A program made the position numbers and the translations under genes. From contig OX485805.1 of the NCBI GenBank assembly GCA_950295325.1, positions 51,980,758 through 52,044,757 on the forward strand: a stretch of 64,000 nt of DNA, in the 5' to 3' direction. This document shows, one piece after another, positions 1 through 64,000 of the stretch. Each line of letters starts with the position of its first letter. Position 1 is the first letter of the stretch. The DNA comes from Polytrichum commune. Its lineage: Eukaryota; Streptophyta; Polytrichopsida; Polytrichales; Polytrichaceae. A model generated the notes under the pieces. It saw only the letters and a list, made by a program, of their open reading frames with translations. It did not search any database and had not been told where the DNA came from.

Positions 1-99
1 CTGAGCGGTATGCAATTGACTACAAACACAACACTTTATAGTGCCCGTTGGCCAACTTTACTACTAATTATGTCGTCTCTATGCATACAACTGTATGTA

Positions 100-1418
100 T
101 TACGCGGAGGATACTACCGATCGCACGCTATCGAGCAATCCTTGTTGAATATCAAAGGTGACAAGCAGTGTTCCGGCACGATCTAAACTCTCCTTGCCCA
201 TGTGGGGGATCTTGTAGCCGTTCCCGCCACCATCCCCGAATGTTGCCAACATGCACTGCTGCCAAGTGAGAAACACATAGTTGAGTTTCTTCACATCCAG
301 ATCGTGAAACGCTTTCTCGATAATGTCTATGAGATCATCGACAATTTTAGGCGCGCTCTGGTGCTGCAGCGATTGAATGGCGTTGAAAAACCCTTGATCC
401 AGAACATTCATATCCGGGTTGTTCGGTGGTTGACAACGAAGTCAGATATCAAAGCCGTCGGTTTGCACAGCGTCCGTGAAGGCATCATCCAGCGTCGATA
501 TATGCGGTTTGGCGTTGTCTTGTTGGATGAAGATGGGACGTGCGGCAGTGGCATGGGGCCACTTCAATTGAATACCCGGCAACACATTCTCCAACAACAT
601 GTCGCGAACTGATCTTTTCCAACCATGACTGGCTTCGTAACCATCGTCCCCGCAGGACGATTTTTGCTTGCGCGCCTGGCGGGCTCCTTCACAACGAACA
701 GCCACATGCCTATGTTGCCATTGAACATTGTCTTGCGGTGGTGATCGTACCTGGGCCGAGCAACAACAGCCAAGAACATTACCTTCTCGATGAAGCGCTT
801 CGATTTACATGATCGCAACGGTTCAGGCTCGCCATCTGCCAGGTAATATCGCTTGGTGGCTTTAGTCATGTAAAACCACTTCTCGTCCATGTGAATGACA
901 TCGTACATGTCTTGGAAGGAATTTGACGACGGCTGCAACATGGACAGACAGAATTGCAGGCAGGCAATCTTGTAGCAGTCCGTCAACAATGGCTTGATCG
1001 AATTGGCATGTGGACGAATCACTCCCTCTTTGACCAATCTGCCCAAAGTGGAGCGCGGAATGCCACTGGCCGCGGCCATCGAACGAAGAGTGGTTCAACG
1101 ACTAAGCGGAATGGAAGTCAGCACCAACAGAACGTCCTTGTTGCTTTTAGTCCTACCAGAATTCTTGAAGCGGGTGGCGACACAAGGAGCCAGCGCCCCC
1201 GCAGCGACAGCTTCTTTTGCCCGGCTTCAGATGCAGCTGATTGTCCTCCGCCCGACACTGAAATGAGCAGCAACGACAGAGAATGAGCCTTTCACTGGTT
1301 TACTGTCTTTCAGCATCGCTAAAAGTGCTTGATACACCGCCTGGCGCTGCTCGTTGGACAGAACCACATGTTTGGGTGCCTGGCGACCTTCTTCAACGAT
1401 TGCAACATGTTCTGACAT
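100..1418 (-). pseudogene. Mariner-like transposase (DD39D), broken
   Basis: This encoded a cut-and-paste transposase that binds its terminal repeats and inserts at TA. An N-terminal helix-turn-helix region is readable from the ATG at 1418 (LSNEQRQAVYQALLAM, then FSVGRRTI). The catalytic part contains MDEKWFYMTK (first Asp), IFIQQDNAKPHI (second Asp) and NPDMNVLDQGFF (third Asp, in NVLD). Counting the stop codon, 39 residues separate the second and third Asp, the plant DD39D spacing. The frame is broken after the N-terminal block (near 1227), by a TGA near 1091, by a shift at about 600-700, and by a TGA just after GFDI near 439. No functional protein can come from this copy. The catalytic Asp codons survive, so the decay looks fairly recent. 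Confidence 0.88.
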
Positions 1419-1604
1419 TATTTGAGCTTTCAGTGGGGATTCCCGAACAATGAAGCTTGACCGCAACTTTTCGCACACCAAAGCTTTGTCAATGCCAGGA
1501 GCAACATAATTGACCTAAATCTTGCCGCAAAGCTCTCGGTGAGAGCTATCCAAGCATCTAACCTAACACTCCTGATTCCCATTAATAGCCTTAATCCCAC
1601 GCAG

Positions 1605-1641
1605 TTTTTTATACCGATCAGATATTTTGGGACAGAGGGAG
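1605..1641 (-). repeat. Mariner terminal inverted repeat with TA target site
   Basis: The block ends in GGGACAGAGGGAG on the plus strand and is followed immediately by TA (1642-1643). CTCCCTC termini with a TA duplication are established hallmarks of plant mariner and Stowaway elements. It lies about 190 bp upstream of the transposase start codon. Confidence 0.8.
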
Positions 1642-1643
1642 TA

Positions 1644-3372
1644 TCTAGGAAAACTAAGAATGGTGCCACTAGCAAGTAGGTTGATTGATTCACTCTCATT
1701 TACATACACATGAAGCAAACTTGATTATGATTTTAAAACATGTCCAAGAATGATCACTAGCAATCTATTCTTGGATTTGAAAGCTAAGAAGACATTGCAT
1801 CTACAAAGTGGGTGATGTTGGGCATGATTGAACCACCCCAAAATTGCACTATTTGAATCTCTAATTATTATCCTCTGATCTCATAGAACCATGTTAGAGA
1901 TCTTGTTGTAACACCATGTGCATATGGGGTTCTTACTTAACCATTAATTTATCGTCATAACTACACAAAACCTTTGATTTAGTGTGGGTCGCACTACTCA
2001 TTGTTGACCCACATTATTTTTCTTGTAATCAATAGAAGCAACTAGAGAAAGTGTCACATGACACTTAATGCTACATGACAAGTCATGAAGACCTCTAAAT
2101 TTAGTGTGGCATGCCAATTTAAATGCCACACTAAATCAGATGTTTAATGTAGCTAGTGCACATCACAATCAGCCTGCTATCTCCAGGATCATTCTGGTCG
2201 AGTTGCATAAACTTAATTAGCCTTTGGAAGAGCTGAAATTAATGTCAGTGTCACAGTGTAATTAACTTTGTAGATCAGAAGCCTGATCCCCAACAATCTA
2301 TAGTTGTAAGCACTGCAGTTTTTAGTTGATTTGAAGAACCACTAATGACAGGTGGAATATAGGTTGAGATCAAAATGTTCAATAAAGATGTCAGTCTCAC
2401 ATCAGTTCTGCTAGAATAGCTCTTCACCAATACGAATCCCAGGCTGCCATACACTGATGTCATGGTGCAAGATTCCGAGGCAGGTTGTGCTTAGCCTTAA
2501 ACCATAAATATTGGTACTTTTATGGGTCACAAAAGTCACAGTTTGACAGGTGCGACAGCTAATGTAGGTATTATGGACAGTTTGAAGCCCTTGAAGACTT
2601 AACTGGATGAGCTGAATTCCCTTTCCCCTTCCAGAAAAAACGCTTTTGAAACACAGTATCGTGGAGTAAAATTCAGCAACATGCAAGGTTACAAATAAAT
2701 GGTGCCTGTAATGCATGTAAAATACTTGAAGTATTATGGTCAAACACAAATATTTGATACACCAATTTTCTTTGGTATTGATATATTGAAGTCGAGTTTT
2801 GCATCAGCTACAACCATATGGCATCTGCAACATTAATGCATTGTTTGTTTTGTTTAGTTTTCCCTTCTATTGATAATTGTACCATTGAGCTGACAGCAAA
2901 TTTGTATTTACATAAGTCAACTCATTGTATTTATATCTACACTGTAGAATCAGTATGTTACATTTTGGCTCATGTCATGGCCAGCAAAAATAATCTCCAA
3001 GAATAATCATCCTAGACCTTCAACAACTCCCTCCTGCGATTCCTCATGAGCCCGCACTACCAACAAGACGCATCTGCCATCTGCCTGCTGCCATCTTATT
3101 GCATCTACCCATTGCAATTAATGTACTTAGTTACCATTTGACATGTCACCCTCGTTGTCATACTATATCCTCTAGGTGGAAATATACAAGCCGGTAGCCT
3201 ATGTGCGACTACTACACCAGTCGTGGTGTCAAATAAATGGCATATTTGTGGCCCTTGAGTTCAGCTTTAGGAGGGGATATTCTTCTTCCCTCAAAACTGG
3301 AAGATCGAGGTCACGTGCCCACTAACACTATGGTACAATCAACTAACTATCTATCTGTGGTAAGGGTCACTG
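1644..3372. other. Intergenic spacer, no gene seen
   Basis: AT-rich sequence without convincing coding structure. It contains one copy of a dispersed repeat at about 2046-2140. The part nearest 3372 is expected to hold the 3' UTR and poly(A) site of the AP2/ERF gene on the minus strand. I could not identify an unambiguous polyadenylation signal. Open frames near 2275-2749 (minus) have no recognisable domain. Confidence 0.5.
2046..2140 (-). repeat. Dispersed repeat family R1, copy 1
   Basis: Read on the minus strand, this contains TTCATGACTTGTCATGTAGC followed by AAGTGTCATGTGACACTTTC. The same two blocks in the same order occur near 11478-11575 (plus) and, more diverged, near 10205-10290 (plus). 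Palindromic TGTCANNTGACA cores suggest a small foldback-type or MITE-like element. No target duplication was recognised. Confidence 0.55.
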
Positions 3373-5489
3373 TTATTGCAGAAAATTGTTAAACAGATTA
3401 TTTCCGGTACTAAAATTCGCCGGACAAGAGAAGGGTACTACCGGTATGTGATCATCATGCGGCCACTGATGATCTTGACTATTATAATACATTAGGGTGC
3501 TCGCCGGAGCACTGGTGGAGAAGCTCGAGAAGCTGTCGCCGCATGGATTCCAGTCCATGGCGCTCATGTGAGCTGGCTCCAAGAAAGCTGGATCATGCTG
3601 TACTTGATATACAGCTCTGGATTCATTGGGGCCAGACGAGCAACTATCTCCAGAGGAATTATCAAAGCTGCCCAATATCTGCAACAGAAGTAATTAAGGA
3701 AGTTAATATAGTTAGATGGAAGTAATATTCTTAAGGAAGAACATTGAAGAATGTTTGCTGCTTCTAATTAAAAGGATTGCAGATCATCAACATAATAATG
3801 TTCTTGAAATGCTTATAATATGTATATTTCATACCTCGGACATGCCACCATCGTCGACGTTGTACCAGCTGGAAGTATACGCCGCAGAACTGCCACCATT
3901 GCCTGATAATTCAGTGGCAATTGGATCTGCCGTGCTGCAAGTATCCAGGTATTCAGTCACCCATGCGGCCGAATCTACTACATCCAACTGCATCGGAGCA
4001 TCATAGATTTCCACATGCGTCGTCGACACCGTTGATGTTCTTGAATGAATGTCGATGATCCTGCTACTTTGATGCCCATAGCCAGCGGCGGCGGTCCCCG
4101 GCCAGGCCGAGTTGCTGCAGGTAGCTGGACTACCAACTTGATCATCATGAATATTATAATAATGATGTTCTGTTTGAAGGAGGCCGAACACATGGGCGTC
4201 GCCTGCAGCAACAGCATCCTGTCTGCAGAAGTCGGAATCCTCAATTGTCAAAGAATCCGACCCGCTGCAGAGATCTGGGTCTCCGAAGAACAGCTCATCA
4301 ACGTCACCGTTGTCGATCGACGTGGAGTCCTGATGGTGAAAATTGTGATGTAGCCTGCTTAATGAAATTGATGTGGGACAACTTTTTTTGTAGAATTCGT
4401 CCACATCGAGTTTGCCAGCATATTGAGCTACCCGAGATATCGTTGGCGAATTAGTATTCTTGGGTGTAATGCCGTGATCTTCGACCGCTGGGAGCTCTGA
4501 ATGACCGACCAGCTGGGATGACGCGCTGGGGCATGTAGAAGTCAGGTGCTTCGACATCCCAGCCATGTTCGGGCAGAACATTGACGCATAGTCTTGGGCT
4601 TTCTTCTTGATGTAATTTGTGACCTCCTTATACATAACCTCATTGCTGAGGTCATTCAGGTTGAGATAGGCCGGGATGGCCTCCCTGTAAGAATCCAGCT
4701 GCGGACAAGGGAAATTGAACGGCCTCTTCTTAGCGCACCGAAGGATCTTGCGGGCGCTATCCACAGCCCTTGCAGCTCCCTCCTCCGAATCAAAGGTGCC
4801 CAGCCACACTTTCTTGTCTACGGCCTTCCATTCGGCCACTCTAATTTCAGCGACCCACTTGCTTAGGTCTGGTCTGTAGCGGACACCGAAGTGCCTCGAG
4901 CTTTCCTTCGCTCGAGGCCTCTTCGTAGGCGTTTGTGGCAACAACATTTCGTCGACACAAACTCCGGATCCTTTCGCCACTCTGCATTACAACAACATAA
5001 CAACCGCATTCAGACCAGCTACTAAGCCCTCTAATTTGAGTTCATTATGATCAATTGACATACGATGGTGGCATGGAATCGGAGTCAAAAACTGTATCAT
5101 GTTTGCACTCTCAATGGACTGAAAATGTGGTGTGACTAACGCCCGGTTTAATGCTTCCCCCAAACCGACTAATTTAATATCTGTCCAGACTTGAGTGAAC
5201 AGTGATATTCGTTGCAAATTTATTTTCTTAGCAATGACAGAAAAATCCATGGAGATGTCAAGAAATTACGCTACCTGCCACAAAAAGCCAAGGGAACCTT
5301 GCCATACGTAGCTGCAGGTTTTCTTTCCACATCATCGTAGTTACTGTTGCACTTGACGTCGGCAGCCATGGCGCCGCATGAGTTGTAGCTCGAATTAGTC
5401 TTATGCAGGCTATGTTCAGGACGCAAGAATTGGTTGCGTCCCCAATCCCTAGACGAGATTGTAACCTGGTACTGCTGAAGCTCTGGCAT
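3373..5489 (-). CDS. AP2/ERF-family transcription factor, three exons
   Basis: Spliced gene: exon 1 5489-5275, exon 2 4981-3835, exon 3 3678-3373. It has GT-AG introns of 293 nt (phase 2) and 156 nt (phase 0), and joining gives 555 codons with no stop. The start is ATG at 5489; an in-frame TAA lies five codons upstream. A single AP2 DNA-binding domain covers about residues 101-163, with GVRYRPDLSKWVAEIR, KKVWLGTFDSEEGAARA and a closing FNFP. A basic KRPRAK patch just before it is a likely nuclear signal. The domain departs from the common ERF form: RYRPDLSKW at the first strand, an insertion (AEWKAVDKK) between strands 2 and 3, and AVDSARK in the helix. The long C-terminus is acidic and Ser/Asn-rich with several DE patches, plausibly activating. 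Expected role: nuclear promoter-binding regulator. I cannot assign a subgroup, partner or target. It is the only apparently intact gene in the window. Confidence 0.9.
3679..3834 (-). other. Intron 2 of the AP2/ERF gene
   Basis: Donor GAG|GTATGA at 3835/3834 and acceptor TTGCAG|ATA at 3679/3678, phase 0. If retained, translation ends two codons after the junction (GTA TGA), which would remove the last 101 residues. Confidence 0.87.
4982..5274 (-). other. Intron 1 of the AP2/ERF gene
   Basis: Donor AG|GTAGCG at 5275/5274 and acceptor TGCAG|A at 4982/4981. The split codon AG+A restores an arginine and keeps the frame. Without this intron the downstream AP2-domain frame would lack an ATG, since it opens on GTG. 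Confidence 0.88.
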
Positions 5490-8439
5490 TCTGGGATTGG
5501 GTTAATTGGCAGATAACAGAAGTTTGAATGTGGAAGCTGCTGCTATGTCCCAGCGCCCTTCCAGCCCCTACTTCGCCGACACCGGTTTTATTCCTAGACG
5601 TGTACGTGCAATTGAAGTCTTAAAAAGTGTACAACAGTGAATGTGCGTTGATGTGAACTACCTGGCAGCGAACTTTTTATGCTCTAACACTAGTTTTGCC
5701 TACGAATGAGTTGATTTTGTACAATTAACTGAAAAACGACATATCTTGGAGACGAAGGTCTCCTCCGCGAAATCATGTGCTTCACTGAAATACAACCGAG
5801 CTAATTTCATACTGACTCTCCCTTGTGCACTCTTCACTACTAGCTTGACAGGCGAAGTCTGAAGATTGTCTGCACCAAATTCACACTTCCATGGACCTAG
5901 AAATGATTCTTCAACAACAATAGAGAACAAAGGGGGAACCAAGCGATCTGGGGAATGCTATATGAATTAATGCACTCGATCGAATGATAACTTAGAATGG
6001 AGCTTCTATCTCGATCGAAATGTTCATGAGACTCTCAACTCATGATAAATCACTAGCAGGCTCTGCTAGTGATGTCTGGTGTGCGGTGAATCCAGGCTAG
6101 GCTAAGCAGATGATGGAGAGTGAGGAAATGAGCAGACATCCGAGTACTAAAAGCATCAGGAAATACCTCCAAATTGCGGAAGACCGGGCCACTTTGCCGT
6201 CACATCACCTGTGTGGCCACCACAACACAAATTCAACTGCTTCCGGCACGTCTCTACTAATCCACTCCACTAATCACACACAGATAATTATCCAAGTTCC
6301 AAGAAACCATCAGATTTTACTCTGAACTTCCTGGGTCAGAGATTGAAAGATTTGTAGAAGCTGCAAGTTACTAACTGTGTTACCACCAGTTGCTAGATTT
6401 TTAGTTGGTCGGGAGGCCGGAGAATTGGATAAGGGTTGAAACCTCCAGGATCAAACCTCCAATTATATAAAAATATATATTTCAGCAAGTCATCAGATTT
6501 CCGGAGCTGGGCGGCAGGCAATCTTTCGGATGTAACCCTCGAATCGAGCTTCTTTTGCGACGGAATCATGCAATTGTTGTAGGTGGTGACCCTGCCTCCG
6601 ACAAGCTGTACGACTGCGATCAGATTCTAACTTAGTCTCTCAAAAACGGACCTCTACCGACTGATCCTCGCAGGACATCGTCATCAAAAAACCAATAAAA
6701 TCTGCTCATCTCATCAACCTTCTGTTCCAGAACGATCAACAACTATCAATCTCACGCCGGTCGACACGCACGACCGAATCTTCGTGAACGAAACTCAGAG
6801 CGCCACTGGTACCGACAAATTATAATTGTCCAAAAGAGATTACCCCTCGCCTCTGAATTTCTCTAAACCCTCTCCAGACTTGAAGTCGTTAAAACTACTA
6901 CCCAAACCCCAACCCCAACCCAACCAACAACTACATTCATCTGCCAGCAAGCGCACATCGAATGACGAACTATGGGTTAAATTATGTAGTTTGTGTACCG
7001 ACACGCTTCATCTATCACGTCAGACTGAAATTCAATCCAAGTGTGGCCGTTCGGAAGGTCTCAACCTACAGTACAGACCAACTACTGCAGACATAGAGAA
7101 TTATGAACGAAGATTTTGACATGGCATCGACGTGCCGACAAACGAGTCGTCGATGTCGACTGTATATTATGTTTCTACAAACACTGCGGGTCCTCTTGGA
7201 CATGAACATGTTCAATCTGACCTCGCCCCGACCTAGCCCAGTGCATGAGGATTAATTGAATAATTGTCTCTGGTCACGGGTGTGTCCGGCTTTTGCAATC
7301 GCCCGCGGTTACACATATGCGGCATGTACTGACGACCAGTGCAAGGACTAGACTAAATTTTTTTTTTCCAGATTTTACCGACTAATTTGTAGGAAAGTGC
7401 TTCGAAGTGCTTCCAGGGACCGATCCTCCGAAGCTGGAAGGAGTGCGCGCTTGCCGGGCCGTGGTCCATACTCGACTCTTCAGTCGGCCTCTTGGGCAGG
7501 GGGAACTGGTTATCATCTAAGTTCACTTGTTTAATGCCTTCCTGGAATCTGCCAGTGGGTGAACTGGTGCTTTTTTATGGGCAAATTGGCTCCAATGAGT
7601 TCAGTTCAGTTCGGTTTGGTTCCGAGCCGGCGGCATATGCTTGCTGGGTGTGCATTGTATGGTTGAAACGCTTGATTTAGCTGTCTGTCTCTAGTATTCG
7701 CTATCATTGTTCTTCATGAACTAAAATAATGAAGCTACAAACTAGGAGGTCCCACTGCTACACCAAATATGATTTTTAGTTTCATCAATTCTAAGTGTCG
7801 ACCAAGTCCATTTTAACCGTTCACTAGGGTCATGTAACATCAACGTGGATGAGATATAAATTGTTTAGGCGAACGGAATCAAGGGCTACGTGGTGATGAC
7901 TTGTGATTGATTATCTTTGAAAATTTTTGACGATTGTCACAATCAAGCATCAGTATCTACATGAACAGTTATGGTTAACCTATAGAGTGACGATGTGTTA
8001 CTTTCACTGTACCGCTTTGAAAATTGTAACTATTCATAAATTCTATTTTTTCATGAATATGAAAATCCATTTAAATTTGTTTCTCTTTGTAAGAGAAACA
8101 ATTCCCGGCTATTACTTCTCCTAAACAGATGTAAACTCACTTATTGTATCAGTTATAGATGCCTCGACCTTAGCTACACTCTACAGTCGGGTACAGACAT
8201 AGGTCATTGTTCTTGGAGAGAGCGATTTTCACCTCACCTGACAACACGAGTCTCACTCTAGTCAGCCGTACTTGTAAATTACTATTGAATCATATTTTTT
8301 ACTGTGTCTATGCAAGAGAAATACAACCTTGCCACAGACTCTGTCCATGCATGCATGCTTTCTTGGAGTTCGAAGCAGTGTGTATTTTTGACAAAGTTTT
8401 TGCAAGTTTTTGACATTTGACCAAAAATAATAAAATAAA
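5490..8439. other. AP2/ERF upstream region and spacer
   Basis: The part adjoining 5490 should contain the 5' UTR and promoter of the AP2/ERF gene. I found no TATA box that I could assign with confidence. Short open frames at 5700-5942 (minus), 6826-7119 (plus, TTG start, Pro/Gln/Ser-rich) and 7492-7680 (plus) carry no recognisable domain, and I do not support them as genes. Confidence 0.45.
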
Positions 8440-8695
8440 ATAAAATGCACATCAATGAACACGCATAATTTAGAAATGGACATGTTGTGTGACTTGTGAA
8501 GAAAAAAAGCACGTGTCACTTGACACATTAGAAATTGAAATGGCACGTACTACTTGGCATGTAACATTGAGCAGACATTTTAGAAGAAAATGTAGATGTC
8601 AATTGACATTCATTTTTGTTTTTCAACATGTCACGTGACACTTTGGATTTGAAATTGAACGTCAAATGAAATTTGTCAAACATACACACTAGTTC
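8440..8695 (+). repeat. Dispersed repeat family R2, plus-oriented copy
   Basis: About 255 bp. Its reverse complement matches 58765-59015 over nearly its full length. Shared blocks include GTGTGACTTGTGAAGAA, AGAAATTGAAATG, AAATGTAGATGTCAA and GAAATTTGTCAAACATACAC. Several TGTCANNTGACA palindromes lie within it. It is a diverged mobile repeat present on both strands 50 kb apart. No target duplication was recognised. Confidence 0.7.
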
Positions 8696-10204
8696 AAAGA
8701 ATGCATTGTATGTAAGGGTACTACTACCCCCTCACCCTGAAGTCAGAACTTTTGTCCAACATAGTGATAGTCCTAGAGCCGCCAATCATAAAATTCAATT
8801 GTAATTTAATATCTAGTAAAACACACTCCACATTGCCATGAAAATTCAATGCAAACTAAAGCCAAATGCCATTCTTAATGGGTGTGGGACCTTGACAATC
8901 TAATCTACATCTTGGGTGCTACTGACATTGTTTATGATATTCAGTGTCACTGACTACTATAGTACCATCACCTACTTTTAATCCTCACCCAAAAGCTTTT
9001 CCCCATGTATTATTGTCTAGAGTGAAACATGCTTTGAACATGAGAACAAGCTAGGGTCGGTTCTGGATGTGCAATTACTATAATCAACACCTTAGTTTTT
9101 TATGGTTTATCTATTCAATGGTCACAGACTGCACGTTAATATGTGTTGAAAACTTCTTTCAATTACCAACATAACCCAACAAAATTTGTGTTGATCTACT
9201 AGTAGAATGTGTGTTCAATGCTTATGCTATTTTTGTTTTATTTTATTTTATTTTGTAACAAAAAAGTACAAATTAAATAAATTAAATTTTGTAGACTCAT
9301 CATAAAAGAGTTTATCTGGTAAAAATTCATATTCTAGGATTAAAGTTATTATAGCATTGCTAACTCCAAACAATCATGACTCTAAATACCAAAACCCATG
9401 TACTCCTCTGTCACCTATTATTTTTTTGTGATTGAAATAAATAAATAAATAAATCGTGCAATATAGACGTGAGCTAGACAATGATTTTGGTTCACATGTG
9501 ACATATTGTTCAAAAGACAATGTGTTATAATTGTTTATCAAAGAGAACACTATTCAATAACAAGAAATTTCTATGGTGTTCTTTATTAGGGACCCATTGG
9601 GGATGACACTTCTTAAATCTGTGTTATATTAGGTATAAAAATGATGCTGAGTTCAACCTTCAAATCCCAACTTCCTCAAATTTCCAATCCGATTTAGTTC
9701 AAGAATGCTCAAAGGACCACTAGTCTGCAATTTTGATAATAACTACAGCACAAAGTCAACTCTTTTTCTTTCTTTTTTCTTTTGCCATTGGACATGATCC
9801 TGTAATGAAGTAATAAACCATGTGCATGGAAAGGTGGAGTCACCCCTGATGTTCCTGCATGCATCTTACTCAATAAGTGTTGGGGTTCAACTTGTGGTCT
9901 TCAATGCAAGTGAAAACTTCCATTTAGAGACGGTTGATCGACAAAGCACCAAAGTCATGTAAACCTTGGTCGGTTTCGTCTCAAGTCATGCATGGATTCG
10001 AATGGGTCCCGAAAAGGAGGTGGGGGGGGGGGGTTGCTCTTTTGAGGAACATACATGGTCAAGTTCGTTAGTAAGTTAGGGCATGTGGGCCAACTCCAGC
10101 ACAAAATTGGTGTTGAGGCACTTGATTCCCATAATTGGCCCACCTATGTGACCCCATTCTACACTACATTGAACATCTGATTTTCATTAGTTTAATGGCA
10201 TTGG

Positions 10205-10290
10205 AATTGGACATGTGCCATGTTAATTAAAGTGGATTCTTGACTTGTTATGTAATACTAAGTGCCTTGTGACACCCTTCCTACACTAAT
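10205..10290 (+). repeat. Dispersed repeat family R1, copy 2 (diverged)
   Basis: AATTAAAGTGGATTCTTGAC, then TTGTTATGTAATACTAAGTG and CCTTGTGACAC, aligns block by block with the copy at 11478-11575. Identity is clearly lower than between the other two copies. Confidence 0.45.
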
Positions 10291-11477
10291 ATGTGCAATT
10301 AGATTGTCCCACGTTACAATGATCTATAATCCACATTATTTAGAGCATTTATCACCATAGTTTCAAAATACGATCTTTTTCTTTTCTACATTGGTTGCTA
10401 CACATATGAATAAATAAAGTCATAAGTTCTTGGTGATCAGATTTTGACCCAAGGTAATTTGTATGGGTAAAGGGGCAGCAAATTAGCAAAAGACAACTTA
10501 ATTGCACATATCAGTGTAAATGTCATCTAGTGTTTGTAAGACAACCAATGTGGGTTGATGATGAGTTATGTTGGTCACATGTTTAAGTGTAGAGATTGCA
10601 AACCTTGAGTGGGTTCCATTCCTCACACGGTCCTCTCCCACTTGGACAAAGTGTCCCCAGTGGCCTCAATGGTCCCACGGGGTTTTGTTACATCTCTTTT
10701 CTTAATCATAAAAGTAACAACGGCCAAGGTGATTCTGGGACTTTAAATTTTGGGTCATCATGGTTTTTCTTCTTCTATTTTGGACAAATACGACTCAAAT
10801 TACAAGTCATTTCCTTGAACTTTTTGTGATTACAGTTGTGATGTCCTTACACTTAGTGAATTGGTTTGTATGGCATCATGTGTCTTTTGGTTCCTTCTAA
10901 GGATGCCACTTGGTGACTCCACAATAACCTACGCATTCTAGGTGTGCTCATACGGTTGATGTGGCCCTCAAGCATTATATATTAGTAAATCTCATAGTTT
11001 ACATACTTTAATTTTCTAGGGGACATTCGGATCCTCTGCATTGATCAGGCATGGGGGCGCCCACTTACACATTACCTAGTGACAATGAATAAACTCACTA
11101 GGGTTGTTGGGGTTTAATGCTACTTTGTGATGCAACAAATCGTAACTACTATTGAGATCACATTGATCTCAAATTTATCTTATCATTGTTGACAACCTCC
11201 AAATGAGATAACGACGTCACGTAACATGACTAGTTGTCAAATTGAGCTTGCAACATGGAAACCGGTCCAAACAAGGAACACCATGGACAAGTCAAAAGGA
11301 ATGTTAAGCTCAAACCCCACGAAACAAAGCCACGTTTATAATGCATTTCATGACAAGCTCGCACTTGAAATTTAAGCTACCTGAGGAGGGAGGTACAATA
11401 GCTTGAACTTCCAACCAAGTTCTCACTTTCGTCTACCTCAAAGATTAGATTTTGGATGACAATTAAAATTGGTCTGT

Positions 11478-11575
11478 AATACTAAATAAAGTGGTATTCA
11501 TGACTTGTCATGTAGCAAGCAAGTGTCATGTGACACTTTCTCCACTTGACACCTACCAATGATTATGCATGGGTC
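11478..11575 (+). repeat. Dispersed repeat family R1, copy 3
   Basis: AAATAAAGTGGTATTCATGA, then CTTGTCATGTAGCAAG and AAGTGTCATGTGACACTTTC. It matches the minus strand of 2046-2140, with the palindromic GTGTCATGTGACAC shared. Confidence 0.55.
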
Positions 11576-12613
11576 ACACTAATTCAAATGTCTAAATCAA
11601 ATAAATAAAAATTGGAAGTCATTTCGACATGGTCCATTTGTCACTCATTAAAAAGATTGAACTTATAAATGTCAAACCACAAGGAGAATTGGCAGATAGT
11701 TAAGCTTATGAGTCAACCGATTGAAATGGTTAAACACCGACTTATTTTATAAAACTTAACCGGAAACCCAACCTCTATTAAAGAATGAAGAAGATATTTT
11801 GAATGTGATATTTAGTGTCATATGGTATTTTATGTCACTATGATAACTTTACGGATGACACTTCCTTACAAATAAGTGAACAGATGTTGTCATGGATGAT
11901 GGATGAGTTCATTTAGTGTACCACCACCATGTTCACCCATGGTGTCCATTATTATATTTTAGATTCTATGCCATGCTTGCTTGCATACGTAGGGAGGGTT
12001 GCAAGGGGATTGCAAGGTTGTTGATATTGATCTAAGGATCACAAATTTCATTAAGTTATTGGTTTCGTCGAATAATTTGATAAACTTCATGGTAACATTT
12101 TCGTCCCTCATAACCGAGGATTACATATGTAAGTATGTGTTGTATTTCAATCGGCATTACAATATTGCATTTCAGAAATGTTAGGATGCATAACATACCC
12201 GACTTTGTTTCCATGATTGACATGGAATTCGTCCAAACTTCAATCACCCATGACAATACTTGTAAACTTACTCATAAGAAGTCTCGTTACAAAAGTTACC
12301 AAAGTGGCATACAACACTATATGACACTAGATACAATATCTAGTGTACAGATTACGTGGAGGGGTAAGTTCTTGAGCTCTATGAGATAAACTTCAGCATA
12401 AAGGATTGATATCTTGGTGATGGTCCCCACTGCTGCTCGAATTGCAGGAGTTTGAGTCCACGAGATCAGTCAACACCTTGTCACCCTTCCTCGAAACAGC
12501 TTCCAAAACCATGTCTGTACAGGCCTTCCTTTCGAGAAAAAGAAAAAGAAAAAGAATTAGACACAACGAAGCTTCCACTGACATGAACTCCCCGTGAATT
12601 TGAGCCTGTTTTT

Positions 12614-13114
12614 AGGGCCACTTCACACACGAGCCAAGAGCCGTGACCATGAAATTGTGAGAGCCCTAAAGAAAGTGGCCAAAGGCCGTCCCAACACACC
12701 TCCAAAAGCATGCAGTGTGGTCATGGATCCTCGAGTGTAGTGTGAAGCCATATGTGACCGGGCCCTCAACCAAATGCTATTTCAACGAATTTCTATTCAT
12801 GTGGGTCCTCACACATGATATAATAGAATAAATCAACGGTTGTGAGCGTTCGGAGTGCCATGGTCTCCTAGTTATGTGTTAGGCCTACCTCCAAAAACCG
12901 GTTTTTGAAAATAATCCAAGTGACCATGAAACATTATTCATTTGATGCCATGTAGGAAACCATGTGGACTTTACATCCATCTTGCATTCACACTCTCTGT
13001 TGGTCCCTCAAGCGTAGTGTGAAGCAAACTTGGACCGGCTCCACCTTTTCCACCAATGAGAGTGCTTGAAGTGTAATGGTCACGGGCTCTCAGTCTCGTG
13101 TGTGAAGTGGCCCT
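12614..13114 (+). mobile_element. Non-autonomous TIR element, family M1, copy A
   Basis: A 501-bp element with near-perfect 20-bp terminal inverted repeats, AGGGCCACTTCACACACGAG at the left and its complement at the right end. It is one of three copies; copy B has the same orientation and copy C is reversed. The interior is shared, including the block just inside the left repeat (CCAAGAGCC, then GTGACCATGAAATTGTGAG) and the block near the right end (GAGAGTGCTTGAAGTGTAAT). It has no coding capacity, so movement would need a transposase supplied elsewhere. The flanks give no clear target duplication, so the superfamily is unassigned. Confidence 0.85.
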
Positions 13115-15748
13115 AAGTCCTAAACTGCATGTCGAGGAGCATTTGAGAACATTTGTTCCTTCCACGTACCACTTTGCGTCCCAAGGACTAACAAGTCAAG
13201 GAGCTCGAACAAGTATGGTTACCATACCTAATTGTGATCCTCACCCAAAAGTGCCCCTTGTAAATTCTTGCTTAAAATGAACATGGTTTGAACATGATAA
13301 TTGAGGATCAATTTTGGACACACCTATAATACACAGTTTCAAAATTTTATAATTTATCCATATCTAGTGCTCAAAAAAAATTTAAGGTTTAACAATTCTA
13401 AATATTGATGAAAACCAACCAGAAACCAAGTTGATCTAGCATTGGCATTTGTCCAAAAATTATATGCTCAAGATGTGTTGGAATCCTCTTTCATTTACCA
13501 ATAAGACCACCTTACAAAAGATGGAGTTATCCAATAATAGTGATGGTATTTACAAATAATGAGTATAGGTAGACTTGAATGTGATTTTATCAGTATAAGC
13601 ACTTGCAAGTTTATTCTCCTTTTACAACTTTGGTCATTATATTGGATTATATATTGTCTCATTGAGTTTGCAATTGAAAATCATGAATTATCGAGGCAAT
13701 TGAATATCATCAAGGCAGCAGCTAATTTCAATGATTACAAAGTATTTGGTCATGATTTGCAATTGCTAACATGCTCAAGCTTTTAATGCTCAAATCCATT
13801 AGCTAGATGATTCCATAAAGTTGGAGGTGTCCACATTATCCTCATGTACCTCGCATGGCAGTGCTTGTAGTTAAAAGCAGACACCAAGAAGGCACATGCC
13901 ATGATGATATTGGACCATAAGCTCAAAATTATTTAGACATCATGATGACTATTATTGGGGGGTGCACCTTACATTGAAACCAAGGATCATGTGTGTTCGC
14001 AGTATACTCCAAAACCCCCCCTATAAAAAAGTTTTTTTGGTACCATCAATTGATTAATAAGATCATATGTCGAATTGTTGTAGATTCCTTTTTGATACCA
14101 ACATAAGCCACTCTATGTATGATGAACATAACATCAATTCAATTGGATCCCTATACTCCAACTAAAGAAAATCATCAAGGCAACGGCTAATTAAATCACC
14201 ATGTATTACTCACCCACCAAAATAAAGCAACTGCACTGCCAATTAGGAACAAAAGTTAGGTGTCTAATTAAGGAAGCTAACCAAATTAGTCTTGTCTACC
14301 TTACCACTAGAGTGCAGATGTTCAACAGAGACAAATGACCTCTAAATTGGTGATACCATAGACATGACCAATGTGAGGTAGAACACCTCCCATCCAAGTC
14401 AACACAAAAGCACACATATGTTCGTTTTTCTTTTCTGTTATGTTATAATGGTGACCACATAAGGCCCACAGACTTAGGTGTGTGGCTTGCATGTTGGCAT
14501 CATCCAAGTTTAATGGAGATCCAAGACACCCTTGAGCATGCTCGACATTTACAGGTGAATATCCATGTAATAGAAGCCTTGACTCTAAACACCGAAAGAC
14601 ACCTTCTAAGAAACGCGCGATTGAATGAGCAATGTTTAGGGGCGGCTCGCATGCAGTCCCTAGTGAAGGAATCGCTTCGAAGATGGGAGAACCCCCAAGC
14701 AAGAGATTTGCTATTGGGACTTAGGAGGAATCCGTGTATCAAAGGCATTTGTCTCATCTATAAGACTCGAGTACTTGTACGAGTCCCAACTCTGAGACAT
14801 TGTCCCAAGGGTCTAATTTTCAATGTGTGCCTCTCTTCTTATCCATATCTTAGGTTGTGACAACGTGAAAGCAACGCCCCATACAATGTTCCATGCGCAT
14901 TATGGTCTAGGCTAGGCTAGGCTAGGACAAGATCAGGCGGCAATGTTTATTGTCCCCAAAAGTAGTTGGGATGCTTAGGCTAATTCAAGTTGGGTCAAAC
15001 TTGTTTTAGCCGACACCATTCTAGCTGACCCATTAGAGCTTCTTAAATCCCAACATTTGGGTGCCAAAACTAATGACACGTATTTAGACTTTGGGTAACC
15101 ATATATCATTTGAATGGTTGTTCTTCATGTTGCATCACGAACTATTGTGATCAACATTTGGTAAATGAATTCACATGCATGCCAGTATACAATACGGGCG
15201 TTAATTTTTATTTTTTCCTTGAATGGTTGTTCTTGGGATATTGTAATGTTGTGTGCATGTAGAGGCCGCTCTAGCAATTTCCAGGTGGTATTACAGTGGG
15301 TTACGACCAATCAAGGAATAATATATGTTCAAATATTTCCTATTGGAATGGAGAATTATCTCTTCAGACAAGGCATTCAATGTAGCATGTACAGTATCAC
15401 ATTGATTTACAACGTGGTATTTAATGAGAGATTGGTTTACAAAATATACATATGGGGATATGATTGTGGTGCACCAAGTTTTGTGTAGAAACAAATACGG
15501 TAGTATGAATTTTTAATTTTTAATTTATTTTATTTTGGGGGGGGGGAGGGAGTGAGTGCACTCCAAGAAACATCTAGCTTAGGTTTTTCACAAGAGGTGT
15601 TCAATTCATCCATATATTTCTTATACATAACAATACACAACCCATCCATTGGGCTCCCTTTCGCAAACCAAACGGGCAGGACTCAAGTCATAGTTATTCC
15701 CGATACAACAAGGCAAGAGGATTCATGGGCATGTGCATCGACCTTCTT
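13115..15748. other. Intergenic spacer, no gene seen
   Basis: AT-rich spacer between two M1 copies. It contains a short direct repeat of GGCTA(G) near 14908-14930 and a 10-G run at 15537-15546. Overlapping frames on both strands at 14322-14860 have no recognisable domain. Confidence 0.5.
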
Positions 15749-16241
15749 AGGGCCACTTCACACACGAGCCAAGAGCCACGACCATGAAATCGTGAGAGCC
15801 CAAAGAAAGTTTCCAAAGGCTGTCCCAAGACACCTCCAAAATCATGTAAGTGTGCTCATGGATCCTCAAGTGCATTGTGAAGTCATGTGTGACCGGGCCC
15901 TTAACCAGAATGTCTATTCATGCGGGTCCTCACACATGAACAAATAGAACAAATCAACGGTTCTGAACGTTCAGAGTGCCATGGTCTCCCGGTTTTGTGT
16001 TAGGCCTACCTTCAAGAGGTGGTTTCTGAAAACAGTCCAAGTGACCATGAAATGTGATCCATTTGATGCCATACATGAATCCATTTAGACTTTACATCCA
16101 TCTTGCATTCACATACTTTGTTGGTCCCTCAAGCATAGTGTGAAGCGAACTTGGACTGGTCAACTCCGCCTTCACCACCAATGAGAGTACTTGAAGTGTA
16201 ATGATCACGGGCTCTCAGTCTCCTGTGTGTGAAGTGGCCTT
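15749..16241 (+). mobile_element. Non-autonomous TIR element, family M1, copy B
   Basis: About 493 bp, same orientation as copy A and alignable along its whole length. The left repeat is AGGGCCACTTCACACACGAG; the right one is slightly degraded, with extra TG units and CCTTT in place of CCCT. No target duplication recognised and no coding capacity. Confidence 0.85.
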
Positions 16242-19172
16242 TAGTTAGTATTGGGCCCCATGCAGTGTGCATACATGTGTGTGAACGAACTATTGGAGGC
16301 TTTTTATATTATATTCTGACTTATTTTCAGTGGCAACCCGGGGTCCAACTCACATGTATGTTCACCCATGTAGAGTGAGTATTGTTCATTTTGCAAAGGT
16401 GGCCCATCATAAGTGGGGGGGTTTCCTTCCAAAATTTCCATTAGGGGTGCAAAACCGTAGTATAGAGTCATATTATGTAGCCCCATTAAATTCATGTATG
16501 TTTATTCATGAAGCAGTACTTGTCCTGCCCCCATTCCCCCTTGTCATCCTTCAATGACTTTGTCAACAATCAACCATAAAATGATTTGTGAGCAAATACA
16601 CATAAATGTCCCCTCCAAATACATGGTTATGAAGGACATATGATAAGTATAGTTATAGTCGTCATTTTAAGCAACTAGACGCAATGGAGTACTATATTAT
16701 CTTCACATTTGTTGGGTCTCGTTATTAACGAGAGAGAGAGATGTTTAGCACATTCTAATATGTAGTTTTTACACACCGTAATATATTAATTTTGTAACAT
16801 ATCAAACTGTTAATTATAGATGTGTCCAAAACTAGTCTTAGGCTCAAAATATGTTCAACTCAAGGGAAAATCTACAAGGTTTGGTTTTGGGTAAGGATCA
16901 CAACTAGGCATACTTACTATAAATTTCTCCTAGTGACCACATTGCAGCATTACGACCCAATGCACTGGACTCAATATATGAATGTTGAGGATTCAACACA
17001 ATACATGGGACCTACACAATCATGCTAACGTAGGTAGGTCCCAAACCTACAACTTGGTCTTGTCTCCGTGTTGCGAGCAGTGTGAAATTTTATTTTCCAC
17101 CAAATGACAAGCTAGTGTTTCATATGCTATGGTCCACCCAATCATTGTGGGGGTCACTAGGTCAACCGATCATCTAATTTTTGTGGGGACCAAGATACTT
17201 GAAGAACCCTAACTTAGTAAGAAGAAGAAGAGGAGGAGAAAAACACCACGATGGGAAATCAAATTGGCCAAGTTAACCGATGATCAACGGAAAGTGTCCA
17301 CCTCATAACTAAAGCAGTGACATGTGGACTAACTCCACAACAATTGTCGGTGTTGGCAAACATACGCGGAGTTGTTTAGGGTTTAGGCCATGGGCCCTAA
17401 AACACACAGCGTTTCCTTTGTATGTGTCATGCTGACTTACACATGGTTTGGAAGGAGTACCATGGCACCCTAATGACCAAGTATGTTCCCATGGGCTAGC
17501 CTACCTAACATTAAGAATGTGTGCTTCAAGGTTATCTGTTAATTAACTGCTCATCCGCACACATTATCCATCGTGCTTGAGGGTCCATATGTGAGCCATT
17601 GCGAGTCTTAATCATCTTCCCAAATTGTGGGTGAAACACAAGAGTTGTCTTAAATGGTCATGTCCATCTCTCCTAGATGTTGCGATCGTCTACCTTTGCA
17701 ATGTGGAGATGGTAACTCGTATGATACTACCCTAATAGGATGTCATGTGTGTGTCTTAGGGAGAATATATATACTTTATCATACACCTTAAATGATTGCA
17801 AACACTTGTCCAAACTTCTCACAATGAGAAGTAAAACCACTACTCCATCTCACACTACCATAGTGACTCAAGTCCTTGTCTAATGAAGGTCATGCAAAAA
17901 AGGTTGTAAAAAAATAAAAAATAAAAAAAGCCTCAAACCCTAAGCTCTTGTGAGAAGTCGTCAGAGGTTTTTAACCCCTAAAAGCTTGAGAATTTTAGCT
18001 TGAACCAAAGATGTACAATTAAGTATGAGTTCAAATTTTTTATTGTGTGTTGTCATACAAGGGAAAGTTTTAGAGAGTTTCACTTTAAATCACATCCGCA
18101 AAGTTGAAATATGGATCTTTATCCTTGGTCTCCACCAGATCGTGTTACAAGCATTTTTCCTTCAAAGAATAATTAGAATTCCAAGATGTATCAAACTCAC
18201 TTGATGTTGGATAGGATTGGTTAAACATACGAGTTGTATAATTGGTGAAAAAAAGACAAAAAAATATCAATGTCATTGACATTGTTACTTTTGTAAAATA
18301 GCTAATTTTATAACCAAAAAATTAAGGGTTCCAATCATTTCAAAGGCCATGTCTAAGACTCGCTGTAAACAAATTTTCAATCGAATTGCTCTAGTTGGTG
18401 CAAAACTTTATTATATCAAGGTGAAAGGAAATAAATAAATAATTTCCTTTAGTAATTTATCTTTGAAAAACGGTTGCAACCACGTTTTGGCTTCTTGGGC
18501 ATTTAGGGGATAAGCTACGTGATGAGCTTGGAAGCTCGAACTCATTGGGCTCTTTGGGGGTAGTTTTTTGAGGTGTCCCCTCTACACCCAACAACACTAC
18601 CTTATTCTCTGCACTTTTGACGAGCTTCAATGTAGGTATTTCCATAACCATGAACATTGCAACCTACACAGTTCTCTTTTGCCCCAAAACTCCAAACTAC
18701 TACATTTTTATAGTATTTAAATTCATTCCAATAGATACAAGTATATACAATTCTTTATGTCATGGTATATTTGCCCCGACATACAATAGGGATCATGCTA
18801 ATTAGGTAGGGGGCAGGTGGGGCGGCATCAACCGACCTTCCCGAATACCTTGAGCACATACCTTGTGGTGGTAAACAAAGGCCATGGCTAGACACCCCGC
18901 CTCCCTCCTTGAGCTGGGCCCCTACCACTATTACCAAGGTAAAAGGGTCTAGTAACAAATGACTCTGATAGATGTGTGATTAACTCGTCTAAAATAAGCC
19001 TCAATAGACCAATTCAAAGGTCTTTGGAATTAATTTCTGGGTCAAATCATCTAGAAAAAGAAAACTACACACTCCACTATAATAATTAACTCCATTTTCT
19101 CGTTGGGTACTAGTGGTGGTGGGGATCCAACTCAATGACAGGTGGCTGTCTGGCATTGGCCGTGTAAACAAA
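16242..19172. other. Intergenic spacer, no gene seen
   Basis: AT-rich sequence with scattered homopolymers (for example A-rich tracts near 17908-17930). No coding region, RNA gene or repeat longer than a few tens of bases was recognised by eye. Confidence 0.45.
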
Positions 19173-19354
19173 CATGTATACTGTATATGGAGAATTGTGG
19201 GGCCAAGAGAATTGCTCACAAGTTGGGTCCCATGAGAGGGCCCGTAACCGTAAATTGATGGGCCATGTATACTGTATATGGAGAATTGTGGGGCCAAGAG
19301 AATTGCTCACAAGTTGGGTCCCATGAGAGGGCCCGTAACCGTAAATTTATGGGC
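19173..19354 (+). repeat. Tandem duplication, 91 bp x 2
   Basis: Unit 1 is 19173-19263 and unit 2 is 19264-19354. The two are almost identical; one visible difference is ATTGATGGGC against ATTTATGGGC near the end. Each begins CATGTATACTGTATATGGAG. The near-identity shows a recent local duplication. Confidence 0.92.
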
Positions 19355-19610
19355 CCCATAAGTGGTCCCGGATGGGAAGCATCTCTTTTGGAATTTTCGC
19401 ATAATACACATGGTGGTGGAGTGAGAGAAGTTTGTAGTATCTTACAACAAAGGTAAGTTGGTCATGTATTTGCATGTGATTCTATATGCTTGGCTAACTA
19501 GCCTAAAAACATTCCATACATGTGTTGGTTCAGAGTAGTATGTATACCATTGCTAGCTGTTGAGTTATAGGGTTGAATATTGAATACTATAACACGCACA
19601 TTCGATCAAA

Positions 19611-19748
19611 CATAACATCATTTAGATTCATAACAGTATTTTGTGGGACTGACAATATTTCACAGAATATTCTTGACGTTCAGTCTGGATGTGGGGAATA
19701 TTTTGTGAAATGTCACATAACATTGTTATGGATCTGAATAATGTTATG
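19611..19748. repeat. Foldback (MITE-like) element
   Basis: About 138 bp whose ends are inverted complements: CATAACATCATTTAGATTCA at the left and, on the minus strand from 19748, CATAACATTATTCAGATCCA. The pairing continues inward (ATAACARTRTTNTGTG, then ATTTCACARAATATTC), so nearly the whole element could form one hairpin. No target duplication is clear. Confidence 0.6.
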
Positions 19749-20218
19749 AACAATATACTGAGCTAGGTGATTTAGAAAAAGATAAACTGAAAGTATGTTT
19801 GTCACGTTGAGATCTCATCACATACCATGGGGCCTATGAGGACATGCTTGGTGCCACCGGTAACTCCTCATCACTTAAGGTGCATCATCACTTTGGTGAA
19901 TCAATGGGTGCATCGATTTGGTTTCCTTGTATCTAAACCAAATATGAGGCATACATTGAGTTTGAAGATATTTATGGCATGGAAAATCATGCCAAGTATG
20001 ACTATGTATGTTTTTGGGTGCGGACGACTTCCTCGAGTCATTTGAAGTCTACAAATAACATTTCAAAGATAAAATTGTCACGATGCCTTATTTGCAAGGC
20101 ACTTACTTGTTATGATTCATGTGACCGGAAACTCACATCTAATTGCCTCCAAACATACCGAGTGTATGGTTTTGATTGTTTGATTAATGAAGAAATCATC
20201 GAAATCTACCTCTGAGGA

Positions 20219-20240
20219 TATATATATATATATATATATA
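20219..20240. repeat. (TA)n microsatellite
   Basis: An uninterrupted run of about 11 TA dinucleotides. Confidence 0.9.
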
Positions 20241-21216
20241 CAAAAGACATGCAGGCTAGATTTCCTATGAAAATTGCCAATTTATATAACCCAAATCCTA
20301 CAAACTATTTGTAAATCATTTGACCCATCATCCACAATATTATCTCACACGATTCGACACTTGAACATTTCGTATTTAGAAAGTAGGTATCTTGCTACGA
20401 AGTTGGTGCTTACATCTATGTGGTTGGGTTCCAATGTGAAACCACTTGATCTTATGTGAATAGTCTTTGCAAGTACACAAATTTTTGAAAGGTTGTAATG
20501 GGGGATGGAGATTTATATTAATTGATTTTTAAGTATGACTGGAGAAATCACTCGTCCAAAAAAATAAGGGATGTGCATTTGTGGAGACAAAAACATCAAA
20601 CAACAATTACAATTTCAAATGTGTTGTATTTCATGTTCGCCGACCACCATATTTGTGTAGTTTTATAATCTAGTGCACGTCATATTGGTGGTTGGAATTG
20701 TCTAAAGTTCATGCATAAATCCAAATATACTCTAATCTTAGATATTTCAAATTTGAGGGATGGGATAATCAATGAAGGTACAATCTACCTCTTTAATACA
20801 ACAATGTCAATATAATGATACAAATTTTGCAAGCCGGACTTTCTAGTTAGAAACTACCTTTGTAAATATGATTGTGACATTGTAAATAAGACACTCATGG
20901 ACCCCCAAAATGTCATATTATAGAGGTAATAAATGCATATATGTATGGCGTGTCCCACACACGTACAAATACATAGTTATTATGAAAATTTTGTAACTTT
21001 CTCATATGAAAAGTGGACAAAAGAACATGTTAAGGTTAAATGACTTTAAAACATGGGAATTAGGAAATCGGTTCTTTATCTCAAAACCTATTCAAGAGAC
21101 TCATTAGCTTCTATCTCTTTCATAATAATTTTCACCTAAACCCTATCCTAAACCAAGGTGCACAATTTGTTTTTGTTTTTGCATTTTAAACTGAATGTTT
21201 ATCAGATTTCTTGATT
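20241..21216. other. Spacer, no gene seen
   Basis: AT-rich with only short open frames. Nothing recognised. Confidence 0.45.
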
Positions 21217-21670
21217 CACGTATTTTTGGAAGCTATTGGAATTTGTGCTTCTTTTGGTGGTAGTTTTTCTCACTTATGAGTTGTATTAGTAAAGTTATGA
21301 CTTTTTGAAGGTTGGTTGAGTTTTAAAAGTTGATTTCAAGGCAACGATGTACTTTTGCACATTATGAGGTCAATCATGATCCCATCATTATGATCTACAT
21401 ATTTTTGGAAAGCTATTGAAACTTTGTCATTTTTGGATGGTAGTTATGCTCACTTATGAGTTGTATTAATAGAGTTATGACCGTTGGGAGGTTGGTTGAG
21501 TTCTAAAAGTTGATTTCAAGACAATGATCTACTTTTGCACATTATGATGTCAATTCCGATTTTATCATGTTGACTGACATATTGTTGGAAAGTTATTAAA
21601 AAAAACACATCATGCAGTGGTAGTTTTGCTCAATCTTGAGTTTTTTTGATAGAAGTATGACAGTAATAGG
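21217..21670 (+). repeat. 180-bp tandem repeat, about 2.5 units
   Basis: The units start at about 21220, 21399 and 21579, giving a 180-bp period. Shared blocks are TATTTTTGGAAAGCTATTG, GGTAGTT.T.CTCACTTATG, GAGTTGTATTA, AGGTTGGTTGAGTT and ACTTTTGCACATTATGA. The third unit is partial and more diverged. No open frame spans the array. Confidence 0.85.
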
Positions 21671-21973
21671 TGATGTGCAAAATTATACTATGGTGATTTT
21701 ATTTCAAAATGCTAGCATCAACGGACCATTGATTCCTTCTTCAAGTCCACATACATTTCATGAGAAAAAAATGCATATTCATAAAGACATTTGAAAGAAT
21801 ATTTATTTCATATATGTGGCCACATATCGAATGTGTGTTTTCATGAAATACCTCGTTATCATGACAAAGAGGTATAGTTTATCACATTATTGAGTTTGTG
21901 ACACCTCGATAATACGTTGATTTTCTCCTTTCCCAAATGTGGCAGATTAGAGAGGTAGGATTGTACACAACCA

Positions 21974-22473
21974 AGGGCCACTTCACACACGAGATTGAGA
22001 GCCCGTGACCATTACACTTCAAGCACTCTCATTGGGGGGAAACGCAAAGCCGGTCCAAGTTCGCTTCACACTACACTTGAGGGATCAACGGAGTATGTGA
22101 ATGCAAGATGGACGTATGGTCTACATGAATCCCTACATGGCATCAAATGGATCATGTTTCATGGTCACTTGGACTATTTTCAAAAACCACCTCTTGGAGG
22201 TAGGCCTAACACAAAACTGGGAGACCATGACACTCTAAATGCTCACAACCGTTGATTATTTTATTATATCATGTGTGAGGACCCGCATGAATAGAAATTC
22301 ATTGAAATAGCATTTGGTTGAGGGCTCGGTCACATAAGACTTCACACTACACTTGAAGATCCGTAACCACACCTCGCAATTTCGGAGGTGTCTTGGAACA
22401 ACATTTGGACACTTTCTTTTGGGCTCTCACAATTTCATGGTCACAGCTCTTGGCTCATGTGTGAAGTGGTCCT
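21974..22473 (-). mobile_element. Non-autonomous TIR element, family M1, copy C
   Basis: A 500-bp element in the opposite orientation to copies A and B. It starts AGGGCCACTTCACACACGAG, followed by the block that lies at the right end of the other copies (CCGTGACCATTACACTTC), and ends with ATGTGTGAAGTGGTCCT. The flanks CAACCA and ATGGG do not reveal a target duplication. No coding capacity. Confidence 0.85.
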
Positions 22474-24478
22474 ATGGGAGGGAAAATGAACCATCTAACA
22501 AGGGTTGGACATGTTTTATTAATAAAAAATGGGCTTAGATGGATTTATTGCACAAAGTGGCAGTTGCAAGAACATAAACAAACCAATGGGGTTGGGACGA
22601 GGACTAAACCATCACAAGGTGCTCACTGGCACAGGGCATGGCTTTTGATCATATGAAGTTATAGCAATGCAACATAGCATTGATTGTTTCTCTTTGGGAA
22701 GAAACATAAAAAGGAAATAAAGAAAAACAGAAAATACGTCAGTTTTTATCTGATGTTATGATGTTATAATCCAAGTTAGTGCTAAATTTGGTTTAAGTTT
22801 TATATGTGTGAGGCTTCTAGTTGCATGACCATACCATTGTTCAATCATGTGGTTCAGTTCCATGATTGTCAGCCCTAAACCCTCACCCTTAATGCGTCCT
22901 AGTCCGGGTGAGAGCCAAGGGCGACATGCACCTAATTCTCCTGGCTTTTCTGACCTCAGTGAGTCAAACCCCCCAAATGCAAGGCCCTCACACATGCTAC
23001 AACTTTCACTTTAAAGATCACAAGGTAATCAGTGTTTAAGAACACTCTAACACCTTGTGATCGGTCAATCCGTGCATTATTCTCATAAATCACCAAGGAA
23101 CACATCAACCAATACACTCACTACTTCCACTCTAATGTTGTCTTATTTATCCTAAGGAAAACACTAATGCTACCACTCAAATCCCCTTTTCTCTAATCTA
23201 CCTACTATATTGGAAGAGGGTGGCATATACCCTAGTAAACATTGCCCTTCTCCTTAGCTACAACCTAATTGCTAAACTTCAATCTCGGAAATGGGCCCGG
23301 AAATCAACGCTGTTCACTGTCAATGTAAGCCCGTCATCCGCCCGTCATGCTCCCGTCAACACCCTTCACTGCGACAGATGGCCCCTTCACGGCAGCCAGT
23401 GACTTGCCTCGAGTTACAGTACCCATACGCTCTCTCCTATGATCCCCTTCACTGCATCCAGTAGCTTGTCACCACTTCAGCCTCATTCAGCCCTCGATTT
23501 CTCCCCTCATTGGCCATTCACCGATCATTCCTCACTCTCTTTCCGAGGCAGAACCCTCCTTCTGCAGCCTAAGCAGCTTCCGAATCCTCACCAGGCTGCC
23601 CAATTCATCCCCCTTCGCCACTCTGCAAGCGCACTGGATTTCTCCGAAATCCACTGACCTGCACTTGAGATTATTACCCAATTAGCTGCTGTCGATTTAC
23701 TCCTTCCCTCCTTCAGTGAAACCTCCTTCTCACCCTTGTGACAATCTCATTCCGAACCCACCTTTAGGCTGCTGGAATCGCCCAATTACATTACCACAGC
23801 ATTGAATTCGATTCACTTCTAAAACCAAGTTAAAATCAGAGTCAGACTTGGCAATCTGTCTCATTGTTTAGCCCCCTTTCTCCTCTTCATTCGAACACAT
23901 CCCTTCCCAGTAGCCATCATAGTCTCAAACCTCCTGTTGAGCTGCAAAAAATGGTTGCTGGATCCCAGCTCCGCCACAAGGAAGAGAGTCGCAACTTCCT
24001 TTCCCAGTAAAACCAACACCGAACCTTCCATTCTCAAGAAAACCCAGCCTCACCTCGGCATTCCTCCCCACTTACAGATCGGTGAAGCCTTCTTGGGCTC
24101 AGCCGCCATCCCTTTATGAGCCCAAAATGAGTGCTCATATTTGTTTTATGTTTAGAATTTAATTAGAATTGCAATTGGAGTGTTACTGAAACAATTAAAA
24201 GTATAAAAAGAGTGAGGAGTGGTGTGGATTTATGTTTAGGCCTTAAGCCTATTTGTGTGGTTAATTAGAAGCTTAGTGACATTACGGAGTGTTTTGATTA
24301 GAGGAGTAGTGCTTGATGAGGCAAGGGGAAGTGCCTTTGATTTAAATGTTTGAATTATAACATGTTCTTGTTGGTTTAGGGGGTGAGGGTTTAGTGGATA
24401 GGATAAGGTCCTACTAAGTAGGAGAAAGCTAAGGAGGTTGTGGTTTGGATGCCCTCCCTCCTTCCTTCCTCCTCTCTC
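22474..24478. other. Spacer with a C/T-rich tract, no gene seen
   Basis: From about 23230 to 24110 the plus strand is rich in C and T and has promoter-like composition, then it switches abruptly to AT-rich DNA at a palindrome (ATGAGCCCAAAATGAGTGCTC at 24117-24137, ending CAT). Short frames at 23439-23657 and 23937-24119 are Pro/Ser-rich by composition and have no recognisable domain. Confidence 0.4.
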
Positions 24479-24526
24479 TCATTCTCTCTCTCTCTCTCTC
24501 TCTTGGTGGGTGTGTGTGTGTGTGTG
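24479..24526. repeat. (TC)n and (GT)n microsatellites
   Basis: An interrupted CT run is followed directly by GGTGGG and a GT run. They lie immediately upstream of two tandem-repeat arrays. Confidence 0.85.
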
Positions 24527-24544
24527 GAGTAGGGTGGAGAGAAT

Positions 24545-24653
24545 TTTAGTTGATTAGAGGGAGATCAGAAATTTAGTTGATTGGAGGGAGATTAGAAATT
24601 TAGTGATTAGAGGTAGATTAGAAATTTAGTGGATTAAAAGGGAGATTAGAAAT
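24545..24653 (+). repeat. 27-bp tandem repeat, 4 units
   Basis: Units start at 24545, 24572, 24599 and 24625, with the consensus TTTAGTTGATTAGAGGGAGA then TYAGAAA. The units differ by a few substitutions and a one-base deletion. Confidence 0.85.
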
Positions 24654-24666
24654 AGTTACTAAGATA

Positions 24667-24960
24667 GGCTAAGGCCAGAATGTGGGCAGTCTTGCGAACA
24701 GAAGGTTATCAGATGGGCTAACTGGGAACAGAAGGTTAGCGGCTGGCTAAGGCCAGAGTGGAGGCAGTCTTGCGAACAGAAGGTTATCAGCTGGGCTAAC
24801 TGGGAACAGAAGGTTAGCGGTTGGCTAAGGCCAGAGTGGAGGCAGTCTTGCGAACAAAAGGTTAGCGGTTGGCTAAGGCCAGAATGTGGGCAGTCTTGCG
24901 ACCAAAATTTGGGTGAATGGGCTAAAGCCAGAATTTGGAGGAAAGGGGCTAAGGCACGAG
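24667..24960 (+). repeat. 78-bp tandem repeat with internal sub-repeat
   Basis: Units start at 24667, 24745, 24823 and 24871 with GGCTAAGGCCAGARTG, and a degenerate fifth unit follows. The first two steps are exactly 78 bp. The third unit is 48 bp because one of two internal 30-bp sub-repeats (GAACAGAAGGTTA, then YC or GC) is missing, so unequal exchange or slippage deleted one sub-repeat. The minus-strand open frame across it is a product of the repeat, not evidence of a gene. Confidence 0.9.
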
Positions 24961-27528
24961 TTCGAGGCAAGTTAGACGGTAGCGGGTTTAGGGGGAGTTT
25001 AGAATGATAGTTAATTATATTTAGTGCCCTAAGTGGAAGAAGATGGGTTTGCTAGGTAATTAGTGATTCATGTAAGTGGTTTGGCAATTGTATGGGAAGT
25101 TGTTAGAGGGTATTAAGAGAGCACTAATAGGAAAAGCGTTTATCAACGCTTGTACTCATGATATGGAATAAATTGGTGTGATCGAAGTTATGTGTGATGC
25201 AATGGGGTGAATGACGGAGGAACAATTAAACTAGGACGAATGTGAATGTGATCACCATGCCCTCACCCATACTAGGACGCTTAAGGGTGGGCGGTTTGGC
25301 CTCACAGAAGGCCAAGCTAAAGTTTTCTAATAGCAAACTTGCAAACATTCTTCCCCCGCCTGCCCCTTGTGAGCCCGAATCCGTGCCCACAATTCAACTT
25401 AAACTTTAAAAATATCAAAACATTAGAGTTAGCAATTATTGAGTTAGTTAAGAGTTAGATTGGATTGGAGTTTAGAATTTAGACCTTTTGTCGTGTTAAG
25501 CTGTTATGCTTGTGTTATTTAGTGAGAAAGATTAAAAATGAGTTAATCAGTTTGATTAGAGTTAGTTAATACCAAGCTCAAGTGGCTTGATGCTAACGGT
25601 GTTGGTCGTTTAGGCTTAAGCCAATGTTCGTTTTAGGAGGGGGGGTCCCCACAATGTGGATTAGCCACTGGATTCTCGGATCCAGGGCAGGGGAGTCTCT
25701 AGAACGCTCGGGAAGGCTCTCTCTCTCTCTCTCTCTCTTTCTCTCGGTGGAGCTCCAGGGGCTGGAGGAAGTGTTGTTGCGCAAAAGGGGGGAAGGATTT
25801 CTGAATCAGTGGCCAACACCGATGAGACAAGGGTACATGCAGTAATGCCAAAGAGTGTTGGTAAGGGTTAACTTGCTCCCTTCATCAACCAGCCCAAGGT
25901 GCAGAATGAGGAACTTGGTGAGTCGGAAAAGGCGGTGAACCGCTGCTGAGGCAGGGGGCGAGAGTGAAGCAACTGAAGGGTTATTAATCGTCCGGGATGC
26001 AACACACAAATCATGAAGGCTCACGAAGAAGGGCCAAGCACACAATCCAGGGAGGATTCCTCAAATTCTTTTACTGTTTAGTGCGGAGGTTGTAAGAAAT
26101 TATGATTTGTGGTTGAGGCTCGGTGAATGTGTAATGATTCTAGCTCTCAGAAAGATAATGCAGGGTGGATTAGGTCAAAGAAAGACCAAGCAGGTCATTT
26201 GTTAACTCAATGCGGGTTGGGCGATTGACCCTCAATGTGATGTTAGATGGGGCAGTCGAATGTGAGCTGCCACAGAGCTTGCCTCGCCCGACTCTCCTGC
26301 CATTTGTCGGAGAGGAAACAAGTGTGCAGAGCAAAGGGAGGGTGATCGTTGAAGGCGCAACATTGGGAATTTTTTTGAACAAGTTAGACTATCGAGCTTG
26401 TATACCGAGCCTTGGAGGCTAGCTGCTTGGGAGGTGAGGCTGTTGGATGTATGCATTCGAACCACCGGGTATCAACGCAACAACCAGGGTGACTACTGGG
26501 GACTAAGAACCAACCGAATTGCCGTGTGGGAATTGAGCCAGCCTTAAGGCAGTGCAAGGGAGGCCACTGTAACAGGGTGCAAGCCGTCACTATGGAGACG
26601 GGGTTAGGGAAGCTGCTAGGTGGCAGTTGCAGCTGGAAATCCAACAAGAAGGACAGAGGGCAGCGGCAGGGGTGACATTCCAGTTACTGAGGCTGGGTTT
26701 AGGGACTACAAAACTAAGCTAGTTGCCGCAAATAAAGATGTAGAGGAACTACGCAAAATTTTTTGTCCAAGATCTATTCAACAAGCTCGATGTTACTGTG
26801 AAAACATGTGAAGAACATGAGAGGTGGACGTGGTCCCGGGTGTTTCACATACTTAAGGAAAGGTTTTTCCCTCATTTCCGTGGATCCCTGTAGGAACACA
26901 TGGAACATGAGTGGTTAGAAATGGAGAGAATTTTATTGTGACAAATACATTCCGAACCACGCTTACTTGAGACTGAATGCCCCCATATTGTGAGATTTTT
27001 GTTGATCTTAGTGAGGACACTAGATGGTCACAACTCTCTTAACCATCTTGAGAGAGGTCTGACATTGAATAACATTTTTGACATTGGTCGAGGTAACAAG
27101 AAATCTGTAGCTTTGAACAATGTTGTGCACAATTTGTTAACTATGGGTTGGCCATTGTTTTCGGGTATTCACACAACATATAATACCTTTAGTAATCTAC
27201 ATTAAGAGATAATAGCATTGTTTGGTTGCGATTTGGATAAGCAAGCTAGAGTCGTGGAGTAGGTTAGGGCCTTCATTGGCAGAATTGCACATTGAGCACT
27301 TGCCGACATGGTATAATGCATCGATCTTCCAAGGTCGTTGATATGAGGTATTCGGCCAACGTCCCAAACCAACAAAGACCTAGATGTCAAGAGGTATGTG
27401 GTTGTCAGATACATTTAATTGTATTTTTAAGTTATAATTCAATGTATAAAGGGCACCCATACATTGTTTGATTGAAATGGTTTTAAGGTTTGTTCATTTG
27501 ACTTCAGTATCTATGTTTTGCAATCGTC
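24961..27528. other. Spacer with possible decayed coding fragments
   Basis: It includes a CT microsatellite at about 25717-25740. From about 26690 onwards short plus-strand frames appear (26620-26811 and 26990-27205). These may be upstream, frame-shifted pieces of the unknown coding remnant at 27529-28367, since their orientation is the same and they lead straight into it. I recognise no domain in them. Confidence 0.4.
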
Positions 27529-28367
27529 ATGCATGAAGACATGAACATTGGATCATCAGCGACTAGCAACCTCCAAAAGAAAAATTGTTGTGTGCAAATG
27601 AGATTGGATGAAATGCTCGATGCCATGCTGACTTTAGTACATACACAAATTAATTTCATTTACTGTGGGCTTAGCTTGGATGAGCCCATAAATAACATCG
27701 CGCCGGACATGCCAAACAAATTATTATTAATGGGCGAGTTCCTAGAATTGCCTCAATACTTCTTGTAACTAAGCCAAAATATTATGTAAAAGCAATGCAA
27801 GATGCAATATGCTTAGACGGTTTTAACAACATCCCAATGGTTTTCCAAAAATATCTTGATGGTATAGAATGTATCAGCACCCTGGATAAACCTTTCCCGC
27901 AGCTCTAGAATGATCTCCAAAAAAACCCTTTGAAGTTTTTTACGTCTTTCACGCCCTTATCTCTTGATGGCATATTATGCACGATGTACTTTGCAAATCC
28001 GTGCATTCCTTCAGAACTACACAATAGGTTAAATGAAGGACCCTGGTTCGCAAAGATTCTGGCAGTGACTCTTGCCATTAGGTCCCCTGGGTCCAAAACA
28101 ACAATTTTACCACCATGCATATTAGAGTTGGACGATATAACGAATATTGGTTATGCACCGGAGAACTTTTTCATATCCAATGACAATATGAGTGTAAAAG
28201 AGGCGGAGGGCATGCAGAATAGCGGTTTAAGAGGCGTCCCATTCAAATCGCTCTTGACCACGTCCCCGTGCTTCATCGTTTCCGAGGTAGTCCAAAGATA
28301 TAAAATAAAATATCAAAAAAATAAAATATTCGTCGAATTTGATGGGGAAGAACAATATTGTAGATGA
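27529..28367 (+). pseudogene. Unknown coding remnant upstream of Ulp1-like segment
   Basis: A run of readable plus-strand protein: a frame at 27529-27768, then, after a shift, a frame from about 27770 to 28367 interrupted by one TAG near 27904. The last 145 codons (27930-28367) are uninterrupted and include MYFANPCIPSEL and ELDDITNIGYAPENFF. Length, composition and consistent direction suggest real but decayed coding sequence. I do not recognise the family. It precedes an Ulp1-like segment on the same strand, so both may derive from one transposon-borne gene. That is inference. Confidence 0.4.
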
Positions 28368-28813
28368 CATTATATCTAGAACAACTCACAAATATAATAG
28401 AAGGTAAATTATTTAGTAAATTAATTTTTGGATACTTCACATTTTATTATTTATTATTTGTTATGTTATTCACCTATATATATAATATTATTAAATGATG
28501 ATCAATCTATATAATTCAAGGCCATCATATTGGAGTTCATTATGCATATGTATTTTGTAGGTTAGAAGAATTAGTAAACACGATTATGAAGGATGCAAGT
28601 GGGACAACGTTTCTCTCATTTAAATTTACATACAATGTAATATTTTTTATATTAGATTGAAGATATAACATTAATTCACTGACAAAGATATACGGGGAGG
28701 TGTTGAACTTCATAATGAAGTTGATAAGGATATGGTTGAATGTCGAGTTCAAAAATATGAAATATTATTTGTAGAGTTCATATATTCTTCTGATCTTAAA
28801 AGGGTTTGTTGAG

Positions 28814-29239
28814 TTGCACCCCACTAAGAACCTAAAGGTTTTCATAGAAATTGCGCATGAAAAAAATTATGCGTTACCAGAGTTAGACATCACAACTTTA
28901 ATAGTAGCATATATATGTGGAAAACATTGGAATGTCTACATTGTAAGGGATCAAGATTTCTTTCACTTTAATTTCATGTCAATTTTTGGACTATATTCTG
29001 ATACCACCATCCACACACATTTGACAAAGATGTTGGCCATACGGAGAAGATATACACAGAGGTCGTTCAAGTTGCAGAATGCACTGTCGCTGAATTATTA
29101 GATTTAACCAACTGTGTTCCAACAAAATTATAGACGGGCTTGTAGATTTTACGTTGTAAAAAACATAATGGAGTTCATAAGAACATTGAGGCATAAACCC
29201 AATACATTGCGTGAGGTTAGTAGTGATCTCACGCATTGA
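28814..29239 (+). pseudogene. Ulp1/C48-type cysteine protease-like remnant
   Basis: Ulp1-family (C48) proteases cut SUMO-like modifiers and use a His-Asp-Gln-Cys catalytic set. Related domains are widely carried by plant MULE and CACTA transposons. Here GKHWNVYIVRDQDFFHFN gives the expected His-Trp, although the usual catalytic Asp is Asn (HFN). In the same frame, after two stops (TAG at 29099 and TAA at 29105), VFQQNYRRACRFYVV supplies the Gln and the Cys with Ulp1-like spacing, followed by KNIMEFIRTLRH. The stops and the Asp-to-Asn change show it is inactive. The call rests on motif pattern only. It is convergent with the MULE/SWIM remnant at 29887-31045. Confidence 0.5.
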
Positions 29240-29886
29240 ACAACCTCAACTAAATAACAATTATTGTAGAACTCTAAAAAAATATATCATTGTTATTTGT
29301 AAATTTTAGTATATTAATGTAACACCTCTTGCATATTGTTCTTCATTTTCTAGGGTTTTATGTTTTACTACAAAAAAATGAGATCATATCCGGCAATGCA
29401 CGGTCATAAGCGACGCTATGATTGATGTCGTAAAAGTTGGAATGTGGAAGGGCTCGGATTTTATTATCATTTAATATTTTAGTGATGTGGTGATTATAAC
29501 ATTCTATCATTGAATTAGGATGGTATTCAAATGTTCAATTATTCATAATTGTGATGTCATTTGTAATTGTGATGATACTAATCTCAGGTCCTCTAAGGAT
29601 TCACATCATGGTCATGTGGTTATTTAATTATTTTGGCACTTAGTCATTTGGTCCTCTACTTTCGTTAATAAACTATATAATCATGTACAACATGATGTTA
29701 TCGTCATGTGCAATGGAACACTATATGGTTTTTAATCGGATATTAAAAAAATACCAATAAAGACATTTATGTAAAGAACATGAATGACAACGTGAAGGAC
29801 ATAGTGACCAATACAGGTTCAGAGTATGTTGAAGAACTTTATGATTAAATATGAAATATGTTGCGAATTTGAATAAACATGTGGAT
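29240..29886. other. Spacer between convergent remnants
   Basis: AT-rich DNA between the end of the Ulp1-like remnant (plus) and the end of the MULE/SWIM remnant (minus). No gene or RNA recognised. Confidence 0.45.
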
Positions 29887-31045
29887 TCAATATAAATATT
29901 CTACATAAGTAACAATGTAATAACATACATATAGAAATGATATAAATATAAAAACATATGTCTGTGAATGACATAAATGCTTAAGTGTAAGTTTTTTTAG
30001 AAAAAATGACTCGAAAAAGCTTCGATGGCGCTTGAAAAAATTGTCACCCCCTTTATCTGGAAACAATGATGTGATAGGTGTAGCATGCAACATAAGGACA
30101 CCACGTGCAATGAGTTCCTTCTGCTTACCTTTGATGTGTTTCAAATCAACAAGCAAGTAAAGATGAAGTACAGGGTAATCTTTTGTATTTCTTGCCAATG
30201 ATGTATATACATTGTGAATCGTTGTTTGTGATGCACCCTGGGAGACTTCAATTGTATTGGAAACATCGCCCAAAGATATATGAAACCCTATATGATTAAA
30301 ATGTATGGAATTGAGATGGCCATATCCACCCACGTCACCAATGGTTTCAAGTGTAGATCCACAATTTCATGCGATTCATTATCATTCATTACACTGGCGG
30401 ATAGTCTGAGATGTTCATTGCATCGTCGCGCATGTGCATGCGTGGAATAACATTGGGACATGGGAGTGACATGATCAACACCATGTAGTGTGCCAACCTC
30501 TCTAACTACGAAATTGTCTTCGATGTCGGGGTGGAGCATCTTGAGCACCATTACCATATGCTTGCATATTATGCCCTCACGTGCGATGTGACAGTCGCAT
30601 TGTGCCCACTCAGAGTCATGTGACTGTATCGTCCATACCTTATAATTGTTATACATTGAGCCAACATATACCTTGCCCTCATCCATGCAAATCAAAACAT
30701 TTATATCAAGGATTGTTGATGCACGTATAATTGCAAAATAAACAATGTCCTCGCATTTTTTGTTCCTCACAAATCCAAAAGCCTTGCATTGGACTCCGTA
30801 CTAGTAATGTATGAGCACATCCCCAGTGAGATGATAGATTAGTCAATTCATGCGTCTTCCAATTAATCATTTTTTTTTTGTTGAATTGAGGATGTTTTTG
30901 AGGTTCGAGTGATACGACTCAATGGCAACATTTGTGTTTTGTCCAACATGAGGTATCTTCCTCGCCCCCATGTATTGTGCAACCTTGTCTGACCTCCACT
31001 ATTGCTCACAACAGTGACCACCACGCACCCACTGCACCCTGAGGC
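29887..31045 (-). pseudogene. MULE-type transposase remnant with SWIM zinc finger
   Basis: Read on the minus strand from about 31045: GARKIPHVGQNTNVAIESYH, then SNLKNIL, the region ahead of the SWIM finger in MULE/FAR1-type proteins. Next come KVWTIQSHDSEWAQCDC and ICKHMVMVLKMLHPDIED. Cys-x-Cys followed by Cys-x-His is a complete SWIM signature, a zinc-binding DNA or protein contact module. A C-terminal tail follows (30333-29887, VSQGASQTTIHNVYTSLARN and LFPDKGGDNFFKRHRSF). Breaks: a TAG near 31018, a shift after a run of A around 30870, another near 30780, and one near 30300-30333. The N-terminal MULE catalytic domain is not visible, so this is the C-terminal half only. It could instead be a domesticated SWIM-protein pseudogene. 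Confidence 0.65.
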
Positions 31046-32639
31046 AGAGGGTTACCCATGCATTTACTACGAATTTTTGTCCTTAGATGTTTGACTTCCC
31101 CTCCCTCCCTCAAGTACCCTTGCACTCTAGTGAGGCAGCATCAATCAACACAACCTAATGTAGAAATCAACCCAACTCTTTCATTCACAACCAGGAGGTT
31201 GGGTGCAACTTAGCTCATAGAGAGTGCGGCGGCCCATGTGTTCGTTACACTATGCATGTGCATGCACGCCCCCATCATGATGAACTGGAGTGGCCTCCTC
31301 GATCTCATTGGGAACCACTAGATTTCTTAGCAATTTCTTTAGTGCGACTGCCCACTGAACGAATGAGTCCAAAGTCTGAAAGTTTTGCTTGCTACCCCCC
31401 ACTTGCAACCAACTTCTTCCTCACCTTCCTTTTTTGTTTTATTCTTGACCATCCTTCGCAGAACCCCTTCTCAATCCGCCACGTCCTCCGTCCACTACTA
31501 AGCCAAAGGCAACCACTCACAAAGTTTCATTCCATCCCCTTCTTGAGAACACATGGTATCACAATGGGGCTTCCAACGGCAACCTCACCAACTTCCGCAA
31601 ACTCTTTTATGCCTTTTACCCCCCACACACCAATGTTCCCTGCATAAGATCCAACTTTCTTCCCAAACCAAAACGTGGCAATGCTCAATCCCTAGACTCG
31701 CCCTGACACTCCATTTTCTCACAAAATCTCCAATCCTAAACTATTGCTCACAACATGCCCCATAGCTCACTGACCATGATCCTCTAATTTCTTGCTCTTG
31801 CAATTCCTAAGTGCCCCCGCTTGAATTCCGTTGCTTTGTTACCCAAATTGGTCACAAGGGATGGAAGAGAAATGCCTTGTCGTTTCCCACCATCCTATTC
31901 AACTCACAACCTAACTTCCAACGGTCCTCCTAGGCCCTTACAGCAAATACACCGAGGACGTCCCCCCCCTTCTTGTTTCCCAAGATTTCTACACTTCCAC
32001 CTACCTGCCTAATATCTATTCTCACATTGAACCCTCTTCTTACTGCCTGGAAATGCAACCTCTAGTCCTATACGCTAAATATGCTAGCAGAGTGGACCAG
32101 GTTAGTTGTCACAAATGAGAGAGGAAATTGCCCACAGCAGCACCGCTTTGGCCTACTCCCCTCGCTCTCCCTCTCCCTCCTCAACTCTTGTGCCTTTTTC
32201 TACCACTACTCCCCTCTCTAGCTTCGATCCCACCCATTGCCACAACAACATTGCTATTGCCTCCAATCCACGCCGCAACAGAGCTTCCGCAACCTCCCTC
32301 TCTCCACCTCTACCCATGCCTAATGAACCCCTCTTCCCCAAGCTCTCATGACCCCTCCAACTTTTTACTTTTTTTTCGCGTTGCCCGGCATCTTTGCGGC
32401 AGCCCGAAAAAAAACGAATTACCACTTGACTCTTTCTCCTTATCCTTCTCCCCTTTGTCTTTTCGACTTAACTTACCTTAGCTTCACTTAGCTTTGGTTC
32501 CTATTGTTTTTATTTGTAATATTAGGCATTACTTAAGTCCTTAAATTGCTTCCAACCCATCATTAAGTTTGTTTTTTTTAATAAATTACACATGTGAGCG
32601 CCATCTTGGGCTCACAATATTACACTCACTTATGCCCCT
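31046..32639. other. C/T-rich spacer, possible upstream region
   Basis: The plus strand is strongly C/T-rich between about 31250 and 32560. Open frames at 31252-31647 and 32106-32481 are Pro/Ser/Leu-rich because of this composition and show no domain. It may be the 5' flank of the methyltransferase-like remnant downstream. A short palindrome, GTGAGCGCCATCTTGGGCTC with a final AC, lies at 32595-32616. Confidence 0.35.
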
Positions 32640-34298
32640 TCAGGAAGTTGTCATTATTCCTAACCTTACCTCTTCCTCCACTCCTTCACAACATACCTCC
32701 CAAACTCTAGGTGATTGTACATGTATTCATAAGGTTGTTGATTTGTTTGGAAAATACATCCATTGCCGATATGTTGGAGAATGGCACAAGTGAAAACCCT
32801 ATTTTGGTATCTACCTTTGAGTTTGTCAAGCATGTAAGCTAGCCTCTATGAAAATGTCAAATTTTCATATTTCTTTTCATTTCTTGTCACATATGATAGT
32901 TTTGTGGTTTAACTTCATTCAACCTAATTGTTGTAGGTTGGAGGTGGTCGTAAGACTTCAATTTCTTTATAGCATTGCCCATTTGGAGGTTTTGACCTAA
33001 TTATTGTGGCTTTGCTTGAAAATCTTCATGTTTTAGGTGTTGCCTCTCTCCTATTGACCATTTATGTGTGGAATTATCACAATCTAGAGGAAGTGGAGGC
33101 CTTGTTCAAATTTGCATATGGTTTTCTCACCGACAATGCACCATTCTTGCTATTCTTGCTAGAATCCAAGATAGTTAGCGATGTCGTTAGAACATGGTGT
33201 CCTATGGGTTCAACATGGCTAGGGATTGGTGGGGAATCAATGAGCTTCCATTGTGCTTGCTTGTCAATCCTAAACTCACGGTAAGGTGTTCCCTAACATT
33301 AATTAATTTCTTCAATCATATCTTTCAACGGCGTGGACAAAGTTGCATATGTTTTGGTATCAACCTCATCATTTGTGTGGTTCACTCATGGTATAATTGT
33401 TTCTAGACTTGGCAGTTTTGAATGATGTGTTCTTCCATTCATGCATGTGTCAAACTTTTACGTTAGCAAAGCATGTTCATTTTCTGTGGTAAATGTGGAC
33501 TTTGTCGATGGGTTTTTCAGTCATACTTCTAAAAACACAACTCATGCATTAACTCCACGATACACCATCGAGAGGTGGGTGTGAAAAGGATCCTAGAGCA
33601 ATGCAATACTTGATTGAAACATTGACCAAACTGGGGGCAATGGTACTTGATGCTTATGCATCAACATGTGAATACATATCTATTACATGTTAGTTGGAAA
33701 TTCAATTTCTTTAGACTAGTTGCATGTGAAGATAGGAATTGAGCATTGTAAACTATTTGAAGTGTTTCAATCTATAACATGTGCTACAATACATGCATGC
33801 TGACGTAATGGCCATCATCTAGTGGCATTCATAAAAGGAAAACTTATGTTCAACTCCGAGTTGGCACCGTTGCAAGATGAATCACTAGCACTTGTTGTTG
33901 GTAGCTCTCAGTCACCAATGAAACTTGCTTATGATGACAACAAACCCTTTATGAAAGTGGTTCCAAAATCTTCATTGGGTGCGTAAGTAAGTTTGTTTTT
34001 CTTTTTGCTTTCTTGTTTTGATATGTTGATATCCTTTGCCTCATTTTACAATATATTAGAAGTTGATATTTTTTTTATGAAGGAAATGAATGCAAATCTC
34101 TCCTCCCAACCCAATGGGACTTCCCATTTATGTGGAGGATGTTGCTCAACTATGGTTGAGACCGCTACACCACCCATTTTATTGTTTGTGAATGTTGAGG
34201 CGGAAGGATGCGATGACCATCTTGGTGATAATGAGGATGAGAGCATATTGGAAGACAACCTGGGTAGTTGTAGTGCCTCTCCACGTGGATCTGCTTAG
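32640..34298 (+). pseudogene. Spliced DNA-methyltransferase-like pseudogene
   Basis: Coding-like segments follow each other on the plus strand with credible splice sites. Segment 1 starts about 32711 after CTCTAG and ends at the donor CAT|GTAAGC (32833/32834). A 103-nt intron ends TTGTAG at 32936. Segment 2 holds PFGGFDLIIV (32977-33006) and later ARDWWGINELPLCLLVNPKL, ending at donor ACG|GTAAGG (33281). A later segment has ALTPRYTIER and, at about 33600-33660, YLIETLTKLGAMVLDAY. The last segments are about 33847-33985 and 34081-34298, ending TAG. The order GFDLIIV, then a YLIE...GAMVLD block resembles N4-cytosine/N6-adenine DNA methyltransferases with motif IV before motif I, but neither a DPPY box nor the FxGxG loop is intact. 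At least three frameshifts and an in-frame TAG (about 32969) make it a pseudogene. The family call is inference; splicing and coding character are better supported. Confidence 0.42.
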
Positions 34299-34492
34299 AT
34301 CAAGGACAATGAGGGGCATTTAAGTAGTTCACAAAAGAACCCACCTTGTGCTTGCTTGGATAGGATGGTGTTGCGACTTAGTGTGATTTGGAATTGGCAT
34401 TCTATATGCATGCAAGTGTATTTCATACTTGCACTAATAATACAAAAACTTTGAGCCCAATCTTTCGCAATTTGTTCATCAATACATTATTT

Positions 34493-34821
34493 TATTGGAA
34501 GTCAATAAGACTAGAGATGAGATTGCACAAACATACACACATACACAAAGGCATATGAACAGCTTGGAGTGAGATGGTCTCATGCTCTCCTTGCTTTGCC
34601 TTTTATTGTTTTTTTTGTTTTTTTTAACATTCCTTAGGTCATACAAACAATATGGGATAACTCTTATCCCTCTCGGATAAGCATTGTTGCCTTATTCTAA
34701 CCTTATTGTCTGTCATGCCTCTTCCATTAGATTTCTATTGACCATGAACAATCTAATGCTCTACGTTCTACAATTCCCTCTAGGATTACATTTCTACGAC
34801 TACGAGCAATCTAATGCTCCA
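34493..34821 (-). repeat. Copia 3' LTR
   Basis: 329 bp; on the plus strand it runs from TATTGGAAGTCAATAAGAC to AATCTAATGCTCCA. It aligns throughout with 39719-40039, including the shared blocks CTCTCCTTGCTTTGCCTTTT, CAATATGGGATAACTCTTAT and CCTTATTCTAACCTTATTGT. Substitutions and small indels separate the two LTRs, so the insertion is not very recent. Confidence 0.93.
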
Positions 34822-34828
34822 CCTTCAA

Positions 34829-34841
34829 TACTCCCACTTTA
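34829..34841 (-). other. Copia polypurine tract
   Basis: The minus strand reads AAAGTGGGAG about ten bases before the 3' LTR begins (TGGAGCATTAG). AAGTGGGAG is the typical plus-strand primer site of plant copia elements and confirms that the element is on the minus strand. Confidence 0.75.
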
Positions 34842-34999
34842 CAAGTAGTCAAAGACTTGTAATGCCATTAAGTTTCTTATTTTTTCAACCAAATATAATG
34901 AGGTTCTAACATTGCCCATAAGTTTTCACGTATTATGCTTAGTTGCTTCATTCCAATTCAAATGGGCTTCAAATATTGCCACATTGGACATTGTTCAAC

Positions 35000-37900
35000 A
35001 CGTTGAGGCAAAATGTGGTTCTCCTACCATTCTTCAAGCGGTCGTTGCTCTCTTGTGGGGTATTGTCGCTCCTCGCCATATCCCTCATCAATAACGTTGT
35101 TGTTTGTTGGTTCTTCACGTGCCTCTTCAATTGCAACTCCATTACCTCTCACTTGCTCATTGTCGTCCACGGATTGTCCACTACCATCAAACAAAGGCAA
35201 TTTGAAAGATTCATCCACTACCTCCACTGTAGGGCCTTCATTTCTCCCACTTGGACGTATGTCCAAATCGTTTATAATGCTCCCACTATCTTCTAGAAAC
35301 ACAACATTTTTATTTTTATATGATTTATTTTGTTTCCAAATACATCAGCCTATACTCGGGGAGTTCACTAGACATATATATATGTATACACGTGCGTGAC
35401 AAGGGTATTTATTCAAGGGGTATTTAATTATCCATCCTTAATTTTTTGTACCGTATTATTATATAATTATATAATTTATTGTTTTTTAAATGACCCTATA
35501 ATTACTTTTAAATTTTATGAAGCTCTAATTTTAAGCCAGGTATGTTCATTATAAATATTTGATTTTGCTCCAAAGGGTTTAAGAGTATTCAAAGTACCAA
35601 GTCACCAAAATCCAAGGCACAACAAGGTTTTACATTAAAAGTGTTCATAAACAGTTTCAAACAACAAAATTAGCCCATGTTTCTCAATCAAGTTACACGC
35701 ACAATTAAACACAATGGTACTGAGTGTAAAAAAAACAATTAAAACACCAACAACAAAGCAAGCAAAAATAAGATCCATGCAATAATGTAGAAGGGTATAG
35801 AGTTATTACTACAACATCTTGCTTGAAGCAGACAGACACAAGACCAACCAAAACTCCTCTAATTTATCTTGAGAAATTGTTTCTAGTTTTTAAAATCCTA
35901 GCAAAACTGTTCATAGCAAATGAAAGATGTCATGTTCATCTTGCAAAACAATTCCTAGCTTTTAAGAACACTAGTATATAACCAACAAATAATGCATGCC
36001 TTTAATCCTAAACACAGGAATCCGTCATCCGCCCTCATCAATCTTTCATCCCATTTTTTCAACTGAATCGACGTAGTTTTTCATCCAAAATCTTTCCACC
36101 TCTTAACACAAAGGACACCCTATTTCAAAAAACCTAGGATCCTTAAATCCTACGGTATATTTTTAAAAATATTTTAAAAATATGCGTTATTTGTATCAAG
36201 CCTATATTATTTATAATACAAAGTTTATCATACATACTCACCTATATTACTTCTAAGAAAATTCTAAGTTTTTCCTTTTGTGAATATAAATTACCCTATA
36301 TTTTCCCGCACGTTGTTTTCTAATATTATATCAGTGAACTCCCCAAGAGCCTATATGCCTTCATTTCTTTGCAATATCCAAAAAACACACATTTGATTCC
36401 TTTCGCATCAAGCTTGCCCCTCCTCTCGTCCGGAACCATTGCATATGCAATGATTTTTGCTACACACATGTGTGCAATTCAAGGCTTTTTCCCACTCTCC
36501 AATTCTTCAGGTGTAACGGAGGACAAGGCCTTGGTTGGACATCAGGTTAGGGTATAAATCGCATTTTCCACCGCTTTCGTCCAAAACAATTTCTTGGGCT
36601 TTAGAGCTCCAAGCATATTCTTTGTCATTATGACAATGGTCCGATTTGCAAACTCCACTCGTCTAATAACTTGAGGCGTGCCCTCAATGCCGTATGCCAT
36701 CTTTCGAAATGGAATCCCCTCTGCTTATCTACCGAAACTCCGTGATTTCATGCTCCGATTGCATTTCTACAAATGCTTGGAACTCCTTAAACCTCTCAAA
36801 CTACTTTCTTTTGGATTTCATGATGTAAATTCGCACCTTCCTCAAAAAATCATTAATGAAAGTAACAAAATATTGCCCCTCTCACATATGTGTTCTTCAT
36901 TGGGCCACAAACACCCGAATGCACAATCTCCATGGGTTTTTGTTGTTTGCCCCTCCATATCATTGCCCAACTTTACCACATATTGCTTACATTTTGTGCA
37001 TACTTCGCAAACAAAAGTAGCGGTGGGACAACATGATTTACCTAGGTTTATGCCCACCACCATGCTCTAGAGTGCATAAATGCTCCTCAGTGTCCTCACA
37101 TTCAAAAGTATGGGTCGGCAGTGCCAAAGCTCTATCATACGGCCTCCTGCATGTGAATGCACGAAATTGGCCACATCCACTTCACATATCTCCATGAAGG
37201 TCATTTGATATAAAATACCTTTATGTTGAGCTATTGCAACCACGTCGCCATTCACACCTTTCACAGTACATTTGTTTATATGAAATCGCATATTCAACCC
37301 GTTTGACAAAAGTATGCTCAATGAGAGCAAGTTGGCTTGTAACTTGAATACATGAAGCACAATGATAAACCTTATTCTGATAGCTTTGGCCACCCTATCA
37401 TCACCCAAACCCACATTGCATGAATACGGCCCTATGCAAAGTCATATGTTTTGCGGTTCCCAAATTCATGATCCATTTGCAAACATTCTTCAAATACACT
37501 TCATATTGCATTACAAATGCAAATCCGTCATGTCCTTTGTATTTTTGGCATTCTCCCTCTCCTTGTTATTTGCTTTCTAGCAAAATCATGCAATGTGGTC
37601 CAATTCAGCTCAATTGTATTATGCCCTTACGCCTTGCCATGAAGTTGGATCACCCATGTTTCTTTAATACAACACCATTGCCGTGTCTTCGCCTTGAGGT
37701 TCATTCTCCTTGCGCTTCAATATCTCGTGCATCAAACATGTCACTACGTATTCTATCATCAACTTCTTCATCGGCATCCTCTTAAAAACGGTGATCAAGT
37801 ATTGGTACAACGATGGTAAGCTCTCAAACAAAGTCATGACGATGTTTTCCTCTCATATATGTACCTCCAAACACGCAAACTGATCTGCAAGCACTTTAAC

Positions 37901-38260
37901 CTTGTTGACATGGTCCAATACGTCACCGCCCTCTTGCATCTTGCATGTGAAGAATTTGCGACGAACGAAGAGGATGTTAGATAAACTCCTCGTCTCGTAG
38001 ATGTTGCAAGGGGTCTTTCACGCATCTACTAGACCTTTGCAACTCTTGATGTGCACAAGTTGGTTTTCTGCCAAGTTGAGGCCAATGATGCACATAGCCT
38101 TCTTGACACATCTTTGATACTCATTCAACACTTTGGGATTTGTGTTGGAAGGTGAAGTATTTTTGGATCCGTTTATAATATCCCAAAAGTCCATAGATGC
38201 CAAAATTATCTCCATTTTGAACTTCCAAAGGTTAAAATTCTCTCTCTGATACTTGTCCAT
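35000..38260 (-). pseudogene. Copia gag-pol, frame-shifted and lacking RT
   Basis: Gag starts with ATG at 38260 and shows FNLWKFKMEIILASMDFWDI, then NQLVHIKSCKG. After a stop and shift comes the YETRSLSNILFVRRKFFTC region. Protease follows: WIMNLGTAKHM near 37478-37440, where the expected DSGA active site has become NLGT. The GAG-pre-integrase region has ELWHCR and LNVRTL (near 37130-37080) and CEVCTKCKQ (near 37010). Integrase C-terminal residues [19 protein letters not shown] read cleanly at 36455-36395. The frame is then cut by the nested element after AYRL and resumes at YRLMYLETK (35350 downwards), with a 92-codon open stretch at 35302-35024 ending in ERQYPTREQRPLEEW. Reverse transcriptase and RNase H are absent. 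Confidence 0.88.
35355..36347. mobile_element. Nested TIR element, 993 bp, 8-bp target duplication
   Basis: It is bounded by inverted ends, CTCGGGGAGTTCACT at the left and CTTGGGGAGTTCACT read inward from the right, and flanked by a perfect 8-bp duplication AGCCTATA (35347-35354 and 36348-36355). Removing the element and one duplication copy restores the copia pol reading ...AYRL/MYLETK, which independently proves the insertion. An 8-bp duplication fits hAT-type elements, though the termini are not the usual CAG/TAG. The interior is AT-rich with no coding capacity. Confidence 0.93.
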
Positions 38261-38329
38261 GACTCTAGCCCTTTTGCTCTACACATATGTCATCTTATCT
38301 TCAAAGAATACCTTTGTAGGCTCACAAGT

Positions 38330-39540
38330 TCCAAATCAAATTCTCTTCACCTCAAAAAAATCTTATGACACTCAAATCACTTAAATAAGATGTCCTTCAC
38401 CCCAAATATGCCTTATACTCTCAAAAACCTTAAGTTAGATCTTCTATACCTCAAGAGAAGTCTTAAGACACTCAAATCATTCAAACAAGATTTTTTTACC
38501 TCAAATGTGCCTTACACTCTCAAATACATCAAGTTAGATCCTCTACACCTCAAAGTAAGTGTTAAGACACGAAATTATTTAATTAACATCATCTTCACTT
38601 CAAATAATTAGTTCATGCTTCAAATGTTCTTTCCAACACTCTAGTTACTAGCACACTCGAATATACTCTTCTTGAGCTTCTACTAGTCTATATTTCAAGG
38701 TAGCTTTTAAATATTCAAATAACCAAGTCAAATCAGTTTAACTCCAAATGAACCCTCTTACCTTCAAACTTTGTGGTTTCACTCCAATCATTCAAATAAG
38801 GTTCATTTTTACTAGAAAATGCTCTTGTGGTATCAAATGGGTTTTTGGACTCTCAAATCACTCAAGTCAAATCTAATTCACAATAAATAAGAGCTTTTGC
38901 TCTCATATATGCCCTAGAATTATCAAATCACTCAAGTAAGATCTTCTTCACCTCAAATGAAACCACTTCCTCTCCAAAGTGCCTAAAGACATTCTAATCA
39001 CTCAAGACAAATCTCTCATATCTCAAATGAGTTCACTTGCTCTCAAATGTGTGTTAGGACTTTTAATCACTCAAGTTAGATTTTGTTTCACTCAAATGAA
39101 TGCATTTTTTCTCAAATGTGTCAATTGCACTCTCCAATCACTCAAGTTAGATGCTCTTGATCTCAAATCACGTTTAATGCACTTACATAAGCTTTTCCAC
39201 ACTCAAGGTACTCACACAACACTTCCTTCAACTCAAAACACCTTGAATGGATTCAAACAAGATTTTCAACACTCAAGCCTTAAATAAGCCATTAAACACT
39301 CAAAGCACTTAGGTTATATGTTTTTGAAGTCTACATTCCTCCAAACCTCTCAAATAAGCTTTTCAACATTCAAGCCTTTCAAGTCATGTACTCTTGGAGT
39401 CTAAATACCTTCAAAGCTCTTAAATAAGCCCTTAAATGCTTAAGACACTTCAATCAAATGTTTTTGAAGTCTAAACACCTCCAAACCTCTCAAATAAGCT
39501 TCTCAACACTCAAGACACTCAAGTCACATGCTCTTGCAAC
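38330..39540 (-). repeat. Degenerate tandem repeats in the copia leader
   Basis: About 1.2 kb of repeats between the primer-binding site and gag. The plus-strand core resembles CTCAARTYAGATCTTCT, then CACCTCAAATG. Near 38361-38570 the pattern repeats at 100 bp with 50-bp half units (TCTTATGACA at 38361, TCTTAAGACA at 38461, GTTAAGACAC at 38561). Near 38931-39141 the period is about 70 bp (CTCAAG at 38931, 39001, 39071, 39141). Open plus-strand frames here are by-products of the repeat. Confidence 0.85.
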
Positions 39541-39557
39541 AAACATACATTCAAACC

Positions 39558-39585
39558 AAAAAAAAAAAAAAAAAAAAAAAAAAAA
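39558..39585 (+). repeat. 28-A homopolymer
   Basis: An uninterrupted run of A on the plus strand (T in element orientation) within the copia leader, next to the tandem-repeat region. Too long to be confident of its exact length. Confidence 0.9.
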
Positions 39586-39704
39586 CACTTACAACAACCA
39601 AATGCACCATCGGACACCTTCAATGCTTCAAAGCTCCAAAGCGCCAAGCCCTCAAGATTCACTCCGCAACCTCAAAGCAATCAATATGCACTTCACTTGG
39701 ATGC

Positions 39705-39718
39705 GTGGGCCCATAACC
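39705..39718 (-). other. Copia primer-binding site, half initiator tRNA-Met
   Basis: Element-sense GGTTATGGGCCCAC directly follows the 5' LTR. Its complement, GTGGGCCCATAACC, matches 14 nt of the anticodon arm of plant initiator tRNA-Met (anticodon CAU inside CCCATAACC) rather than the usual 3' acceptor end (TGGTATCAGAG). Drosophila copia and yeast Ty5 are known to prime from a cleaved initiator tRNA-Met in this way. Confidence 0.8.
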
Positions 39719-40039
39719 TATTGGAAGTCAATAAGACTAGAGATGAGATTGCACAAGCATATACACATACATGAAGGCATATGAACAATGCTTGGAGTCA
39801 AATGGTCTCACGCTCTCCTTGCTTTGCCTTTTATTGTTTTTCTTCTTTTTCTTGGTTTACACAAACAATATGGGATAACTCTTATCCCTCTTGGACAAGT
39901 GTTGTGGCCTTATTCTAACCTTATTGTCTCTCATGCCTCTTTCTTTACATTTCTATTGACTATGAACAATCTAATGCTCTACCTTCTACAATTCCCTCTA
40001 GTACTACATTTATATAACTACAAGCAATCTAATGCTCCA
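39719..40039 (-). repeat. Copia 5' LTR
   Basis: 321 bp matching 34493-34821. On the plus strand it begins TATTGGAAGTCAATAAGAC directly beside the primer-binding site and ends AATCTAATGCTCCA. Confidence 0.93.
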
Positions 40040-41516
40040 CCTTTAGCATATTCACACCTACTTAAACTCTTGAAACATAGTATGTAGCATATTTGCTACA
40101 TGGAATGTGCTAGCATTGTGGTAAACGGATTTTTCATATTAAACTTTAAACCCTAAACCCTCCTAATCAACTTTCATTTGTTGTTTTGGGGATGACAAAG
40201 GCATTTATTATGTACAAATTTCATTTTATTATGTATTCCCTAATACCATGGTTAGAGGATACTAGTGCACTAGTGGGCTTATTCCCACATATGTTTTCAC
40301 CATCACCATTCACAAATTCTTGCTCATCGCTCATTACTCATTGCTCACCACTCAAACGATAGCACTCCCTGATTTGAAAGGTGGTGTAATCTTTAAGCAA
40401 TACCTAGTCTTGATCTACCCATCCTAAATATTAGTAGCTATGTAGTTGCCATGTTATGGCCTTGAGATCTACATTTCTATCTCTAACTTCATGCAACCCT
40501 AGTTAGACGCTTTTTTTTACTACCATGTCACACAACTTAATCATTGTAATATACACACAACCATAATGATCCCATAAGATGGTATGGTAGTCCTAAGCAT
40601 CAACCATAATTGCAAAAATGCTACTAATAAGAAAATGCCTTAGATATCATTTCATCACACATATACTACACATGCAACTCAAAACGTCTTTCAAGGATAT
40701 TGATCCTCTGTCACAATCATCCTCAACATATGCATCAACTAAGAGCTAAGAGATTAGTTGCATTACATGGAGCAAGAACAAAAAATAGTAAGCAAAAATG
40801 AGCTAGAGCTCGAAAGTCCTTAGCCTATACTTATGGAGTAAAACCCTTAACCTAAACTAACCCTAGCTCTAAATGGAAGTTACTGCAGTAACTCAAATAA
40901 TATTTTATTCTAGTCCTAGTTGTATTGGGCCTTCTTATCGACCCGTTCTTTCATATTGTTTTTTTTATTTTATTAACCTGGAGTACCTAGTTTGTTGCAA
41001 TAGTGGTAGCTACTATCACTATTGGATTTTCCTTACCAAGTCGTATTCTCCCTTGGGGATCTAGGGATTCCCCCAGTAATAATATTGCCCATACAGTACT
41101 TTGTAATTACCGGTACGGCCTCCCTACTAGCATTGCCTCGTTGCTCTCTATCCTACCCCAATAAGTTTAGATGACGTTAGCTTACGATTACCTTATTGGT
41201 TGTTGGTATCATCCATTAATTACAGTACAAATACAGTGACAATCATAAACAATTTAAGGGTTATTCTAATGTGATTAATGTCTCCTAAACTTCCCTAGTA
41301 GGGTCATGTGTTATTGGTATTTCACTCTTAGTCATCCTTGTTTGTATCATAATTGATTTGTACATTCTCCACTAGTGAACTCTATTTGCTTTCGTCTTTA
41401 CTACCATTCTCATTCCCTTAAGAACCAAATCAAAAGCAACAATACATGTACCTCTTCTCTTGCACTCAAGGTCCATCCTTTTATCAAGGTTCTACCTCCC
41501 TATAGTTGAGCGAATG
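40040..41516. other. Intergenic spacer, no gene seen
   Basis: AT-rich sequence. A short telomere-like stretch (TTAAACCCTAAACCC) lies near 40144 but is not an array. No gene recognised. Confidence 0.45.
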
Positions 41517-41705
41517 TTTTTTTTTTGGATTGAGACAGAAGACCGACATGTCAATGCCAAAGCACAGGAGGCAGTTGACCACCTGGCAAGTTTTCCGTCA
41601 AGTAGAGAGGAGATTTCACAGCCGGGATTCGAACTGCCAACCTCTTCCTTGAGATTTGGGTATCTCTCCACCATCATCCAGTAGTTTAAGGTCATCTCGG
41701 ACCAA
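41517..41705 (-). mobile_element. tRNA-derived SINE
   Basis: About 190 nt on the minus strand. An RNA polymerase III B-box is clear (AGTTCGAATCCC, complement of 41624-41635), about 60 nt after the head of the element. A tRNA-like leader precedes it (GGTCCGAGATGACCTTAAAC then TACTGGATGATGG), with a weak A-box. The element ends in a run of ten A (T on the plus strand, 41517-41526), as expected for LINE-mobilised SINEs. No target duplication was evident. It is not a functional tRNA gene because no complete cloverleaf can be drawn. Confidence 0.65.
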
Positions 41706-41849
41706 GCAACAACAACAACAAATGTATTGTCCTGAACATCCTTATGATGACATCCAATTTATTTTATTTTATTTTTTGCAGTTATTGTATCTTGATCTAG
41801 TTTGACCTTCTGAGGTATTTTTGTAAGATACTCCACTGCCAAATCAACC

Positions 41850-42105
41850 TCCCAACCTATGTCCAGGGAGAACCGGCGGTTAGTTACAGATGAACCGGTT
41901 GAGTTTGAGAAATAACCGGTTGCCAGTTGCCAGTTGAAGTTGAAGACTTCAGGAGAAATACTGATCATTTTAGAGGAATTTATAACATAATATATCCCAA
42001 ATGAATAAAGAAAAAACAGAAGATGTCAACATGTAACCGGCTGGATTTAGAATCACTAGGATCTTGACCAACTATGCCCAAAAACTTCCCAAACACTGCT
42101 CCTAA
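41850..42105 (-). repeat. CCGGTT-rich repeat family, copy 1
   Basis: The reverse complement matches 56346-56590: GGGAAGTTTTTGGGCATA, TTGGTCAAGATCCTAGT, TCTAAATCCAGCCGGTTACA, TGTTGACATCTTC, then several CCGGTT motifs ending AACTAACCGCC. It also resembles 61750-61925. Dispersed repeat without recognisable coding content. Confidence 0.7.
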
Positions 42106-43005
42106 CTCTTTCTGAACTTGGTTCTTACATACTATTACACTAAACCCATATGTGAAATCCCTCACACACACATACACACACACTCCAATTAAAACCATTC
42201 CAATACAAGTACCATTTAGTCAAGGTAACTCAAGAAGACTACACCGTTTATGGTATTTAGTGTTATGCACTCTATTTGTGAAGGGCCTAAACTAGATGCC
42301 CAAAGGTCTCAAAGTGTCACGCCCAATAATTGCCAACATGATTCAATTCGTCAACAAAAGCAACTTCTTTAAGTGAAGAAAATATATGCATTATGACATT
42401 CATTATGCACATTGGGATATGTTAGATGATAGTCTAGTATGTTAGTATGCAAGAGGAAGATATTCTTGAGCACACTAATGGCAAGTGTCATTTGTGTACA
42501 CTTTAGCAACTTATAGACCATCGTGTAACAAAGGTAGGCGCCTTTTAACATTATTGAACATACCTATGCCAAGATATTAGTAGGCGCACTTGAACGCCAA
42601 GTGTCATGAGTTTATACTTATGATGAAGTTGTTAATCATTAATATAAACTAGCATACAGCTCAAAATAGGGTAAGTGATGCTATTATGCATTTGACACTA
42701 AATACCTTAAATGATGTACTTCAAAATTGGTCACCATAACAATGTTCCTCCTCCTCTTAAATCCTCTCTAGAACCAAGTCTCTATTCCTATTTCTTCATT
42801 CCTAACCACTCCTTAAAATTGTAGTCCCTTTTCAATGGAACCTTTCATCCTTTCCTTATCTACTCCCCTACCTCTACTCCTTATCTATTTATTGTTACCA
42901 TCATCTTACCGCCATGAGAATATTGATTATACCATTGACAACATTGGGTAAATATTAGTCATATTTATGAACATAAAAAATTATGTCTCGGTATTACTAA
43001 CAACC
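42106..43005. other. Spacer, no gene seen
   Basis: AT-rich, including a short CA-rich stretch near 42163-42183. Nothing recognised. Confidence 0.45.
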
Positions 43006-43480
43006 CATAATATTAAGTAGCAATGATAGGAGGGTACCCTTTGAGTACCCACAAATTTACCTCAACAAGAAGGGAAAAGCTTGCAAAGCAAGGGTGAAAG
43101 GATGGATAATTAATCAAATATAGAAGTTGAAAAAGGTATCAAAGAGTTTTCCAATGCAGGTGTTGGGAGACTTTTCCAAAAAGTGCAACTACCTTTTTGA
43201 CCTCACCAACTTTCCCGTTTGCTTTATAGTTATTTAGATTTGTTTAGATTGTGATTTACCTTAGATTAGAAGCTTTACCACTACTTTGGCATTAGTTTTG
43301 TCCTAGAAACCGACATAATTAATTATAAGTATTAAAAGTATCTACCCAAATAGATTAAAAATAGCCTAAGTAAAACTCAAACTTACTGTTACCTTTGCTC
43401 TTGAAAGAGCATCAAACCGGCACGCGACGGTTTGATGCCCTTTTGAGAAGGTCAATATGGGCTTGCTACTTAATGTTATG
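43006..43480. mobile_element. Putative non-autonomous TIR element
   Basis: A 475-bp stretch with inverted ends: CATAATATTAAGTAGCAA at the left and CATAACATTAAGTAGCAA read inward from the right (17 of 18). An internal hairpin (ATCAAACCG, then CGGTTTGAT) lies near 43410-43438. The flanks do not show an obvious target duplication, so classification is open. Confidence 0.55.
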
Positions 43481-44455
43481 CCAACTATTACCAAGTCACG
43501 TAAAACCAATTTGCTACTATCTATTATAAGTATAATCACTAACCTACAACATACTTATTGGTCCCAACTTAGTAATGGACCAAATCGTACTACTTTATGA
43601 AAGCTAGATTTTGTAACTTTTCACCTCTAACAATGATCTCAAAGGAGGCTACTCTCTATTTTCTATCTAGTGTCGGCTCTTGAATAATGTGCCATTGTAT
43701 TAGTGCCATGGCCAACCTTGATTAAAGATTTGTTATGAAATACACAACGCACTAAAAGAGATTGTTTTCCATATACATCATTGCATGGGCTTCCGCCACC
43801 ATTATTTGGCCACCACTCCTTGCACACGGTAAATATAAGTGACAAAGTGAACAATATGTTTCAAAATCTTAAGATGAAGAATCATGCCCTTGATGCTGCC
43901 ATTGCTTTAAATGAATAGATTTTCTAGTTTTTATTTGCGGTTAGGTGCGCTTTGGGTAATTTATACCCATCATAAGTTGTGAAATATAATGGTTTACAAA
44001 ATCCATGATTTCTCTTTGAACATAATTGTCTAACATGTTGAACTTTGAACTTTTCCTACTCTAATAAGTAGCTTCTTGACATTTAATTTTGCCACAATTC
44101 CATATTATCATAAATTAAAAATATAACCTTTTTCCAAAAAAAATGGCATGCAAGAGATTTAGTATTGTAGAGACCTCTAATTCAATGTCTTAAATTAATA
44201 TTAAATACATTATTGAAATCCAAAGCTACTACATTACACCACTTTGTTGGTCGATGCATGCGAGAATTGACATGGCGGGTTCAAAATTAATTATTTAAGT
44301 TGAGTTTGTGATGAAGTAGAAAGCATGTTGTTTACGACACTACACTCTATTGATCATTACCTACATACATTTCATGCTTAATTATCATTCAACTTTCTAT
44401 TTTTTAATAGCCATCATAAGGTATACGTGCCCAATTTGGTTGTTGATCTTAATTG
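43481..44455. other. Spacer, no gene seen
   Basis: AT-rich. Short frames on both strands have no recognisable domain. Confidence 0.45.
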
Positions 44456-44660
44456 GACACCTATATTTGAGTGGTGTGTGGTTAGGTGTGGATCTAAGAC
44501 TCGACAAGAATGAACAAGCTGAGTGGTCCAACAAGACACATGTTAGAAACAGATTACATTACGTGTTCAAAATTTGTTAACTATTCTTGGTTCAATAGTC
44601 AACCTAATTGGAGGAGCCTACACGATCGTTTTATGACTCCGGCACTTTTGACTTTGAGAG
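44456..44660 (+). repeat. Unidentified coding-like repeat, copy 1
   Basis: It begins GGACACCTATATTTGAGTGG. One frame (within 44510-44698) reads DYITCSKFVNYSWFNSQPNW followed by RSLHDRFM. Two other copies (62445 and 63185) encode a related string in the plus direction: NHSRFNCQQNWEGMYDHL and NYSRFDIQHNWENFYDHLM. The protein pattern N-[HY]-S-x-F-x-x-Q-x-N-W is kept while much of the DNA between has changed, which suggests old coding sequence. I do not recognise the family. Confidence 0.5.
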
Positions 44661-45945
44661 ATCATAGTAGCAACATGCAAGACCATAAATCATTATAAAT
44701 TGTTGCTAAAATCCCGTATCAAGGATGCGGATCCAAGAAGAATATAACTCTAGAATACAAGTTGAAAATCATGGCCAACATCAAAACTAATCATTTAAGA
44801 CACGTTTGCTTTAGCCATGCATATGAACGGGGTTTGCACACGAAATATGTTTATACAGACACCTATTTTTGTCAAGGTATAAGGTACACAAGTTCATTTA
44901 TGATAACTGCAATGATTATGCATAAGTGTGGTACATGTGTGATAATGGAGCAATTTTTCACAAGCCTAGATATGATATCACGACGTTTGACAAACAAATC
45001 ATAATTTATTTTTAAGTATTGAAATTACAATAGAATTGCAAAGGAACTTTTCTCTCCCAATCCATATTCACATTATAGATCAACCTCATGTCGAGCTCTT
45101 TGTGATAACTGGTAGACAACAACTTGAGTACAATCACTGTTTTTTTCAAGGAACCAATTTGTGCCCTTTTGACTTATTTTTTTCATCATGTTGAACTCCT
45201 CAATAACTATAACTCCTCTCTCACTTGATGACTACCTATTTCCAACATTCCAAATTAGAAAATGACGGCTACATGTGTGGAACGTCACAACTTTAGGGGA
45301 CTCTATGCATTAAGGTTTGGGTGTTTATCGGAAATGCATAACATTACTTAGCTTAGCATGGGTTTGAAGGGCCATGGCTAAGTTGAGTAATGTTTTGTGG
45401 GTATGTCTACCATATTCTTAAGATATGAATTGAACCTAAAATAGTGGTACTAAGGGTGAGTTTTCAGTAGGCCACTTGCCCACTAGATTCTAGATAATTA
45501 TGGGTTGGAGGTGTACGCATGTAGTTAAGCACAAGCCGCCATCCAACCACATTATGATGGTCCTCTAACATGTGGAGGGAGTGGACACATGCCACTAAAC
45601 TTCCATGCACCCACTAAAGAATCTCCAACCTACAAGTGCCAGTCAATGAAGGATTAAGACCCGTTGAAGACTCAAGAGAACCAATGTTGGTTTAGAAATC
45701 CATCCTTGATAACCATGAGAAGGAGGTTAGTAATTGGCACATATGAACCCTAACCCACCAATTTCCCTCTACATTTGGACAAGTTTGTCCTTATTCACAC
45801 TAGAATCTCGTGGGCGAGCAGCCTACACGGAAACTCATCCTAAGAGGGGCACTTACATTGCTATTCTATATAATGACCCAAAAATGCAGCTCATCGGTTT
45901 GCAATGAGGGCAGGTTCAACGACACAACAGTGTGCACTTTTGTGG
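44661..45945. other. Spacer, no gene seen
   Basis: A frame at 44762-45004 (plus) follows the unidentified coding-like repeat and could belong to the same decayed element, but it shows no known domain. A short imperfect hairpin lies near 45339-45395. Nothing else was recognised. Confidence 0.4.
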
Positions 45946-45953
45946 CTCCCTAC

Positions 45954-46635
45954 TAGGGCTGATTTTTCACAAAGTTTTTGCCCATCCACGTCCAAAAACC
46001 TTGAATTGAAAGGCAAAAAAAATTGCAACCCGTCCCAAAACCGGTAATTTCTAAACCAACCCGTCCATGGAAAGGTTAAAGAAAAACAACCCATCCCAAA
46101 ACCGGTTTGAAAATGAAAATACCCGTCTCGCAAGAGGTATAAATAAGTCTCTTACAACGTTGGTAAAAAATTAGAAAAAAAAACAAAACGAAAAAAAACC
46201 GAAAGATGTCAACATGTGACTGGTTGCACTTGGAAACAATAGGATCTTGACAAATTATGCCTTCAATGTTCGTCAGTTATTTGTCTTTTGCTATCGATTC
46301 TCATCTTTCCGGTCCACCCCATTCTAAATTTTGTGGTTGATGAATTAATGTATGCAGGTGAATCAAGCACTTCAAGATTGATATTTTGATTGGGTATTAG
46401 TGGTTTGATTGCATTATGCTTATATTCACATGTCATATATGACATAATGTAATTGATATTTGTACCTTTTTTTTTGGAAATAATTATTTTTAAAATGTTA
46501 TTTTTAGAACCCGTCCAAAGTGAATTTGACACGTCCAAATACTGGTTCATTTTCTAAGAACCCGTCCATTGGAAATGTTATTTTTTATGAACATGTCCCT
46601 GGACATGTTAAGGACCTTGTGAAAAATCACCACTG
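45954..46635. mobile_element. hAT-type non-autonomous element, copy 1
   Basis: 682 bp, flanked by a perfect 8-bp duplication CTCCCTAC (45946-45953 and 46636-46643). Its inverted ends are TAGGGCTGATTTTTCACAA and, read inward from the right, CAGTGGTGATTTTTCACAA. YAGNG termini with an 8-bp duplication are typical of hAT elements. Both ends align with copy 2 at 55256-56337, but the middle of this copy is about 400 bp shorter. No transposase coding is present. Confidence 0.92.
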
Positions 46636-46643
46636 CTCCCTAC

Positions 46644-49566
46644 GGTCCTCATTTAAGCCTTCCATGCCATATGTGTCCACAAAGGTCGTTCAGAGCTCGT
46701 TTGAAGAGGGATTTAGAGGTCTCAAGAAACTCAATTTGATTCAAACTTTTTACAAAAGTTGAGCATAATCATAAAACATCATCTTCACGTGTCTGCTGAT
46801 TGATTAAACAAAAAGATGAAGCATTGAGATTTTCCCAAATCTTAATGGGGACCTGAAAAGATAAACTGCTTGGGATGTAATTCGTTGTATACATTTTGCC
46901 TATATGTCTGGAATGTTGCAAAGCACTTCAGATTCTCAGAGTTGAATGGTTGAAAGATTTTGAGGCCTTTCCAGGATATACTATTGAGATTCTTGGAATC
47001 AATTTCCATTGAAGTGGATTGAAATGTAACATCTGTGTATCCATAATTCATATCTTTATCTTTTAATTTCCAAATGTGTCAAAGTTCTTAAATTCAATAT
47101 GTAAATTTAAAATGTAGTATATGTTGCTTTTCCTCCAAGTTTTCCAAGGCATTTAGCACACTGCTTTTTGCTCTCATACAGACACGCACCTCAAATATTG
47201 GGAGACTGGGCCTCATCTCACCTTTGCGGCAAGAAAAAGCTTTGAATTTCCTTGAAGTCCACGCCAAGTTAGTTAGTGAACCTTGCCGGACACTAAAGCA
47301 CCCCTATTGAGCTATGTCTACCTAAGAATTTGCCACCCTTGGTCCACGTGACAGTGCCCAAACTAGAATTTGTTGGTCTTGCCCATGATGTTACCCGCAG
47401 CTTGCCTGACCGGATAGAGCTCTAACAACGTTTGTCATCCTTTGAGCCGCAGACCCTCCCTAGACATTGAGAACGTTCTCTACTCCTATCTCCTTGGTTA
47501 TACACCACATTTACTAATGTGTTATGCAAAAGAGATTTGCTAATGTGCTATGCACTGAGATATGTGGAATGTATTACATGTTAAGATCTGTGGAATGTAT
47601 TATGCACCAAATCCAAATCTACAAATGTATTATGCAACAACACCAACGGATTCAAACTTGTCAGTGCGCACAACTATTGCATATCAATAGTGTTTGTAAT
47701 CAAGTGGTCTTCCTCTCTAAGCCTGTGATGCCAAGATTATATAGCTCAGTGAAGACACACTCTTGTTTTGTGCCTACACTTACATGATTTGTAGGTTATG
47801 CATGAGTAATTTTTATCGCACTCAATTCGATTGTGTACTAATAGTTAATGTGGTGCTATGAGATTTTGCTACATTTGATGATTATGTTGATTCATTACAA
47901 CCTACTGTTTATATCACTGTAGATTCATGATCCTTGTGTACCTGTTGGACTAGATCATCACTTACGAGTCTTATGAATCTCTAATCGGTTAGTCAATACG
48001 GTTGGTTCAATAACATAGACTTTGTTGATCTAATGACATATATCCACCTGGACATAACATATTAAATTGTTGAGTTTTGCGGTTGCAACACAATTGATCA
48101 AGACTTGGCTAGAAAGGTGTTGTAGTTTGTGCAAAATACTTGCAATTCTCATTACAAGGAAGTCAACTTCATGGGCTTCAAACCCAACTACGAGACAGAC
48201 GACAAAGATGCTAGATTTGATTCGGTTGCCTTTATATATATATATATATAGTATTCATATCTTATAGAAAATGTCATACAAAAAACGTTGTATGAAATGC
48301 GTCATGGAGAAAGTGTCATGCAAAAACGTCATGCAAAATATGTCATAAAAGATACGTGGTACAAACATTCATAACATTTTAAGGTAACAAACCGGGAAGC
48401 CCAAGTCATGATACCTTTTTTCACTGGTTGAAACATGGGCTTGTTTACCATCTCAAGGAGTGGAATACTTGTACGTGTTGGTACCATACTGAACTTGGGG
48501 AGTTACTGATTGGCTTCAATGACATGTGACCTAGTGGCAAAGGGGTACATGTCAATGTCAATGCCAATGTGATGGATTTTGTCAAAGAAACTCTATAGCT
48601 TAGTTTGAGAAAGGTCATAGATGCTCAAGAGAACCTTTTGGTAGTGACCTAAAGCAATATGCCCTTCAAAAAACAACCCCTCAAAAATCAATAAGTCCTT
48701 CAATCTAAGTACCCACTACTTTAAACAAATAGGCACAAAATTTTGGGGATCGTATTGGAGAAATATGATCCCCAAAATTTTGTTGCCACTGTCTATCATA
48801 TTCTCTTCTATACCTCCTTCTCTAGAGTCCTACCTCATTTGCTTCATCTACCTGGACACCATCATCTACCAAAGTATCATTAGCAAGAGGACGGGGAGCA
48901 TAGACCCGCTTCCCTTATTGTTTGATTGCCCATTTGAATATTACCGTATAGTTGGTAAGCAATAAATTTATGAGAAAGACTTTGTCAATCAACCCTAAAT
49001 ATTTGAAACCCTTCAAATATTGGAATCATACGAAGGACTTGGACAAACCTTGCAAGGTTAAAAACGAGAGGGTCTTTGACTACCCTGCACATGCATCATT
49101 GAATTGAGAGAGAGAGAGAGAGCATGCATTCAATAATTAATATAGTACATAGCACTAAATTAAGAAGCAAATTTCTAAAATCCAAGAAGAATTTTCTTAA
49201 ATCTCAAACAAGTTGTTACTCACATTGAAGGAAAACACTCACAAGGGCTATAAGCATCACCTTAGTAGTAGAGGCACAAGCCCTAAGCATGCAAGTGACC
49301 CAACATATCTACCAATGCAATTTAAAACAACAGAATTTGTGTTTCTCTTGAACTCACTACTTCTACCACCTTGCACATACAAAAACAAAGCGACACACAA
49401 TACATGCATGAACATAAACACAAATTAAATGAGATCCAAGAAGAAACAAAACCTCTTGAAAGCAAGGTGCGACTCACATTATAGGAAAGTGGTTGGTGAG
49501 ATTTGATTTGTAGGGCTTGCAAGAAGCAGAGTGGTGCACCAAACCCTAAGCATGAGAAATACCCCA
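46644..49566. other. Intergenic spacer, no gene seen
   Basis: AT-rich. It contains a (TA)n tract near 48233-48250, an (AG)n tract near 49105-49122, and short local direct repeats (GTCATGCAAAA, GTCATACAAAA) near 48270-48345. A frame at 47524-47787 is built from a short repeated phrase (GAATGTATTA). No gene recognised. Confidence 0.45.
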
Positions 49567-49576
49567 ATGCTCTACC

Positions 49577-49855
49577 GGATCTGTCTAAAAACCCCCATCG
49601 AGCGTGGCTCGGAGGCCAGGTTCGGGAGGGGGTGGCAGGGTTGGAGTAAAACATGCCCCCTATTTTTTTAATTGGGTGGGGCCTTACTTGATCTCATAGG
49701 GGGCTTCCTAGAGTAATTTGGGGCCGCAGGACCCAAATTTAGCAAAAAAAAACCCAAAAAAATCCCCAAGGGACCAAAACGGGGAGGGCCAGAAAAATGA
49801 ACCCCACCGAACCTGACCTCCGAGCCGCGCTCAATGGGGGTATTTAGACCCACCC
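49577..49855. mobile_element. MULE-like MITE with long inverted repeats
   Basis: 279 bp. The left end starts GGATCTGTCTAAAAACCCCC and the right end, read inward, GGGTGGGTCTAAATACCCCC. Pairing continues through ATYGAGCGYGGCTCGGAGG and YCAGGTTCGG, giving inverted repeats of about 50 bp. The flanks ATGCTCTACC (49567-49576) and ATGATCTACC (49856-49865) form a 9-10 bp duplication with one mismatch, fitting Mutator-like insertion. The element is GC-richer than its surroundings and has no coding capacity. Confidence 0.8.
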
Positions 49856-49865
49856 ATGATCTACC

Positions 49866-52449
49866 CATGCAACTTAGAATAGTTTGAAACAACAAAAATA
49901 ATGTTTCTCTTCATCACTACTTTGGGGAGATAGCTTCGCCATGGCAAGCGCCACCCAAGGAGAGTTTGAATTTCCATTACAAACGGGAGGAATTTGAATG
50001 ACCGCCACCAATCCATGGTGGGGAGGACGACAAATCAAGAAATGTCTAGGTCCATCGAGAAAAGAAGCCAACCCAAGAAGAAAGCCAATGGCCCAACACA
50101 CGAAGAAAGAGTCTCGTGACTGACAAACTTGCTTGGATGGTGGAGATGACTTCCTAGGTACCTTCATCCTACATCCTAATTGTGGGACATGGCCGTCATA
50201 ATGGATGAAACAAATTTACATCCATGATTATGGATGTCATCTATCTTTTGCCTTTGTTAATAAACTACATTGTTAAGAGGTTGTAGTCTATTATTTAGGT
50301 TTACCCTAGTAATTCTTTACATTTTGTTCACACAATAGTAACAACTAATGTTTTAATGCAACCATCCTCTTGTGTTAAGCAATTGACATACTTCTATCTA
50401 AAAAAAATTCATTAGGAAATATAATTTTCTTCTTTTAATATTATTTTTAAGAACACTAAATTGTATTGATATACTATGCACCATCCAAATGAAGTGTAAG
50501 TTCATGAAACACACATCCTTGCCTTCATGTGCAACAAAATGAACAATTTTTTTTAAAAATTTTATTGGGGACCATTTCCAAAACTTATCATTTGGAAGGT
50601 GGAAAATGCGTTTGATTTTTTTTTAAAGAAAACTTCTCATGCAATTTCACATAATAATTTGTAAGTGTTATGGTATTTAAAGTTATGTTGTGCTCAACCA
50701 TGTTATTTTCATGACATTGTCAAATTTAAGCACAAATAATGAAGTTTTGGATTTCCTTTTAAAACACGTTTGAAATTATAAGCAACTATCAACAACTACT
50801 TAAAGTTGTTGTAAGCACCAAAATATAGTGTTTGAAGATTACTCACACTCAGTAAGCCTAATCATTCATTGACTTTATGATATAGACAAAGTTAGTGTGG
50901 AAATTAGGTGGATTGCACTTCATGTATTCATGTGTAATTTCAAAGTTGGGGCAATGCAATTTTTAAGGACTATCAACACATCCTTTGGCTCATTAAACTA
51001 GAACTACATCTACCATTAGCTTCCTTAAACTGATCCCTAGACCCCGTGTATGACGACCTTGCATACGATGAGGACCCCCCACCTTCATTGCGTAGAACCA
51101 ACACAACATAGTTGGGTACTAAACCCAAGCTGGATTAAAGCTCAACATCACCACCTCCATGAACCCACCTGGCTCAGTTGTAGAATTGTCCCCTTGCATC
51201 CTAGGTGACGACCCCCTTTGTACCCAAAACTCATCCCCTTGGCTTTTGTGGCCCTATGTCCTTGGCTTTGTGAGCTTGAACCATTCCCCCTCCTAAATGA
51301 ATAGAATGGCTAGAATAGACATTGACAAGGCACCCTAAAACCCACCTTGAATTGACCCGAGATAGAGTGAAGCCCGTTACCTACACTATATGGAAGTAGT
51401 ATGTGGTGGTGCAACTAATGGCAGCCAAACCCGTCATTCCGTGGGCCCATGCACTCCTTTCCCATGGGGAATGGTTCAAGGTAAGTAGAGTGTTGATGAT
51501 TGGGAGATGTTTCTAAGTGTTGCTTTTGAGTGGGGTGTTGGTTTTAGCACCCTCTACCTTATTGGTTCATTAAGGACCAAACTCATTTTGCCAAAAGGTG
51601 CTATAATATAAGCTCATTGTGAAATATCAACTGAGAATTTTGTGTGGGCCCATGAACTCTTGAATTATACGCAATATCAATTTTATTTGATTTTTGATTT
51701 AAAAATACATATATGTCCAAGTTGTCATCATGGATATTTCATCCAAATAAGCATCAAACCAGGTTAGGTTTACATTCCTTGTTTTCCATATATTTGGAAA
51801 GAATGTTCGACTTCCATGTTTTGAGCTACCGCCAAGTTAAAAATTTGTGTACTTGCACACGATGTGGTCCCCGATCGATCATTGATGAAGTCATGGGGAT
51901 GGAACAAATTTGGACGGCGAATGATCCCCTTGGTGGTTTGTAGATAACAACTTAACTTGGCCGTGGTCCCCCCTTCAACCTTTGGCATGTGGCAAAGGCT
52001 TCCAAAAAGAAGAAGAAAAGGAAAAGGAAAAAACCTCATTTGGTTTAGCCATGGCCATAATTTGGAAGTCATGCCATGTTTGGGCCGGGTCATGTCATTT
52101 TTTGACATTGGTGGTTTGGAAGTTCCCTCTTATCTTCTAAGTTGAGGCATGAGGCTGCTAAGAATATGTATGGATTATTGAGTTTTGCATAAAGTCTTGA
52201 CATTAAACTTATGTTGAGTTGGTTAGAATGCAACTATAATATCGTAGTTATAAAGTCACTCAAGTTTTTTATAACGTTTAAATTAACATGTTTAAAGGGT
52301 CATGATGTCAAATTATTAAACCTATCCACCAAGGATAACTTCCAAACCACCACTCACAACACAAACCTAGGAATTAGGAATCTTCTAGTTTCAACTGTTC
52401 TTAAGGTCGTTGCATAGACGAAGGATCCTCCTAGTGCCCCACAACTGGT
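49866..52449. other. Intergenic spacer, no gene seen
   Basis: AT-rich to about 50950, then mixed composition. Short frames only. A plus-strand frame at 51713-51943 and its antisense counterpart have no recognisable domain. Confidence 0.45.
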
Positions 52450-53250
52450 GGAAGACCTCTAGCATGCCTTCCTTTGCAACCGGAAAATTTTGACATACTT
52501 GAGGACCCTAGCCCATGCCATCTTCCTGTAGAGGACATGTATTCGTTGCAAATGGGCATTTAACTTTGATAGCATGTCAATGAGTGTGGTGGAACACCAT
52601 ATCATTGTGTTCATTCCAAATGGTCCAAAGGGTAATGTTGTGGAGGAGATGCCAAATTACAAACCAATTCTTAATTATTATTTTTCCAAATGCGTTCTCC
52701 AAAAGCATGTGCTTCTGATGGAGCTTAACATTCTCGTCACTCTGGCTCCACTAAGCTCCATCATAATGAACCTAGCCCAGTTCCAAGCCCGCTTGACTTG
52801 AATGCAATCCCAAAACATATATTTGATAGATTCACATGTATGCGGAAGGTAGAAAGGGCATCAAGTAGAGATGGTTGTAGGTGAGGTCTTGGTCCGCCAT
52901 ACATGAAACATGACTGCATGGTGCAAGATTGACCAAATACAAGCAACCATTTGAACCAAGCATTTGGGGCCCCTTGCATTCGACGACTCAAAAGCCATAA
53001 CTATAAGGAAGAAGATTACACCATTTGGTGAGTTGTGTTGTGGGTGCCCGGGAGCGCGGGGGGGGGGGGGGGTCTGTAAGGAGGGTTTGGCATATATTGG
53101 TAGTGTAGCAAAGGAACGGGGTCACATCCTTCCATGCCCACCAGGAGGGGTCCCACTTGAGGGTAGCAATGGGATGTTTTTTTTTGCCATGTAATGGTGC
53201 CTAAGATTCTAACTCTATGGAAGCAACCTTCCACCTCTCCACTTGATTGT
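52450..53250 (-). pseudogene. LINE remnant, reverse-transcriptase zinc-binding region
   Basis: Read on the minus strand: CPFYLPHTCESIKYMFWDC and then VKRAWNWARF (about 52862-52760), the pattern of the zf-RVT segment near the C-terminus of plant non-LTR reverse transcriptases. After a shift comes IWHLLHNITLWTIWNEHNDM (about 52670-52600), also usual in this position. Upstream pieces up to about 53250 are frame-shifted, and the polymerase domain itself is not visible. Stops and shifts make it non-functional. A 15-G run at 53058-53072 interrupts it. Confidence 0.6.
53058..53072 (+). repeat. 15-G homopolymer
   Basis: Follows GGGAGCGC. Such runs are prone to length error in both replication and sequencing. 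Confidence 0.9.
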
Positions 53251-55247
53251 TCCCATTTGATAAGGTGGTATGAGAGTTGGCCAACATGGATACAATCCTC
53301 GGTACCAAGAGGGTGTAGTTAAGGTTGACCATCCCCTCAAGTCTTCTGCATGGCAATCCGGGATTAGGGTGGCGGGTCCAATAAAATCCTTATTTAGGAT
53401 ATTGATTTTTTCTCAAAGTACTTGAGATGGTAAGAGGAGCTAGTCAAAGGAGTATTCACCCAACTTTCAAAATAGGCTCCAAGTATTAACACACAACTAA
53501 CTAACACACTCTTAATAGAAATGTTTTTGAATGAAGAATCAAATGCATGATTTTGTCCTTCTTCGAAAAAAGATTCCATGACATCTTAGGATATAGGCTT
53601 TTGATATTGTACAATTTAACAATGAATTGTCAAAGTGTTGATTATAGGTATGTTTCAAATCAATCCTAAGTTCTTTGTTGAAGAATCGTTTATTCTCTAG
53701 ATGTTGGGAGGGTGAGTACAATTTAATGTAACCTGCCATTCTTTTATAGATAGGTTTTCCTCCGGTAGATGATATCACTATATTATAAACTATGGTGGGA
53801 GTTAAGGAAGGGGGGGGGGGGGGCTTGGTGTCTCATATATTCAATATTCCAAAGTATCAATTTAAACATACACTTACAATTCCGATGGAGCCAATTCATA
53901 AGTCTCCGTATATTCCATGAGCCAGTGTTCTCTTACACTACTTCCACAAAGTGATCAGACTTGATCATCTTGTACTTCTTATTACTTCCTATCCTAAATA
54001 GAGTCAAAGTCACTTAATCCTATCACTTCCACTTCCCTAAGCACACATTTAAACGGGTGGTTCCTATGAACGACAAAACTTCCTTCTTATCCTTTACACC
54101 TTTTTCGTGCGATGCTCTTTCTACCATTAACCCTTACTTCTACCTTATCTTCCTACTATTATCCTACCGTGGGAAGATCAAACTCTTACCGTTAACATTC
54201 TCATAATTCAAACCATGTTCATTTTGGACAAGAAACTACATAAGCCACTTTTAGATTAGATCATGTTGACAAGTTGCAAGAGATTCGGGGCTCACATGAT
54301 GGTAATCATGTGTATGGGTCTTAAGTGGCTCATTTTCTTAATCAAACCCCTATACTTGATTGATACGTGATTCAGTGAGGATCAAAAAGCAAAAGTAATA
54401 AAAACACATGCTTAAAAGCGATTGCGTTGTTAGTGACTAGTCTACACTCAATAGTGAACATAATTGGGAGGAGTCCTACGTATCTAGTTAAGAAATCAAC
54501 AAACATGCACTTCCATAAAACCATAATTAAAGTATGGGAGATCCGATTTTTGATCTAATTTTTGCATGTGTTTCATCATAGATTTGCTAATGCAACACAT
54601 ATTAACCCTTAAAGAACAATGCTGCCCCACGGGCTTGGTATTATTTTGGGAGAATCTTGTTCAAAACTTCTACTCCATTGCACCAAATGGAGTTTTTAGA
54701 ATGCCAAATCGAGCACCTTAGCAAGATCTATACTTCTTTAGAATAGAGCCTATGTAAATTAATTGGTTAATCATGCTTACAATAAATTTTAAAAGATATT
54801 TTGGGTGTGGTATCGGGAAAGCATATGTCCTTTAAGGGTTAACTTGGGTAAATCTAATAGGTAGAAGTTGGAGAACACAAAGTACAACCCAAATAACACC
54901 CACACACTTTACATAGGGACCGTTGTGTAGAGATTATAATTATAGGCCACATGCTTAGAATAGGTTACTCTAGCACGACAATTTCAGTTGTCCTTTTATT
55001 TGAGCCATGACGGTTACACAGACGCAGTCATTCATTGGCAGCCACAAACATGGGCCTGAAAACGCGAACGAAAGCTGGAATGTGAGTGAGCAAGTTATAT
55101 AGAGTAGTCGTGGCCCCTCCAAAACCATATACTTGTATTTTTCCCACATTACACATCATTTGCTGCCAAGGCTGCATGGGAGGGGCTTTTTGGCTTTTGG
55201 GTGTTTTATGCCTTTCTGCATGTCTGCACAAGCTAAACAACCCGTGG
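53251..55247. other. Spacer, no gene seen
   Basis: Contains a 14-G run at 53810-53823. Overlapping frames at 53394-53778 (minus) have no recognisable domain. Nothing else recognised. Confidence 0.45.
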
Positions 55248-55255
55248 GCCTTCAT

Positions 55256-56337
55256 CAGGCCTGTTTTTTTCACAAAGTTTTTACCCGTCCACGTCCCAAA
55301 ACCTCGAATTGAAAGGCAAAAAAAATTGCAACCCGTCCCAAAACCGGTAATTTCAAAACCAACCCGTCCATGGAAAGGTTGAAGAAAAAAACAAATCGAT
55401 AAAGATAACCCAAAAGATGTCGGCATGTGATTGGTGCACTTGCCACTTGGAAACAATAGTATCTTACTATCTTTGTTCATTTTTGCTTTTTCTATTATAA
55501 TTACCAATTTGTTAGCCTGCCACTGCCCCATTTTGTCTGTTTGTCCACAGACTAGTTCAGAGAAACTGAACTAGACTCAGTCACTCAAACTCAACCGGTT
55601 CATTTGAAACTAACTTGAATTCAAGAAGTTGAAGAGTGCCGTTGGAACAATCTTCTCCTGCAATCTTGAACTTCAACAGGTGTTTTCTCAAACTCAACCG
55701 GTTCATTTGACGACTGCAATCAAGTTATCTCTCACCGGTCTCTCAGTTGCTTTAGCTTTCAGTTGCATATGTTCAATTCATTAGCATCCTAAATCTTGAG
55801 AGTCTTATTCCTCTCTTTTGTTGTGGGTTGAGTGCAGATTCGAGGGCTGTGCAAGAAATTTCTATCAATTCGAGTTAAACCCTAGCAAATTGCAGGGTTG
55901 AGCTTGTAAGTTGTTGGGTCAATGTATGAGTAGATATTTGAGCCTAACATGTGCCTAAGATGGTGGAAGCGTTGTCTTTGCAAGGATAGTGCAAGCGTTG
56001 TCTATTTATTAGTTGGATTGATTTTGCAGGTTCAAGTCTCAAGCCCCATCACGATTCCGATGAAGAAATTGTGACACTTTCAAGTCCGATGTTCCATTAT
56101 GGTATTAGTGGTTTGATTGCATTATGCTTATATTCACATGTCATATATGACATAACGTAATTGATATTTGTACCATTTTCTTTTTAATTAAAAAAATGTT
56201 ATTTTTAGAACCCGTCCAAAGTGAATTTGACACGTCCCAAAACCAGTTCATTTTCTAAGAACCCGTCCACTAGAAATGTTTTTTTTTTATGAACATGTCC
56301 CTAGACATGTTAGGGACCTTGTGAAAAAACACCCCTG
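55256..56337. mobile_element. hAT-type non-autonomous element, copy 2
   Basis: 1,082 bp, flanked by a perfect 8-bp duplication GCCTTCAT (55248-55255 and 56338-56345). The ends are CAGGCCTGTTTTTTTCACAA and, read inward from the right, CAGGGGTGTTTTTTCACAA. The outer parts align with copy 1 at 45954-46635: CCCGTCCATGGAAAGGTT on the left, GTTAGGGACCTTGTGAAAAA on the right. The extra interior includes CCGGTT-rich sequence resembling the repeat at 41850 and 56346. No transposase coding. Confidence 0.93.
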
Positions 56338-56345
56338 GCCTTCAT

Positions 56346-56590
56346 GGCATTCGAGGCAGTGCCTGGGAAGTTTTTGGGCATAATATATAGTTGGTCAAGA
56401 TCCTAGTATTCTAAATCCAGCCGGTTACATGTTGACATCTTCCGGTTTTGCTTCATTATCCATTCGAGGTATATTCTTCTATAGATTCTTCTAAAATGAT
56501 CGGTAATTCTTCTGAAGTCTCCAACTTCAACCGGCTATTCCTCAACCTCAACCGGTTCATTTGTAACTAACCGCCAGTTCATCCTGAGCC
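56346..56590 (+). repeat. CCGGTT-rich repeat family, copy 2
   Basis: Reverse complement of 41850-42105 over about 240 bp. Its left edge is directly beside the target duplication of hAT copy 2, so that element inserted at or inside the edge of this older repeat. Confidence 0.7.
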
Positions 56591-58016
56591 CTGATTCAAG
56601 GTTCAATTTTGTAGTCTAATATAAACATGTTATAGTCATCTTTATTACTTTGAGAAATCTTCTTCGATCCAAATCTGACATTGTTAGAGTTTACTTGACA
56701 TTAAATTAACAATAAAACCCCAAATCACTCTCTCAGATACGATTGAAACAAACTAACCACAAAGTTACATGTAGGGGGCATGTTCTAAACCTGGTAATCC
56801 TTAAAGATCATTGGGTGTTTCGAATAGGAGAGATAGCTTAACATGAACACCTTTTCATTTTGTAATGTCATTTACACAAAATGAAAGATGTCACAAAGCA
56901 CACTAAGGTTACATCTTATAGTTTACATTTATATGTATCATGGCATGGCATATTTCCATGCATAAGAATTTGATTATAAACATTCGTAAACAAACTACAT
57001 CAATGTAATGAAGTTGTGTTCTAAGGCTCAAACTAATTTATGCTATACATAGTTTGAAGGACTGAAAACTTTACAATCATGTGTAGAAACGGTAGCCAAA
57101 AGTATTACATATTGCATACGGTTGTACATGTTGTGTTAATATATATTTTGACCCTATTTTAAGTATATTTTTTCAATTGTGGAAGCCGGCTAGAAGGATA
57201 AACCTATTCCAATAAGGGTATTTATCTAGAAAAAAACTAAAGAAAAACAATTAAAATTTAGCTTCTTCTTCTTCTTCTTCTTCCTTTTTGTTTTGGTCTC
57301 CAGTGTCATGTCAAGTTCTTGGTGACCTTTAAAGGTTAACTCTAAACCCCCAATGTCCCTACAAACTACATTGTGGTTGCCACATCATTCTTGTAATGCA
57401 CGTAGCATCGGTTGGAGTTCCTTATTGAGAAAAGAATATTATTTGGAGTGTGTGTTCAAGGTTATATCATGTAGATGTTTTCAAAGTGGATTGGGTTTAC
57501 CCTATTATATATGGTCTTCTATGAAATTATAGCCCACCTCCCAATCAGTGAACATGTTTTGCTACACTCATAAAAACTATGTACTTTCGATTACCAAATG
57601 ACATTACCACTGGAGGATGGACTCTTCATTGAAAACCTAAATGACGTGTGTGGAGTACTATGAATTACGCTCGATTACGTTTGATCACACTTCATTAGTT
57701 TGAATGTGCAGAAATACTTGTCAAAGTAAAAGGCATTAACTAAAATATTATAAAATGAACATGCTAATATTATCACCCCAATTTAAGTTTAATTTTAGAA
57801 CGACATAGACCCTTTCACATGGTATGTCACAAAAATTATAACCTCAATGCTAATGAGGATTTATTTGAAAAAAAAAATCTTAACCTCCAAGTTAATGACA
57901 TATTTTATTGACAATTTCACTTCAAGAATGAAATCCCAATGAATTACTTATTTCCTAAGTGGAAGTAAACATACATTTTGGATTCTAAACTTTGTAGGTG
58001 AAGTGCACTCATGACC
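56591..58016. other. Spacer, no gene seen
   Basis: AT-rich with a (CTT)n tract near 57263-57282. No gene or RNA recognised. Confidence 0.45.
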
Positions 58017-58154
58017 GGTTTACACTACGAACCATGAAGTCGGACCATGAAAGAGGGCCTTTTTCAATGGTCCGAGTTCATAGTCCAACTTTCATGATCC
58101 GACTCCTTAAAAAATCAGTTTTGAAAGTCTGAGGCCCCTCACTAGGTGTAAACC
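58017..58154. repeat. Foldback (MITE-like) element
   Basis: 138 bp with inverted ends GGTTTACACTACG and, read inward from the right, GGTTTACACCTAG. Internal arms AAGTCGGACCATGAAAG and CTTTCATGATCCGACTCC pair as well. No target duplication is clear. Confidence 0.55.
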
Positions 58155-58764
58155 AAATATAGACCAAGAAAAATGACAGAACCGAAATGAAATGACATGG
58201 TCGCTTCATAAATGCAAGGACAACTTTTTTAAAAAAATCGGACGGTTCGGGCAACGTTTTCGGTTGGGTCCAATTAAAACAACAACTCCTCGGGAGCTGC
58301 CCGAGAGACAGTGCAGGTCGCCGACCCTGGCCCTTATTCTAGCAGACACCCCTCCCCCCAAAAGTCTGTAGGGGGGAGGTTAACGTCTGCCATTTCCCAG
58401 GCCTTCCCTCCTTCCTTCCTTTGGATATGTACAATCCAAATATGGCTATATATGCACCGGTCTACATATATATTCGTTAGTAGCCGTTTAAAAGTCAATC
58501 TCCATTAGAATACTACAAGTCCCCTTTCCCGATGCAAAACTTGCAGTGGGTGTGTGTCTGCACATATGTCTGTACATCGAAGGATGTGCTGAGATTCTTA
58601 TGAAGAATTTGTTTGAGCTGATGAGTTGCACGTTAATCCCACATCAGTTCCAACCACCATACTGTATGTGTTGTTTAGATTAAATTTGAATATAAATAAA
58701 CATAGAATGATCATTCGATAGTTATAAAAGATTGTTGCAGACTCCAAGGGTGATTGATGATCAG

Positions 58765-59015
58765 TGTGTATGTTTGACAAATTTCATTTCACGTTCAACT
58801 TCAAATCTAAAGTGTCACGTGACGTTTTCAAAAATGACAGTAGTGAATGTCATTTGACATCTACATTTCCTTCTCAAATGTTATCTCGATGTCACACGTC
58901 TAATAGTACGTGTCATTTCAATTTCTAAAGTGTCAATTGACGTGTGGTTTTGTTCTTCACAAGTCACACTACATGTCAAAATCTAAATTATGTGCGTGTC
59001 AATTGACATGCAGTT
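58765..59015 (-). repeat. Dispersed repeat family R2, minus-oriented copy
   Basis: Reverse complement of the 8440-8695 repeat. It retains the TGTCAATTGACA and GTCACGTGAC palindromes; several substitutions and small indels separate the copies. Confidence 0.7.
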
Positions 59016-61749
59016 TATTTTTTAGCAAGATTTTGCGTGTCAAAGGTCAAGAACTTGCAAAAATACACATTGATGATGATACTCATATAGCTTTAGGTGA
59101 TTATCAGTTTTAGCCAACATAATTGTACCTAAATTAGGCCAGGGACCCCGAATCACTCCACTGAAGTTAAATAAGTATGGATCAACAATAAATTTTATAG
59201 GGACAAAAATTCTAATGGTAGATGTTGCAAAATGAAACCCACCCGCAACACAGTCCAGGGTGGGGTGTCACAAGGTCCATGTTCCAACTTATTCATGAAG
59301 CAGTGAAAGCTCAACATGTCCTCTTCCTTAGGGCCTTGCTTGGAGGTCATCTTGGAAATACCAAAGTCTTGTCAGGTGAAGGTGTGTTTGCCCAAGAACC
59401 ATATAATATAAAGATGTGCACACACACACACACACAATTTTGGTTGCGAATTCGGGAAATTTGGCAACTAAAAACCTCTAGTTGACAGTCAAAGTGATTA
59501 TCTATGCATTTTCTTGTCATGAGTTGTAGTGAACAAGTTGCAACGGATGGATGGAATGGATAAGCTTTCTCCTAGTGCAATTTGTCATGAGATGGTTGAA
59601 TGTTCATGTAATTTGCCTCCATTAAGTGATTGATACCAGACTATGATAACATTCATTACTTGCACATTTGTCTGTATTTGGTGTAAATACGTAGACGTAG
59701 GCAACACCAAGAATCTTAATTTTTGTTTGTTTCTGGAGTTGTACAATTATGGGTTTGGTTTAAATTTGCTTCCATCAATTGAAACCTTTGTTTGGCTCAG
59801 GATTCTGGTGGTGACAATGTTCACTCCTGAGTGCACTAAATACCTTTTTTTGTATCTTCTGAGGCCACTGGTGTATCAGGATCGATGCATGCTGCAATGA
59901 TGCATGTAGAATGAAGCCTCAAAAGATCTGAGAGCAAGAATGTAATGGCAAGTCAGATTGTGAACTTTGATGGTTGATTCCAGAAATTGATTAAGAAGAC
60001 CATAAATTTCATCTGAAACTTGTCCAGAAAGCATGGACTGAAATACCGTGGGTTTGGCAGAAGGTAATTTAAGAGATCTGCTCATCCAAACAATGTAGAT
60101 GAGCTTGCAAACTTCTAAAAATGGAATAATTTGTACCTACTATGACGACAGGAATGAATGAAAATCACATTACCCAAGCTCTGAGGGATTCAAAATTACA
60201 GCAATGATACAATTATGCTCAACTTCCACAACTTAGATACATGTTAGTCTCCAGTGTTGCTTGCCATTCCAGCAGAATTCGAGAAGCACATAAAAAAGAA
60301 TCCACTACTTATTTCAGTATTTACCACATTTTGGATTGGTGAAGCTTGACAGCAGTCAATTATCTACACAGACCCCAATTTTCATGTTAAATTCAATAAC
60401 AATTCGCATCTCGATCAGAACCTCATGAATACATGACAAACTATAAAGCTTGCACAGAGAAAGGGCATTGCAGGTTTATACAACAAATTATACCATTATC
60501 GTCATTATCATCTCGTCTTGAGAATGCTCTGATGCATGCAGATTCCCAGATTGAATATATTGTACTACTACTAAAGTCAGTACACAAATTCACTTGCACA
60601 TCTGTCTGTACCAGTGTTGGTCTGGTATATAAGTGAATGCATGGTATCAATTATCAACATCAATAATCAACATCAATAATGGTATCAAATAACCTACCCA
60701 ACCCATGATTATCAAAATTGTAACACCTGGCAAATATTGATGTTTGATAAGTATGTCAAGTTGACATAAATTGTGTAATATACATGAGTTCTTATTTGGG
60801 TCAATACCATCCTAAACCATATTAATACTAGAACGTTTTTCCCTAGGTTCTTGTGTGTTATATATACTTGTGTGTTATATATACTCAATTATTGGTGTCA
60901 AAAACAAAAAATAATGTCAAATATCCATACCCTACTGGTAGAGAAAAATGTGAATTCCTCATTATAGATACCCACATGGAATCAAAAGGGACAGTACCAG
61001 TTCAACACTGGTCTGCACCTTCAAGAATTCTTTCCTGCAGTACGTAGCAACAATATGTATGGCTTGTCAGAGCTTAAGAATTTGTTTCATCTGACAACAG
61101 TCTCTGAAGAACTTTACAGACTCCAGAGTCGTGTTACGCCAGGAACTAATAACTGTGAGACTGACAGTGGGAGCTAGACATAGGCCTATTAATGTGATCA
61201 ATACATACTTACAAAGGCAGGGATTCAGAAAGACCATCATGGGACTATCTGCAACATTACTAAGAATGTAAAGTATTGAGTGCTAACAAAAGAGTCTTCA
61301 TGTCAAAGTTATTCATATCACTCAATTAAGTGCTCTATCCACGTGAGCTTCTGAGTGAATGGCACGGGAGTATGGAAGTTTGTGAGTATTGTTTTGTGAG
61401 CTCACAGCCACAATTCTTAGGGCGAATTACACATTCTACCACTCATTCAGAAAATGTTCATATTGATCCAACTGAATGTTTGCAAAGTCCTTCAATGATG
61501 TGCATAATCTCATCTCTATGGAAATTACATAAGATAATGACCATTGGGTGGACCCAACCCGTGGCCACTTTCTGTTCCGCCATGGCCATTATCTAAGACA
61601 TCAACAAAGATTGGACGTAAGTCTTGCAGTCGCATTGCAGGCTCTCTCTGGGGCATAACTCCATGTGCTTCTTTGATTCAAGCATCTTATGCTCAAATTT
61701 TGGTTATCTTCATAATATTCTCTAGTGGTAGTGGGTGTTCTTCCACTGC
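59016..61749. other. Spacer, one possible orphan exon
   Basis: Mostly AT-rich with a (CA)n tract at about 59419-59438. On the minus strand, 60110-59876 is open for about 79 codons after a TTTTTAG acceptor-like site and contains GQVSDEIYGLLNQFLESTIK. It could be a terminal exon or a gene fragment; I recognise no domain and found no partner exon. Frames at 61330-61771 (plus) are likewise unsupported. Confidence 0.35.
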
Positions 61750-61925
61750 TACTTGCAGATGGTCCGGTTGAGTTCGACAATTAACCAGTTCAAGTTCAAG
61801 ACTTTAGCAAATCGTCAATAATTTGAGAATAAAATTAATAAAGAAATACCAAGAGACATCAACATGTAACCGGCTGGACTTAGAAACACTTGGATCTCGA
61901 TTGATTTTGCTCAAACTTTCCCCAA
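61750..61925 (-). repeat. CCGGTT-rich repeat family, copy 3 (diverged)
   Basis: It has the same orientation and order as 41850-42105: GGTCCGGTTGAGTT, ACCAGTTCAAG, CATCAACATGTAACCGGCTG, GACTTAGAAACACTTGGATC and CAAACTTTCCCCAAGCA. More diverged than copies 1 and 2. Confidence 0.55.
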
Positions 61926-62444
61926 GCACGGGGTGGGAGAAGGCTTGCCAGTTGACAATGCTTAGCATTCATGCATGTAATCAAGGACCTTGATTCTTGG
62001 TATCACTCTTGAAGCTAGAATAGAAAAAAGATTGTCCTGAATGGTTGGAAATTATATGCTCCAGCTTTGCGTAACAACATTTCCCTGCAATTTTGTAACA
62101 ACATTTGCTCAAGGATGGCAGGTGGTCTCTTAAATCAGACAAACTTAAGAACTGAGTAACCAGCAGCTCAGGATCTTCTCTCCATCTTTTTGGCCAAAAT
62201 ACCTTTGCCCGATCATTTCACATGCTTTGGACTTTAATCGAATTGCTCCTGACAAATTTGCAAATCGAAGGCTACATGCAAACTATAAGTGAATTTTCAT
62301 ATAAGTTTATGGATTGAAATATGGGGAAAAATATTGCAGCAATTCATATTGAAAGAAGAGCCTTTATGTCTGGACCTCCAGCATTAACTTGGGCCTTTGT
62401 TTGCTAAAGGTATCTGGGTCTTATGTAGTCACTCTTCTGCTTTG
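61926..62444. other. Spacer, no gene seen
   Basis: Mixed composition with short frames only. Nothing recognised. Confidence 0.45.
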
Positions 62445-62640
62445 GAGACCTATATATTTGAGTGGTATATGACAGAGTTTGTCGTAAAGAATGAAAATTA
62501 AAAAGAAGAAGAGGAAAGGCATGTGGTCCAATGCGATTGGACTACATGCTCCGATTTTATTAACCATTCTCGGTTTAATTGTCAACAAAATTGGGAGGGC
62601 ATGTATGACCACTTGAAGACAGAAATTTCACGACAATCTC
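62445..62640 (+). repeat. Unidentified coding-like repeat, copy 2
   Basis: A plus-strand frame reads DWTTCSDFINHSRFNCQQNW then EGMYDHLKTE, closely matching the other two copies at protein level. It is broken upstream by an A-rich insertion (AAAAAGAAGAAGAGGAAAGG). Confidence 0.5.
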
Positions 62641-63184
62641 TTCTAACTTCATCTCGACTTTGATTTTGAAACTTGAAATACCAATGCAGGTGATTTACAG
62701 CTGCTAACCAAAATGAGATAATATCATGTTCCATCAAATGCTCCAAATTGTCTATGGAGTTGGAAGTGCCCACAATAGGGTCACATCTACCTATCAATAC
62801 AGATTTGTGGGGAACCAGATGATTGTGACATAGATTGAGAAACACAGGCAAAATATTGTGGCTTTGGTATTTGAAGAAAAGGTGCGTGTGTGGATCTCCA
62901 ATATGAATAAGTGGTCTTTTTTTGCTAATTGGACGGGCTATAATTTACGCAAAAGAGTGTGTAGTCTATGCGGGAAGTTGGTAATCTACAAATATACTAT
63001 AAATCTTATTGCTAAGTACAGTGTTGATAGCAATACCACTCTGCCTAGCTCAATGGACCCCTCTGTCAAGTTGTGAATCCCATCTGTTCTGATGTTCTGA
63101 TAGGGTGCTTGACGCTTAGTGAAACTATATAGTTTTCACAGGAGCCAGTATAAAGTAGAAGTGTCTAATTCCAACATAGCAATA
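62641..63184. other. Spacer between two copies of the coding-like repeat
   Basis: Short plus-strand frames, including 62858-63076 (MALVFEEKVRVWISNMNKWS), may be further pieces of the decayed coding element that flanks them. No domain recognised. Confidence 0.35.
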
Positions 63185-63345
63185 CTCTGGACACCTATGT
63201 TTGTGGTGAGTAGTTAGACGTGGATCTAAGAACAAAAGAGATTGGACTAGATCTTTAAATGCATTAATTATTCTAGATTTGATATTCAACATAATTGGGA
63301 GAACTTTTATGACCACTTAATGAGCATAAGAACTTCACTTTTATA
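63185..63345 (+). repeat. Unidentified coding-like repeat, copy 3
   Basis: It begins GGACACCTATGTTTG, like copy 1. One frame reads FKCINYSRFDIQHNW then ENFYDHLMSIRTS. Only about 700 bp from copy 2, so the pair may be a tandem duplication of one decayed element. Confidence 0.5.
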
Positions 63346-64000
63346 CTTTTATACTTGGAACCTGATAAGAGATTCATATGACCTCTGAGAATTATGAAAT
63401 TTGGTTATGGGCACACTTTGAATTTGCTAATCATCTCACACTAATTCCATGTTTTATATCTTACTAGAAGTGATCAGAGAGAGGATAGTATCCAAATTGG
63501 GCATGTCTACCTCATTACAACTAGAGAACCACTCATGGTCTCATATTTGCCCCCGGGGCGGGATGAGAAATTTTTGGAATGTTTTAGAACCTACCACGTT
63601 GGCCACTATGGCTGTCAAATTAAGTTACAATACATGACGAGTTGTATGTTGCTGAAATAGATTCAACATCAATCATGGTACATTAGTAGAGTTTTTATTC
63701 TGCTTGTCAACTCATCACCACACTATTTGTGGTGTTCTCTTTCAGGATATTCACAAAAGCAATAATGTCATGACCCTTTGTAGGAGTTGTCAAAAAGAAT
63801 CTAAAAACAACTCAGGAAGGAGAATTACATGGTTTTCAGTGTCCAGTGTCTTAGAGAAGTCAATGTTGGATCAGTGTTTTTGTCACATCCTATCTGATAG
63901 GGCCGAATTTGGCCGAATTTGGAGAACTTTCCATGGAATCATGTGCTCTTAAGCTAACTATGAGTTTTTAACAATTGCTTGCCCACCTACCCTACTCATG
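63346..64000. other. Right edge, no gene seen
   Basis: Short open frames only (63449-63637 and 63704-63952, plus). Possibly the continuation of the decayed coding element at 63185. No domain recognised before the window ends. Confidence 0.4.

Follow-up and report, generated by a model that had tools for sequence, protein, structure and literature searches.

The closest bacterial counterparts of the locus described here are the beta-class DNA methylases of the YhdJ type, represented by the curated model NF010253, which we take to belong to the N6_N4_Mtase family (PF01555). Bacterial-type amino-methyltransferases have been reported in few eukaryotes, with Marchantia as the one plant case in the parts of the reports at hand (PMC8885841, PMC8566409). 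According to the available portions of these reports, bdelloid rotifers captured a bacterial permuted N6_N4_MTase, termed N4CMT, which is said there to have no eukaryotic homologs (PMC8885841), and Marchantia sperm contains N4-methylcytosine together with the enzymes MpDN4MT1a/b (PMC8566409). In a literature search at the level of titles and listings, nothing beyond these two reports was judged relevant to such a plant gene or to a plant transposon carrying one. A fossil in another plant genome would suggest a wider former spread and indicate living copies that merit a test for N4C or N6A marks, although a relic alone proves neither. The kind of gene is already known and the copy presented here is dead; what counts is whether intact paralogues exist.

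Similar to the YhdJ-type methylases, the relic contains a joined motif X and motif I (X-I) block, showing 42–62% identity over 21–35 residues to plasmid methylases among the matches listed. It differs from them by a degenerate glycine loop, the lack of a DPPY or SPPY box, frameshifts, stops and probable introns, and no significant match was obtained outside the block. Compared by description, bdelloid N4CMT resembles the relic as interpreted here in being an intron-containing eukaryotic gene for a permuted amino-methyltransferase of bacterial type, whereas the available part of the report presents it as functional and fused to a chromodomain (PMC8885841). The Marchantia enzymes, again compared by description, share with the relic that they are amino-methyltransferases resident in a seed-free plant; unlike the relic, they are described in the part at hand as functional and sperm-specific (PMC8566409).

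We conclude that the segment is probably a pseudogene of a nuclear gene, presumably of a plant and likely intron-bearing, with a beta-class (permuted) N6-adenine/N4-cytosine DNA methyltransferase domain. The intact ancestor would have carried a (D/S)PP(Y/F/W) catalytic box in its N-terminal half, and its X-I block, the surviving part, would have bound AdoMet. The ancestral enzyme may have methylated adenine or cytosine at the amino group, with DNA as the presumed substrate. The present copy would yield no enzyme. A preliminary description had read this segment as the relic of a prokaryote-type DNA methyltransferase-like gene with introns. The cofactor block and the broken frame of that reading are borne out by the data below, while its catalytic half is suggestive and its introns are putative.

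The locus was analyzed within a window of 64,000 nt, meaning the whole stretch of DNA under study. All of its features are located on the + strand:

32632–32833 (+): putative exon(s) upstream, divided between two frames, read from the sequence and ending ...ENGTSENPILVSTFEFVKH before the intron
32834–32936 (+): putative GT-AG intron of 103 nt, in phase 0 at either end, proposed from the splice-site letters
32973–33187 (+): candidate catalytic half, HCPFGGFDLIIVALLENLHV..., from a collinear profile alignment, with a motif rank at chance level
33191–33280 (+): possible continuation of the catalytic half in another frame, NMVSYGFNMARDWWGINELPLCLLVNPKLT; weak, its first part being the end of the profile alignment
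33577–33663 (+): motif X and motif I block of a beta-class amino-methyltransferase, GCEKDPRAMQYLIETLTKLGAMVLDAYAS, from profiles, shuffles and library matches
33720–33983 (+): coding-like stretch downstream, LHVKIGIEHCKLFEVFQSITC... to ...KVVPKSSLGA, interrupted by an in-frame stop at 33801–33803
34083–34298 (+): possible acidic C-terminal tail, EMNANLSSQPNG...GSCSASPRGSA, followed by a stop; an ORF without a Pfam match

The letters named in the preliminary description for 32640–34298, that is GFDLIIV, YLIETLTKLGAMVLDAY, the 103-nt GT-AG stretch and the GT at 33281, were all found in place. GFDLIIV (F at 32991) shares the frame of position 32940; YLIETLTKLGAMVLDAY (Y at 33607) follows after 616 bp on the + strand and is read in another frame. 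Since a frame change is needed between the two motifs, the segment is no intact gene, irrespective of where it came from. The coding-like stretches as a whole lie in differing frames and thus require frameshifts or undetected introns. The stretch 32834–32936 begins with GTAAGC, finishes with TTGTAG and links ...FEFVKH to VGGGRKTSISL in phase 0, and a donor-like GTAAGG is present at 33281. Introns at these two sites may have joined the coding-like segments, as had been proposed. The argument for the introns is the splice-site letters. The joined frame then runs into a TAG at 32970–32972. ORF length alone is no evidence for a gene, since ORFs of about 100 codons are frequent in the window (45 stop-to-stop ORFs of at least 100 codons).

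The main evidence comes from the cofactor-binding part. The ungapped 29-column X-I block at 33577–33663 (+) ranks first among 127,828 positions on both strands of the window, with 24.6, 15.9 and 23.0 bits in the profiles built from all, generic and viral sequences compared to 6.1, 7.4 and 8.1 for the runner-up. In all four profiles, the fourth being genomic with a block score of 17.3, none of 200 dinucleotide shuffles of the whole window was as good. The best shuffles reached 17.8 (all), 15.5 (generic), 19.3 (viral) and 13.7 (genomic), and Gumbel statistics gave p values for the block of 0.0001, 0.008, 0.0004 and 0.003 in the same order. A six-frame HMMER search with filters off, using a profile of 162 beta-class methyltransferases, returned 33553–33690 (+) as top match (14.0 bits, E 0.0025, profile positions 196–219), followed by a lysine-rich low-complexity ORF with E 0.071. 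The block was also on top in all three sub-profiles, with E values of 0.0057 (83 viral sequences), 0.094 (76 genomic) and 1.1 (58 generic genomic). In hhalign, P values of 1.3e-5 for the X-I piece and 1.9e-4 for the joined translation were obtained, and 0 of 200 shuffled peptides were as good. At the level of the whole block, the X-I (AdoMet-binding) region of a beta-class N6A/N4C DNA methyltransferase is present.

This finding supports the cofactor-binding motif claimed earlier at YLIETLTKLGAMVLDAY. Of profile searches of the hmmsearch and HHpred type, proposed as a check in the preliminary description, HMMER and hhalign with the profiles built here point to this block (values given above), and Pfam gave no match for the relic pieces at E up to 10. 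The same description had held that a lack of methyltransferase matches at any significance would speak against it; such matches were obtained, those from the libraries being individually weak.

The composition of the profiles has to be considered in reading these values. From 166 sequences (163 further methyltransferase loci and 3 from plasmids and phage), 165 matched the first profile and the 162 of suitable length were used. The loci L001–L003 had been picked for their likeness to the peptide and served as the starting point for collecting the wider sets, which introduces a bias. The least biased models are the 58-sequence generic profile and the curated NCBIfam model, and these give weaker figures (E 1.1 and E 0.031). 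With the generic profile the block scores 15.9, barely more than the top shuffle among 200 (15.5).

The picture is less clear for the catalytic half. As motif IV, GFDLIIV ranks 129, 336 and 186 of 127,930 positions in three profiles. Chance would give about 1 to 2.5 scores of this height in the 961 positions searched upstream of the X-I block, so that GFDLIIV alone is at chance level. A joined piece of 106 residues aligns collinearly over profile columns 20–90 (71 columns, P 0.029, probability 1.7%). In this alignment FDLII is located under the strand before DPPY and IVALLEN is read at the position of the box. As good an alignment was found for 4 of 200 shuffles. Among the 98 stop-to-stop ORFs of 80–135 codons in the window three score as high, one of them being the relic's own ORF without frame change. 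This 103-aa upstream ORF reaches a slightly higher score than the joined piece (19.7 vs 18.7) in the wrong part of the profile. With plasmid tblastn at E up to 10, no methyltransferase was found for the upstream (catalytic) or the downstream pieces. A single-sequence fold of 32973–33187 (71 residues) was predicted as two helices with a mean pLDDT of 66.4 and a pTM of 0.42. This helical low-confidence model does not correspond to a Rossmann half and gives no support to a catalytic half; with one sequence as input it counts little. Downstream, IGIEHC resembles motif II (IGIE); its ranks of 449 and 225, in the two profiles that allowed a placement, are not significant. The FDLII region is, overall, only suggestive of a catalytic half. 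From the catalytic-before-cofactor order put forward in the preliminary description, the cofactor part is retained and the catalytic part at GFDLIIV is suggested by the alignment.

The decay of the copy is evident. Motif I reads VLDAYASTCE, in which VLD is retained and the G-S-G loop (D.F.GSGT) is lost, and a DPPY or SPPY box is absent from the relic. This is in accordance with the earlier statement that neither catalytic box is intact. An intact reading frame was not found, as the segments lie in differing frames and are interrupted by the TAG at 32970–32972 and by more stops. Due to the frameshifts, the stops and the lack of both the DPPY/SPPY box and the glycine loop, the copy cannot work as an enzyme. 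The observed/expected ratio of CpG is 0.33 in 32631–34298, compared to 0.50 for the window as a whole and 0.89 for an AP2 gene in it; TpG/CpA is raised to 1.45 in the relic (1.28 in the window, 1.23 in the AP2 gene). CpG depletion together with raised TpG/CpA fits long-methylated, unselected, decaying DNA.

The CpG depletion would also suit a gene of a transposable element, in which case the element would have spread the methyltransferase as an accessory gene before it was silenced and decayed. We regard such an origin, which is compatible with the pseudogene reading, as possible but on the unlikely side. The surroundings are rich in repeats. Direct repeats of about 335 bp at 34493–34825 and 39719–40043 (+) are 87% identical and 5.2 kb apart, both downstream of the relic, and may represent either a dispersed repeat present twice or the two termini of a single element. 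An ORF with a SWIM-type zinc finger is found 1.8 kb upstream at 30288–30800 (−), its match being weak (E 0.0024, 17.8 bits, Pfam cut-off 19.6). SWIM fingers are frequent in plant Mutator-like elements, and the ORF is possibly a transposase remnant. It is, however, encoded on the opposite strand, its membership in the same unit as the relic is putative, and it has no relatives in the viral contigs. Further points against a mobile unit are the absence of inverted repeats of at least 25 nt in 26000–41000 and the chance-like nature of the 15 shorter inverted pairs in 26000–36500. A T-rich direct pair at 32551–32588 and 40938–40975 (38 nt) does flank the relic, but is only 71% identical, and the window holds no second copy of the relic. 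The more far-reaching idea, that the host has or had an intron-bearing beta-class amino-methyltransferase family spread by mobile elements and independent of bdelloid N4CMT and Marchantia DN4MT, is decidedly doubtful. If it were true, intact members could modify plant DNA with non-canonical N4C or N6A marks.

The pseudogene reading is likewise compatible with kinship to the N4-cytosine methyltransferases (DN4MT) of Marchantia sperm, of which the relic would be a degenerate paralogue. Two sperm-specific N4C enzymes are described in the available part of that report (PMC8566409), and the X-I block of the relic is of the same amino-methyltransferase kind. The relic lacks, however, the catalytic box by which N4C and N6A types are told apart, and we consider this particular descent unlikely.

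That a random stretch of 29 codons merely resembles motif X-I appears rather improbable. In favor of chance, one block alone is significant and the remainder of the gene is unsupported or weak; in addition, the finding was picked by eye from a large sequence, which implies some selection. Against it stand the whole-window shuffles described above, as well as the agreement of separate libraries (NCBIfam, PHROGs, phages, plasmids) on the family, which the reversed control does not share. These libraries were queried with a 35-residue piece around YLIETLTK. The sole NCBIfam match was NF010253, a DNA methyltransferase, with E 0.031 at profile positions 151–175 of 226, which is the expected place; with 13.9 bits it stayed below the cut-off of 244, and Pfam gave no match. 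The sole PHROGs match was also a methyltransferase (E 0.29), and the single match in the phage search was a DNA methylase. With plasmid tblastn (72,556 records) 199 records were matched, and all 60 among the matches listed carry the annotation DNA methylase, methyltransferase or YhdJ, with E values from 1 to 9. Because 166 of the 199 records are from Enterobacter, the rows are not independent; other genera among the matches listed are Serratia, Pantoea, Klebsiella, Citrobacter, Leclercia, Salmonella and Pontibacillus. The reversed peptide gave one match in the same plasmid search, without annotation. In the PDB no match was obtained for the joined conceptual translation, and scans of viral contigs with the 103-aa ORF, the downstream 60 aa and the L001 plasmid methylase revealed no relatives.

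A different Rossmann methyltransferase such as an MT-A70/METTL4-like RNA or DNA m6A enzyme is highly improbable: METTL4-like enzymes have the same permuted order with a DPPW box, as far as the available part of the report goes (PMC8885841), but neither an MT-A70 model nor any other Pfam model matched the five relic pieces at E up to 10, and it is bacterial DNA methylases that match the K-P..L..LI...T..G..VLD block.

Two further candidates were tried and rejected. The string EKDPRAM is not a diagnostic mark; 11 viral-contig matches to EKDP(R/S)AM (9 EKDPRAM, 2 EKDPSAM) included no methyltransferase by profile (best E 0.5). A frame-jumping chain alignment reached 40.6 bits at the locus, but 44.0 (+) and 40.7 (−) elsewhere in the window, and was therefore dropped as evidence.

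Several other features were observed in the window. An ORF at 567–1094 (−) contains HMDEKWFY and presumably resembles a mariner-like transposase, where Pfam gave no transposase. Another ORF at 28775–29101 (+) with GKHWNVYIVRDQDFFHF has no Pfam match and looks, in our assumption, like the remnant of an Ulp1-type protease. A repeat of about 500 bp occurs in three copies (12609–13118, 15744–16245 and 21969–22474) that are 82–88% identical, one being inverted. At 38322–39555 a degenerate tandem array with spacings of about 50 nt and 70 nt consists of a TCAAATCACTCAAGT-like unit. The longest ORF listed in the window (3832–4986, −, 385 codons) encodes an AP2 domain (PF00847, E 3e-9) and hints at a plant as host. 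With this ORF and several repeat families, the window looks like land-plant nuclear sequence.
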